Assembly (NCBI GenBank): GCA_009773645.1
Contig: WSYB01000018.1
Span: forward strand, 197,928-242,369
Length of the DNA stretch: 44,442 nt
From: Geobacteraceae bacterium
Lineage (GTDB): Bacteria > Desulfobacterota > Desulfuromonadia > Geobacterales > Geobacteraceae
Direction: 5' to 3'
The first letter of the stretch is position 1. Each line of letters begins with the position of its first letter. The notes under the pieces were generated by a model. The model was not told the DNA's origin, searched no databases, and saw only the letters and a list, made by a program, of their open reading frames with translations. Of the stretch, positions 1 to 44,442 are shown in pieces. Position numbers and translations under genes: made by a program.

Positions 1-1353
1 GCGCTGACGAATCCGCAAACGGTCTACAGCAAGAACTTCTCGAACAACACGGTTGAAACCTATGTCATCAACACTTATCCGGGCAAGCTGAAGAAGCACA
101 CCAAGAACACCACGACCCTCGACGCCATCAAGAACATCCCGTTCGAAGGGTACTCGGAAGGGGTGCCGCCTGACCAGAAAATGTTCCGGGTGATCTGGAC
201 CGGTACCAAGCTTCAAAAAGTGGCATGGGCTACACAGGGTTTCGGAGCGCCCCAGTGGAACGATATGACCAAGGACGCTAACGGAAATGCTCTGACTCCC
301 GAGTACATAGATACTACCCGGCTTCAGTTCGGCGAACTGAACTTCTGGTCGCAGGCACTTGGCGGGCAGGTACGGATCAAGCTTGCCAACTGTGAGCCAA
401 ATAATACCGACCCGACAAAAACCAGCTGCGAAGCGCCAACCAGCGCGACCACGGTTGTTTTCTACACCGAGGATATCATCTATCCGGGTGACGCGATCCT
501 GGCTAAGACCCTTACCTGCTTCGATAACTGCCCCAGTGCCGCTACCAGCGCGGGAATGTCGTACAACAGCAACGGTCAACCGACGACCAAAGATCAGAGC
601 TTCACTCCTGGATTCGCCGGTTACACCTACACAATGAACGAGGACCAGATGGTTCTGATGGATGGTGCCAATCCTGTTAAATTGACTGTTGCCGGCCAAG
701 CCAATAATTGGGGCTTTAACAGCGGTCCGCTGTTTGAGAACACCACTGCAACCCAGGCACTCCTTGTCTGCGACTGGACAGGACCCCAAGGTGAGACACA
801 GGTCTGCGGCTGGAAGGCCTGGAGCCTGCCGGTATTCTACACCTGGGAGACCGGCCCCAACGACTGGAGCAAGCTGGCAACTGTCAAGAAGGCAGACAAC
901 ACCTACGTGACCTTCGACCCGCCGGTCAAGGTCGAGTATACCCACACCCAGACAAACACCAGCGCCAAGGACTACAAGTACAACGGCGTCAAGTTCTTCC
1001 TCGACTACAACGGCTTCGGCCAACTGCACGGCATTCCGGGCAAGTGCTTTGATACCGCGACCAACCAGGAAACCCTGGACTGCAGCGGCGAGAACAAGCG
1101 CTACGTTCCGGAGTTCTCGATTCCGTCAGGGAGCACGGTGACAAAGGGCTCCACCACCTATTACGTCAAGGCGCTCGACATTGAGCAGCGGATGACCAAG
1201 AAGGACCCGAGCGTCTGCACGGCGGCCAGCGTTGCGGCACCCACGACAACGATAACTCTTCCCAATGTCGCCACCGATGCCGTGGATCCGGCGATCGGGG
1301 CCGAACCGACTGCCGCCGAAGTCAAGGTGATCGGCGGGGTGGTCCAGAAGTAA
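1..1353 (+). CDS. Hypothetical secreted protein, 5' truncated by window edge
   Basis: The frame is open from base 1 to the TAA at 1353, about 450 residues, so the start lies outside the window. The visible part is rich in Thr, Asn, Tyr and Trp with scattered cysteines, including a CFDNC pair. This composition suggests an exported, probably disulfide-containing protein. No catalytic motif or domain is recognised. A strong terminator follows within 20 bases, so this is the last gene of its transcript. Codon use and GC match the neighbouring genes. Function unknown; a cell-surface or periplasmic location is an inference from composition only. Confidence 0.75.
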   Translation, partial: ALTNPQTVYSKNFSNNTVETYVINTYPGKLKKHTKNTTTLDAIKNIPFEGYSEGVPPDQKMFRVIWTGTKLQKVAWATQGFGAPQWNDMTKDANGNALTPEYIDTTRLQFGELNFWSQALGGQVRIKLANCEPNNTDPTKTSCEAPTSATTVVFYTEDIIYPGDAILAKTLTCFDNCPSAATSAGMSYNSNGQPTTKDQSFTPGFAGYTYTMNEDQMVLMDGANPVKLTVAGQANNWGFNSGPLFENTTATQALLVCDWTGPQGETQVCGWKAWSLPVFYTWETGPNDWSKLATVKKADNTYVTFDPPVKVEYTHTQTNTSAKDYKYNGVKFFLDYNGFGQLHGIPGKCFDTATNQETLDCSGENKRYVPEFSIPSGSTVTKGSTTYYVKALDIEQRMTKKDPSVCTAASVAAPTTTITLPNVATDAVDPAIGAEPTAAEVKVIGGVVQK

Positions 1354-1372
1354 CGATCAGAATCAATGCAAC

Positions 1373-1409
1373 AAAAAGAGGCGGAGCCGACATGGCTCCG
1401 CCTCTTTTT
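1373..1409. terminator. Bidirectional rho-independent terminator
   Basis: A perfect 16-bp inverted repeat, AAAAAGAGGCGGAGCC / GGCTCCGCCTCTTTTT, with a 5-base loop. It has an A-tract on one side and a T-tract on the other, so it can end transcripts from both the upstream plus-strand gene and the convergent minus-strand gene at 1425. Confidence 0.9.
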
Positions 1410-1424
1410 GTTCGGGGAGGGTAA

Positions 1425-1721
1425 TTATTCTCCGCTCTTTTTCATCTGCTGTTGCTGTTGCATCATCCCTCTCCGTTGGGACTCCTGCATCATCTGGTAC
1501 TCACGTCGCTGCATTTCGGCCTGGTGCCGCTTGGCATCATTTTCGGCTTTTTTCCGCATCTTCTGGGCTTCCTGGCGCGTCGTCTTTTTTTCTTTCTTAG
1601 GCTTTTTGAGCTGCTGCTTGGCGGGTGGGGGAGGGGGGGTGGGCAGCGCCTTCTTTGGTGCTGCTTCGCAGACGCTAAAAGTAAAAGCCAAAAGGAGAGC
1701 GCAGAGCATCATTTTTTTCAT
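1425..1721 (-). CDS. Small secreted Lys/Gln/Met-rich protein
   Basis: 98 residues. The start at 1721 is chosen because GGAGGT lies 7-12 bases upstream and the product then begins with a clean Sec signal peptide (MKKMMLCALLLAFTFSVCEA). The mature part has a proline run (residues ~29-33), then a strongly charged Lys/Arg/Glu/Gln stretch likely to form a helix or coiled coil, and ends in Met/Gln-rich sequence with a QQQQQ run. No known domain is recognised. Low-complexity secreted proteins of this sort are common in Geobacter-like genomes; the role is unknown. A divergent promoter region separates it from the DUF2156 gene. Confidence 0.65.
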   Translation of the reverse strand: MKKMMLCALLLAFTFSVCEAAPKKALPTPPPPPAKQQLKKPKKEKKTTRQEAQKMRKKAENDAKRHQAEMQRREYQMMQESQRRGMMQQQQQMKKSGE

Positions 1722-1894
1722 CTTCCAATCCACCTCCGATATCAAATTATAGAATTTATTATTTCTAGCACATGGCAATGGCAAGAGCAAGTCGATCCAG
1801 CTTTACATTCTCCTTCATTTTTGACGGGCAACACCTGCGTTCTCTGTATCAAGAAGCATCAGGTGTGTTATACTGCTATCCGAAGGAGTTGACA

Positions 1895-2797
1895 ATGGAA
1901 ATTCCGCCCTATCCTGCCACGAGACCCATCGAACTTTCCGATAAACCACTTCTTGACGGAATTTTTGCCCGGCTCCAGCCGCGGATTTCGGAATTTACCT
2001 TTGCCAATCTCTATCTCTTCCGTAACGCCCACGCTTACCGGCTCACGATGGTGAAAGATGCGCTGGTGATCGTTGGAAAAGGCTACGCGGGTGGTGCATA
2101 TTTCCTGCCGCCTCTTGTAGGCGATGTCGGAAAGGCGCTCGTAACGATCCTGGATGATGGACTTGCGCTCTATGGTGCCGATGAGCCCTTTGTGGAAGAA
2201 TATCTGCGTGACAAAAATGTGGAGCTCATGGAGGACCGGGACAATTTTGACTATCTCTACCGGAGGTCGGAACTGGCGCAACTCCCCGGCAATCGCTTTC
2301 ACAAGAAAAAGAACCGGATCAACTACTTTACCAACAGACACACCTTTACCGTTGATCATTACTCTGAAAAATATCTGGAGCGAAGTCTCGGACTCCTTGG
2401 AGAGTGGCGCAGGGTGCGGGCGGAAATGGAAAGTGTGTCCATGACTTCTGAGGTGAAAGCGGCGGAAGAGGCGCTTAAAATGGCCGGGCTCCTCGGTCTC
2501 GGAGGGTTGGTGGTGCTGGTTGAGGGGGAAGTAAAGGCCTTTGCCCTGGGGGAGAAACTGAATAACTATACCTCCGTATGCCACTTCGAGAAGGCCTACC
2601 CATTCCTGGAAGGCCTCTATCAGCTCACGGACCGGGAGTTCAACCGGCTCCTTTTTACCGAATGCGCCTTTGTTAACCGGGAGCAGGACCTGGGAGAGCC
2701 GAACCTGCGTCAGTCAAAACTCTCCTATCATCCGGCGGAGCTGGTGAAAAAGTTCCGGGCCGTGGCAAAATCAAGCAATTCAAAGGCCTATCGGTGA
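1895..2797 (+). CDS. DUF2156 domain protein (phosphatidylglycerol lysyltransferase C-terminal-like)
   Basis: 300 residues. The ATG at 1895 is preferred over upstream in-frame codons because AAGGAG sits 7 bases before it and the product begins MEIPPYPATRPIEL, typical of the family. The whole protein looks like a DUF2156 double-GNAT fold: a FTFANLYLFR-type segment near residues 32-41 and a KKKNRINYF block in the middle. The family is related to the catalytic half of MprF-type aminoacyl-tRNA:lipid transferases, but the substrate of these soluble stand-alone versions is unknown. No membrane segments are evident. It overlaps the next gene by 4 bases (GTGA), so the two are translationally coupled. 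Confidence 0.85.
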   Translation: MEIPPYPATRPIELSDKPLLDGIFARLQPRISEFTFANLYLFRNAHAYRLTMVKDALVIVGKGYAGGAYFLPPLVGDVGKALVTILDDGLALYGADEPFVEEYLRDKNVELMEDRDNFDYLYRRSELAQLPGNRFHKKKNRINYFTNRHTFTVDHYSEKYLERSLGLLGEWRRVRAEMESVSMTSEVKAAEEALKMAGLLGLGGLVVLVEGEVKAFALGEKLNNYTSVCHFEKAYPFLEGLYQLTDREFNRLLFTECAFVNREQDLGEPNLRQSKLSYHPAELVKKFRAVAKSSNSKAYR

Positions 2798-3375
2798 ATT
2801 TTCTTGCCCATCTCCATCTCTCGGGAAGCGACCGGGAAATCCTCGTCGGCAACCTCATGGGAGACTTTGTGAAGGGGAGGCTGGCCGGGCGCTTCTCCCC
2901 GGGAATTACCCGGGGGATTGAACTCCACAGGCGGATAGATTCCTTTGCGAGCCGGAACTCGATTTTTAGTGCGAGCAAACGGAGGATCGACGACTCCTTC
3001 GGCCACTACCGGGGGGTTCTCGTCGACCTCTTCTACGACCATTTCCTTGCGGCTGAATGGGATGAGTATTCCGATGTGCCGTATCCGCAATTCATCGAAA
3101 GTGCCTACAGCACCCTCAGGGACCATGAAGCGGTTCTGCCGGAACGGTTGCTGCGGGTCCTCCCCGCCATGTTCGGCGACTGGCTGCCGTCGTACCGGGA
3201 GGTCAGCGGGATTCAAGCAGTATTGAGGAGGATGTCGGCCAGGATAATCAGACCTAACCCTTTGAGTTCGGGTATTGGAGAACTGAGAAGAAATTATCAC
3301 CCGCTGCGGGAAGACTTCCACAGGTTTTTTCCGGAGCTTGAGGAGTATGCGGAGAGGTTCAGGGAGGAGGGGTGA
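2794..3375 (+). CDS. acpH: Acyl carrier protein phosphodiesterase (AcpH/DUF479 family)
   Basis: 193 residues, starting at a GTG that overlaps the upstream stop codon. It opens with MNFLAHLHLSG and has the family block GNLMGDFVKGR (residues ~19-29), followed by ELHRRIDSFA and LVDLFYDHFLA. These His/Asp-rich segments belong to the HD-like metal site of AcpH, which removes the 4'-phosphopantetheine group from holo-ACP. Length fits E. coli AcpH (193 residues). The coupling with the DUF2156 gene suggests coordinated expression; a link to lipid metabolism is plausible. It runs convergently into mnmH with only 14 bases between the stops. Confidence 0.85.
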   Translation: MNFLAHLHLSGSDREILVGNLMGDFVKGRLAGRFSPGITRGIELHRRIDSFASRNSIFSASKRRIDDSFGHYRGVLVDLFYDHFLAAEWDEYSDVPYPQFIESAYSTLRDHEAVLPERLLRVLPAMFGDWLPSYREVSGIQAVLRRMSARIIRPNPLSSGIGELRRNYHPLREDFHRFFPELEEYAERFREEG

Positions 3376-3389
3376 ACATCAGGCGCGGC

Positions 3390-4415
3390 TTATCGCTCCC
3401 GTTCTTTCACAAACCTCTCCAGCTCCCGTCCGGCCGCCTGGTACTCCTCCAGGGAGATGGTGATCTCGGCCGTCCAATCCCTGGTCTTGTAATAGACCTT
3501 GTCGTAATAGCTCTTCACCAGCTCTTCCATGAACGGCCCCATCTCCCACCGTTCCAGGTATCCGGCGATCTCGGCGTACTTTGCTCCGCCGAGCCTTTTC
3601 CTGATGCGTAAAAGGGCCGTTTCCATCCCTTCCCGGTAAGCGGGAATGCCGTATTCCTTGATGAGCCTCTTTACCCGGGTTTCCAGGGAGGCTTCGCACC
3701 AGACCTTTATCCCTTTGCTCATGACCTCGTACATGTTTCCCGGCAGCGATACCTTGCCGATCCGCTTGCTTTCACCCTCCACGATGACCGGTTTTCCCGA
3801 CGGCGCCTTCCTGAAGGCGTCCCAGATGAGGGTTTCAAACCATTTCTGAGAGAGGGTCTGGGAGAGCCCCAATTCGCCGAAGGCGGAGCCCCGGTGACAA
3901 GCCAGTCCCTCCAGATCTATTACGGTAAAATGTTCGCTTTGCAACCCCAACAGAAAGGGGGTCTTGCCGATGCCGGTCATGCCGTGTACCACCACCAGCG
4001 GCCCGGGGGGATGAAATGGGTCAAAATGCGAGATTACATGATTGCGGAATGATTTGTAACCACCCTGAAGCTGAACCGCCTTGAGTCCGGTCAGATGGAG
4101 AATGGAGGTGACGGTCTTGCTCCGTAAGCCCCCACGCCAGCAGTAGACGAGGATCGGACGTTCTGCTGCTGCCGCGGCTATCTCGTGGACCATGGCCGGA
4201 AAGCGGTGGGCGGTCAACTCCAGTCCGCGGATCCTGGCCGCGTGGGGCCCGGTCTGTTTGTAGAGGGTGCCGATTTCCACCCGCTCTTCGTTGGAAAGGA
4301 GCGGGACGTTGATCGCCCCCGGTATGTGATCCTCCTCATACTCAAGCGGCGTGCGGACATCGACCGGCAGGTGGGTGTCGAGGAGGGATGCGCTGAATAC
4401 AACCGTTTTTGACAT
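3390..4415 (-). CDS. mnmH: tRNA 2-selenouridine synthase
   Basis: 341 residues from the ATG at 4415, chosen because AAGGAA lies about 7 bases upstream. An alternative start at 4439 would add 8 residues. The N-terminal rhodanese domain (residues ~12-125) carries the catalytic cysteine in VYCWRGGLRSKT (Cys92). The C-terminal half has a P-loop, GMTGIGKT (145-152), which binds the geranyl/prenyl-transfer machinery's nucleotide. MnmH (SelU/YbbB) replaces sulfur with selenium in mnm5s2U34 of tRNA Lys/Glu/Gln, using selenophosphate from SelD, via a geranylated intermediate. Its presence implies the host makes selenophosphate. It stands alone on the minus strand. Confidence 0.93.
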   Translation of the reverse strand: MSKTVVFSASLLDTHLPVDVRTPLEYEEDHIPGAINVPLLSNEERVEIGTLYKQTGPHAARIRGLELTAHRFPAMVHEIAAAAAERPILVYCWRGGLRSKTVTSILHLTGLKAVQLQGGYKSFRNHVISHFDPFHPPGPLVVVHGMTGIGKTPFLLGLQSEHFTVIDLEGLACHRGSAFGELGLSQTLSQKWFETLIWDAFRKAPSGKPVIVEGESKRIGKVSLPGNMYEVMSKGIKVWCEASLETRVKRLIKEYGIPAYREGMETALLRIRKRLGGAKYAEIAGYLERWEMGPFMEELVKSYYDKVYYKTRDWTAEITISLEEYQAAGRELERFVKERER

Positions 4416-4613
4416 GGGCAATTCCTTTGCAAAAGGCATTATAAAGAGGGGCGTGATTTATTGCAAGGGGCGCGACAGGGGCGCGGGAAAAATTAACGGG
4501 ACGGGTTTATTCCCGCATCGGCACCGATCCGCCGAACAGGACAGAGTTCCTCCGGTCCGATGAAGTGTAAAGCGGGCTGCTCGGCTGACCGACAGCTAAG
4601 CATGGGATTCTCC

Positions 4614-4642
4614 TTGATTTTACGCAGTTAACGTGATATAAA
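4614..4642 (+). promoter_or_regulatory. Candidate sigma70 promoter of the aldolase gene
   Basis: TTGATT, a 17-base spacer and TATAAA, close to the TTGACA/TATAAT consensus. It lies about 60 bases upstream of the ATG at 4702. The transcript leader would be AT-rich and contain the AGGAGG ribosome site at 4691-4696. Confidence 0.55.
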
Positions 4643-4701
4643 ATGCTGCGTTTTTTTTGTTTACTGAAAAAATTTCAATAAAAATAAAAAAGGAGGGTTT
4701 T

Positions 4702-5979
4702 ATGGCGGGAACTGACTTTGAAAAGGCGTTGGCTGTAGGGCGGCCGACTAATATCGCGCAGCTTTTTCCCAATTCCAAGGCGCTGATCGTGAGCGGCAAG
4801 GTGATCGACCGGGCCATGCTTGCCAAGGGGAAAGCGCTTGCCCTGGCTGCCAACGGCCGGAACTATTTCGTCATCCGCGGCGTGCTGAAGGCTGCCCAGC
4901 GGGCCAATGCCCCGGTGATCATCGAGATCGCCAAGTCAGAGGGGGGGCAGAAGGCCTACTGCGCGGTCAACTACTGGAACATGGCGCGCATCGTCGATGC
5001 CCTGTGCAATGAGCTCCATATAACCGTGCCGGTCGCCATCCATGCCGATCATTACGGGATCAAGAACGACAAGGACCTGGCTGCCGCCAAGGTGGAGATC
5101 CCGACCATGTTCGAGGCGGGGATTACTTCCATAGCCATTGACGCCTCCCATTTGCCCGACGATCAGAATCTGCTGGCCAATATCGCCTTGAACCCCTTTA
5201 TCCCCAAGTGGGCGGGGCTTGAAACCGAAGTAGGGGAGATCAAGGGCTCCCAGGGCCTCTCTACCGTCGAGGAGGCTCTTTTTCTCATCCAGGGGTTGAA
5301 CGCCCGCGATATCTTTCCCGACTGGATTGCCCTCAACAACGGCACTACCCATGGTCTCGAGGCTTCCGACGCGGGTATCCAGGTAGACTTGACCGCCGAC
5401 ATCCACCGCGCTCTCAAGCCGTATAAGATCAGCGGTGCCCAGCACGGCACCTCGGGCAACAGCTCCGAGCGTCTGCGGGAGATCGCCGGCAAGACCGCCA
5501 CCACCAAGGCAAACGTCGCCACTGCCCTGCAGATGATATCCTGGGGGCTCGATGTTAACGACTACGGCAACGCCCAGCTGGATGCAAGCGGCAACTTTAT
5601 CAAGATAAAGGGCGAAGGGATGACCGAGGAGCTATGGGCCGAGATGGTCGCCTACGCAGAATCCAAGGGGTGGAAGAAGGGGGATTACAAGAGCCTCAAC
5701 CTGCCGTTCGAGAACAAGCTCCTTGCCCAGCCGCGGGAGGTGCGCGAGCGGATGGCGAAAAGGGTCGAAGAGTTCGCCTACAAGATGATCACCGAGGTCT
5801 TAAACTCCCACGGTACCGCGCCGCTGGCCATAGAAGCGATCCTCAAGGCCAACTCCTGCGACGTGGGTCCCAAGGGGAGCCGGATCGAAGACCCGACCCA
5901 GTGGAGTGACCCGAAGATCGTCGAGCGGGCCGGGATGATTTCCAGTGACAAGGGGCCGGAAGGGAATTTCGAGGATTGA
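4702..5979 (+). CDS. Class II fructose-bisphosphate aldolase family protein
   Basis: 425 residues; the start at 4702 follows AGGAGG by 5-10 bases. It has the zinc site of class II aldolases: HADHYG (residues ~117-122), IDASHLP (~151-157), and later THG and GAQHGTSG histidine segments. The reaction would be reversible cleavage of fructose-1,6-bisphosphate to DHAP and glyceraldehyde-3-phosphate in glycolysis/gluconeogenesis. It is longer than E. coli FbaA (359), and the usual LHGGSG loop reads AQHGTSG, so it belongs to a divergent subgroup and a different aldol substrate cannot be excluded. It has its own promoter and terminator, so it is monocistronic. Confidence 0.85.
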   Translation: MAGTDFEKALAVGRPTNIAQLFPNSKALIVSGKVIDRAMLAKGKALALAANGRNYFVIRGVLKAAQRANAPVIIEIAKSEGGQKAYCAVNYWNMARIVDALCNELHITVPVAIHADHYGIKNDKDLAAAKVEIPTMFEAGITSIAIDASHLPDDQNLLANIALNPFIPKWAGLETEVGEIKGSQGLSTVEEALFLIQGLNARDIFPDWIALNNGTTHGLEASDAGIQVDLTADIHRALKPYKISGAQHGTSGNSSERLREIAGKTATTKANVATALQMISWGLDVNDYGNAQLDASGNFIKIKGEGMTEELWAEMVAYAESKGWKKGDYKSLNLPFENKLLAQPREVRERMAKRVEEFAYKMITEVLNSHGTAPLAIEAILKANSCDVGPKGSRIEDPTQWSDPKIVERAGMISSDKGPEGNFED

Positions 5980-5998
5980 TAAGAAAGCCGGACATATC

Positions 5999-6025
5999 AA
6001 AGGGGGCGACAATGCCCCCTTTTTT
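5999..6025 (+). terminator. Rho-independent terminator of the aldolase gene
   Basis: AAAGGGGGC, six-base loop, GCCCCCTTT followed by more T residues, 20 bases after the aldolase stop codon. The A-tract on the other side lets it also serve the convergent small gene at 6078. Confidence 0.88.
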
Positions 6026-6077
6026 ATAGCCGCCACCTTTTCAGTGATTTGACGGAGATGCCGGAAAGGGAGACGTT

Positions 6078-6242
6078 TCAGTACCTGACCACGGCGCCTT
6101 CCGGATTGTCGGTGACGCGCCATGCATCCACAAGGTCATTTTCATAGTAAATGTGATCACCCAGCTCTTCTGCCTCCGTCCCTTCCCTGACAGGGACCGA
6201 GAAAATGCAGAGACCGTAACCGTCATAGCAGTTGACAAACAT
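6078..6242 (-). CDS. Small hypothetical acidic protein (54 aa)
   Basis: A short frame of 54 codons starting at the ATG at 6242 (MFVNCYDGYGLCIFSVPVRE...) and ending at 6078. A strong AGGAGG lies 8-13 bases upstream, which makes this convincing despite its size. The product is acidic, with two cysteines, three closely spaced tyrosines and no signal peptide or membrane segment; it is probably a small cytoplasmic protein. No family is recognised. It converges on the aldolase gene and shares its bidirectional terminator. Confidence 0.6.
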   Translation of the reverse strand: MFVNCYDGYGLCIFSVPVREGTEAEELGDHIYYENDLVDAWRVTDNPEGAVVRY

Positions 6243-6542
6243 GGCCTTACCTCCTTTCTCCTCCTGTTTGCATGATATCAGGCAATGAACACCCGACCCG
6301 AGATGCCGAATCGGCAGTTATCTCTTTAATGAGTTTATATGCAAATCTGTTGCCAATATCTGGCGTCCGATCACTGCCTATATATCCCTATCGGCCGTGC
6401 CTCGATTATGTTAAGTTTTTTTGTCTCCATCTGCCTGCTGAATTTGAGGCAGGAGTGGATAAAAAATATGCATAGTATGCGCATGTTTCTGTGATCAATG
6501 TTGCTGCCCCATTCTTACGAAGTTCAGGAAAGAAGCCGCCTT
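6243..6542. other. Intergenic region between divergent small genes
   Basis: About 300 bases, divergent promoters expected. It is AT-richer than its flanks. A weak hairpin, CTGCCT/AGGCAG, sits near 6430-6455. No RNA gene or riboswitch is recognised. Confidence 0.4.
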
Positions 6543-6809
6543 ATGGAAAAACAACGGGACGATCTCTTGGTACAGAGAAGATATTTCATCCTTGCCGGGC
6601 TTGTTGTCGGCGTTTTAATAAGTATATGGTACCTATACAAACTCCATTCTCAACAGACCCCGCCAGGGGTGACCTTAAAAACCGATCCGGTCTGGACCCA
6701 GTTTGTGAATATCATGCTGATTTTATTTGCCTCTGTTTTCCAGTTCAGTCTGATCCACAAGGGGTTTTTGCTGGTCATGAAATTTTTCAGGAGGAGGAAC
6801 CAGGGGTAA
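6543..6809 (+). CDS. Small two-helix inner-membrane protein
   Basis: 88 residues from the ATG at 6543, which has AGGAAAG 10 bases upstream; an in-frame ATG at 6498 has no ribosome site and would add 15 residues. After a charged N-terminus (MEKQRDDLLVQRR) come two hydrophobic segments, residues ~14-33 (FILAGLVVGVLISIWYLY) and ~56-78, with a short loop between, and a basic C-terminus (KFFRRRNQG). This is a helical hairpin inner-membrane protein with both termini probably cytoplasmic. No family is recognised. The HD-domain gene follows after 20 bases, so they may be co-transcribed. Confidence 0.65.
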   Translation: MEKQRDDLLVQRRYFILAGLVVGVLISIWYLYKLHSQQTPPGVTLKTDPVWTQFVNIMLILFASVFQFSLIHKGFLLVMKFFRRRNQG

Positions 6810-6829
6810 CGGCACTACCCCGGTGACCT

Positions 6830-7627
6830 ATGAACAGAGATGATGTACAGCAGTTGAAAATCTGGTTTGCCGATTACTGCAGAACGTTTTATTCCGACAA
6901 CCCTGAAGATCAGCGGAATATTATCCTTAAGGAAGAACATACCCATAATATATGCGCCAATATCGTTCGGATTGCCGAAGAGGAGGGGACAAGCGGCGCC
7001 CCTTTGGCGCTTGCCGAGGCGATTGCCCTGTTCCATGATGTGGGGAGGTTCCGGCAGTATCGGCAGTACAAGACTTTTAAGGACAGCGAATCAATAAATC
7101 ACGCTGCCCTGGGGGCTCAGGTGCTCCGGGAGAGCGGGGTGCTCACGGCGTTTCCCCAGCCTGAGCAGGATATCATCATCCAGGCGGTGCGGTTCCACAA
7201 CGCCTTTGCCGTCCCGGAAAAGCTGTCGGAAGAGCACCGCTTTTTTCTACAACTGATCCGCGATGCGGACAAGCTGGATATCTGGCGTGTCTTCATCGAG
7301 TTTTACGGGCTGCCCGAAGAGGAGCGCGCGTCGGCAGTCGGGCTCGGCTTCCCGGACACCCCTGAATGTTCGCCCGGTGTCCTTGCATTTCTAAACAAAG
7401 GTGAGATGATTAATTTATCGCTCCTCAAGACCTTGAATGACTTTAAACTGCTGCAACTGTCGTGGGTTCACGACCTCAATTTTACCACATCATTTAAAAT
7501 GGTCGCCGAGCGGAACATTATAGACCGGCTGGCGGCGGCGTTGCCGCAGGATGACCGGATAGCCGGCGCGGTGAACGTCGTCAGGGAGTTTGTGGAGCGG
7601 AGGTTGCAGCGCGGCGCGGTTTCTTGA
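6830..7627 (+). CDS. HD-domain phosphohydrolase
   Basis: 265 residues. The HD metal site is readable: His37/39 in KEEHTHN, the HD pair His69-Asp70 in LFHDVGR, His123 in RFHNAF, and Asp145/Asp147 in RDADKLD. This is the signature of metal-dependent phosphohydrolases acting on nucleotides or phospho-signals. No extra RelA/SpoT, GAF or c-di-GMP-specific GYP motif is present, so the substrate is unknown. The ribosome site before the ATG at 6830 is weak. It lies between two small membrane-protein genes, with the next gene only 20 bases downstream. Confidence 0.82.
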   Translation: MNRDDVQQLKIWFADYCRTFYSDNPEDQRNIILKEEHTHNICANIVRIAEEEGTSGAPLALAEAIALFHDVGRFRQYRQYKTFKDSESINHAALGAQVLRESGVLTAFPQPEQDIIIQAVRFHNAFAVPEKLSEEHRFFLQLIRDADKLDIWRVFIEFYGLPEEERASAVGLGFPDTPECSPGVLAFLNKGEMINLSLLKTLNDFKLLQLSWVHDLNFTTSFKMVAERNIIDRLAAALPQDDRIAGAVNVVREFVERRLQRGAVS

Positions 7628-7647
7628 GATTCATAAGGAGACGCTGA

Positions 7648-7878
7648 ATGCATGATTTCGAGATGATCGGAGTGGTAGGTGTGGCGGCGTTTTTCGTGTT
7701 CTGGCTGGTCTTTGTCGCCGTCTTTGTCTTCTGGCTGTGGGCGCTGATAGATATCCTGAAAAGTGAATTCACCGGCTCCAACAAGGTCGTCTGGCTTCTG
7801 ATGGTGATGCTGGTCCCCTTGATCGGCGCGATTCTCTATTATTTCATCGGCCGGGAGCAAAAGATCAAGGACGTTTAG
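7648..7878 (+). CDS. PLDc_N-domain small membrane protein
   Basis: 76 residues with two membrane helices (residues ~8-32 and ~46-67) joined by ALIDILKSEFTGSNKVVW. It ends in the family motif IGAILYYFIGREQK. This is the domain found at the N-terminus of cardiolipin synthases and nucleases of the phospholipase D group, here standing alone without a catalytic HKD domain. It is probably an inner-membrane protein of unknown role. AAGGAG lies 6-12 bases upstream of the ATG. It is likely co-transcribed with the HD gene. Confidence 0.85.
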   Translation: MHDFEMIGVVGVAAFFVFWLVFVAVFVFWLWALIDILKSEFTGSNKVVWLLMVMLVPLIGAILYYFIGREQKIKDV

Positions 7879-7941
7879 GGTAAAATGTGTTAGACTGCTC
7901 CAAGGTAAATTTCAGGCAAGCAATTTGAAGGGAGAGCATAA

Positions 7942-8916
7942 ATGAAGAAAAATGGTATCAGGGTGTTTGTTATAATGGCGGCCGCGCTGTTTCTGGCGGT
8001 TGCCGTGATGGAGATCAGCGCCGATGCACGGGTGGGGGGAGGAAGGTCTTATGGAAGCAGGGGGTCACGCAGCTATTCCCGGCCGGCCAGTCCCTATTCT
8101 CAGCCTAGTCGGCAGTCGCAGCAGTACGCGCCTTCCAGCCGTCCTGCACCGATGCAGCAACCGGCAGGGGGCGGCTTTTTAAGAAACATCGCTGGAGGGA
8201 TGGTTGGCGGGCTTTTGGGCGGCATGCTTTTCAGAAGCCTCGGTTTTGGCGGTGGCGGCGGTTTTGGCGGTGGCGGCATCGGACTTTTTGAGATTATCCT
8301 CATAGCCGGCATATGCTATCTGATATACCGAATGGTTAAAAAGAAAAGGGAATCGGCTCCAGCCTACCAGGGACCATCTTTACGCGACACATACGACCAG
8401 GGGGGGTATCAGCAGGGGAAGGTGACGCCGATTTTCGGCGCCAGCCAGCAGCCTGAGCCGGAAGCTGACGATGTGGGGGCGGGACTGGCCCATATCCGGC
8501 AGATGGATCCCTCTTTCGATGAAAACCGTTTTACCGACAACGTCATGGACATGTTTTTCAAGGTTCAGGGGGGATGGACGAACCGCGACCTGGCGCCGGT
8601 GGCAGGCCTTTTGACCGAGGAGATGAAGGAGATTCTGCAGGGGGATGTGGATAGACTGCTGCGGGAAAAGAGGGTCAACAGGCTGGAAAACATCGCGGTG
8701 AGGAGTGTGGAGGTCGTCGAGGCGTGGCAGGAGTCGGGGCAGGATTTCATAACGGCCCAGATATATGCGAATCTCCTGGATTACACAACGGACGACACAA
8801 CCGGCGCGGTGGTGGACGGCAACAAGACAGAGCCGGTAAAATTCGAGGAATACTGGACCCTTACCCGGCCGGTCGGGAACCATTCCTGGCGGCTGTCGGC
8901 GATCAATCAGAAGTAG
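7942..8916 (+). CDS. Tim44-like domain membrane protein
   Basis: 324 residues. A signal peptide or first membrane helix (residues 1-29, ending ISADA) is followed by a Gly/Ser/Arg/Gln-rich disordered segment (30-75), a Gly-rich stretch containing GGMVGGLLGGMLFRSLG, a second membrane helix (IGLFEIILIAGICYLIY) with a KKKR stop-transfer, and a C-terminal Tim44-like domain (~175-322). Bacterial Tim44-like proteins are membrane-anchored with a soluble NTF2-like fold; their partner is not established. AAGGGAGAG precedes the ATG. The TAG stop codon is supplied by the left arm of a repetitive palindromic element. Confidence 0.83.
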   Translation: MKKNGIRVFVIMAAALFLAVAVMEISADARVGGGRSYGSRGSRSYSRPASPYSQPSRQSQQYAPSSRPAPMQQPAGGGFLRNIAGGMVGGLLGGMLFRSLGFGGGGGFGGGGIGLFEIILIAGICYLIYRMVKKKRESAPAYQGPSLRDTYDQGGYQQGKVTPIFGASQQPEPEADDVGAGLAHIRQMDPSFDENRFTDNVMDMFFKVQGGWTNRDLAPVAGLLTEEMKEILQGDVDRLLREKRVNRLENIAVRSVEVVEAWQESGQDFITAQIYANLLDYTTDDTTGAVVDGNKTEPVKFEEYWTLTRPVGNHSWRLSAINQK

Positions 8917-8984
8917 GGGCACCCCCATGTGGGTGCCCAGATTTGGGTGCCCAGATTTGGGCGGCCACAGGGGACCGCCCCTAC
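8913..8984. repeat. REP-like palindromic intergenic element
   Basis: The 72-base element is bounded by perfect 8-bp inverted ends, GTAGGGGC and GCCCCTAC. Inside are a hairpin GGGCACCC-CCAT-GTGGGTGCCC, two direct copies of AGATTTGGGTGCCC-type sequence, and a GGGCGG/CCGCCC stem. It separates two convergent genes and probably folds in RNA, acting as a terminator or REP/REPIN-type element. Confidence 0.65.
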
Positions 8985-8986
8985 GA

Positions 8987-9367
8987 TTACCTCGGCATCC
9001 GCATCATCCCGAAGATGGCGCCGCTGGCGAAGGCCAGGAGCCAGAGGGAGTAGATGGTGAGGCTGACCCGGTGAAAGGCGCGGTTTATGCGCTCCGCCTG
9101 GTGCATGAGGGTGGCGATGAGGGCCAACAGGAAATGGAACGCCATCCCTGCCAACGAGAGGATGCCGGAGAGGTTGTGCCATTCCGGGGCAGGTCCTGCC
9201 GCTCTCGCATAAAGGTTCATCTGGTGGGTTCCCAGGTAGTCGAAAATGAGGCCGATGCCGAAGACAACCAGGTGCTTGAGATGGAGCCCTTCATGCCTTC
9301 CGCTGAAGACGGCGTAGGTATAAAAGCCGAGGGCAAGGTTCATGAATATGACCGCTTTCAGAAGCAT
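8987..9367 (-). CDS. HsmA/TIGR03987-like four-helix membrane protein
   Basis: 126 residues, almost all membrane: four hydrophobic segments near residues 1-22, 30-50, 66-90 and 102-122, separated by short loops with histidines (HEGLHLKH, LGTHQMN). The pattern resembles the small HsmA-type inner-membrane family, whose biochemical role is unclear. GAGGAA lies about 7 bases before the ATG at 9367. It follows trmL on the same strand, with a large inverted repeat between them that may uncouple expression. Confidence 0.65.
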   Translation of the reverse strand: MLLKAVIFMNLALGFYTYAVFSGRHEGLHLKHLVVFGIGLIFDYLGTHQMNLYARAAGPAPEWHNLSGILSLAGMAFHFLLALIATLMHQAERINRAFHRVSLTIYSLWLLAFASGAIFGMMRMPR

Positions 9368-9401
9368 GAATTCTTTTCCTCTGTAAAAAGGAACGAAGAA
9401 T

Positions 9402-9461
9402 AAGGAACGAGGTTCGAGGATTAAGGTTTTTCCTAGTTCCTAGAACCTCGTTCCTCGAACC
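9402..9461. repeat. Nested inverted repeat (hairpin) between trmL and membrane-protein gene
   Basis: AGGAACGAGGTTC (9403-9415) pairs with GAACCTCGTTCCT (9443-9455). Overlapping this, GTTCGAGGA (9412-9420) pairs with TCCTCGAAC (9452-9460). The two registers give alternative stems. It begins right after the trmL stop codon on the minus strand and may terminate or stabilise that transcript; the sequence looks like a dispersed intergenic repeat. Confidence 0.6.
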
Positions 9462-9932
9462 TTAACTTAGTCTCCCCGTCTGGCGCAATGCCTCATAGAG
9501 GACGATTCCCGCCGCCGTCGACAGGTTGAGGCTCCGAACCTTGCCGAAAATCGGGATGCGCACGGTGTTTTCCCGGTTTGCCTCGATCAGTTCATCGGGC
9601 AGTCCTTTGGTCTCCTTGCCGAAGACAATGAAGTCCCCTTCCTGAAATCCGGCATCCACATAGCACTTTTCCACTTTCTTACTGGTATAGATCAACCGGC
9701 CGCCGGGATAAGCGGCTTTCAACTCAGCCAGGTCCTGCCAGTAGCGGATATCCACCTCCTGCCAGTAATCGAGACCGGCCCTTTTCAAGGCTCTGTCGTC
9801 AGTGGAGAATCCCAGCTTTCCCACAAGGTGGAGTATGCTGCCGGTGGCTCCGCACAGGCGGGCGATGTTGCCGGTGTTAGGCGGTATTTCCGGTTCCAGC
9901 AGGACGATATGGAATGGTTTGAACGGCTCCAT
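9462..9932 (-). CDS. trmL: tRNA (cytidine/uridine-34 2'-O) methyltransferase TrmL
   Basis: 156 residues, the length of TrmL. The SPOUT fold signature is complete: LLEPEIPPNTGNIARLC near residues 11-27, FGKETKGLP (~104-112) and the SAM-binding trefoil knot NLSTAAGIVLYEALRQ at the C-terminus. The enzyme 2'-O-methylates the wobble base of tRNA-Leu isoacceptors in the cytoplasm. AAGGTG lies 5-6 bases upstream of the ATG at 9932. Monocistronic or followed by the HsmA-like gene. Confidence 0.92.
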   Translation of the reverse strand: MEPFKPFHIVLLEPEIPPNTGNIARLCGATGSILHLVGKLGFSTDDRALKRAGLDYWQEVDIRYWQDLAELKAAYPGGRLIYTSKKVEKCYVDAGFQEGDFIVFGKETKGLPDELIEANRENTVRIPIFGKVRSLNLSTAAGIVLYEALRQTGRLS

Positions 9933-10043
9933 TGCACCTTCTTATGCAAAGATTTTAAAATGTATACCACGAATTCGTCCCAGCGGTCTTGCAATTTTTT
10001 CCCTGCGGAGCTATTATGCAAATTTCGATGGCATAAGGCAAAT

Positions 10044-10103
10044 GGCAAAAGGCTAAGGGTCTAAAACCCTTAGCCTTTAGCCTTTAGCCATTCGCCTTTT
10101 GCC
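10044..10103. repeat. Nested inverted repeats upstream of serA
   Basis: GGCTAAGGG (10051-10059) pairs with CCCTTAGCC (10067-10075), and the outer GGCAAAAGGC (10044-10053) pairs with GCCTTTTGCC (10094-10103). The block also contains the direct repeat CCTTTAG. It lies between divergently transcribed trmL and serA, so it is unlikely to be a normal terminator; it may be a dispersed repeat or an element in the serA leader. Confidence 0.55.
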
Positions 10104-10162
10104 CGCAATTGGCTGGTTGTTTATTGTTACACCATTAAAATCTTTAGATGCAAGGAGATCAT

Positions 10163-11782
10163 ATGAAAGTTATCGTTACCGATGAGGTCGCCGGCGAAGG
10201 GTTGGCGCTTTTGCAGCAGGACCCGCGGGTGGAACTCGATGTCCGTCTCGGCCTGAAAAAAGAGGAACTGTTGAAGATCATCGGAGATTATGAAGTCATC
10301 ATCACCAGGAGCGGCACTACGGTTGACAGCGACCTCCTCGACGCCGGGAAAAAGCTGAAGATGGTGGCCAGGGCCGGGGTCGGTATCGACAATGTGGACG
10401 TGGATTATGCCAGTGCCAAGGGGGTGATCGTGGTGAACGCCCCCTTCGGTAATACAAACAGTGCTGCGGAGCATACCATGGCGCTTCTTCTGGCCGCCTG
10501 CCGGAATGTCACCAAGGCCAACGCCTGTCTGAAGGGGGGAGAGTGGAAACGAGCCCCGTTTACCGGCGTCGAACTGAAGGGGAAGACCGCCGGCGTGATC
10601 GGCCTGGGGAAGGTCGGCGGACGTGTGGCCACCAGACTCAAGGCCTTTGAGTGCGAGGTAATCGCCTGCGACCCATACATAGCCTTGAAAAGAGCCCATG
10701 ACCTGGGGGTGAAGCTTGTGTCCCTGGAGGAACTCCTGAAGAGCTCCGACATCATCACCGTCCACACTCCCTTGAACGAGGAAACAAGAAACATGATCGG
10801 CGAACGGGAATTCGTCCTGATGAAGCACGGGGTGATCGTCCTCAACGTCGCCCGGGGCGGAATCATCAATGAAGCGGCGCTCCTGGCAAACCTCAAAGCG
10901 AATAAGGTTGCCCTGGCTGCTGTGGACGTCTTCAGCGAAGAGCCGCCGAAATCGGAGTTGATGAAAGAGTTGATTGCCAGCGACAAACTGGTCGTTACCC
11001 CCCACCTGGGGGCGAATACCTTCGAGGCTCAGGTGAACGTGGCGGTCGATGTTTCCCGCGAGATACTCAACTTTCTTGACGAACAGCCGCTGGAAAATGC
11101 CGTTAATATCCCGCGCTTCGACCTTGCGCTCATGGACCAGATGCGCCCCTTCCTCAACCTCATGAGCGTCATGAGCGACTTCGTCATCCAACTGGTGGAA
11201 TCGAACCTGAACAAGGTGACCTTTGCCTATACCGGCAACATCGCCCATTACGACTGCACCCCTCTCACGGTTTGCGGTTTGGCGGCCATTCTGAACCGGA
11301 TGGTGGAACAGGACGTCAATATGGTCAATGCGACGCTGATTGCCGATAACATGGGGATTGTCGTGGAAGAGAACAAGACAACCCAGTCGGAGTCGTTCTC
11401 CAACATGATCACGCTGACCATTGATGGGCCCAATGAGCGGCGCTCCATTGCCGGCACCCTGTTCGAAGGGCTGCCGCGGATCGTCAAGCTGCGCGACTAC
11501 GCCATGGATTTCTCTCCCGAGGAACACATGCTTCTGCTGACCTACGAGGACCGGCCGGGAATGATCGGCAAGATCGGCACCATCATGGGAGGTCGCGACA
11601 TAAATATCGCTTCCATGCACCTGGGAAGACGCGAGAAGAGGGGTGAGGCGATGGTCGTCCTTTCCCTCGACTCGGGAGTGCCGCCGGATGTGGTGGAAGA
11701 ACTGCGTGCGGCGACCGCCGCCACCTTTATCAAACCCCTGTACATGGGGAAGTGCACCCGCGGTTGCGGTTGCGGGGTGTGA
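10163..11782 (+). CDS. serA: D-3-phosphoglycerate dehydrogenase
   Basis: 539 residues; the ATG at 10163 follows AAGGAG. This is the long (type I) SerA: substrate domain, Rossmann NAD-binding domain with GLGKVGG (147-153), catalytic segments NVARGGIINEAAL and TPHLGANTFEAQ, an intervening ASB domain (~315-455), and a C-terminal ACT domain (~465-527) that commonly mediates serine feedback. It oxidises 3-phosphoglycerate to 3-phosphohydroxypyruvate, the first step of serine synthesis. Unusual: past the ACT domain it ends in GKCTRGCGCGV, with cysteines 531, 535 and 537, a possible metal or redox site. The glycosyltransferase gene follows after 14 bases. Confidence 0.94.
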   Translation: MKVIVTDEVAGEGLALLQQDPRVELDVRLGLKKEELLKIIGDYEVIITRSGTTVDSDLLDAGKKLKMVARAGVGIDNVDVDYASAKGVIVVNAPFGNTNSAAEHTMALLLAACRNVTKANACLKGGEWKRAPFTGVELKGKTAGVIGLGKVGGRVATRLKAFECEVIACDPYIALKRAHDLGVKLVSLEELLKSSDIITVHTPLNEETRNMIGEREFVLMKHGVIVLNVARGGIINEAALLANLKANKVALAAVDVFSEEPPKSELMKELIASDKLVVTPHLGANTFEAQVNVAVDVSREILNFLDEQPLENAVNIPRFDLALMDQMRPFLNLMSVMSDFVIQLVESNLNKVTFAYTGNIAHYDCTPLTVCGLAAILNRMVEQDVNMVNATLIADNMGIVVEENKTTQSESFSNMITLTIDGPNERRSIAGTLFEGLPRIVKLRDYAMDFSPEEHMLLLTYEDRPGMIGKIGTIMGGRDINIASMHLGRREKRGEAMVVLSLDSGVPPDVVEELRAATAATFIKPLYMGKCTRGCGCGV

Positions 11783-11796
11783 ATGGATGCTGAGCC

Positions 11797-12549
11797 GTGG
11801 CTGATCCGCAACTTTCCGTGGTTATCCCCGCCTTTAATGAGGAAGCCCGCCTCCCTTCCTGCCTGGAAAGGGTGATGGCATATCTGGCGCAGGAGGGAAA
11901 TGACTATGAAGTCATTGTCGTTGATGACGGCAGTTGTGACGCTACCCCCCTGATCGTTGAATCACTGGCAGGGGAAAATGCGCATCTGAAGCTCATCAGG
12001 CTTCCCGAGAACAGGGGGAAGGGACATGCGGTCAAGGCGGGCATGCTTGCGGCCCGCGGCAGCCTGCGATTGTTTGCCGACGCCGACGGCGCCACTCCCA
12101 TCGAGGAGCTGGAGCGGCTCAAAGCAGCCATTAACGGGGGGGCGGATGTCGCCATAGCCTCACGGGCACTCAAGGGTGACGGCATAACCGTGAGCGACAC
12201 GCTGCACAGAAAATTCATGGGGACGGTATACAACCTCATCGTCCGGACTCTTGCCGTCAGGGGGATTCACGACACGCAGTGCGGCTTCAAACTGTTCACC
12301 GAAAAGGCTGCCGCTGCTCTCTTCCCCTTGCAGCGTATCGATGATTTCGGTTTTGATGTGGAACTTCTCTTTTTGGCCGGGAAACAGGGATTCCGGATCG
12401 CTGAGGTGCCGGTCAACTGGACCGACATAAAGGGAACGAAGGTCAAGATTTTCAAGGACTCACTCCGTATGCTGACTGATGTGATTAGGGTCAGGCTCAA
12501 TGATGCGCGCGGCGCCTACCGCGGAAATCCGGGGGCGCTATCCTTGTGA
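11797..12549 (+). CDS. Family 2 glycosyltransferase, dolichyl-phosphate glucosyltransferase-like
   Basis: 250 residues from a GTG at 11797 with a poor ribosome site, suggesting coupling to serA. It has the GT-A fold motifs LSVVIPAFNEE (residues ~6-16), VVDDGSCD with the nucleotide-binding aspartates, RGKGHAVKAG, FADADGATP (the DxD metal site), and DTQCGFKLF near residues 165-173. The pattern fits polyprenyl-phosphate hexosyltransferases, which load a sugar from a nucleotide donor onto a lipid carrier at the cytoplasmic face. No C-terminal membrane helices are present. The next gene encodes a polytopic protein and overlaps by 4 bases, which fits a donor-maker plus membrane-transferase pair. 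Confidence 0.87.
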   Translation: MADPQLSVVIPAFNEEARLPSCLERVMAYLAQEGNDYEVIVVDDGSCDATPLIVESLAGENAHLKLIRLPENRGKGHAVKAGMLAARGSLRLFADADGATPIEELERLKAAINGGADVAIASRALKGDGITVSDTLHRKFMGTVYNLIVRTLAVRGIHDTQCGFKLFTEKAAAALFPLQRIDDFGFDVELLFLAGKQGFRIAEVPVNWTDIKGTKVKIFKDSLRMLTDVIRVRLNDARGAYRGNPGALSL

Positions 12550-13958
12550 ATCCCGAAAAATCCCGGAGCACGGTTAAAACCCCCTGGCAAAAGGTCCATC
12601 TATTCCCCGTTGTCGCGGCCGTTATTGCGTTTTTGTACTATGGCAGGTTTCTCGACAATTTTTTCACCTTTGATGACTTCAAATACCTGGAAAACATGTT
12701 CCGGGGACCCATGGATGTGATGCTCGGGTACGGCCAGCTGCGGCTTGTCAGTAATGCATCGTGGTGGCCCCTGTTTGAAATCTCCCGCTTCAATCCCTTC
12801 GGCTACAACCTCTTTGCACTCTTCCTCTATTTTTTCAATGCGGTCCTGTTATATGTATTCCTGTTCAGGCTTCTCCATGATAAAGCAACGGCGTTTATCG
12901 TCAGTACGATCTTTGTTGCAAGCGGTGTCGGTGCGGATGCGGTTTTCTGGAAAGCCACAAACAGTTCGCTCATCAGCCTCTTTTTCTATCTCCTGACCCT
13001 CACCATTTATGTCAACTATCGCAGGACAAACAAGGGGAGGCATCTGGTCCTCTCCGTCGGGCTGTTTGTCCTTGCCATGTTCAGTAAAGAAGAGGCGGCT
13101 TCACTTCCTTTCATCATAGCAGTGATCGATCTTCTGTTCTTTAACGGTCGTGAGGATAAAGCCGGCGTCATCAGAAGGGTTGCGCCGTACGCGGCTATCA
13201 TACTCTTCTATATGCTTGCCAACGCATACATATTCAATTATCTCCTGCATACCCAGGCAGACCCTGCAAAACTTTTCAGGTTCAGACCGATATACTCGTT
13301 GATCGGCGGCGGGACGGCCTTTTATCTCGCACCGGACGGGTTTGTCAGACTCGATGATCCCTTCGTCTATGTAACCGCTCTGTTGATTCCGGTCAGCCTT
13401 ATCTTCGTAAAAGAAAAAAAGCTCCTCATTTTCGGATATGCGTGGGTGTTTTTCACGTTTCTCCCCCAGAGTCTGACAGGGCTTGGCCAGTTCGAACCGC
13501 GGGTGATCGTCAACTCCATCAGCCGTTATCTCTACATTACCTCGATAGGTTCATCGCTCGTATTCGGAGCGGTGCTGACCGGCATCCGGGAGAGATTTCC
13601 CGGGAAGGTCCGGTTTGCCGTTTGCTCACTGTTTTTGACGGCTTTTGTCTGGATAAATTACAGCCGGGTCCAGTCGCGGGGGAATGAGTGGCGGGCCAGC
13701 GGCGCGCCGGTTGAGGATTTTATTTATTCCCTGAAAGGGGTCATGCCGGCCTTTCCTGACCGGGCCCATGTCCATGTGGTCAACAGTCCGACCGGCAGGG
13801 CGTTTATCCAGCAGGCCATGCGGGCGTTCTACGGCACTCCCGACATCCTTTGGGTTGACGACCCGCGCACGGTAAGCCTGAAGGCCGGCGACTCACTCTT
13901 CGTCATCTTCTATAATCCCGGCGTCGGCCAAGGGGTGGAAGTCTTGCGCTTACAATAG
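12546..13958 (+). CDS. Polytopic membrane protein, possible GT-C glycosyltransferase
   Basis: 470 residues from a GTG overlapping the previous stop (GTGA). About 10 hydrophobic segments are visible, beginning with residues ~17-32 (LFPVVAAVIAFLYYG). The first periplasmic loop carries paired acidic residues in FFTFDDFKYLEN, the position used for catalysis in GT-C enzymes such as PMT/ArnT (GT39/GT83). The C-terminal ~90 residues are soluble. The partnership with a polyprenyl-phosphate glycosyltransferase suggests it transfers a lipid-linked sugar outside the membrane onto a protein or envelope glycan. Family assignment is by topology and the DD pair only. Confidence 0.7.
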   Translation: MNPEKSRSTVKTPWQKVHLFPVVAAVIAFLYYGRFLDNFFTFDDFKYLENMFRGPMDVMLGYGQLRLVSNASWWPLFEISRFNPFGYNLFALFLYFFNAVLLYVFLFRLLHDKATAFIVSTIFVASGVGADAVFWKATNSSLISLFFYLLTLTIYVNYRRTNKGRHLVLSVGLFVLAMFSKEEAASLPFIIAVIDLLFFNGREDKAGVIRRVAPYAAIILFYMLANAYIFNYLLHTQADPAKLFRFRPIYSLIGGGTAFYLAPDGFVRLDDPFVYVTALLIPVSLIFVKEKKLLIFGYAWVFFTFLPQSLTGLGQFEPRVIVNSISRYLYITSIGSSLVFGAVLTGIRERFPGKVRFAVCSLFLTAFVWINYSRVQSRGNEWRASGAPVEDFIYSLKGVMPAFPDRAHVHVVNSPTGRAFIQQAMRAFYGTPDILWVDDPRTVSLKAGDSLFVIFYNPGVGQGVEVLRLQ

Positions 13959-13960
13959 AA

Positions 13961-13991
13961 AAAGGCCCCGGCATAAACGCCGGGGCCTTTT
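13961..13991. terminator. Bidirectional terminator
   Basis: AAAGGCCCCGGC, loop ATAAAC, GCCGGGGCCTTT: a 12-bp GC-rich stem flanked by A and T runs, starting just after the stop at 13958. It ends the serA-GT2-membrane protein transcript and probably also the convergent DAHP synthase transcript. Confidence 0.92.
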
Positions 13992-14043
13992 CGTTATCAA
14001 AAGCCTCTTTCCGAACTCCGCTTCCCGCTTCCCGCTTCCCGGC

Positions 14044-15108
14044 TCACGCCAGACGCCTTCCGCCGCACCCTTTAAGCCTTTCATGGGCGGACCTGAGCAT
14101 CCGTTCGGTGGTCTGCCAGTCGATGCATTTGTCGGTGATGGAGACACCGTATTTGAGCTGGGAAAGGTCCTTCGGAATGGGCTGGTTTCCCGCTTCCAGA
14201 AAGCTCTCGACCATTACTCCGGAGATGGTGCGGTTGCCGGCGCAGATCTGGTCGATTACATTCTCCAGGACCTGCGGCTGCTTCTCATGGTCCTTTTCCG
14301 AGTTGCCGTGACTACAGTCGACCATGATAGTGGGAAAGAGGCCTCCCTTTTCCAGCATCTCCTCGGACTTTTTGATGTCCTCGGGGTAGTAGTTCGGCTT
14401 ACGCCCCCCGCGCAGCACGATATGGACATCCGGGTTGCCGGTGGTCTGAATGATGGAGGTCTTTCCCTCGCGATTGATGCCGAGGAAGCTGTGGGAATGT
14501 TGAGCCGCGTTCATGGCGTCGATGGCCACCTGGAGATTCCCGTCGGTGCCGTTTTTGAAGCCGATCGGGAAGGAGAGGCCGCTTGCCATTTCCCGGTGGG
14601 TCTGGGATTCGGTGGTGCGGGCGCCGATTGCCCCCCAGGAGATAAAGTCGGCAAGGTAATCGGGGGTGATCGGGTCGAGCATTTCCGTGGCCACCGGCAG
14701 GAGGAGTTCCGTGATGTCGCACAGAAGACGCCTGGCGATGCCGAGTCCCTTGGATATCTGGTGGGTCCCGTCCATGTCCGGGTCGTTGATCAGCCCCTTC
14801 CAGCCGATGGTGGTGCGAGGTTTCTCAAAATAGACCCGCATGATGATGAAAAGCTGGTCGGAAAGCTCGTTGGCCAGTTTTGCCAGGCGTTCCGCATAAT
14901 CCAGGGCGGCCTTTGGGTCGTGGATGGAGCATGGGCCCACAACCGCCATCAGACGATGGTCCTTTCCCTTAAGGATGTTCTTGATGTGGGAACGGGCGGC
15001 GCTGACAAACTCCCCGACTTCGTCCGACTGGGGAAATACCTGGCGAAGATCCCCGGGCGCGATAATCGGGGTAATGCTCTTTACCTTCAGATTGGTGGTT
15101 TTGATCAT
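14044..15108 (-). CDS. aroF: 3-deoxy-7-phosphoheptulonate (DAHP) synthase, class I
   Basis: 354 residues, matching the E. coli AroF/G/H length. Diagnostic segments: VVGPCSIHDP (residues ~56-65), RVYFEKPRTTIGWKGL, GARTTESQTHRE, GFKNGTDG, LRGGRKPNY and VDCSHGNS, which hold the PEP/E4P and metal ligands. It condenses phosphoenolpyruvate and erythrose-4-phosphate, the entry to the shikimate pathway. The GINREG and VDCSHGNS segments look more like AroF/AroH than AroG, but which amino acid inhibits it cannot be read safely. AAGGAA lies about 10 bases before the ATG. The nicotinamidase gene is upstream on the same strand. Confidence 0.94.
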   Translation of the reverse strand: MIKTTNLKVKSITPIIAPGDLRQVFPQSDEVGEFVSAARSHIKNILKGKDHRLMAVVGPCSIHDPKAALDYAERLAKLANELSDQLFIIMRVYFEKPRTTIGWKGLINDPDMDGTHQISKGLGIARRLLCDITELLLPVATEMLDPITPDYLADFISWGAIGARTTESQTHREMASGLSFPIGFKNGTDGNLQVAIDAMNAAQHSHSFLGINREGKTSIIQTTGNPDVHIVLRGGRKPNYYPEDIKKSEEMLEKGGLFPTIMVDCSHGNSEKDHEKQPQVLENVIDQICAGNRTISGVMVESFLEAGNQPIPKDLSQLKYGVSITDKCIDWQTTERMLRSAHERLKGCGGRRLA

Positions 15109-15199
15109 TCTTACCGGTTTCCTTTTGCTTTATTTTTGATATTTTTTTACCAAGAGAATTGTGGCTAACCTAGCTTTTTTTCTAAAAAAAGTCAAAAAA

Positions 15200-15796
15200 T
15201 TATATTATTTCCTTTTCCAGCGTCTCCAGGGTTGCCTTATCCGCTCCCGCCTCGATCATCTGCTCCACCGCCTTTGCCGAATCGCCGGGTGAGAGATCCA
15301 CCCCCCGTGACGCGTCCTCAAGAAGTGTTACGGCAAGGCCTGCCTTAAGCCCTTCCAGGACCGTTTCCTTCACGCAGTAATCGGTGGCAAGCCCTCCCAC
15401 GTAGAGCTTTGTTATCCCCATCAGCTTCAGGAGTTCAGGAAACGGGCTCCCCTCTCCCGTTACCGCCTGAAAAGCGGAATAGTCATCTTTCCGGGGGTCC
15501 ATTCCCTTGGAGAGAACTATTGCGTCGGACGGGAGCTCCAAGTCGGGGTGAAACCGGGCACCAAAGCTCCCCTGTACGCAGTGGACCGGCCAGATGCCGC
15601 CGAACACCTTGAAGTGGCTGGTCTTTTCCGGATGCCAGTCGCGGGAGGCGAAAACGGGAAGATCTCTCTTCAGGAAGAGGTCTATGTAGCGGTTCAAAAC
15701 CGGCACGACCCTGTCGCCGTCGGGAACCGGCAAAGAGCCGCCGGGGCAGAAGTCGTTCTGGACATCGACAATCAAGAGGGCAGATTCTTTTTCCAT
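15200..15796 (-). CDS. pncA: Nicotinamidase
   Basis: 198 residues from the ATG at 15796, preceded by AAGGAA; an upstream in-frame codon at 15832 lacks a site. The isochorismatase-like fold has the full catalytic triad: Asp11 in IVDVQNDF, Lys97 in LSKGMD and Cys141 in GLATDYCVKET. The metal ligands Asp53, His55 and His61 are in SRDWHPEKTSH. It hydrolyses nicotinamide to nicotinate for NAD salvage; the next enzyme, PncB, is encoded at 38941-40377, so both salvage steps are in this window but far apart. The AT-rich gap to aroF has no obvious terminator. Confidence 0.92.
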   Translation of the reverse strand: MEKESALLIVDVQNDFCPGGSLPVPDGDRVVPVLNRYIDLFLKRDLPVFASRDWHPEKTSHFKVFGGIWPVHCVQGSFGARFHPDLELPSDAIVLSKGMDPRKDDYSAFQAVTGEGSPFPELLKLMGITKLYVGGLATDYCVKETVLEGLKAGLAVTLLEDASRGVDLSPGDSAKAVEQMIEAGADKATLETLEKEII

Positions 15797-16024
15797 GGCT
15801 GGTGTTCCTTTAAAAAAATAGTTGAACGGCACGTCCGCACTTCTCCCCTCACCCTAGCCCTCTCCCACAAGGGGCGAGGGGACTTTAAAGCTCCCCTCCC
15901 TTCCTCCCTCTCTCTATCTCTCTCCCGGAGGGCGAGAGCATTCTGTAAACGGACACTACTTCTAATATATAAAAAAGTGTAGAAAAAAAATCAAGATTTG
16001 GCAATAAGGCTTTGGAGCGCAAAG

Positions 16025-16046
16025 GATGTAAAAAATGTTTTACATC
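16025..16046. promoter_or_regulatory. Perfect palindrome, candidate activator (UAS) site
   Basis: GATGTAAAA-AATG-TTTTACATC: 9-bp arms with a 4-base spacer. It lies about 220 bases upstream of the sigma54 promoter, a typical distance for an enhancer bound by a sigma54 activator. No T-run follows, so it is not a terminator. Confidence 0.5.
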
Positions 16047-16244
16047 TGTAACGTCATGCCGTAACAAGCAGATAATGTGCAATAAAAACAGCAACTTATG
16101 TTGGATAAATCTCCGGTTTGACAGAAAAACGATTCAAGCAGTTTCACTGTCTTTACACAAATATTTTATTCAGCGAGAGGCAGATGATGAATGCAATGAA
16201 AAATTAGTTAATAATTGCAACATGTTACCAGCAAAAGAGACGAG

Positions 16245-16260
16245 TGGCACGGCTATTGCC
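16245..16260 (+). promoter_or_regulatory. Sigma54 (RpoN) promoter, -24/-12
   Basis: TGGCACGGCTATTGCC. The -24 TGGCAC and -12 TTGC elements are exact and the GG-to-GC spacing is the required 10 bases. The predicted start is about 60 bases upstream of the ATG at 16331. A sigma54 activator is encoded in the same locus (20700-22034). Confidence 0.8.
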
Positions 16261-16330
16261 ATTACATGGTTAGAGATTAGAGCAAGGCATTGTGCCCTGC
16301 CAAATACTAACATGTATAGAGGAGGATGTT

Positions 16331-17614
16331 ATGAGAACGAGAGAGAAACGAGTAGCTGTGTCATTGGCCTTTGCCCTTGCTCTGGGACTTACGGCGCAGG
16401 TCTGGGCATCCGGTCCGGATGAGTTGGAGTTGAACAACAACGACGTCGTCGTTGCCGACGACAATGGAGCGGCCGCGAATGACGGCTCCAAAGCCGTTGG
16501 CGGTAATGTGCTGAGTGACAACACCGTAACAAAAGATTCCTACAACCAAGACAACGACACCAAAAACGTCAATGTTACCAAAAACGACAATGACACCAAA
16601 ACTGTCGATGTCACCGTCAAGAAGGATTCCAACAACGACAACTCCAACCAGAACAACAAGGACATCGATGTCACCGTGAAGAAGGATTCCAACAACGACA
16701 ACTCCAACCAGAACAACAAGGACATTGATGTCACTAAGACCACCAATGTCAAAGTGACGAAAGACTCCAACAACCAAGACAACGACACCAAAACCATCAA
16801 TGTCACCAAAAACGACAACGACACCAAAACCATCAATGTCACCAAAAATGACAACGACACCAAAAACGTCGATGTCACCAAGACCGACATCGACAAGGCC
16901 AAAGCCGACAATGGTTCCATGGCTGCGAACGACGACGCGAGCATAGAGAATAAAACCAAAGCCGATAACGGCAGCGCGGCGGCCACCAATAATTCAACCG
17001 CATCAGTGGAGGATAACAGCGACAATAGCACCAACGATTCCTTCAACAAAACCGTCACCGTCACCAAGACTAAAACCGAAAACGAGGCCGAAAATGGGAG
17101 CGCGGCGGCTATTAACGGGGATGCCACCGTAACCAAGATCAAGGATGTTTCCGGAGGGAGCGCAGTCGCCGCTACCGGCGGAACCGCGTCGGTCGCCGAC
17201 AGCAACAACACCGACAACAGCGTCAATAACAGTGCCGGCGACAACGGGATCGTGGCGAATGACAGTGCAACAATCGACGCCAAATACAATTCCGACAACA
17301 AAAACAAGGCCGATAACGGCAGCGCGGCGGTTTTCGGCAGCGGCTCGGCATCCGTGAACAGCAGCACTAACGATTCCTTCAACAATACTACCACCATCAC
17401 CATCCGCGATGTCGACGTCGAGATGGCCTCAAGTCAGTTGGCAGGCGAGGTGTCCAACAACAGCATCATGACTCCTCCCGATGACGACACCTTCAGAACG
17501 GGCGACAACAGCATAGGGGGCTCCGTGACCACCACCGGCATCTCGGTGTTATCGCAGAACACCGGTGTTGACTCCCTGGTGCAGCAGTCCGTCAACGTCC
17601 AGGTCAACAAGTAG
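16331..17614 (+). CDS. Secreted Asn/Asp-rich repeat protein, candidate amyloid subunit (FapB/FapC-like)
   Basis: 427 residues from the ATG at 16331 (GGAGGA 6-11 bases upstream); Sec signal peptide residues 1-24 (...TAQVWA). The mature protein is dominated by N, D, T, K, S and V. Repeats: two 20-residue units around KKDSNNDNSNQNNKDIDVTV (~95-135), 12-residue units NDNDTKTINVTK (~145-185), then Ala/Gly-rich units starting GSAA with DSFN..TVT strands (~210-365). The C-terminus ends GISVLSQNTGVDSLVQQ, a motif shared with the next two secreted proteins of the operon. No cysteines. Amyloid function is inferred from the neighbouring FapD- and FapF-like genes and the repeat composition; the repeats are not the published FapC repeats. 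Confidence 0.72.
   Translation: MRTREKRVAVSLAFALALGLTAQVWASGPDELELNNNDVVVADDNGAAANDGSKAVGGNVLSDNTVTKDSYNQDNDTKNVNVTKNDNDTKTVDVTVKKDSNNDNSNQNNKDIDVTVKKDSNNDNSNQNNKDIDVTKTTNVKVTKDSNNQDNDTKTINVTKNDNDTKTINVTKNDNDTKNVDVTKTDIDKAKADNGSMAANDDASIENKTKADNGSAAATNNSTASVEDNSDNSTNDSFNKTVTVTKTKTENEAENGSAAAINGDATVTKIKDVSGGSAVAATGGTASVADSNNTDNSVNNSAGDNGIVANDSATIDAKYNSDNKNKADNGSAAVFGSGSASVNSSTNDSFNNTTTITIRDVDVEMASSQLAGEVSNNSIMTPPDDDTFRTGDNSIGGSVTTTGISVLSQNTGVDSLVQQSVNVQVNK
16612..16735 (+). repeat. Tandem 60-bp repeats inside the amyloid-like gene
   Basis: The 60 bases at 16621-16680 recur at 16681-16740 with only a few changes, encoding 20 residues twice. Downstream (~16775-16880) a 36-base unit encoding NDNDTKTINVTK recurs about three times. 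Near identity points to recent expansion by slippage or recombination. Confidence 0.9.
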
Positions 17615-17628
17615 GCAGTTGACCTTTA

Positions 17629-17671
17629 CCCGGCGGCGTGCCCCACGGCCGCCGCCGGGAGTTTTCTTTTT
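17629..17671 (+). terminator. Hairpin with T-tract between amyloid gene and downstream genes
   Basis: CCCGGCGGC (17629-17637) pairs with GCCGCCGGG (17651-17659) and is followed by AGTTTTCTTTTT. It fits a partial terminator that would give much more transcript for the first gene than for the four-gene remainder of the operon, as expected when a major fibre subunit precedes export genes. Confidence 0.72.
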
Positions 17672-17722
17672 AACCGGAGCCTGGAAATCCTGGGGCAACG
17701 GCCCACAACAGGAGGCAGGAAA

Positions 17723-18124
17723 ATGCGAAGATCAACGAAATCTCTGATTGCCATACTGGTTCTTTCCGGGAGCGCGCTTCTGGCGCAGGGTTCACCGGCA
17801 GATGAGATCGCGCTGGCTTCGGTCGGGCAGACGGATTTGTTAAATGTTTCCGGACTGGGGCAGGCGGTATCAAATGAGAATCTGGGGGACCAAACCGGTC
17901 GCCAGGAGATTAAACTAGACCAAATGTACATGCAGTTGAGCACCTCGGACCAGAAAGCCCAGGCGGACAGCAACAGCATAATTAATTCCGCAATCACCAA
18001 CGGCGCCAACGCCATCGGCGGCAGCGCCTTTTCCCAGGCGAGCGGGATCATCACGGTGATCCAGAACTCGGGCAATCAGGTCCTCATCCAGAATGACATG
18101 ATCATGAATTTAACGGTGAAGTAA
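17723..18124 (+). CDS. Small secreted protein of amyloid-like operon (FapA/FapB-like partner)
   Basis: 133 residues with a Sec signal peptide (residues 1-22, ...SALLAQG). Residues 50-60 read SNENLGDQTGR, alignable with the double-glycine leader TDQELAAMRGG of the 18833 product, though here the site is GR. The C-terminus, SGIITVIQNSGNQVLIQND, carries the same G-x5-6-QN-[ST] motif as its two operon partners. Gly/Asn/Gln/Ser-rich and without cysteine, it could be a minor fibre subunit or nucleator. GGAGG precedes the ATG; 10 bases separate it from the C39 peptidase gene. Assignment to a Fap subunit is by context. Confidence 0.68.
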   Translation: MRRSTKSLIAILVLSGSALLAQGSPADEIALASVGQTDLLNVSGLGQAVSNENLGDQTGRQEIKLDQMYMQLSTSDQKAQADSNSIINSAITNGANAIGGSAFSQASGIITVIQNSGNQVLIQNDMIMNLTVK

Positions 18125-18134
18125 GAGGGACACC

Positions 18135-18836
18135 ATGGAACGGCTTCCGGCAAAACGCAGTGCCCTTCTCATTATTCTCCCCCTTCTAATTGCGGCGTCG
18201 CCGGCGCGGGCGGGTTTGGTATCCGTGCCCGGCGTGTCCGGCGGCGCCTTTACCGTCAAGGTAACCAGCATGAAGGAAGCGCGCTTCCGCTCCACGATCC
18301 GGCAGCAGCACGATTTCAGCTGCGGCTCCGCGGCGCTGGCCACACTGTTGACCTATCATTACGAGGACACCGTCAGTGAGCAGGAAGTGTTCAAGGCCAT
18401 GTTCGACACGGGAGACCAGGAAAAGATCCGCAGGGAAGGCTTCTCACTGCTCGACATGAAGAATTACCTGGAGGCCGACGGTTACAGGGCGGCCGGCTAC
18501 AGAGTCTCCCTCGACAGGCTGGCGGAGATCGGTGTGCCGGCCATTGCCCTGATTAACATCAAGGGCTATAAGCATTTTGTGGTGGTCAAGGGGGTATCGG
18601 CGAGAGAGGTGTTGCTGGGAGACCCGGCCGCGGGCGCCAGGACCGTTACCCGCACCGAGTTCGAGTCCATGTGGAACGGGCTCATTTTTGTAATACTCAA
18701 CAAGAAGAACGTGGCAGTAAACCACTTCAACCGTGAACAGGAATGGCACGTCAAAGCAAATGCGCCGCTGGGACTGGCTTTGAGCTCCAGCGACCTGGCC
18801 AGTGTAACCATGTTACTGCCGGGGGTATTACGATGA
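18135..18836 (+). CDS. Periplasmic C39 double-glycine peptidase (FapD-like)
   Basis: 233 residues: signal peptide (residues 1-26, ...AASPARA) and a stand-alone C39 papain-like domain (~45-185). Catalytic residues are readable: Gln57/58 and Cys63 in RQQHDFSCGSAAL, His147 in YKHFVVVKG, Asp163 in LLGDPAAG. There are no ABC-transporter domains, so it would act in the periplasm, as FapD does. C39 enzymes cut after GG leaders; a matching leader is encoded by the very next gene, which overlaps by 4 bases (ATGA). FapD is needed for Fap amyloid export in Pseudomonas; the same role here is inferred from locus content. Confidence 0.85.
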   Translation: MERLPAKRSALLIILPLLIAASPARAGLVSVPGVSGGAFTVKVTSMKEARFRSTIRQQHDFSCGSAALATLLTYHYEDTVSEQEVFKAMFDTGDQEKIRREGFSLLDMKNYLEADGYRAAGYRVSLDRLAEIGVPAIALINIKGYKHFVVVKGVSAREVLLGDPAAGARTVTRTEFESMWNGLIFVILNKKNVAVNHFNREQEWHVKANAPLGLALSSSDLASVTMLLPGVLR

Positions 18837-19345
18837 AGACAACAGTGAAGAAACGTGTTATGCAGACCTTCCTGGTGCTGGCAATGGCGATGCCGGCAAG
18901 TCATGCATCTGCCGCGGATTCAGCGGAATGCAAGGGTTGCGGCGCCGCCACAGACCAGGAACTGGCGGCCATGCGCGGCGGCTATGTTGCGGGTGACGGG
19001 CTGGAAATCACCTTCGGCATCGAAAGGGCGGTTTTTGTCAACGGCATGCTGCAGGCGGTCAACACCCTGAATATCCCGAAATTGGGTTCGGGACCGGGTC
19101 AGGCGTTGCCGGACCAGCTCCTTGACAACATGCTGATCGTGCGCCAGAACGGTGCGGGGAACAGCATTTCACCGGCTTTGAACAGCCAGCAGTCAGGGCT
19201 TTTTACACTCATCCAGAACAGCCTCGACCACGCGGTCATCAAAAACGTCACCCAGATCAACGCCTCCGTAAACGTCCTCAATACTTTCCGCGACATGAAC
19301 ATGAGGTCCCTGATGAATCAGCAACTGGTCAACGCGGTGAAATGA
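18833..19345 (+). CDS. Secreted protein with double-glycine motif (FapE-like / C39 substrate candidate)
   Basis: 170 residues; the ATG at 18833 overlaps the peptidase stop codon. Sec signal peptide (1-27, ...HASA), then a CKGC pair (Cys33, Cys36), then TDQELAAMRGG (residues 40-50). This last matches the ELxx(I/M)xGG leader consensus recognised by C39 peptidases. After the GG come hydrophobic strands (LEITFGIERAVFVNG) and the shared motif SGLFTLIQNSLDHAVIKN (~113-130). Fap systems have a CxxC-bearing accessory protein (FapE), so a minor subunit or export partner is likely. Cleavage at residue 50 is a prediction from the motif and the coupled peptidase. Confidence 0.7.
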   Translation: MKTTVKKRVMQTFLVLAMAMPASHASAADSAECKGCGAATDQELAAMRGGYVAGDGLEITFGIERAVFVNGMLQAVNTLNIPKLGSGPGQALPDQLLDNMLIVRQNGAGNSISPALNSQQSGLFTLIQNSLDHAVIKNVTQINASVNVLNTFRDMNMRSLMNQQLVNAVK

Positions 19346-19364
19346 TCATTTCGACCGGTGCCGC

Positions 19365-19416
19365 GCAACAAAAAACCGTCAGTCCCATGAGCCGGGACCT
19401 GACGGTTTTTTGTTGC
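19365..19416. terminator. Strong bidirectional terminator between convergent operons
   Basis: An 18-bp perfect stem, GCAACAAAAAACCGTCAG / CTGACGGTTTTTTGTTGC, with an inner TCCC/GGGA stem. It lies between the plus-strand amyloid operon and the minus-strand FapF-like gene and serves both. Confidence 0.93.
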
Positions 19417-19418
19417 GT

Positions 19419-20639
19419 TCACTTCCCCCCCAGCAAGAAACTGGTCGGCAGCCGCATCGTCAATTGCACGTTGGAAGCGGCCGGCGTAAGTCCCGCACCG
19501 AGAGAGAAATTGACGGTGGTCTTGTCGGTCAGCCGGTAAGAGCAGCCGAAAAGCAGGCTCCCCACCTGGGTGATGATCGAGCCCGGTATTTCGGTGCCGT
19601 CCCTTTTGGGTTTGCCGAGTATGATATGGTCGTAACCGATGCTGAAGGAGGACTTTTCGTTCAGCGCCACGCCGATGCCGAGATTGAAACCGATGGTGTC
19701 GCCCGGGTCCAGTCTCCCCTGGCCGGCGACATCGCGCTCCATGTTCCACATGTAGCTGATGGTGCCGAAAAAAACCGCCGGGTCGGAGGAAAATATTGCG
19801 GTTATGCCCGGCTGGAGCCCCCAGAACCCCGATCCGGTGGGAAGTTCGGTCTGCAGCGGCACCCCTGCCGGACTTGTCACATTCTGAGCGGCGGGTACCT
19901 CAAACGGGTCTTTGCCGGTAACGGTCTTGACGCGCAGACTGGCGATGAAGAACGGTCCCTCGCCGCCCGGCTGGTTCAGTTGGTAACGGGGGCCGAACTC
20001 CACGTCGCCGATGTCGTTGCCTTCGGCGTTGAAAACGCTTGCCGGAATCGTTTCGTCACCACTTTTGGTCGGTTCAAAGGAGGTGGAATCGGCACGGCGT
20101 ACGTACGGGACCTTGGCCTCGAATTCCAGGCGGTTGGTGATGCCGTAGCGGGCTCCGAGGGCGGCGATGTACGTGTTGCTGTTGACGTTCCTGACATCGA
20201 TGAGGCCGATGGTGAACGAAGGGATAATGGTGTAGCCGCTCAATGCCACCCGGTTGGATGACGAGTTTACATACTGCAAAGAGGGTTCCAGCACCAGCGT
20301 CCCCCGTGGCGTCAATACCCCCGGCTGTTCGAAGATCGTGGCGATTTCCGGGGGCTTGGCCTCCTGATGTTGTTCAGGCGGGCGCCCGACCGGCTGAAGT
20401 GATGTCTCGTCTTTCTTTGGAACGGATTGCGGCTGTGTCGGCCGGCTTTCTTTCTGTTCGGCTTTTTTAGAGGCCGGTTTGCCCTGGGGCGGGGCTTCGC
20501 TTTGCGTCTTGGTTTCCTGGGCTACGCGGGTTTTGGAATTGGTTGAGGTGGAAGTCTCTTCGCCTGGAGCCGGCGCACTAAAGAGCAGGATGACGGACCC
20601 CCAGACACAAACCATAATTCTGGTGCGGTGTGAACTCAT
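19419..20639 (-). CDS. FapF-like outer-membrane beta-barrel transporter
   Basis: 406 residues. Signal peptide (1-26), then a Lys/Glu/Gln/Pro-rich periplasmic segment (~27-125), then a beta-barrel opening with PEIATIFEQPGVLTPRG and LEPSLQYVNSSSNRVALSG, which resembles the start of Pseudomonas FapF barrels. Alternating strands continue (IIPSFTIGLIDVRNV, ARYGITNRLEFEAKVPY) to a terminal strand ending FLLGGK. FapF forms the trimeric pore that exports Fap amyloid subunits. Here the N-terminal region is less clearly coiled-coil. AAGGGGGG precedes the ATG. It is 60 bases downstream of the sigma54 activator gene, so probably in its transcript. Confidence 0.78.
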   Translation of the reverse strand: MSSHRTRIMVCVWGSVILLFSAPAPGEETSTSTNSKTRVAQETKTQSEAPPQGKPASKKAEQKESRPTQPQSVPKKDETSLQPVGRPPEQHQEAKPPEIATIFEQPGVLTPRGTLVLEPSLQYVNSSSNRVALSGYTIIPSFTIGLIDVRNVNSNTYIAALGARYGITNRLEFEAKVPYVRRADSTSFEPTKSGDETIPASVFNAEGNDIGDVEFGPRYQLNQPGGEGPFFIASLRVKTVTGKDPFEVPAAQNVTSPAGVPLQTELPTGSGFWGLQPGITAIFSSDPAVFFGTISYMWNMERDVAGQGRLDPGDTIGFNLGIGVALNEKSSFSIGYDHIILGKPKRDGTEIPGSIITQVGSLLFGCSYRLTDKTTVNFSLGAGLTPAASNVQLTMRLPTSFLLGGK

Positions 20640-20699
20640 GTTCCCCCCTTCGATGGCATCCCGGATTTATTTGAGCCACAGCCGGTGCTCTGCGCGGGA

Positions 20700-22034
20700 T
20701 CACATATTAATCTGGAATTTGTTTATCAGTCGGTAGAGCGTCACCCGCGATACTCCGAGCTGACGCGCCGCTTCCGACACATTATTCATGTTGAGTTGCA
20801 GGCTGTTCTGTATTGCCTCCAGTTCGGCTCTCTCGCGGGCTTTGTCCAGCGACAGCATATTTCTTGTCGTAACGGGCTTGTCCAATCCGAGATCGGCGGG
20901 CGTGATCAGGCGGCTTTCACTCATTACTGCGGCGCGTTTTACGCGGTTGATCAACTCGCGTACGTTTCCCGGCCAGTGGTGATTATACATGGCGCGGAAA
21001 GCCTTTTTGCTGAATCGTTTCACTTCACGCCTTTCATGCCGGCAAAATTCCTCCAGGAAAGTCTGCGCCAGCAATTCGATGTCACTTTCCCTTTCGCGCA
21101 ACGGGGGCATTCGAAGACGCAGTACATTGAGCCGGTAATAGAGGTCTTCTCGAAAACGCCCCTCTCGCACGGCGTTTTCAAGATTGATATTGGTGGCGGC
21201 AATTACCCGAACGTCAATGGGCATGGTCCGGTTAGAGCCGATGCGTTCTATGGTCTTTTCCTGCAGAAAACGGAGCAGGTTGACCTGAAGTTCCAGGGGC
21301 AGATCGCCGATTTCATCCAGAAAAACCGTCCCCCCTGCCGCTGCCTCGATCCGCCCGATCTTTCGTTGGAATGCGCCGGTAAAGGAACCTTTCTCATGGC
21401 CGAACAACTCGCTCTGAATCAGGTTGGTCGGCATGGCCCCGCAATTGACCGCAACAAACGGCAACGTGTTGCGCGCGGAATGAAAATGAATCGCCTGCGC
21501 CGCCAGCTCTTTTCCGGTGCCGCTCTCTCCGGTAATAAGGATCGGCGAATCCGAGCTCTGCATCTTGCGCATGTGTTGGTAGAGCTCCTGCATGACGGGG
21601 CTTGTCCCGATCATTTGATACCCGCCGATATTTTTGTAAGGGGTCACGAACCGGCTCTTCAGTGCGGTCTTGCCGTAGGCATGACCGAGGGTAACCTGAA
21701 GACGCATGGAGTCCACCGGAAGGGTATGGAAATCGTAAAAATTATCCATTATAAACCTGCAAACTTCCGGTGACTGCAAGCAAGTTGTGGGTATCAACGC
21801 TAACCACTCCATGGATTTGTTTGCAAGAATAACCTCCTCAATGGTTTCCAGGGCAAATTCATGTGGATCGGTAAACTGTATGAGACCGATGAAGAAGTTA
21901 CCCTTGCCGATGAGAACTTTGGCGTCGGCTGCATTTGTCACTGTCTGAATATCCCAACCCGCTGAGTCGAGTTCCTTTATGGGTACATGGGACAATGCAT
22001 CCAGGCTAAGAATTAATATTTCTCGTGTTGCCAT
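20700..22034 (-). CDS. Sigma54-dependent activator with VpsR-like pseudo-receiver
   Basis: 444 residues. The N-terminal ~125 residues look like a receiver fold, but the usual phospho-acceptor Asp after beta-3 is replaced (FFIGLIQF), as in VpsR-type regulators. The AAA+ domain (~140-375) is complete: Walker A GESGTGKE (169-176), the sigma54-contacting loop GSFTGA (216-221), Walker B VFLDE, and [16 protein letters not shown] Fis-type helix-turn-helix lies at the C-terminus ([18 protein letters not shown]). An AGGAG site precedes the ATG at 22034. It likely activates the sigma54 promoter at 16245; VpsR itself controls biofilm matrix and binds c-di-GMP, which fits this context. Confidence 0.88.
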
Positions 22035-22758
22035 TGTGCAACTCCTATAAAGGACCGAATTGCGGATAATTAACAGGTTCCGGATCCAAAAGCATATATA
22101 TTTGTCGGATGGGATTGGTGGTGGTAAAGAATTAATAATTATAGTATGTAATTCTTACTATACAGCTTTGTTATATTACAAATAATATGCCAAGTTGCCA
22201 TGAACTGATTTTACTGTATATTTAATAGAGAACGGTTGACTTTATAACTGGTTCGTAAAGAATTCCGACGAATTACAACCGGTAAAATTATGGTAAACTT
22301 TACATTGCTATATAAAATGAAAGATACGGCTTTTAATGAATGGCAGAAAGTCATTCCCATATGTAAGATAAACCCGAGTAAAGTCAATAATGTACTGACC
22401 TAAAACAAATCTTTGCTTATACTAACCAGTTGATGACGCAATAAGGCAGAAGTTTTGCAACTAAAAGTATCTATCTGAAAAAAATTGGTGCGAATATATG
22501 TAAGGAGGAAACGTAAAGAGCTGAACATGTGAGCGGAACGCATGGCATGCCCGGCGGTCTTGTCCTTGTCGGGTGGTCCATAAGCAATTTGCAATACAAT
22601 TATTGATCAGTCGGCTCTATGCGCAGGGTTAATAAGTCCCCGGCCAAAACGTCGGATTTGTTTACAAGACAAAAGTATTGGTTTTCCTCCCCCTTTCGTA
22701 AAGGGGGATTGAGGGGGATTTTTGTTCAGACGGCTGCTGGTGGGCAGAGGAGGTCAGG
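22035..22758. other. Long AT-rich intergenic region
   Basis: About 720 bases between divergent genes. The first ~450 bases are strongly AT-rich with many partial palindromes (GTAAACTTTAC near 22294, TTGTTTACAAG near 22659) and ACTTTACATTGC (22297-22308), nearly the same as ACTTTACACTGC at 33018. No coding sequence with a plausible ribosome site and no recognised riboswitch. Near 22689-22707, CCCCCTTT-CGT-AAAGGGGG forms a hairpin of dispersed-repeat type. Confidence 0.45.
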
Positions 22759-25700
22759 ATGTCTGATTTAATGGATAAGAAATATATATTGTCCATGATG
22801 TTTTTTGTCGTGATTTTTCTTTTAGCCGCAAACGAGACTTATGCCGAAGCCCCGACGGCTACCAGCGCGAGCATAACCACTCAAGAGGACACGGCGAAGG
22901 GGATCATTCTTGAGGCCAGTGATGTAGATGGGGACCCGCTGACCTACAGTGTCGTAACGACACCAGTCCATGGCGTACTGACCGGCACGGCTCCAAGCCT
23001 GACCTACACACCGGAAGCCGACTATAATGGTCCTGACAGCTTCACCTTTACAGCCTACGACGGCACTGCAGACTCGAACACCGCCACGGTGAGCATCACC
23101 GTCGCCGCGGTGAACGATCCGCCGGTGGCTGCCGGTCAGAGCGTCATCACCAACCGCAACACGGCGACAGCCGTCACTCTTGCCGCCTCCGATGTGGACG
23201 GCGACACATTGACCTACAGTGTCGTCTCGCAACCATCCCACGGGGGCTTGAGCGGAACGGCGCCGAACTTGACTTACACGCCGTCAACCAGGTACAGCGG
23301 CAGTGACAACTTCACCTTCAAGGCCAATGACGGCACGGTATATTCCAATGTAGCCACGGTCAGCATCACGGTCAACTTCACCAACGTGGCGCCAGAGGCA
23401 AATGCCCAAAGCGTCACTACGGCAGAGGATACGGCGAAGGGGATCACCCTGTCCGCCACCGATGGGGATGGGGACCCGCTCACCTACAGTGTCGTAACAC
23501 AACCGGCTCACGGCACACTGACCGGCGCCGCTCCGAACCTGACCTACACGCCTGCGGCCAATTATGATGGTTCCGACAGCTTCACCTTCAAGGCCAACGA
23601 TGGTACTGTCGATTCGTCCACCGCCACGGTGAGCGTTACCATCACCGCGGTAAACGATGCACCGGTGGCCAACGCCCAGAGCGTCACTACGGCCGAAGAC
23701 ACGACCAAGGCGATCACCCTCACCGGCAGCGATATAGACGGCAACCCGCTAACCTACAGTGTCGTTGCACAACCGGCCCACGGGACGCTGACCGGCACCG
23801 CTCCCAATCTTACCTACCAGCCTGCGGCCAACTATAATGGTCCTGACAGCTTCACCTTCAAGGCCAATGACGGGACGGCTGATTCGGCCGCAGCCACGGT
23901 GAGCCTCACCGTCACCGCGGCCAACGACGCCCCGGTGGCCCAAAATGGCACAATCACCACCAATGAGGACACAGCGGCTACTGGGACTCTCGCGGCGACC
24001 GACATCGAAAATACCCCGCTCACTTACTCCATCGTCAGTCAGGGGAGCAAGGGGACCGTCACCATCACCAACGCGGCTACCGGCGCCTACAGCTACATCC
24101 CGAGCGCCAACGCTAACGGTTATGACAGCTTCACATTCAAGGCGAGCGACGGCAGCGTTGATTCCAACATAGCAACCGTCACCGTCACCATCACTGCGGT
24201 CAATGATGCGCCGGTAGCGCAAAACGGCATCCTCTCCACCAATGAGGACACTGCGGCTACGGGGACTCTCGCAGCTACCGACATCGACAGTGCCTCGCTC
24301 ACATACTCCATCGTAAACCAGGGGAGCAAGGGGAATGTCACCATCACCAACGCGGCGACCGGCGCCTACAGCTACACCCCGAATGCCAACGCCAATGGTC
24401 CCGACAGCTTCACCTTCAAGGCCAGGGACGGCAGCCTCGATTCCAGCACAGCAACCGTCACCATCACCATTACGACGGTCAATGATGCCCCGGTGGCCAA
24501 CGGCCAGAGCGTAACCACGGCCGAAGACACGGCCAAGGCGATCACCCTCACCGGCAGTGATACTGACGGCGATCCGCTGACCTACAGTGTCGTAACGCAA
24601 CCGGCCCACGGGGCGCTGACCGGCACCGCACCGAACCTGACCTACCAGCCTTTGCTCAACTACAATGGTCCTGACAGCTTCACCTTCAAGGCCAATGACG
24701 GGACGGCTGATTCGGCCGCAGCCGCGGTGAGCCTCACCGTCACTCCTGTCAACGATGCGCCGGTGGCGGCAAACGGCACCCTCTCCACCAGTGAGGACAC
24801 GGCGGTTACGGGGACTCTCGCAGCTACCGACATCGACATCGCCTCGCTTACGTACTCCATCGTTAGCCAGGGGGCCAAGGGGACCGTCACCATCACCAAT
24901 ACTGCGACTGGCGCCTATAGATACACCCCGAATGCCAACGCCAACGGTTCTGACAGCTTTACTTTCAGGGCCAGGGACGGCAGCCTTTATTCCAACACTG
25001 CAACCGTCACCGTCAGCATCACTCCGGTTAACGATGTGCCGACAGCTCCGACAACCAATGCCCCGCCAAATGGGACATTCAATATTAATGAAGTCACGAC
25101 CCTTACCCCTGCTCTTGTGGTCAACAACTCGACGGACCTGGACCTGGACACCCTGAGTTACACCTTCGAGATAGACATGGTCGATACCTTTGATAGCTCC
25201 AACAAGCAGACATCTCCAACTTTGACCGGAGGCTATGGCACTACGAGCTGGACCCCGGCGGCCTTAAGCGACAACACCACCTGGTACTGGCGCGCAAAGG
25301 CAAACGACGGCTCGACCGACGGCCCGTGGATGACCACCGGCAGCTTCTTCGTCAACCAGTTCAATGACGCACCCGACCCGCCGGCCCTGGTCAATCCGCC
25401 CAATAATGGCGATGTGATTTCGCTTGCGCCGACGCTCACAGTTCAGGCAACAGACATTGATCACGACAGCCTCACCTATGATTTTGAGGTATACTTGGAC
25501 AGTGGTCTCACAAATAGATTCGCAAGAGGTACAATGCAGGGGACAAGCTGGAGAGTCACTCCACCTCTTCTGGACAACACCCGCTATTTCTGGATAGCTT
25601 ACGCAGTAGATGTGAAAATCAACCCGGAAGACGATCACGGCGCATATAGCCGCCCGATGGCGGTAAGCTCTTTCCTCGTCGATAGCAACGGCATAAACGA

Positions 25701-28700
25701 CCCGCCGACCATTACCATAGACGCCCCGGGCGCAACCATCAATAGCACAAGCAGCCCAAGTTACACCATCCGCTGGACCGATACAGACCCGGACAGCGAT
25801 GCTACCATCACTCTCTATTTTGACCACGCCAACAGCGGAAACAACGGCACCCCGATAGTCACCGGCATTAGCGAGGATGATCCCGCCAACAGCTACACCT
25901 GGAATACGTCGGCCCGTCCCGACGGGACCTATTACATCTATGCCAAGATAGAGGACGAAGCAACTTCCGTTTACTCATTATACGCCGGCCCCGTCATTAT
26001 CGACAGGACCAAGCCCGCCGCGCCGTCGATAACCGGGATAACTCCGACCAACAACACCCAACCCACCTGGAGCTGGAGTTCGGGGAGCGGAGGCAACGGG
26101 CCATACCGGTACAAGCTCGACAACGACGATCTGACCACCGGAGCTGTGGAAACACCCGCCACGACCTTTACTCCGGCTACGGCATTGAACCAGGGAATCC
26201 ATACCCTCTACGTGCAGGAGCGTGACGCGGCCGGTAACTGGTCCACGACCGGCAGCTTCGCCATTGATGTGGACACTGTCGCTCCGAGGATAACCGGCGC
26301 TGCCTCGACCACGGCCAGCGGCTTTTACAAGGCGGGGAGCATCATCAATGTCACGGTGAACTTCAGCGAGCCGGTTTCCTCCACCGGTCTGACCATAGTC
26401 TTTAATTCCGGCGCTTCCTTTACCACTGGAGTGTTGCCCAATGTAAACAGTTATAGCGGAACATACATAGTAGGGGCCGGGGAGAACACATCCGACCTGG
26501 GCATAACGGGCATCACCGGAACCATTACCGATGCCGCAGCCAATGGGACAGTCACTTCGCAAATTCCCGCCGGAAATAATATAGACGATACAAAGGCGAT
26601 TGTGATCGACACCACAGCTCCCGTCGTAAGCGCCGGGGCGAACCAGACTAGAAACACATTTTTCACCCAGACCGCCATTGCTTCCGATATCAACTTCATG
26701 ACCTATGCCTGGAGCAAGCAGGCGGGACCGGGGGAGATCGTCTTTGGAACACCGACCGTCCTGTCAACCGCGATTTCTGCGAGTGTAGACGGGACCTATA
26801 CCCTGCGCTTTACGGCGACGGACGCCGCGGGCAACTCCGCTTCGAGTGACATGACGCTGGTATGGGATACCACCGCGCCAAGAGTGATCGCCGCTACTTC
26901 AACGACGGCAAACGGCCATTACAAGGCGGGAAGCGCCGTTAATGTCACGGTGAACTTCAGCGAGCCGGTTTCCTCCGCCGGTCTGACCATAACCTTGAAT
27001 GCCGGTGCATCAGTTACTACCGGGGCATTGACCAATACTGCAAGCTTCAGCGGGATCTACACCGTTGCAGCAGGGGAGAACTCGGCCGACCTGAACGTAA
27101 CCGGCATCACCGGAACCATTACCGATGCCGCAACCAACGGGACAACCAATCCGGCCGTACCAGCCGGGCAGAACCTTGCCGATGCAAAAGACATAGTTGT
27201 CGACACCACCGCACCCGACACTGCCATCAACGGCCAGCCCGCCAACCCGTCCGACTCCAAGACCGGGAGCTTTACCTTCAGCTCGCCGGACAACACCGTT
27301 ACCTTTGAGTGCAGCATAAATGCAGGAGCTTATGCCGCCTGCATTTCTCCTTATAACTTCAACCTCAGCGCCCTTTCCGACGGCAACCACACCTTCAGCG
27401 TCAGGGCCAAAGACCTGGCCGCAAATATCGACCCGACACCGGCAAGTTATACATGGATGATAGACACTGTAATGCCGGCAGCCGCCATCAACGGCGCTCC
27501 GCCAAGCCCGACCAACGCCACGACCGCCACTCTGACTATCGGTGGAGACGAAGTTGTCGCTTACAGATACAAACTAGACGCAGGAGCTTACTCTGCCGAG
27601 ACCCCCATCACAACCGGGATAAGCCTTGCATCCCTTGGCGAAGGGGAACACACGGTCTCCGTTGTGGGCAGGGACAGCGCCGGCAACTGGCAGGCTGAAG
27701 CAAACGCCACGACAAAAACCTGGATGGTGGACACTCAAGGCCCGGTCTTTGTTGAACCAATTTCAGTCATACCCAACGGATCATATACCAAAGAAACACC
27801 CCAAAACATCAGAGGAGAAGTCAAAGAGACCAACGGCGTGCCGAAACTCACTATTACGGTCGATGGCACCAGCGCTTCCAAACTCTACGATGTGATGGTG
27901 ACGGCCGATCCCGATCAAACAAAAGAAAATATTTATGATTTCTCACAGGCCATTGAGCTCTTTCCCGGAGTCAATACCATTACTATCATAGCCGCAGACC
28001 TGGCCGGGAACGAGACCCTGGACACCAGAACCGTCACCTACGATACAAACGGCCCCACAATTATTCTTGAAACCCCGAAGGACAACAGCGCGTCCGCCAC
28101 GTCATTTGTTGAGGTCACAGGGACCGTTGATGAAACTGCGGACATAGGGATATATATTGAAAACAGTTCAGGGAAAAAACTTGCGGCAAGCCTTGCCGGC
28201 GTAACTGCCAAGTTCCAGGCAACTGTATACTACGCCCCCGGCACCAACACCATCGAGATAACCGCCACCGACCTGACGGGGAACCCTAATACCATCAAGC
28301 GGACCGTGACCTTTGACGACCTGAAACCCTCCCTTGCCATAACCGACCCCCCCCAGGACCTGAGGACCGACCTGAGGAGTATGGTCATAAAAGGGACCGT
28401 GTCCGACGCTCTGAGCGCGGTGACCGTGACCATGACAAAGGACGCCGAGACCTTTACGCCGTCGGTTGCGGACGGCGCGTTTGCGCAGGAAGTAATATTT
28501 ACCGAGGACAAGGTCTATCACGTTATTGTCAAGGCAAAGGACGAAGCGGGGAACGAAGCAAGTGTGCAACGGAACATCATTTTTGCAAAGCCGGCCAAAG
28601 GCGACATTAACAACGACTTGAGGGTGAACATGCTGGACGCCCTCATTGCGCTGCGGATTTCCGTGGGACTGCTGCCGCAAACCGACAACGACCTTATCAA

Positions 28701-28812
28701 CGGTGACGTTGCCCCGCTGGTGGACGGCAAATCCGTCTCCGACGGCAGGATAGATGTCGGTGATGCAGTGATAATCCTGAAAGCGATTGTCGGTCTGGTC
28801 AGGCTGGAATAA
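22759..28812 (+). CDS. Giant secreted tandem-95/cadherin-like protein with C-terminal dockerin
   Basis: 2017 residues; GAGGAGG precedes the ATG; signal peptide 1-29 (...ANETYA). Eight ~91-residue cadherin-like repeats (~31-758) of two types: DGDPLTYSVV..PAHGTLTG (1-4, 7) and LAATDI..LTYSIV..GSKGTVTITN (5, 6, 8), each with an EDT calcium-site motif and NG.DSFTFKA. Next come FN3/Ig-like modules, including two near-identical copies near residues 1173-1290 and 1373-1490 with VTVNFSEPVSS. The last ~70 residues are a dockerin with two calcium loops (GDINNDLRVNMLDALIAL; SDGRIDVGDAVIILKAI). It is probably an extracellular calcium-dependent adhesin or scaffold. No type I secretion signal or sortase motif is seen. 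The lipoprotein gene follows by 43 bases. Confidence 0.88.
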   Translation: MSDLMDKKYILSMMFFVVIFLLAANETYAEAPTATSASITTQEDTAKGIILEASDVDGDPLTYSVVTTPVHGVLTGTAPSLTYTPEADYNGPDSFTFTAYDGTADSNTATVSITVAAVNDPPVAAGQSVITNRNTATAVTLAASDVDGDTLTYSVVSQPSHGGLSGTAPNLTYTPSTRYSGSDNFTFKANDGTVYSNVATVSITVNFTNVAPEANAQSVTTAEDTAKGITLSATDGDGDPLTYSVVTQPAHGTLTGAAPNLTYTPAANYDGSDSFTFKANDGTVDSSTATVSVTITAVNDAPVANAQSVTTAEDTTKAITLTGSDIDGNPLTYSVVAQPAHGTLTGTAPNLTYQPAANYNGPDSFTFKANDGTADSAAATVSLTVTAANDAPVAQNGTITTNEDTAATGTLAATDIENTPLTYSIVSQGSKGTVTITNAATGAYSYIPSANANGYDSFTFKASDGSVDSNIATVTVTITAVNDAPVAQNGILSTNEDTAATGTLAATDIDSASLTYSIVNQGSKGNVTITNAATGAYSYTPNANANGPDSFTFKARDGSLDSSTATVTITITTVNDAPVANGQSVTTAEDTAKAITLTGSDTDGDPLTYSVVTQPAHGALTGTAPNLTYQPLLNYNGPDSFTFKANDGTADSAAAAVSLTVTPVNDAPVAANGTLSTSEDTAVTGTLAATDIDIASLTYSIVSQGAKGTVTITNTATGAYRYTPNANANGSDSFTFRARDGSLYSNTATVTVSITPVNDVPTAPTTNAPPNGTFNINEVTTLTPALVVNNSTDLDLDTLSYTFEIDMVDTFDSSNKQTSPTLTGGYGTTSWTPAALSDNTTWYWRAKANDGSTDGPWMTTGSFFVNQFNDAPDPPALVNPPNNGDVISLAPTLTVQATDIDHDSLTYDFEVYLDSGLTNRFARGTMQGTSWRVTPPLLDNTRYFWIAYAVDVKINPEDDHGAYSRPMAVSSFLVDSNGINDPPTITIDAPGATINSTSSPSYTIRWTDTDPDSDATITLYFDHANSGNNGTPIVTGISEDDPANSYTWNTSARPDGTYYIYAKIEDEATSVYSLYAGPVIIDRTKPAAPSITGITPTNNTQPTWSWSSGSGGNGPYRYKLDNDDLTTGAVETPATTFTPATALNQGIHTLYVQERDAAGNWSTTGSFAIDVDTVAPRITGAASTTASGFYKAGSIINVTVNFSEPVSSTGLTIVFNSGASFTTGVLPNVNSYSGTYIVGAGENTSDLGITGITGTITDAAANGTVTSQIPAGNNIDDTKAIVIDTTAPVVSAGANQTRNTFFTQTAIASDINFMTYAWSKQAGPGEIVFGTPTVLSTAISASVDGTYTLRFTATDAAGNSASSDMTLVWDTTAPRVIAATSTTANGHYKAGSAVNVTVNFSEPVSSAGLTITLNAGASVTTGALTNTASFSGIYTVAAGENSADLNVTGITGTITDAATNGTTNPAVPAGQNLADAKDIVVDTTAPDTAINGQPANPSDSKTGSFTFSSPDNTVTFECSINAGAYAACISPYNFNLSALSDGNHTFSVRAKDLAANIDPTPASYTWMIDTVMPAAAINGAPPSPTNATTATLTIGGDEVVAYRYKLDAGAYSAETPITTGISLASLGEGEHTVSVVGRDSAGNWQAEANATTKTWMVDTQGPVFVEPISVIPNGSYTKETPQNIRGEVKETNGVPKLTITVDGTSASKLYDVMVTADPDQTKENIYDFSQAIELFPGVNTITIIAADLAGNETLDTRTVTYDTNGPTIILETPKDNSASATSFVEVTGTVDETADIGIYIENSSGKKLAASLAGVTAKFQATVYYAPGTNTIEITATDLTGNPNTIKRTVTFDDLKPSLAITDPPQDLRTDLRSMVIKGTVSDALSAVTVTMTKDAETFTPSVADGAFAQEVIFTEDKVYHVIVKAKDEAGNEASVQRNIIFAKPAKGDINNDLRVNMLDALIALRISVGLLPQTDNDLINGDVAPLVDGKSVSDGRIDVGDAVIILKAIVGLVRLE
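22860..25035 (+). repeat. Eight ~275-bp coding repeats (cadherin-like modules)
   Basis: Direct DNA repeats of roughly 273-279 bases, with blocks such as ACCTACAGTGTCGTAAC and CGACAGCTTCACCTTCAAGG recurring in each. Some pairs are close to identical at DNA level, so copy number may vary between strains and the region may be prone to misassembly. Confidence 0.88.
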
Positions 28813-28855
28813 CAGCCTCAAGAGTCCAACAGAAAAGTGCAGAGGGTGGTGCGAT

Positions 28856-30160
28856 ATGAAAAAGCGGATATTGCTTGTTCTGATATTTTCCCTGGGGGTA
28901 ATGAACCTCTTCGGCTGCGGATTCGGCGGTTTCAGCGACAGCGGCGGCGGGCCGGCGCCTGACCAGTCCGATCCATCCAATACCGACACAATAATAAACG
29001 GCGTTGTCTCCAAGGGGATATTCAAAAACGGGACGATCCGGGTCTATGCCGTAAACACCGACGGCAGCGAAACTCTGCTGAAGACGAACCCAATCGGGGC
29101 GTTTGGGAATTATTCCGCAAATATCGGCTCAAATAGAGGGACTCCTACCGGTTCCTACAGCGGGGTAGTGCTGATAAAGGCGTCCGGTACCTACATCGAT
29201 GAGGCAACCGGCTCCGAATCAGCCATCGATGACAGCCATCCGCTACGGGCGGCCGTTGCCAATCCGTCCGGAGAATTAAATGCGGCGGTGACGCCCCTTA
29301 CGGAACTTGCAGCGCGCAAGGCCCTTGCCGTCCAAGCGGCGGGCAAACAACCTACCGCCATAGACGTAAACGATGCAAACGCGCTGGTATCGGATATGTT
29401 CAAGGTGGACATCATAGCGACCCAACCGGTAATGCCCGACAAAACTGAGCACGGGTTCGGCAATGCCGCGACGACGCAGGCCCAGAAAGACTACACCCTG
29501 GCGCTGGCGGCCATTTCGCAGATGGCTAAGGACGCCGGGGCATTATCGAATGTTTTTGCAGCCATGGAGAGCGATATCGCCGACGGCGCCATGTCGGTTG
29601 AGACCGCCACCGCCTTTAATACGGCATTAATCAATTTTTTGAAATCGGATATAAACGGTACCGGCGTAAAAGATATTAATTCGACAAACCTGGTCAACGT
29701 GGGAGGCGCCACCAAAATAGTCAAGATTGGTACTGCCGAAAAAGTGGGGGCCGGCGCCGTAATCACCGGGATTACGGTAACGTTGCAACTCCCCCCCGGA
29801 GTGACTGTAAAGGCGGACTTTTCCGTACCTGGAAATCCGGCGAAAGTTACGCTCCAAGGGGTTGTAACGGCATCAGGCGTCCCCCCGGCAGGGACACAGA
29901 TTGAAGCGGCATATACACGCGCAGCCGGTTCGCTCCCAGGCTTGGTAACGCTCTCTCTGGGAAATGCCGCAGGGTTTGTGGCCGGCGAGTTCGTGACGAT
30001 AACATGCGACCTCCCGGCCGGCGCTTCGCTCAAATCTACCGACTTCATAATCTTCAAAAACCCCGATGACCCCAACGACTTCAGAAACTTCAGGGCGGTC
30101 GACGGAAACGGGGCGCCCTTCCCGGAAAGTATTGTCAGCGTCGCGATATTGCCGGAATGA
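28856..30160 (+). CDS. Lipoprotein with cohesin-like C-terminal domain
   Basis: 434 residues. The ATG at 28856 gives a lipoprotein signal: MKKRILLVLIFSLGVMNLFG followed by Cys. Next come a Gly/Ser linker, an N-terminal domain (~40-120: INGVVSKGIFKNGTIRVYAV), a helical middle (~135-285: VTPLTELAARKALA and AQKDYTLALAAISQM), and a beta-rich C-terminal domain (~300-434). That domain reads ITVTLQLPPGVTVKAD ... AGFVAGEFVTITCDLPAG, a pattern reminiscent of cohesin modules. It sits between two dockerin-bearing genes, so an anchored receptor for them is attractive. The cohesin call is by eye and needs a profile search. GAGGGTGG precedes the start. Confidence 0.7.
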   Translation: MKKRILLVLIFSLGVMNLFGCGFGGFSDSGGGPAPDQSDPSNTDTIINGVVSKGIFKNGTIRVYAVNTDGSETLLKTNPIGAFGNYSANIGSNRGTPTGSYSGVVLIKASGTYIDEATGSESAIDDSHPLRAAVANPSGELNAAVTPLTELAARKALAVQAAGKQPTAIDVNDANALVSDMFKVDIIATQPVMPDKTEHGFGNAATTQAQKDYTLALAAISQMAKDAGALSNVFAAMESDIADGAMSVETATAFNTALINFLKSDINGTGVKDINSTNLVNVGGATKIVKIGTAEKVGAGAVITGITVTLQLPPGVTVKADFSVPGNPAKVTLQGVVTASGVPPAGTQIEAAYTRAAGSLPGLVTLSLGNAAGFVAGEFVTITCDLPAGASLKSTDFIIFKNPDDPNDFRNFRAVDGNGAPFPESIVSVAILPE

Positions 30161-30185
30161 GGCGAAGGGTTGCCCGGAGGCCACG

Positions 30186-32105
30186 ATGCGCGGTTTAACG
30201 GCTGATAAGAGGCAGTGGTTCGGCATATTGATCGTCACAGTCTGTCTTTTGACTGCGGTCGAGACATATGCAGTGCCGACAGCTACAATCAGTGGCACCC
30301 CGACAAGCCCGACAAGATCAACTGGCGCCAGCCTGGCTATTGGCGGCTTTGATGTCGTTGCCTACAAGTACAGGCTTGACTTTTGGATATCCTATTCTGC
30401 CGAGGCTCCAGTATCTAAAACGATAAACCTTTCAGACCTCCCCGATGGGCAGCGCACTCTCTACGTGATTGGCAAAGACAGCGCCGGCAATTGGCAGGCT
30501 GGAGCAAACGCCACAATCAAGAGTTGGACGGTTGACACCACAGCGCCGGTCTTAACGGTTTACACCCTTTCTGACGGCGCAGGCACCGGGAACTCGCCAA
30601 TCAACATCGCGGGGAGCGTCGCCGACGAAAACGGTGTAAATAACCTTACCCTTACCATCAACGGCACCGCCGTAAGTATCAATCCTGACGGTACATTCAG
30701 CCATGCTCTGTCATTGAATGCCGGAGCGAATGTCATAACTACCGTTACTACCGACCTGGCCGGGAACTGGACCAGTGATAAAAGAACCGTAACCCTTGAT
30801 CTTACTCCTCCAACCCTTGTCATTATAATCCCGGCAGACAACAGCGTGACGAACAAGTCATCCATGGAAGTCACCGGCACGGTGGGTGAGGCCGCCACAG
30901 TGGAGGTGAAGGTTAACGACGGAGCGGCACAGCTTTCATCCGTGACCGGCGGCGACTTCACCGTGACTGCAAACCTTATCCCCGGTATCAACACCATCGA
31001 CATAAGCGCCACCGACTCGGTGGGGAACAAATCCACGCAAAAACTGACCGTTACCTTAGACACCACGGCGCCGGAATTGACTGTTTCCGCTCCTCTTGAC
31101 GGGACAGCCACCAAAAACCCGACACTCAACATTGCAGGGAAAGTAACCGATGACAGTGATGTGAGCTTTACCATCAATGACTCTCCGGTGCCACTGAAGG
31201 CAGACGGTACATTCAGCCATGCGCTGTCATTGAATTCCGGAGCGAATGTCATAACTACCGTCGCTACCGACCTCGCCGGGAACCGGACCAGCGATAAAAG
31301 AACCGTAACCCTTGACCAGACCGGTCCCGGCCTTGAAATCACCACCCCGACGGACAACAGCATGACCGCCAACTCATTTGTGGAAGTCACCGGGACCATA
31401 AATGAAACCTCGGATATCGAGGTTATGCTTGAAAACAGCCTGGGGACAAACCTGGCGGCTGAACTTGCCTCTGTAAATACCGGTTATAACGCCACAGTAA
31501 ACCTTGCCGCGGGTCTCAACACCGTCCATGTATCCGCAACCGATCTTCTGGGGAACAAATCTACCACGCAAAAACGGACCATTACTTATGACAACCAGAA
31601 ACCCTCCCTTGCCATAACCTACCCCCCCCAGGACTTGAGAACGAACCTGAACAGCATGGTCATAAAGGGGACCGTGTCCGACACACTGACCAACGTCACC
31701 GTTGCCATAATCCAGAAAGAAAACCAGGACGATGTCCTTCTCAAAGAGTTTAAAGCCCTCCCGTCCGGGCAGAGCTTTGAACTGGAGATGACCTTCGCCG
31801 AGCATAAGGTCTACCGGATCATTGTCAAAGCTGCGGACGAGGCGGGCAACAACGCTGAAGTGCCGCGGAACATAATTTACGCAGAGCCTTCCAAAGGCGA
31901 TATCAACAACGACCGCACAGTAGATCTCATAGACGCTCTCAGGGCGCTGGGAATCTCGGTCGGCCTTGTAACACAAACCGATACCGATCTTCTTTACGGG
32001 GACGTCGCCCCGCTGGCAGGCGGCAAACCTGCCCCTGACGGCAGGATAGACGTGGGGGACGCGGTGATAATCCTGAAAATTATCGTCGGTCTGGTCAGTT
32101 TGTAG
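30186..32105 (+). CDS. Secreted Ig-like repeat protein with C-terminal dockerin
   Basis: 639 residues from the ATG at 30186, preceded by CGGAGG. An N-terminal hydrophobic signal (WFGILIVTVCLLTAVETYA) ends near residue 29. Four to five bacterial Ig-like modules follow, marked by recurring FSHALSLN.GANVITTV..DLAGN and VEVTGT.. blocks. The C-terminal dockerin (~570-639) has GDINNDRTVDLIDALRAL and DGRIDVGDAVIILKII. Its last ~180 residues are clearly paralogous to the end of the 2017-residue protein (KPSLAIT.PPQDLRT). This is a shorter surface partner, 25 bases after the lipoprotein gene in the same operon. It meets the convergent acyltransferase gene with a one-base gap and no terminator. Confidence 0.85.
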   Translation: MRGLTADKRQWFGILIVTVCLLTAVETYAVPTATISGTPTSPTRSTGASLAIGGFDVVAYKYRLDFWISYSAEAPVSKTINLSDLPDGQRTLYVIGKDSAGNWQAGANATIKSWTVDTTAPVLTVYTLSDGAGTGNSPINIAGSVADENGVNNLTLTINGTAVSINPDGTFSHALSLNAGANVITTVTTDLAGNWTSDKRTVTLDLTPPTLVIIIPADNSVTNKSSMEVTGTVGEAATVEVKVNDGAAQLSSVTGGDFTVTANLIPGINTIDISATDSVGNKSTQKLTVTLDTTAPELTVSAPLDGTATKNPTLNIAGKVTDDSDVSFTINDSPVPLKADGTFSHALSLNSGANVITTVATDLAGNRTSDKRTVTLDQTGPGLEITTPTDNSMTANSFVEVTGTINETSDIEVMLENSLGTNLAAELASVNTGYNATVNLAAGLNTVHVSATDLLGNKSTTQKRTITYDNQKPSLAITYPPQDLRTNLNSMVIKGTVSDTLTNVTVAIIQKENQDDVLLKEFKALPSGQSFELEMTFAEHKVYRIIVKAADEAGNNAEVPRNIIYAEPSKGDINNDRTVDLIDALRALGISVGLVTQTDTDLLYGDVAPLAGGKPAPDGRIDVGDAVIILKIIVGLVSL

Positions 32106-32106
32106 G

Positions 32107-32760
32107 CTACGCGCTGAATTTTCCCCGTTTAATGCGGTACATACCAAAGGACAAGTAACCGAACCGTTTTTCCTCCTGACTTCCGGTAAAATATTTAAAC
32201 AAAGCGGGATTTATTAACGACATGTCTTTCTCTATCTTTCTTAACTCCGCCATATAGAGGGCGCACGGTCCGTAGTGTTCCGCCGTCTCTCCCATTCGGA
32301 CAAACCGGATGCCGTATCTGTTCAGAAGCCGGCAAAGGCTTTCATTCATGCCTGCGCACCAGTATTGAATCCCCAATGCCTTGCTCTCCTGATACAGCGA
32401 TTTAAACAGCCCCAGAACAACCTCCCGCCGATTGGAGCCGGACATTTTAATAGCTATTCTGCTTATGGCGAGTTTTGAGACCTCGGCGACAACTTCTCTC
32501 CGGGGGATGTTTTTCTTGCTCGACTTATCCGCCGGCAAGCCGAGAGGGATGTTCCTTGTCAACCGGATGGTTCCGACGGGTGTCAGATTGTAATGACGGG
32601 CGATGAAGTGAATGGAGTATTGGTCGAACTCATCGCGTTCGCGCCCCGAGAGACAACTGTACTCCGGCTCGTACCCACGTTCCCGGCAGTAGACTCTGAA
32701 GCGGAGCCGGTAGATTTCATCCAGGTCGGATTCATTTTCAGCCTTTTTATAGACAATCAT
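32107..32760 (-). CDS. FeeM / exosortase-associated type N-acyltransferase (autoinducer-synthase-like)
   Basis: 217 residues; the ATG at 32760 has TTGGAG 6 bases upstream (a TTG 12 bases earlier is unlikely). It resembles the PEP-CTERM/exosortase-associated acyltransferase and FeeM long-chain N-acyl amino acid synthase group, relatives of LuxI: IYRLRFRVYCRERGYEP (~19-35), then an acidic residue near DEFDQYSIHFIA, VGTIRLTR, and the EVSKLAISR strand. These enzymes take acyl chains from acyl-ACP. The product here is unknown; a lipid-like signal or surface modification are both possible. No exosortase or PEP-CTERM protein is in the window. It is transcribed divergently from the PilZ-sigma54 regulator. 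Confidence 0.78.
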   Translation of the reverse strand: MIVYKKAENESDLDEIYRLRFRVYCRERGYEPEYSCLSGRERDEFDQYSIHFIARHYNLTPVGTIRLTRNIPLGLPADKSSKKNIPRREVVAEVSKLAISRIAIKMSGSNRREVVLGLFKSLYQESKALGIQYWCAGMNESLCRLLNRYGIRFVRMGETAEHYGPCALYMAELRKIEKDMSLINPALFKYFTGSQEEKRFGYLSFGMYRIKRGKFSA

Positions 32761-33280
32761 CGTGTACTCCAATCCCGGCAGAAATCAGGGTGGAAGCGGC
32801 AAAAATTGATTGTGGATGCTAATTATGAAAGCATAACGTGTTCCATTTGGTGATTGCTTAATTTTATTGAGTAATTATAAGAATCTGGTTTCGTGGTTGT
32901 AAGATTTGCCGACATTTTTTCCCGAACGGGCACTCGAAACCTTGCCAAAACAGTTACAAATGCAGGCATAAGCGGGTAAAACCTTTGTGTAAATTAATTG
33001 CAACAGTAATTGCAATAACTTTACACTGCGCCACTGGTGACTTTTTGACTATCTTTGGTCCTGATAAATGCGTTTACTTACACAAAGGTACAGATAATGC
33101 CGGTAATATCTAAGAGTGACATTTAATATATCCACTTAATTAGAAAGAAGAACCCTTTTTTCAAATATGGTTATTTTTTTTGAGGCAGCCCCATTGATAA
33201 TTATTTATTGTCTGTTAGTATTTCTAATATACCTATTCCCAAACTATTAATCACATAATGTGAATGTTGGAGTTGAACCT
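32761..33280. other. Regulatory region between acyltransferase and PilZ-sigma54 regulator
   Basis: About 520 AT-rich bases with repeated motifs: TAATTGCAA at 32995 and 33007 (12 bases apart), and an 11-bp inverted pair CCTTTGTGTAA (32982-32992) / TTACACAAAGG (33078-33088). ACTTTACACTGC is at 33018-33029. No small gene or RNA is recognised. Confidence 0.6.
32829..32846 (-). promoter_or_regulatory. Candidate sigma54 promoter of acyltransferase gene
   Basis: On the minus strand TGGAACACGTTATGCTT: GG and GC separated by exactly 10 bases, -24 TGGAAC and -12 ATGCT, two to three mismatches from consensus. The expected start is about 55-60 bases upstream of the ATG at 32760. It is weaker than the promoter at 16245. 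Confidence 0.45.
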
Positions 33281-34756
33281 ATGTCTCGATTAAGTCCCAG
33301 AATCAAGGCCGCTCTTCCTGTAAGGCTTGATGCGAATTCTGCAAATATAGAGATGCTTATCACCGACCTTGGTGTCAATGGTGCTTTTCTCAGGGCGCGT
33401 TCCTCTGTCTGCGACGGGAAGCTGAGAATTGATACGCCCGTGTTGTTGCAGTATAACGTGTCGGGAAAAGGGCATTTTGAACATCGCGGAAATATTAGAC
33501 GGAAGGAAAACGGCGGTTACGCCGTAAACTTTTGCGACCTCGATGCTGCCACCAAACAAAAGCTCTGGGAATTTATCGCCGGCAGTCTGTCCGACATTAA
33601 GGAATGCCCTTTCTGCGGGCAGAGCTACAACGAGATGCCGGCGATCTGCAAGAGTTGCGGATGGGAACTTAACTTCGGTTCTCCCGTATATTTCGATTAT
33701 CACGAAAAGATGTGCATTCTTAAGAAGTTATACGCAAAATTATCCGCTATGGGAATGGAGCAGCTACAGACCATCATCGGTTTTCTCGATGCCGGCCCTG
33801 TGAACGTCACAGGGAATGAAGAAAGTCAGGAATTCGTCGGCACCGGCAAAGCCATGCTGGAAGTGTTCTCCAATATCAGGAAGGTTGCCCCGACTGACCT
33901 CTCAATCCTTATTCTCGGAGAAAGCGGCACAGGTAAGGAACTTACGGCACAGGCAATTCATGAGAGAAGTCCTCGCAAGGACAAACCCTTTGTGGCAATA
34001 AACTGTGGCGCAATTCCCGACACTCTCCTTGAGGCTGAACTTTTCGGCTTTGAAAAGGGGGCATTCACCGGCGCGCATACCAGCAAGAAAGGAAAATTTG
34101 AATGTGCGGACGGCGGCACGATTTTCCTGGACGAGATCGGCGAGATGCCGTTCTCTCTCCAGGTAAAGCTGTTACGTTTTCTCCAGGACAAAAACGTGGA
34201 GAGAATAGGCGCCGTAAGCGGAAAGAATGTTGATGTGCGGCTTATTGCCGCCACCAACCGTGACATCGGTTCTGCAATTGCCGAAGGTAAGTTCAGAAAC
34301 GACCTCTACTACAGACTGGACGAATTTACCATTCAACTGCCGCCGGTAAGAGAAAGGGGGGACGACAAGATAATCCTGGCAAGGTTCTTTCTGAAGAAAT
34401 TCAGTAGGGAGATGGGCTTTGCAAAGACCTTTACGAAAGAGGCTGTTGCGGCCATTGAGGGGTACGACTGGCCGGGAAATGTCCGGGAGATAATAAACAA
34501 GGTGAGGAGGGCAATGGTCATGGCGGGCGGCAATTCCGTAACTCCGGCGGATTTGGATCTGGACGTTCCAAAAATAGGGAAAGGAGCGGGAAATATCCAT
34601 CTAAACGACGCTGTAGCCCAAATTGAAATAGAGAAGATTAAAGATGTGCTTAACTATTGCGGTCATAATATTTCATCGGCTGCCGATATCTTGGGGATAA
34701 CCCGCCAGACCCTTCACCGGCGTATAAAGATATACGGCATCAAAAAAACCCCCTGA
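33281..34756 (+). CDS. PilZ / zinc-ribbon / sigma54 activator (probable c-di-GMP-responsive)
   Basis: 491 residues from the ATG at 33281 (GGAG 8 bases upstream). Residues ~1-100 look like a PilZ domain: RLSPR (RxxxR, Arg3/Arg7) and DLGVNG (29-34), close to the D/NxSxxG c-di-GMP motif but with Gly for Ser. A zinc ribbon follows: Cys109, Cys112, Cys123, Cys126. The AAA+ domain has Walker A GESGTGKE (213-220), GAFTGA (260-265) and IFLDEIGE; the C-terminal Fis-type helix-turn-helix is ISSAADILGITRQTLHRRI. It probably activates sigma54 promoters for surface genes in response to c-di-GMP; the targets are inferred. Confidence 0.85.
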   Translation: MSRLSPRIKAALPVRLDANSANIEMLITDLGVNGAFLRARSSVCDGKLRIDTPVLLQYNVSGKGHFEHRGNIRRKENGGYAVNFCDLDAATKQKLWEFIAGSLSDIKECPFCGQSYNEMPAICKSCGWELNFGSPVYFDYHEKMCILKKLYAKLSAMGMEQLQTIIGFLDAGPVNVTGNEESQEFVGTGKAMLEVFSNIRKVAPTDLSILILGESGTGKELTAQAIHERSPRKDKPFVAINCGAIPDTLLEAELFGFEKGAFTGAHTSKKGKFECADGGTIFLDEIGEMPFSLQVKLLRFLQDKNVERIGAVSGKNVDVRLIAATNRDIGSAIAEGKFRNDLYYRLDEFTIQLPPVRERGDDKIILARFFLKKFSREMGFAKTFTKEAVAAIEGYDWPGNVREIINKVRRAMVMAGGNSVTPADLDLDVPKIGKGAGNIHLNDAVAQIEIEKIKDVLNYCGHNISSAADILGITRQTLHRRIKIYGIKKTP

Positions 34757-34774
34757 ATTCCTTCGGTCAGGTGG

Positions 34775-35181
34775 TTATTGAACAAACAGGTAGGTCTGGC
34801 TCTTTACTGCTTCGCTGTTGCCGGCAAGGTCGGTCGCGAAGTACTTCAATATCGTAATCGCTGACACGGATATTGGGGTTGAATAGACGTTCGATGACGT
34901 CGTGGGCGTTGTGCCGTCAGTCGTATAGAAGATTTTGTCGCAACCGGCTCCTGTCCCGTCGCTGCACGTCAGGGTCACCGAAAAAGATGTATTGTATGTC
35001 CCGCCAGCAGGCGAAGCGGTAGTTGCTTATATGCCCCATCGTCAAAATCGACCCGTTTTAAACGGTCCAACTCATCATAGGTGTAAGTCGCTACAGCTGC
35101 GTAAGCCATGGATGCTGACATTACACTGCATATAATCATAATCAAAGTTATCAATGCCTTGAATTTTGATTTGATTGGCAT
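34775..35181 (-). pseudogene. RHS/YD-repeat protein remnant with chitobiase-like C-terminal fragment
   Basis: Two frames join here. The 5' part (from 35181) has a signal peptide and the start of a YD-repeat protein (TYTYDELDRLKRVDFDDG). The 3' part (to 34775) is a CHB_HEX_C-like domain (IFYTTDGTTPTTSSNVYSTP ... FATDLAGNSEA). Reading upstream from the second gives ASPAGGTYNTSFSVT in a frame that hits a stop near the junction around 35025. An internal deletion with frameshift probably fused the ends of a longer secreted protein. Both ends look recent, as little else is degraded. Confidence 0.65.
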
Positions 35182-35260
35182 TTTATGGCCCTCTCATGCA
35201 ATGCATTTGAAGTAATTGCGTTTTTGTCAATTGGGCGTGTATGCCCCTTTGCGGCTCTCT

Positions 35261-35935
35261 TCAGTTCAAAAAGAACCGCACACCGAAGAGGCCGACAAAG
35301 CTGATCGGGTCGTATTCGCCTGCTTTAAAATTCCCCGGAAGCGACAGGTTTCGGTTGTTGATTTCTGCCTTGGGAGCTAGGACACCTCTGAAATCGGCAT
35401 TCAGTGCAATGCGTTTCGTGATAAAAAGATCAACGCCGGCATTCAGATGGTCGCCGACAACAGTCTCAATATCCAACGCATCCCTGCCCAGGTATTTGCC
35501 TTCACTGATAATGAAATCCACTCCTGCCCCCAGGTAAGGTACAAGCATGTTCGTTGGGAAGAAGCGGTACTGGAGGCCAAGAGAAACATTGGTAGTAGTG
35601 ATTTCGAATGATTGTTTTCCAAAAAATTCGTAGTCAATTTGGGGGGTATGGGTAACATCAACCTCAATGGCAAAGTTGTCGGTGACGCCGTAAACAAAGC
35701 CGCCGCCTCCCACAAAGGCGGTGTCTGCTTTTCCTTTGCCGGTCTCGATCACGCCTATAGTAAATGAGGGGATAATGGTGACTGCTGTTGCTGTTGTAAA
35801 TTCACTATCTGATGGAACCATAAGCCCCAGCCGTCCCGTTACTCCCAATTTGCCTTTAATGCTATCCGCCAGGGCGGTGCCTGACAGCGTGCACAAAGCC
35901 GTAGCCATAACAACGAAAACCAGATTCTTTTTCAT
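35261..35935 (-). CDS. OmpW/OmpA-like outer-membrane beta-barrel protein
   Basis: 224 residues: signal peptide (1-23, ...SGTALA) and about eight amphipathic strands (VTGRLGLMVP, AFVGGGGFVYGVTDNFAIEVDVTH, NVSLGLQYRFFP, LVPYLGAGVDFIIS, RIALNADFRGVL), ending in an aromatic C-terminal strand (FVGLFGVRFFLN) suited to BAM recognition. Size and pattern fit OmpW-type 8-stranded barrels. The segment IIPSFTIGVIE is similar to one in the FapF-like protein. GAGTGAGGA precedes the ATG. It may be independent of the RHS fragments on either side. Confidence 0.8.
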   Translation of the reverse strand: MKKNLVFVVMATALCTLSGTALADSIKGKLGVTGRLGLMVPSDSEFTTATAVTIIPSFTIGVIETGKGKADTAFVGGGGFVYGVTDNFAIEVDVTHTPQIDYEFFGKQSFEITTTNVSLGLQYRFFPTNMLVPYLGAGVDFIISEGKYLGRDALDIETVVGDHLNAGVDLFITKRIALNADFRGVLAPKAEINNRNLSLPGNFKAGEYDPISFVGLFGVRFFLN

Positions 35936-36073
35936 TCCTCACTCCGAACAATCCAATTAAATATACATACTCAATCCTTGCGTACGCCATTTCAAATGGA
36001 TGACATGACAGGCCCGGGTCACGTATCTACACTGTTAAAAGTTAGCGGAACACAATTGTCCTGATTATAGATA

Positions 36074-36280
36074 TTACTTTTGTTTATTTGCTCGGAAAAT
36101 TATAATTAAATAACAAATGAAACATAACAACCAGCCAATAGTCCATGCAGCTGAATCAGCAAAATCCATAAATGTTATAGGTTTATTTTTAATAAGTTTA
36201 AACCATTCTGGTACGCTCAAAATTGTCATAAAAATAAGTAGCCATTTCATTATTAACGCGACTTTTTCTATCTCTGTCAT
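36074..36280 (-). CDS. Small membrane protein, candidate RHS immunity protein
   Basis: 68 residues with two membrane helices (residues ~8-28 ALIMKWLLIFMTILSVPEWF and ~44-62 AAWTIGWLLCFICYLIIIF) and a basic C-terminus. AAGGAAG lies 7 bases before the ATG. It begins 31 bases after the end of the RHS gene on the same strand and is AT-rich like the RHS tip. Small membrane proteins encoded directly after RHS tips often protect against a membrane-active toxin. No family is recognised; the immunity role is inferred from position, size and topology. Confidence 0.62.
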   Translation of the reverse strand: MTEIEKVALIMKWLLIFMTILSVPEWFKLIKNKPITFMDFADSAAWTIGWLLCFICYLIIIFRANKQK

Positions 36281-36311
36281 TTGCGGCTTCCTTTGGAAGG
36301 TTTAATAACTC

Positions 36312-37964
36312 TTAGCATGTCATAAGTTCTAACGCATTATATATTGCTTCTATCGAAGACATCGGCCCCGCTAATCCTGCATTAGAAGCACTTATTATTA
36401 GATTGTATGCGTTCTGAGTAAATTCTGCCGATTCATGGCTTTTTGTATATAGATACGCTGCATTTTTTACTAATCCTGGATTAGGAATATTTATTTTACG
36501 CGGTTGTAAATACCCAGTAATAAATTCAGTAGCCCCTAAGGCGAAGAGTTCTGTGCTAAGAAGAACAGCTGGAACTCCACAAACAGCCCCTGGAATACCA
36601 CCATAGCCGATACCAAGAGATCCAGAAACAATGCCGGCAAGACCAAAAGAAGCATTCCTGAACCCTTGAGACATCATATCGATGTTCGAATTTATTGCTA
36701 AATAAAAATTGGCTGTTGAGAGGCCTGATCCAAACCCATCAGCCATTGAATTGAGAATTGTTCTACCTGTGTTGACCTCATCTAAATGTGGATATGGCAT
36801 ATAATATCCGTCAGCATCCCTAGGCACGGCATCCATTGGTGATTGCAGAGGGGCAGTTATAGTGAAATCGATCATCGGTTGATTGCCAAGCAACGAATTA
36901 TAATCTGAATAATCATTCCCGGTAGGGTCCACATAATTCATCGGATTATTCAGCACATAAGTGTATCTGTTCAGGCTCTGCGAACTTGCAGGGTCGGGAA
37001 CAATGCTGTCTGGTGAGATAAATCTCCCGATTCCCGGATAATACAGCCGCGCGTTGTAGTTGTAGAATCCTGTCTCGTAGTCCAGCTCCTGCGACGTGTA
37101 TTTGTGGTCCGTCCTGTAAGGATTTGTATCAATCCTGGTTTCACCGAAGGGGTAATAGACTATATCCTCCACTTTGGCGCTGCTTTGATCTGTAGCAACA
37201 ACTGTGCTTCCCAGGTGGTCTCCGTGGAAGTAGAGAGTCTGCAAAGCGTCCTTCCGGGCTATCCTGGTGTTCCCGGCAAAGATATATTTGCCGCAGGTGT
37301 CGTTAACACAATCGTACAGCTTGTCGATATAGGTGACGGTATGCGAGGGGGTGAACTTTTTCACCCTGCTCCCGGCTCCGTCGTAGACAAAGCTGATCGA
37401 ACCGATTGCTTGCGGCATGTTGTCGAAGTTGTAGGTGATCGTACTCCACCCGTCGCTCGTCATGTTGCCGTTGGCGTCGTACTCGAAGCCTGTGCCGGTG
37501 ACACCGAAGGCATGGGGCTTGCCGGGGTAGGGTGCATAGGTCTGGCTGATGACGTTGTGAAAAGCGGAGCCGTTGACATAATCAGCAATGCTATCGATAT
37601 TCCCTTTGTTGTCATAGGAATAGTTGAGGCTGACCAATGTCAGACTTGGTGTGGTGGTTGTTATACTGGAAAGCCGTTTGTCCAAGGGGAAATAGGTGTA
37701 ATTCGTTGTGACGCCATTGCCGAAGGTCACACTCCCCGGCTGGCCGAGGGCGTTGTAACCCGTATAGGTGGCGTAGCTCCCTGCTTTGTAGAGGTTGCCG
37801 CCGGTGTCATATTCGTAGGTAACTCTATCGGTATCCGGGTAGTCGATGTACCAGATCCTGCCGAACGACGGCACGTGGGGTGGATGTGCCGGCCTATGCC
37901 ACATGGAAGCAAAAAGGGGACAAATTTCCCATTTTGTCCCCTTTCTAAGCGGGATAATCCGCAT
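36312..37964 (-). CDS. RHS repeat-associated core protein, 5' truncated, with variable C-terminal tip
   Basis: 550 residues. The first ~35 residues are not RHS-like; YD repeats start at YIDYPDTDRVTYEYDTGGNLYKAG and run to the conserved core end (YFHGDHLGSTVVATD, YNARLYYPGIGRFISPDSIV, NRYTYVLNNPMNYVDPTGND) near residue 350. The remaining ~200 residues are a non-conserved tip with a Gly/Ala-rich hydrophobic segment (FGLAGIVSGSLGIGYGGIPGA). A full RHS protein would be far longer, so the gene has lost its N-terminus and may not be secreted. A large hydrophobic tip with no enzymatic motif suggests a pore-forming or structural role, if any. The possible immunity gene follows. Confidence 0.75.
   Translation of the reverse strand: MRIIPLRKGTKWEICPLFASMWHRPAHPPHVPSFGRIWYIDYPDTDRVTYEYDTGGNLYKAGSYATYTGYNALGQPGSVTFGNGVTTNYTYFPLDKRLSSITTTTPSLTLVSLNYSYDNKGNIDSIADYVNGSAFHNVISQTYAPYPGKPHAFGVTGTGFEYDANGNMTSDGWSTITYNFDNMPQAIGSISFVYDGAGSRVKKFTPSHTVTYIDKLYDCVNDTCGKYIFAGNTRIARKDALQTLYFHGDHLGSTVVATDQSSAKVEDIVYYPFGETRIDTNPYRTDHKYTSQELDYETGFYNYNARLYYPGIGRFISPDSIVPDPASSQSLNRYTYVLNNPMNYVDPTGNDYSDYNSLLGNQPMIDFTITAPLQSPMDAVPRDADGYYMPYPHLDEVNTGRTILNSMADGFGSGLSTANFYLAINSNIDMMSQGFRNASFGLAGIVSGSLGIGYGGIPGAVCGVPAVLLSTELFALGATEFITGYLQPRKINIPNPGLVKNAAYLYTKSHESAEFTQNAYNLIISASNAGLAGPMSSIEAIYNALELMTC
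37913..37944. repeat. Hairpin repeat at the broken 5' end of the RHS gene
   Basis: AAAGGGGACAAA (37913-37924) pairs with TTTGTCCCCTTT (37933-37944). It lies exactly where RHS similarity stops and may be a dispersed element inserted at, or causing, the truncation. Confidence 0.55.
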
Positions 37965-38246
37965 TTTGCCCTTGGGTAAGGTTACTTATTCTAATTTGCT
38001 TTCAAGATATCATATATCCCATAAACGGCAATTGGACACGGATTAACACAGTTAAATCAAAAACATATGCCAACGCACTGCTACAAGTGCCACAATTTAT
38101 TGGGTTAATGTACTCTGGTTGAATCCGTGAAAATCCGAATGAATCGGATTTGATCCGGGCCTGCGCGCTACAGCGCTGCCTACTCCGCCAAAGCAGCCTT
38201 TGCTACGAAGGCTGGGTCGGCGCGCAAGCGTGTTCACATGCTTTTT

Positions 38247-38618
38247 CTATCTGTTGCCCGCGACGGGTAATGTGATGCTCTGGTAAACTTCCGGGCCCTT
38301 GGGAAAGTCGATCTTTACAATCCCTCTGTCTGCCTCATCCCATAGCTTAATCCTTGAGCTCGCCGTCTCTATCCTTCGGGGAAAATCCGCAACCGAGAAG
38401 GGTAGTGCATCAAGCCCATGTCCGACTATTTGCAGCAACTCCTCATCTCGAACCTTCTCCTCCGAAGGGAGGGTGACGCGACGGAACTGGTCCCCATTCA
38501 CGGGAAAGAACTGCAGGTGTTTGAACCACCCTTCTGAAGTTACAACCGATTCCTCTGCGTTTCCTCCGGCAGGGATCAAACATATAATCAGCCAAGCTAT
38601 CGCGATGATCTTTTTCAT
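38247..38618 (-). CDS. Hypothetical secreted protein
   Basis: 123 residues with a Sec signal peptide (1-21, MKKIIAIAWLIICLIPAGGNA). The mature part is mixed in charge with no cysteine and no recognised motif; it ends ITLPVAGNR. The ribosome site is weak, but the signal peptide supports the call. It lies among repeats and RHS fragments; function unknown. Confidence 0.5.
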   Translation of the reverse strand: MKKIIAIAWLIICLIPAGGNAEESVVTSEGWFKHLQFFPVNGDQFRRVTLPSEEKVRDEELLQIVGHGLDALPFSVADFPRRIETASSRIKLWDEADRGIVKIDFPKGPEVYQSITLPVAGNR

Positions 38619-38940
38619 TTTTCAAAAGTCTCTTAGTGACAAATTGTTTCTACAGAAAGCGATTATTACGGTTAAACTTCACCCTTAGCCGTGTCAAATT
38701 AACTGAATTTTTGCAAAGCGCATACCAACTTATAACTAATTGATTTTATTTGCTGTCTCAAGAAAGTGCGTTGACAGATGTAAACAATCTGTACATGCAG
38801 TGGAAGAGGGTTTGCCCTAAATAACAGGTAATACGCAATAATTTAAACTAGTTAACCGGTTGGGAGATGAAAAATCTTTTTGTTAAGAAAATGATACAGA
38901 ATGTGTGGGCTTTCCTTTCGGTTCGTTGCGTTTCAGTTGT
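38619..38940. other. AT-rich intergenic region upstream of hypothetical gene
   Basis: About 320 bases with no gene. It has an ACAGAT-GTAAACA-ATCTGT palindrome (38774-38792) overlapping GATGTA..TACATG, similar to the palindrome at 16025. No terminator is evident after pncB. Confidence 0.4.
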
Positions 38941-40377
38941 TTATTGCGTTTCGGTATCACGCCGCACTTCTTCCATCAGGCGTATCCTCAGTTCATGCAG
39001 TCTCCGGCTTATGGAGACCTTGTAGATATGTGGGTTGATGAAGCGGAGGCACCCCTGGGGAAGGGCGGAAAGCTGTTCAGCGCAACGGTCGGCCATCTGA
39101 TCAAGGGGGGGATATCCGCAGGTAATCCTCTTCCCCTTGTCCATGACCACGGCGCGGAGCTCTTCAAGATGGGCGTCCGGAGGAATGGTGGTGTGCTGCA
39201 AGGGGTTTGCCGGATTAAAGACCGTTTCACCGGGCATGACGGTTTCGTCCGCGAGGGTGATGATGTCCATGAGAAATGAGCCGTCAGAAGCGATAGCCCG
39301 CAAAAGCCTCTTCCTGTCGGGGAGAGTTGCCTTGGAAAGGTCGCTTGTCACCTTCAGCTTCGGTTCGCTGCCGATCCTCACCAGCTTGTAGACCCCTCCC
39401 AGGGCGCCGCCGCCTTCTCCCATGCACGTAGCCAGTTTTGTCCCCACCCCGTACATGTCCACTTTTCCCCCTTCGGAAAGGATCGATTCGATGACGTATT
39501 CGTCGATTTCATTGGAAGCGAGGATCTTGGCGTTGGGGAAGCCCGCCTGGTCCAGCATGCGCCGCGCTTCCCTGGAGAGGTAGGCAAGGTCGCCGGAATC
39601 GAGCCGGATCCCCACGAGCTCATGCCCCCGTGCCCGGAGCTCGCGCGCCACGGTGATGGCATGGGGAACGCCGCTCTTCAGGGTGTCGTAGGTGTCAACC
39701 AGCAGTATGCAACCGTCCGGAAAGACCTCGGCATACTTGCGAAAGGCGGTGAGCTCGTCGGGAAACGCCATGATCCAGCTGTGGGCATGGGTCCCCCTTA
39801 CCGGGATACCGAAGAGCTTCCCGGCCATGACGTTGCTCGTGCTCCGCGCCCCGCCGATATAGGCGGCACGGGCGACGCTGATACCCCCGTCCGGTCCGTG
39901 GGCGCGGCGCAGGCCAAACTCTATGACCTTCGCTTCTCCCGCCAGGTGGGTGATGCGCGAAGCCTTGGTGGCGACGAGGGTCTGGAAATTGATGATGTTC
40001 AAGAGCGCCGTTTCCGCGAACTGGGCCTCCGCCAGGGTTCCCTCGACGGTGAGGAGCGGTTCCCTGGCAAAAACCACGCTCCCTTCGGGAGGGGCGGTCA
40101 CTCGCCCATTGAAGCGGAAATTGCGGAGGAAGTCGATGAAGGGCGGACGGAAGATACCGAGGCTTTGGATGTAAGCGAGCTCGTCCGCGGTGAAGGCAAG
40201 GTTTTCCAGATAGCTTAAGGCTGTGTCCAACCCGGCGAAGACGGCATACCCCCCTTTGAAGGGGTTCTGGCGGTAGAAGAGGTCGAAGACGGCCGGTGTT
40301 TCGTGCATATCTTCTTCCAGATAACCGGCCAGCATGGTCAGTTCGTAGAGGTCGGTGATGAGGGGGGAATAGCGCAT
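38941..40377 (-). CDS. pncB: Nicotinate phosphoribosyltransferase
   Basis: 478 residues from the ATG at 40377 (AGGAG 5-6 bases upstream); an ATG at 40419 lacks a site. The family is clear from LTDLYELTM-type opening (residues ~6-15), [12 protein letters not shown] (~159-170), [11 protein letters not shown] (~195-205, the phosphorylated His), LVDTYDTL and IRLDSGDL. It makes nicotinate mononucleotide from nicotinate and PRPP for NAD. It belongs to the longer bacterial group seen in firmicutes and deltaproteobacteria rather than the E. coli type. It lies 72 bases after the amidotransferase gene, probably the tail of the ldcA operon. Confidence 0.93.
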
Positions 40378-40449
40378 GAATGCTCCTACAGGTGCGTGAA
40401 TACGAGGTTTACGTGGCATGACAAAATATTACCACCTATCTTCAAATCT

Positions 40450-41181
40450 TCAAGGTCTGACCCGATTGCTCCCAGGGGCAGAAGCTTCAATCGCCAGAAA
40501 TTCTTCCTTCCTCATCATTTCCCATTGAACGTTCTCATCAATCGGCTCGGAGGAAATCACACAGGAGTTCTCCGGAAAGGCTTTGTACAGAGAGTAATAA
40601 TCAGGTTCTTTGGTGTAATCACGATAAGCAAACAACTTCACTCCATCGCTGAAAAGGCAATTCAGTGCTGAATATTTATATTCCCGCTGCTTTATTATCG
40701 AAACGGTATCGAGAAAAGCCTGCCCCAGGTCATCAGACTCAGCACTCATGAAATGATGAAAGAAAACTTCCGTATCGAGGGCATCTTCTCCTAGCGGTGT
40801 GGTTATGGCAGGAATCAACGCCTTGTAATCATATACAACTCCGTTATGACAGAAAGCGACGTTGTTGTAATGAAAAGGATGGGCGTGTCGGGTGGAGGCG
40901 GTGTCGGCCCAGGCGGACTTGCGCAGATGAAGGATCACGACCGGCGAACTCCCCGTCGCGCTCAACATGCCGATGACCTTATCGGTTTCTTCCAGAAGAT
41001 TCGCACCACTCTTATGAACGGTCAACTCCCCGCCCTGATAGAACGCCAACCCCCAGCCGTCCACGTGCCCGGGAGGATCACCGGTCATAACCGTGCCGGT
41101 GCGTGCGAGCCCGCAGAAGTTTTCGACTATTTTACGATGTCTCGAATATTCAAAATTGGTTATACCAAGAAGTCTGCACAT
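40450..41181 (-). CDS. Class II glutamine amidotransferase (YafJ-like)
   Basis: 243 residues. The N-terminal nucleophile is Cys2 (MCRLLGI), with the Ntn-hydrolase motifs HVDGWGLAFY (~39-48), HLRKSAWADT (~85-94) and FCHNGVVYDY (~109-118). It is the glutaminase domain alone, with no synthase domain, so the acceptor of ammonia is unknown. It starts directly after the spmB stop, in a run with ldcA-spmA-spmB, so a role in cell-envelope metabolism is possible. Confidence 0.85.
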   Translation of the reverse strand: MCRLLGITNFEYSRHRKIVENFCGLARTGTVMTGDPPGHVDGWGLAFYQGGELTVHKSGANLLEETDKVIGMLSATGSSPVVILHLRKSAWADTASTRHAHPFHYNNVAFCHNGVVYDYKALIPAITTPLGEDALDTEVFFHHFMSAESDDLGQAFLDTVSIIKQREYKYSALNCLFSDGVKLFAYRDYTKEPDYYSLYKAFPENSCVISSEPIDENVQWEMMRKEEFLAIEASAPGSNRVRP

Positions 41182-41712
41182 CTAGAAAATCCACCTCACG
41201 ACTGAAACGGCTACGATTATTCCGATAAAATCCGCAACCAGACATACCGGCACCAGATAACGGGTTTTCTTGATACTTACAGCGCCGAGATAAACTGCAA
41301 GCACATAGAAAGTGGTCTCGGCGCTCCCCATGATAACGGCCGACATTTTGGCGACCATCGACTCCGGACCGGTGGTTTTGACGATATCGGTAAAAAGTGC
41401 GGTCGAGGCGCTGCCGGAGAGAGGCTTGATTATCGAGATGGAGATTACTTCTATCGGTATATCCAGAAAAGAAAACAGGCTGTAAAAGGCATCCCTGATA
41501 AAGTCGAAGGCGCCTGAAGCCTGAAAGCCCTTGATGGCGACGAAAATAGTTAACAAGTATGGAAATATGCTGAGAATGATGCCCGGTCCTTCTTTGGCCC
41601 CCGCAACGAAAGAGTCATAAACCCTGACCTTCTTGAAAGCTCCGTACAGGATCGTAAACAGAATGAACAGCGGAATGATGAGCAGTGATGCATATTCGAA
41701 GTACTTTATCAT
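41182..41712 (-). CDS. spmB: SpmB-family nucleoside-recognition (Gate) membrane protein
   Basis: 176 residues, about five membrane helices. The Gate-domain signature lies at the middle: IKPLSGSASTALF (~97-109) and MGSAETTFYVLAVYLGA (~129-145). SpmA/SpmB were named for spore maturation in Bacillus but occur widely in non-spore formers, where their transported or sensed substrate is unknown. It overlaps spmA by 4 bases and ends at the amidotransferase start. Confidence 0.87.
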   Translation of the reverse strand: MIKYFEYASLLIIPLFILFTILYGAFKKVRVYDSFVAGAKEGPGIILSIFPYLLTIFVAIKGFQASGAFDFIRDAFYSLFSFLDIPIEVISISIIKPLSGSASTALFTDIVKTTGPESMVAKMSAVIMGSAETTFYVLAVYLGAVSIKKTRYLVPVCLVADFIGIIVAVSVVRWIF

Positions 41713-42284
41713 TTGAGTATCTTCCTGAAGGCCGCCAGAACCAGTAACGCCGCCATGGCAGAGATAACAGTGGCAATCAGCACCGGAAGCACGACGGCAG
41801 CAGGGTTTGCGGCGCCGTTGCCGACAAGTATTCCGATCACTGAAAACGGGATCAGCTGGATGCTCGCAGTATTGATCACGATGAAGATCATCATTTCGGG
41901 GGTGATCGTACCCTTGTCCTCATTCAGACTGTCGAGCTCCTGCATCGCCTTGATCCCCAAGGGGGTGGCGGCGTTGCCGAGACCGAAAAGGTTGGCCAGC
42001 ACGTTGAGGGTAATTGCCGTAATCGAAGGATGATCGTCGGGTATGTTTTTGAAGAGGCGGGATATGAGCGGCTTGAACAGGTGCGCGATCCGGTAGATCA
42101 GCCCGGAGTCTTCGAGAATCCTGGTGATCCCCATCCAGACCGATACGATGCCCAGCAGGAAGAGGGATATCTCGACCGCCGATTTGGCCCCTTCGAAGAT
42201 CGATTTGGTAAAGGCGTCGAGGTTGCCTGTGAAAATTGCGAAGACGATGCTGACGGAAAGCAGGACCAGCCAGATGACATTCAT
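41709..42284 (-). CDS. spmA: SpmA-family nucleoside-recognition membrane protein
   Basis: 191 residues from the ATG at 42284, which overlaps the ldcA stop (ATGA). Four to five helices; Gate-domain segments LNVLANLFGLGNAATPLGIKAMQ (read as LGNAATPLGIKAM, ~103-120) and FIVINTASIQLIPFSVIG. Together with SpmB it forms a two-component membrane pair. A longer frame reaching further upstream is a shadow of ldcA and is not used. Confidence 0.87.
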   Translation of the reverse strand: MNVIWLVLLSVSIVFAIFTGNLDAFTKSIFEGAKSAVEISLFLLGIVSVWMGITRILEDSGLIYRIAHLFKPLISRLFKNIPDDHPSITAITLNVLANLFGLGNAATPLGIKAMQELDSLNEDKGTITPEMMIFIVINTASIQLIPFSVIGILVGNGAANPAAVVLPVLIATVISAMAALLVLAAFRKILK

Positions 42285-43147
42285 CGTCCGGCACCGGGAA
42301 AGGCCATCTCGCATATCACCATTTGCTTCCGGTCGGTGTTCAGCTCGACCTCGGCACCGACAGGCAGAGTGATCTTGTTCTTCACATGGCCGATGTAGGG
42401 GCAATGAACGACCGGGAAATTCAGCTCCATCTGCGAGGCCAGGATGTCGTAAACCTGCCTGCTTCTGATCCCGCGAAAATCGCCGAGAACAAGAGCTTTG
42501 ACCTTCCTGAATTTGCCGGCGAGTATCCACTGGGTCAGGTAGCGATCCACCTCATGCAGTTTTTCATCGACATCTTCGAGAAAGAGTATCGAGTCGGCGG
42601 TATCGATCTCCCAGTCCGTATCGATCAGGGCGGTCAGGGTAATAAGATTCCCTCCCTTGAGAATGCCGGTGGCGGTACCGGGATTGTAGACCTTGACGGG
42701 GGCACCTTTGAGCAGGTTTTTCTCCGGGTAACCTTTTACCGCGTTCACAAATGATCTGAGTGTGAAGGGGGTCGGCGTGCCCAGGTTGATCACCATCGGG
42801 GAATGCAGAGTGACAAGTCCGGTACGCTCGTAGATCGGATTGAGCAAGGCGCTCAAGTCGCTGAAGCCGGCGAGGACTTTGCGGTGTTTTTTTATCAGCT
42901 CGAAATCGATGTAGGGGAGTGACTTCATCGCGCTGTACCCGCCGCGCAAGGCGAGGACAATGTCTATCTCAGGATCGGCGAACGCCCCATGGAGTTGGTC
43001 CGCTTTCTCTCGCGGCGAGGGGAGAACCTTCGGGAAATCGGGGTTGATCACATGAAAATTCAACTTTGATAGTTGCTTGATCCCACCTGTGAAGTCGCTT
43101 TTTTTCTTTATGAGATAGCTTGGCGTGACAATAAAGACTTTCTTCAA
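42281..43147 (-). CDS. ldcA: LD-carboxypeptidase (peptidase S66)
   Basis: 288 residues starting at a TTG at 43147, chosen because CGGAGG lies 9 bases upstream; a TTG at 43183 would add 12 residues without a site. The S66 fold shows RGGYSAMK (~68-75), the nucleophile Ser96 in AGFSDLSALLN, and later Glu and His segments (DVDEKLHEVDR; FPVVHCPYIGH). It removes D-Ala from L-Lys/DAP-D-Ala tetrapeptides during murein recycling in the cytoplasm. It leads a tightly packed operon with spmA, spmB and the amidotransferase. Confidence 0.87.
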   Translation of the reverse strand: MKKVFIVTPSYLIKKKSDFTGGIKQLSKLNFHVINPDFPKVLPSPREKADQLHGAFADPEIDIVLALRGGYSAMKSLPYIDFELIKKHRKVLAGFSDLSALLNPIYERTGLVTLHSPMVINLGTPTPFTLRSFVNAVKGYPEKNLLKGAPVKVYNPGTATGILKGGNLITLTALIDTDWEIDTADSILFLEDVDEKLHEVDRYLTQWILAGKFRKVKALVLGDFRGIRSRQVYDILASQMELNFPVVHCPYIGHVKNKITLPVGAEVELNTDRKQMVICEMAFPGAGR

Positions 43148-43363
43148 CAGAAAAACCTCCGACAGTTCCCAAGGGAACCTCAAGGACAGGCTGTTATTTT
43201 GCTGAGGACTTCCAGGCGACAGGCACGAATTTTACCCTGTAGATACAACCAACTGCAAGCAAATTTCTCCTCGCCCCTCGGGAAGAACTCTGGGGGCACG
43301 TGATTCCCGTGGTCGTTCGGCTTCAGAGGCCGAATTAAGCGAGCAACTTTGGTCAGGCCTGCG
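43148..43363. other. Leader region of ldcA
   Basis: About 215 bases with no gene; contains an imperfect inverted repeat (TTCCCAAGGGAACC near 43166). Likely holds the ldcA promoter on the minus strand. Confidence 0.35.
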
Positions 43364-43408
43364 TATTCCGATGATATCGGCCACCTATTACGATTGAACT
43401 CGGCCACC
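43364..43408. mobile_element. IS21-type terminal repeat region
   Basis: Two tandem 22-23-base units, TATTCCGATGATATCGGCCACC and TATTACGATTGAACTCGGCCACC, with TCGGCCAC spaced by 23 bases. Such multiple terminal sites are typical of IS21-family ends. It lies just downstream of the istB remnant on the minus strand. Confidence 0.65.
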
Positions 43409-43445
43409 CCCTGAGGGGGTGCGCCGCTGGGTAAAAGTTAATGTC

Positions 43446-43922
43446 TCACAAGTTTTCGGTTGCGTCAATCTTCGAGCGCAGTTTACGCATCGAGTCTCCT
43501 TCCAGATCGATTTTATATGCGTTGTGCAGCAGTCGGTCGAGGATGGCATCAGCCATGGTCGGGTCGTTGAGAGCTTCATGCCAGTTTGCGACCGGCAGTT
43601 GGCTGGTAATCAGCGTAGAAGACTTATGGTAGCGCTCGTCGATGATCTCAAGCAGATCTCGCAGCTGCTCCGATGACAAGGGCGCGATACCCCAGTCGTC
43701 CAGGATGAGGAGTTCGGCCTTGGCGAGCGTGCGCATGATTTTCGTGTAGCGGCCGTCATTGCGTGCAAGATCCAAGTCCTGCATGAGCGTGGGAAGCCTA
43801 TGGTAAACGGCGGTAATTCCGTGTCGGCAGGCGTTGTGGGATAAGGCGCAAGACAGCCAGGTTTTCCCGACGCCGGTTAAGGGCGCGTTATTTGGGGCTA
43901 AGAGAATCGCAAAAGTGATTTT
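43446..43922 (-). pseudogene. istB: Truncated IstB-like ATPase (IS21 family)
   Basis: The open frame gives ~158 residues versus about 250 for a full IstB. It retains the Walker A segment (PLTGVGKTWLSCALSH), then LMQDLDLARNDGRY, LLILDDWGIAPL (Walker B), TSQLPVANWHEAL, DAILDRLLHNAYKI and GDSMRK. The N-terminal ~90 residues are missing; the frame hits a TGA at 43923-43925, and istA is absent. It is a dead IS21 fragment, so the insertion is not mobile on its own. Confidence 0.82.
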
Positions 43923-43984
43923 TCAAAACCCCCATGATGTGCCAGCGGCACATATCAAGAACGGAAAATGCGTAACTATTATTA

Positions 43985-44092
43985 GTTGCATAATGCTCTC
44001 TAGTCCGATATACTCCAACCACAAACCGCACCCGACGCAGGTGCTCAAGTGGTACCAGATGGAGCAGATTGCCGAAACCTTGAAAAATTAGG
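43985..44092 (+). pseudogene. Fragment of a truncated gene upstream of hicB
   Basis: The end of an open frame, SSPIYSNHKPHPTQVLKWYQ then MEQIAETLKN and stop, looks protein-like but has no start or ribosome site of its own and merges upstream into the IS21 remnant. It ends 8 bases before the hicB ATG, the place expected for a co-transcribed partner. It may be the 3' stub of such a gene cut by the insertion; similarity to HicA could not be recognised. Confidence 0.4.
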
Positions 44093-44099
44093 GACTGTT

Positions 44100-44441
44100 A
44101 TGAAAGACATGATGCGCTACAAGGATTATTACGGGTCGGTTCATTTCAGCGACGAGGATGACGTATTTTATGGCCGGATTGAATTTATCCGGGCACTGGT
44201 CAGTTATGAGGGGACCGACGTTGCCATGCTGCGGCAGGCCTTCCGGGAAGCGGTTGACGATTATCTGCAGACCTGCGTTGAGCAGGGCAGGTCGCCCGAG
44301 AAACCGTTCAAGGGGAGCTTCAACGTCCGGATCACTCCGCAATTGCACCAGCGGATAGCGGCGAGCGCCGCCAGCAAGGGGGTCACCATCAACAAATACA
44401 TCGCCGATATACTGGAACGCAATGTGGATAATGCTGCGTGA
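44100..44441 (+). CDS. HicB-family antitoxin-like protein
   Basis: 113 residues from the ATG at 44100 (GGGAC upstream, weak). It has the HicB partial RNase-H fold (MRYKDYYGSVHFSDEDDVFYGRIEF, read as YKDYYGSVHFS and DDVFYGRI), the FREAVDDYLQTCVEQG helix and a C-terminal ribbon-helix-helix DNA-binding part (SFNVRITPQLHQRIAASAAS). It should neutralise a HicA mRNA interferase and autoregulate, but no HicA gene is visible beside it: the upstream sequence is disrupted by the IS remnant and the window ends downstream. Confidence 0.82.
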   Translation: MKDMMRYKDYYGSVHFSDEDDVFYGRIEFIRALVSYEGTDVAMLRQAFREAVDDYLQTCVEQGRSPEKPFKGSFNVRITPQLHQRIAASAASKGVTINKYIADILERNVDNAA

Positions 44442-44442
44442 A

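Follow-up and report, generated by a model that had tools for sequence, protein, structure and literature searches.

A Fap-related locus in a Geobacteraceae bacterium with a candidate fiber subunit and a putative periplasmic double-glycine leader peptidase

The locus at 16331-20639 of the window (the whole 44,442-nt stretch analyzed, positions 197,928 to 242,369 of contig WSYB01000018.1, assembly GCA_009773645.1) is on the whole likely to encode a Fap sister system for the export and assembly of an extracellular fiber, with helper subunits that would be leader-cleaved by a C39 peptidase and expression that would be driven by sigma-54 and a VpsR-domain activator. We are evenly divided on a broader reading, in which a large sister clade of Fap makes fibers of quite different low-complexity proteins and secreted FapD is a periplasmic double-glycine leader peptidase gating secretion in both clades; its targets would be FapE in both and, in the sister clade, also the protein in the FapB position.

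Gene content of the locus

An ORF check found all five genes of the arrangement described in the first-pass annotation, namely three Sec-type secreted proteins (P1, P2, and P4), a secreted C39 peptidase, and a FapF-type barrel. Signal peptides were called by eye and with a hydrophobicity rule. The features are as follows.

16245-16259, forward strand: sigma-54-type site TGGCAC-N5-TTGC, ending 72 nt upstream of the P1 start
16331-17614, forward strand: P1, 427 aa, candidate major fiber subunit with Sec signal, Asn/Asp/Thr/Lys/Val-rich repeats, and conserved C-terminal module
16550-16895, forward strand: repeat region of P1, with units of 18/36 nt and of 60 nt and DNDTK five times
17501-17611, forward strand: P1 C-terminal module, GDNSIGG...ISVLSQNTGVDSLVQQSVNVQVNK, common to P1, P2, and P4
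17723-18124, forward strand: P2, 133 aa, small secreted subunit, possible FapB counterpart
17867-17902, forward strand: putative C39 leader of P2, VSNENLGDQTGR, residues 49-60
18135-18836, forward strand: C39 peptidase, 233 aa, FapD homolog with a Sec-type signal by inspection
18833-19345, forward strand: P4, 170 aa, FapE counterpart, overlapping the peptidase gene by 4 nt
18947-18982, forward strand: double-glycine leader of P4, ATDQELAAMRGG, residues 39-50, predicted cut after residue 50
19193-19282, forward strand: P4 C-terminal module, SGLFTLIQNS...
19364-19417, no strand assigned: perfect inverted repeat of 19 nt, arms 19364-19382 and 19399-19417, A-run/T-run
19419-20639, reverse strand: outer-membrane barrel, 406 aa, FapF homolog, convergent
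20700-22034, reverse strand: VpsR-domain sigma-54 activator, likely regulator of the locus

Our analysis adds to the first-pass annotation the putative C39 leaders on P2 and on P4, the sigma-54-type site, and the VpsR/sigma-54 regulator.

Survey of related loci

We examined 99 loci, chosen by similarity to the peptidase of the window or to FapD: 22 from the same class and 77 others, with L044-L046 dropped as duplicates of same-class loci. Eighty were the best 80 of at least 585 relatives, a sample that favors the clade of the window because it was selected by similarity to the window peptidase, and 20 of 22 further places listed were taken. A P2 homolog lies upstream of the C39 gene in 84 of the 99 loci and a P4 homolog behind it in 88 (15 class loci and 73 others); some stretches are contig ends among the 15 without P2, the 11 without P4 by HMM and rule, and the 53 that lack a P1-like ORF of 200 aa or longer. 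Loci with P4 behind the peptidase occur in Desulfobacterota and in Alpha-, Beta-, and Gammaproteobacteria. The cluster thus recurs both in the same class and in other groups, as a gene-order survey had been proposed to ask, and since in 21 of the 22 same-class loci that have a FapD-type peptidase the retrieved stretch also contains a barrel relative, this clustering is far beyond chance. Titles and abstracts on Geobacter and functional amyloid mentioned no such locus.

A FapD-type peptidase and a FapF-type barrel

The peptidase matches Pfam Peptidase_C39 (E 6.4e-24), and its catalytic Q57, C63 (codon 18321-18323), H147, and D163 are intact, the Q/C/H/D set being invariant in 22 class sequences. 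Its match to the NCBIfam FapD model NF058616 (E 7.5e-50; 169 bits, below the curated cut-off of 330) is stronger than that to FilB (8e-35). In a tree of 64 hand-thinned C39 rows with SH-aLRT support only, its clade stands beside classic FapD with a value of 99, while classic Fap as a single group received 49.

For the barrel, FapF is the sole credible solved relative (PDB 5o67, E 3e-33), so no unrelated porin family fits it better. NCBIfam FapF NF058560 matches with E 1.9e-45 (155 bits, below the curated cut-off of 700) and FilC more weakly (1.5e-12); both barrel peptides quoted in the first-pass annotation are present. Its N-terminal part is Pro/Lys/Gln-rich, with no periplasmic coiled coil like that of FapF evident by inspection. 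A different role, as an uptake channel for hydrophobic compounds of the Phenol_MetA_deg type that adjoins an unrelated secretion cluster, would agree with a Pfam PF13557 match (E 3.2e-8) and with convergent transcription as a unit of its own, but the FapF matches are far stronger and a barrel relative accompanies the peptidase in 92 of the 99 loci in varying orientation, leaving this role very improbable indeed. The barrel gene is convergent to the other four, as first reported, yet this is hardly a peculiarity: of the 92 barrels, 37 are encoded downstream in the opposite orientation, and PMC3792158 reports a separated fapF for 4 of the 16 Fap genera.

The description of the locus as Fap-like holds for this export machinery, for which the NCBIfam FapD and FapF models outscore FilB and FilC. 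Its other half, a Fap with merely different repeats, is not supported, with no FapB/C repeat detected in P1 or P2 and the peptidase in a separate clade.

Leaders on P4 and P2

Substrates of double-glycine peptidases carry a leader of the type LSxxELxxIxGG. Such a leader follows the Sec signal of P4, with the predicted cut between ATDQELAAMRGG and YV. In motif scans that kept the best-scoring match per protein, with patterns drawn up once the first motifs were known, GG was at the leader site in 84 of 88 P4 homologs (as RGG in 82). An alignment of 29 hand-chosen P4 homologs has seven invariant columns, four of them leader positions (L44, R48, G49, and G50). Across the loci, 34 of the 340 ORFs that adjoin C39 and carry a signal contain a general leader pattern versus 1 of 482 elsewhere, this single match being itself a P4. 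Sec proteins beside C39 in the more diverged class loci have LSxxxMxxxxGG or LSDEEMDLVTAG-like leaders.

All 24 classic FapE proteins contain L[SKTH]DxELxQLRG[KR] or a close form, ending in RG[KR]. Comparison of whole-protein profiles (70 P4, 24 FapE) with hhalign aligned exactly the leader stretch (E 2.1e-8, probability 95), a stronger result than that for proteins cut just before the motif (E 3.5e-7, probability 93). At E <=1, the P4 HMM alone recovered only 3 of the 24 classic FapE ORFs, and because the NCBIfam FapE model NF058559 gave only 15 of 250 bits (E 0.0096), we regard P4 as a FapE counterpart and not an equivalog. A P4 structure model from 29 sequences (pLDDT 61) was too poor for a fold search; in it, at low confidence, residues 41-48 are helical just before RGG, as expected for such leaders.

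The leader motif, as GG or G[RK], is also found in 62 of the 84 P2 proteins versus a mean of 4.8 and a maximum of 11 in shuffles; the remaining 22 have no convincing motif, and that of the window P2 ends in GR, not GG. These patterns suggest that P4/FapE, and often P2, are the probable substrates of FapD, cut at the end of the leader, and that P2 is probably cleaved after VSNENLGDQTGR. A published peptide map fits this only in part: in PMC5557850, FapE peptides of Pseudomonas sp. UK4 are absent over the first ~70 residues, a gap that extends past the RG[KR] site; in the classic FapE of L132, counting by eye from the likely start, this site falls near residue 40. LSDxDFAxVTSG-like letters occur in 19 of 21 full-length classic FapA ORFs, but FapA is uncut in the same map (PMC5557850), so we do not claim it as a substrate.

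Rouse et al. (PMC5557850) propose for FapF, and PMC5135000 hints, that the real target of the peptidase is the periplasmic extension of the barrel, which would reduce the P4 and P2 leaders to binding motifs. The window barrel has neither GG nor GA in its first 130 residues, however, and a leader-like motif is present in the N-terminal part of only 8 of 92 barrels versus 82 of 88 P4 proteins scanned whole. We consider this target quite improbable.

In bacteriocin systems, C39 domains and double-glycine leaders are the usual arrangement, and the solved relatives of the window peptidase are mostly, and the best of them entirely, double-glycine proteases of PCAT/ComA-type transporters. It could be argued that barrel and peptidase export non-fibrous proteins, adhesin- or bacteriocin-like, and that no fiber is made, the more so as P1 homologs range from Asn/Asp-rich to Gly-rich. 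By Pfam and NCBIfam, no ABC transporter is encoded among the five genes, though ABC-permease-like ORFs lie ~3.5-5.5 kb upstream in L025, L027, L028, and L032 (by eye). The FapF-type barrel, a long low-complexity P1 free of Cys, the shared Gln/Asn module, and the occurrence of VpsR/sigma-54 regulators near both kinds of locus also argue against non-fibrous export, which seems improbable.

Candidate fiber subunits

P1, which is 29% Asn+Asp, is our candidate for the bulk subunit of a putative fiber or amyloid. Its repeats are real (one unit of 60 nt, in 2.2 copies at 97%, and one of 36 nt, in 3.3 copies at 90%), NDNDTKTINVTK is present at residue 161, and the P1 body is unlike FapC, as the first-pass annotation had said of the main subunit. 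No Pfam family matched P1 up to E 1, and the NCBIfam search returned a single meaningless match (E 0.57). The structure prediction called for was run on 12 sequences and was uninformative (pLDDT 33). A profile of the C-terminal module was significant only in P1 and P2 in the organism's own genome, where no orphan substrate elsewhere was significant (third match E 0.4). P1 was considered as a C39 substrate and rejected, the GG at KAVGG not being conserved; with no conserved leader on P1, cleavage would act on the helpers only.

The Fap-profile search that had been suggested thus succeeded for peptidase and barrel, while no FapB or FapC model matched P1 or P2 up to E 1. One could still hold that the locus is orthodox Fap, P2 being FapB and P1 FapC with repeats diverged beyond recognition and the C-terminal modules building a FapC-like cross-beta solenoid. 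The C-terminus of P2 aligns in a single register with the second and third FapB repeats (E 9e-5 and 2e-4), the P2 HMM gave seven weak matches among classic-locus ORFs (E 0.02-0.36) that are all Fap subunits, a Croceicoccus P2 homolog reaches E 0.015 with the FapB model, P4 is a FapE counterpart, and the genes are arranged alike with respect to FapD and FapE. On the other side, the hhalign probabilities for P2 and FapB are only 59 and 46%, and a FapB-seeded profile recruited classic FapB, FapC, and FapE over five rounds but never P1, P2, or P4. P1 has one module, while three repeats are almost universal in surveys, according to PMC12822426. Aidingimonas carries the classic Fap kind and the window kind as neighbors, which indicates that these are distinct systems. 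We therefore see orthodox Fap as rather unlikely, though the least so of the alternatives. FapA as an ancestor of P2 was also tried, and profile comparison gave nothing.

Promoter, terminator, and regulator

The sigma-54-type site is the sole exact TGGCAYN5TTGC match in the window, where 0.23 are expected by chance and one or more turn up in 20 of 100 shuffles; the 4.74-Mb genome has 26 matches versus 10 for the reversed pattern. This -24/-12 site alone is weak in the window, so what counts is its conserved place: a similar site is found around P1-like starts in 23 of 46 loci versus 172 of 1980 random stretches (8.7%). Sigma-70 promoters numbered 2 against 2.4 expected. The inverted repeat between the convergent units is a probable shared bidirectional terminator. 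Relatives of the N-terminus of the VpsR-domain activator occur in 36 of 122 searched stretches, 4 of them with classic Fap.

Proposed mechanism

From homologies, signals, gene order, and the conservation of leaders and promoter, all read directly from the sequence, we infer cleavage and its place, the order of events, fiber formation, and regulation in the Fap sister system. P1-P2-C39-P4 would be transcribed from the sigma-54 promoter under the neighboring VpsR-domain activator. Sec would carry P1, P2, and P4 over the inner membrane into the periplasm, where they would remain unfolded. The C39 peptidase, itself exported by Sec, would then trim the N-terminal leader of P4 after ATDQELAAMRGG, and probably P2 after its own leader, and this removal may license secretion via the FapF-type barrel. 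Outside the cell, we expect P1 to form the bulk, P2 to be minor or nucleating, and P4 to be a FapE-like surface-linked subunit, with the C-terminal Gln/Asn module common to all three as the likely joining element. If correct, Geobacter-like bacteria would have an extracellular fiber with a sigma-54/VpsR switch.

Comparison with known systems

The Acinetobacter Fil system (NCBIfam FilB, FilC) likewise combines a C39 peptidase with a FapF-superfamily barrel, but the window proteins score far lower with its models than with those of Fap. The C39 peptidases of ABC exporters (PCAT1, ComA, NHLM) share a homologous catalytic domain and the GG leader logic; the window peptidase, in contrast, is a separate secreted protein with no ATPase domain and is predicted to act after Sec export. 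If this is true, double-glycine leader processing, known from ABC exporters, also works after Sec export. Elsewhere in the genome, a paralogous locus (L003, G000:C43 about 61.7-64.6 kb) has a C39 peptidase, a barrel, and two small Sec proteins whose leader-like sequences are LSDEEMDLVTAG and LTDQLLDAITAG (by eye). Its barrel, unlike that of the window, is codirectional, the P1/P2/P4 profiles match none of its secreted proteins, and its peptidase forms a deep branch in the C39 tree.

Pseudomonas Fap (fapABCDEF) shares the Sec-exported C39 peptidase, the FapF-type barrel, a FapE-type subunit with the same leader, a Gln/Asn-type module at subunit C-termini, and, in some stretches, the VpsR-domain sigma-54 regulator. 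The window locus differs in its order, P1-P2-D-E with a convergent barrel in place of fap(A)BCDEF, in a barrel with no evident coiled coil, and in leaders that end in GG in its clade and in G[KR] in Fap. No FapA model was among the NCBIfam matches of the locus proteins, an absence that PMC3792158 describes as common in Fap. Because FapB/C repeats are undetected, the FapD and FapF cut-offs are unreached, and the peptidase clade is separate, the locus is not Fap in the strict sense. Recent GTDB surveys require the FapB/C repeat, as described in PMC12822426, and surveys of this kind cannot see the sister clade, which bears on the portrayal there of Fap as an evolutionarily fixed system.

According to the published sources, the target of FapD was unclear and Fap proteins were without canonical C39 sites in 2017 (PMC5557850), the target was yet to be determined in a 2018 review (PMC6173800), and FapE and FapF were thought to be processed, with nothing beyond, in a 2025 review (PMC12822426). 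The open-access literature searched showed no statement of the leader on P4/FapE. Since the sister clade has the GG form of the Pseudomonas RG[KR] motif, the question of the FapD target becomes a one-residue prediction, and comparison of the two systems predicts both the helper that the protease would cut and the site of the cut.

Layout of the locus and identity of its peptidase and barrel

The five genes that the first-pass annotation had placed at 16331-20639 are there as claimed, in a host genome of 4.74 Mb, and are arranged with their neighbours as follows.

P1, secreted protein, 427 aa: forward
P2, secreted protein, 133 aa: forward
C39 peptidase, secreted, 233 aa: forward
P4, secreted protein, 170 aa: forward, with a 4-nt overlap with the C39 gene
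Perfect 19-nt inverted repeat with A- and T-runs: between the two convergent units
Barrel, outer-membrane protein, 406 aa: runs convergently toward P1-P2-C39-P4
Activator with a VpsR domain and a sigma-54 AAA domain, 444 aa: behind the barrel

The C39 peptidase matches the NCBIfam model of FapD at E 7.5e-50 and that of FilB, from the Fil system, at 8e-35, while the barrel matches FapF at 1.9e-45 and FilC at 1.5e-12; none of these four matches reaches its curated cut-off. A PDB search with the barrel returned FapF (3e-33) and, up to E 1, one other match, a short photosystem chain at 0.3. A better match to an unrelated porin, which had been named as grounds for rejecting a Fap-like amyloid export locus, was thus not found. 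The best solved matches of the peptidase profile are double-glycine proteases from PCAT- and ComA-type transporters, and Q57, C63, H147, and D163 are unchanged across 22 sequences.

The window also encodes (22759-28812, plus strand) a secreted protein of 2017 aa that contains many Ig/cadherin-like domains and, by eye, a dockerin-like stretch at its C-terminus; it is possibly a surface adhesin accompanying the candidate fibre. Large secreted proteins of 1516 and 1506 aa occupy a similar place in two related loci, L025 and L027. These two and two further loci, L028 and L032, carry ABC-permease-like ORFs about 3.5-5.5 kb upstream of C39 (by eye); none was seen among the window's ORFs at the corresponding place.

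Distribution of the locus

FapD-type matches (E <= 1e-25) occur in 21 of 277 genomes of the class, at 22 places, 2 of which are in the window's own genome. A barrel relative is present in the fetched stretch at 21 of these 22 loci, the exception (L035) lying near a contig end. Scanning a genome collection with the alignment of the 22 peptidases gave at least 585 relatives among 595 candidate stretches; the best 80, which were kept, belong, by their record titles, to Desulfobacterota and to Alpha-, Beta-, and Gammaproteobacteria. With three duplicates dropped, 99 loci remained, and profiles built up from the window's proteins were run against them. A P4 homolog follows C39 in 88 of them (15 of 22 from the class, 73 of 77 others), a P2 homolog precedes it in 84, and a P1-like ORF of at least 200 aa is found in 46. 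The barrel was found in 92 loci: downstream on the same strand in 44, downstream on the opposite strand in 37, and upstream in 11. A Croceicoccus plasmid carries P2, C39, P4, and the barrel by these profiles; its secreted proteins are annotated as "hypothetical protein", its peptidase as "C39 family peptidase", and its barrel as "transporter". The locus is real, conserved, fibre-export-like, and a widespread sister of Fap.

Predicted substrates of the C39 peptidase

Read side by side, P4 proteins share a motif after the signal peptide: a hydrophobic residue, S/D, x, x, E/x, L, x, x, x, R, G, G, then F/Y. The site reads RGG in 82 of 88 and CGG, VGG, RGR, and RGT once each; the motif pattern missed the remaining 2, which read RAG by eye. 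The GG ending is that of the canonical C39 site. In 29 P4 sequences that we chose for alignment, the invariant columns are L44, R48, G49, G50, G71, Q128, and N129. All 24 classic FapE ORFs have a corresponding stretch like LKDQELAQLRGK followed by YV or LSDLELSQLRGR followed by FV (21 by pattern, 3 by eye). Compared as whole proteins, the profiles of P4 (n = 70) and FapE (n = 24) align with E 2.1e-8 and probability 95; the 31 matched columns are those of the leader stretch, and no significant match was found beyond it. Against kinship of P4 and FapE, the P4 HMM on its own picks up only 3 of the 24 classic FapE ORFs.

Rouse et al. 2017 (PMC5557850) showed that FapD must be in the periplasm and have its catalytic cysteine, and called its target unclear since canonical C39 sites are absent. 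In their data FapE is the one protein with missing N-terminal peptides, across about 70 residues. The Pseudomonas motif ends in RGK or RGR, which explains why the predicted FapD site went unrecognized. In the FapE of L132, a classic Fap stretch, this site (by eye) lies near residue 40, before the end of the region without peptides, so either a further cut or incomplete recovery of peptides has to be invoked.

The leader extends to other partners. At a score of at least 5 it is found in 62 of 84 P2 proteins, 33 ending in GG and 29 in GR or GK, compared with a mean of 4.8 (maximum 11) in shuffled controls and 4.1% among 1878 further ORFs 100-200 aa long. A stricter general pattern matched 34 of 340 signal-bearing ORFs near the peptidase on the C39 strand versus 1 of 482 elsewhere, the single match being the P4 of its own locus, L052. 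Four loci (L037, L038, L040, L041) have LSxxxMxxxxGG in proteins behind the peptidase that are out of the P4 profile's reach, and LSDEEMDLVTAG-like leaders occur in secreted proteins of L003 and L043. Leader-type motifs were seen in the N-terminal parts of 8 of 92 barrels, and residues 1-130 of the window's barrel contain neither GG nor GA. Enrichment among partners and rarity in barrels tie the leader to the peptidase's secreted partners, and the locus gives a sharp prediction of which proteins the C39 peptidase cuts.

L003 (G000:C43:56000-72000) is the second C39-barrel locus of the window's genome.

6914-7642, minus: C39 peptidase
5685-7076, minus: barrel
7661-8062 and 8102-8551, minus: secreted proteins

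Its two small Sec proteins have AG-type leaders, none of its secreted proteins is matched by the P1, P2, or P4 profiles, and it branches deeply with L043 in the C39 tree. L043 (about 8601-13289, minus) has four consecutive Sec proteins upstream of its C39-barrel pair, three of 421-535 aa and each with an LxDxx[LM]xxxxxG-type leader behind the signal (by eye), and is perhaps a multi-subunit variant. Classic FapA has LSDxDFAxVTSG-like letters with C39-leader spacing in mid-protein in 19 of 21 full-length ORFs (for example L160 2226-2678, residues 77-88); FapA is uncut in the peptide map given in PMC5557850.

The fibre candidate and its regulation

Across 50 ORFs, P1 bodies vary widely: those of the window (28% of its ORF) and several kin are rich in Asn/Asp, and many others are rich in Gly, up to 36%. 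The module at the C-terminus is fixed, and a profile search of the window's genome found it significant solely in P1 and P2. This suggests that in P1, the candidate fibre protein, the body varies while a module for joining or export stays constant. Structure prediction of P1 and P4 gave no usable fold.

The window holds a single exact TGGCAYN5TTGC match, TGGCACGGCTATTGC at 16245-16259; the genome holds 26. In the region that begins 400 bp ahead of the first P1-like ORF and reaches 60 nt into it, 23 of 46 loci have a sigma-54-type site with at most 2 mismatches, versus 172 of 1980 random stretches of equal length, and 12 of the 23 sites lie 74-92 nt ahead of the most upstream start of the ORF. 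In Vibrio, VpsR regulates biofilms and responds to c-di-GMP. An N-terminus related to the VpsR-type one was found in 36 of 122 stretches, including four (L132, L134, L175, L176) of the 23 with classic Fap, most of which are only 8 kb long. By analogy, control of the locus by c-di-GMP is a reasonable guess.

Relation to classic Fap

The comparison set comprised 23 stretches with classic Fap, in 21 of which FapE exceeds the NCBIfam cut-off. A C39 tree with 64 rows (SH-aLRT support only) has a branch of support 99 that sets off 47 rows, including all 43 with P4; the neighbouring group (95) contains classic FapD and a further type, and the second locus of the window's genome groups with L043, apart from the rest (96). 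A profile seeded with classic FapB and iterated five times over all ORFs picked up classic FapB, FapC, and FapE and the classic loci in the stretches L024 and L095, and never recruited P1, P2, or P4. Profile comparison gave two in-register matches of P2 to FapB repeats 2 and 3 (E 9e-5 and 2e-4, probability 59 and 46%), suggestive of kinship short of proof.

Classic FapC occurs within the window's class, in L024 (NF058558, E 2.2e-55, 188.6 bits against a cut-off of 195), and in Aidingimonas a classic Fap locus directly adjoins one of the new kind (L095, from Aidingimonas halophila, overlaps L134); the two kinds thus coexist. PMC6173800 mentions homologs of fapD and fapF side by side in five additional phyla, in passages that do not describe the partners. 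A GTDB survey that terms Fap evolutionarily fixed is anchored on FapB/C repeats (PMC12822426), and loci of the window's kind fall outside it. From sequence comparison we file the window's locus as a sister system, outside Fap proper.
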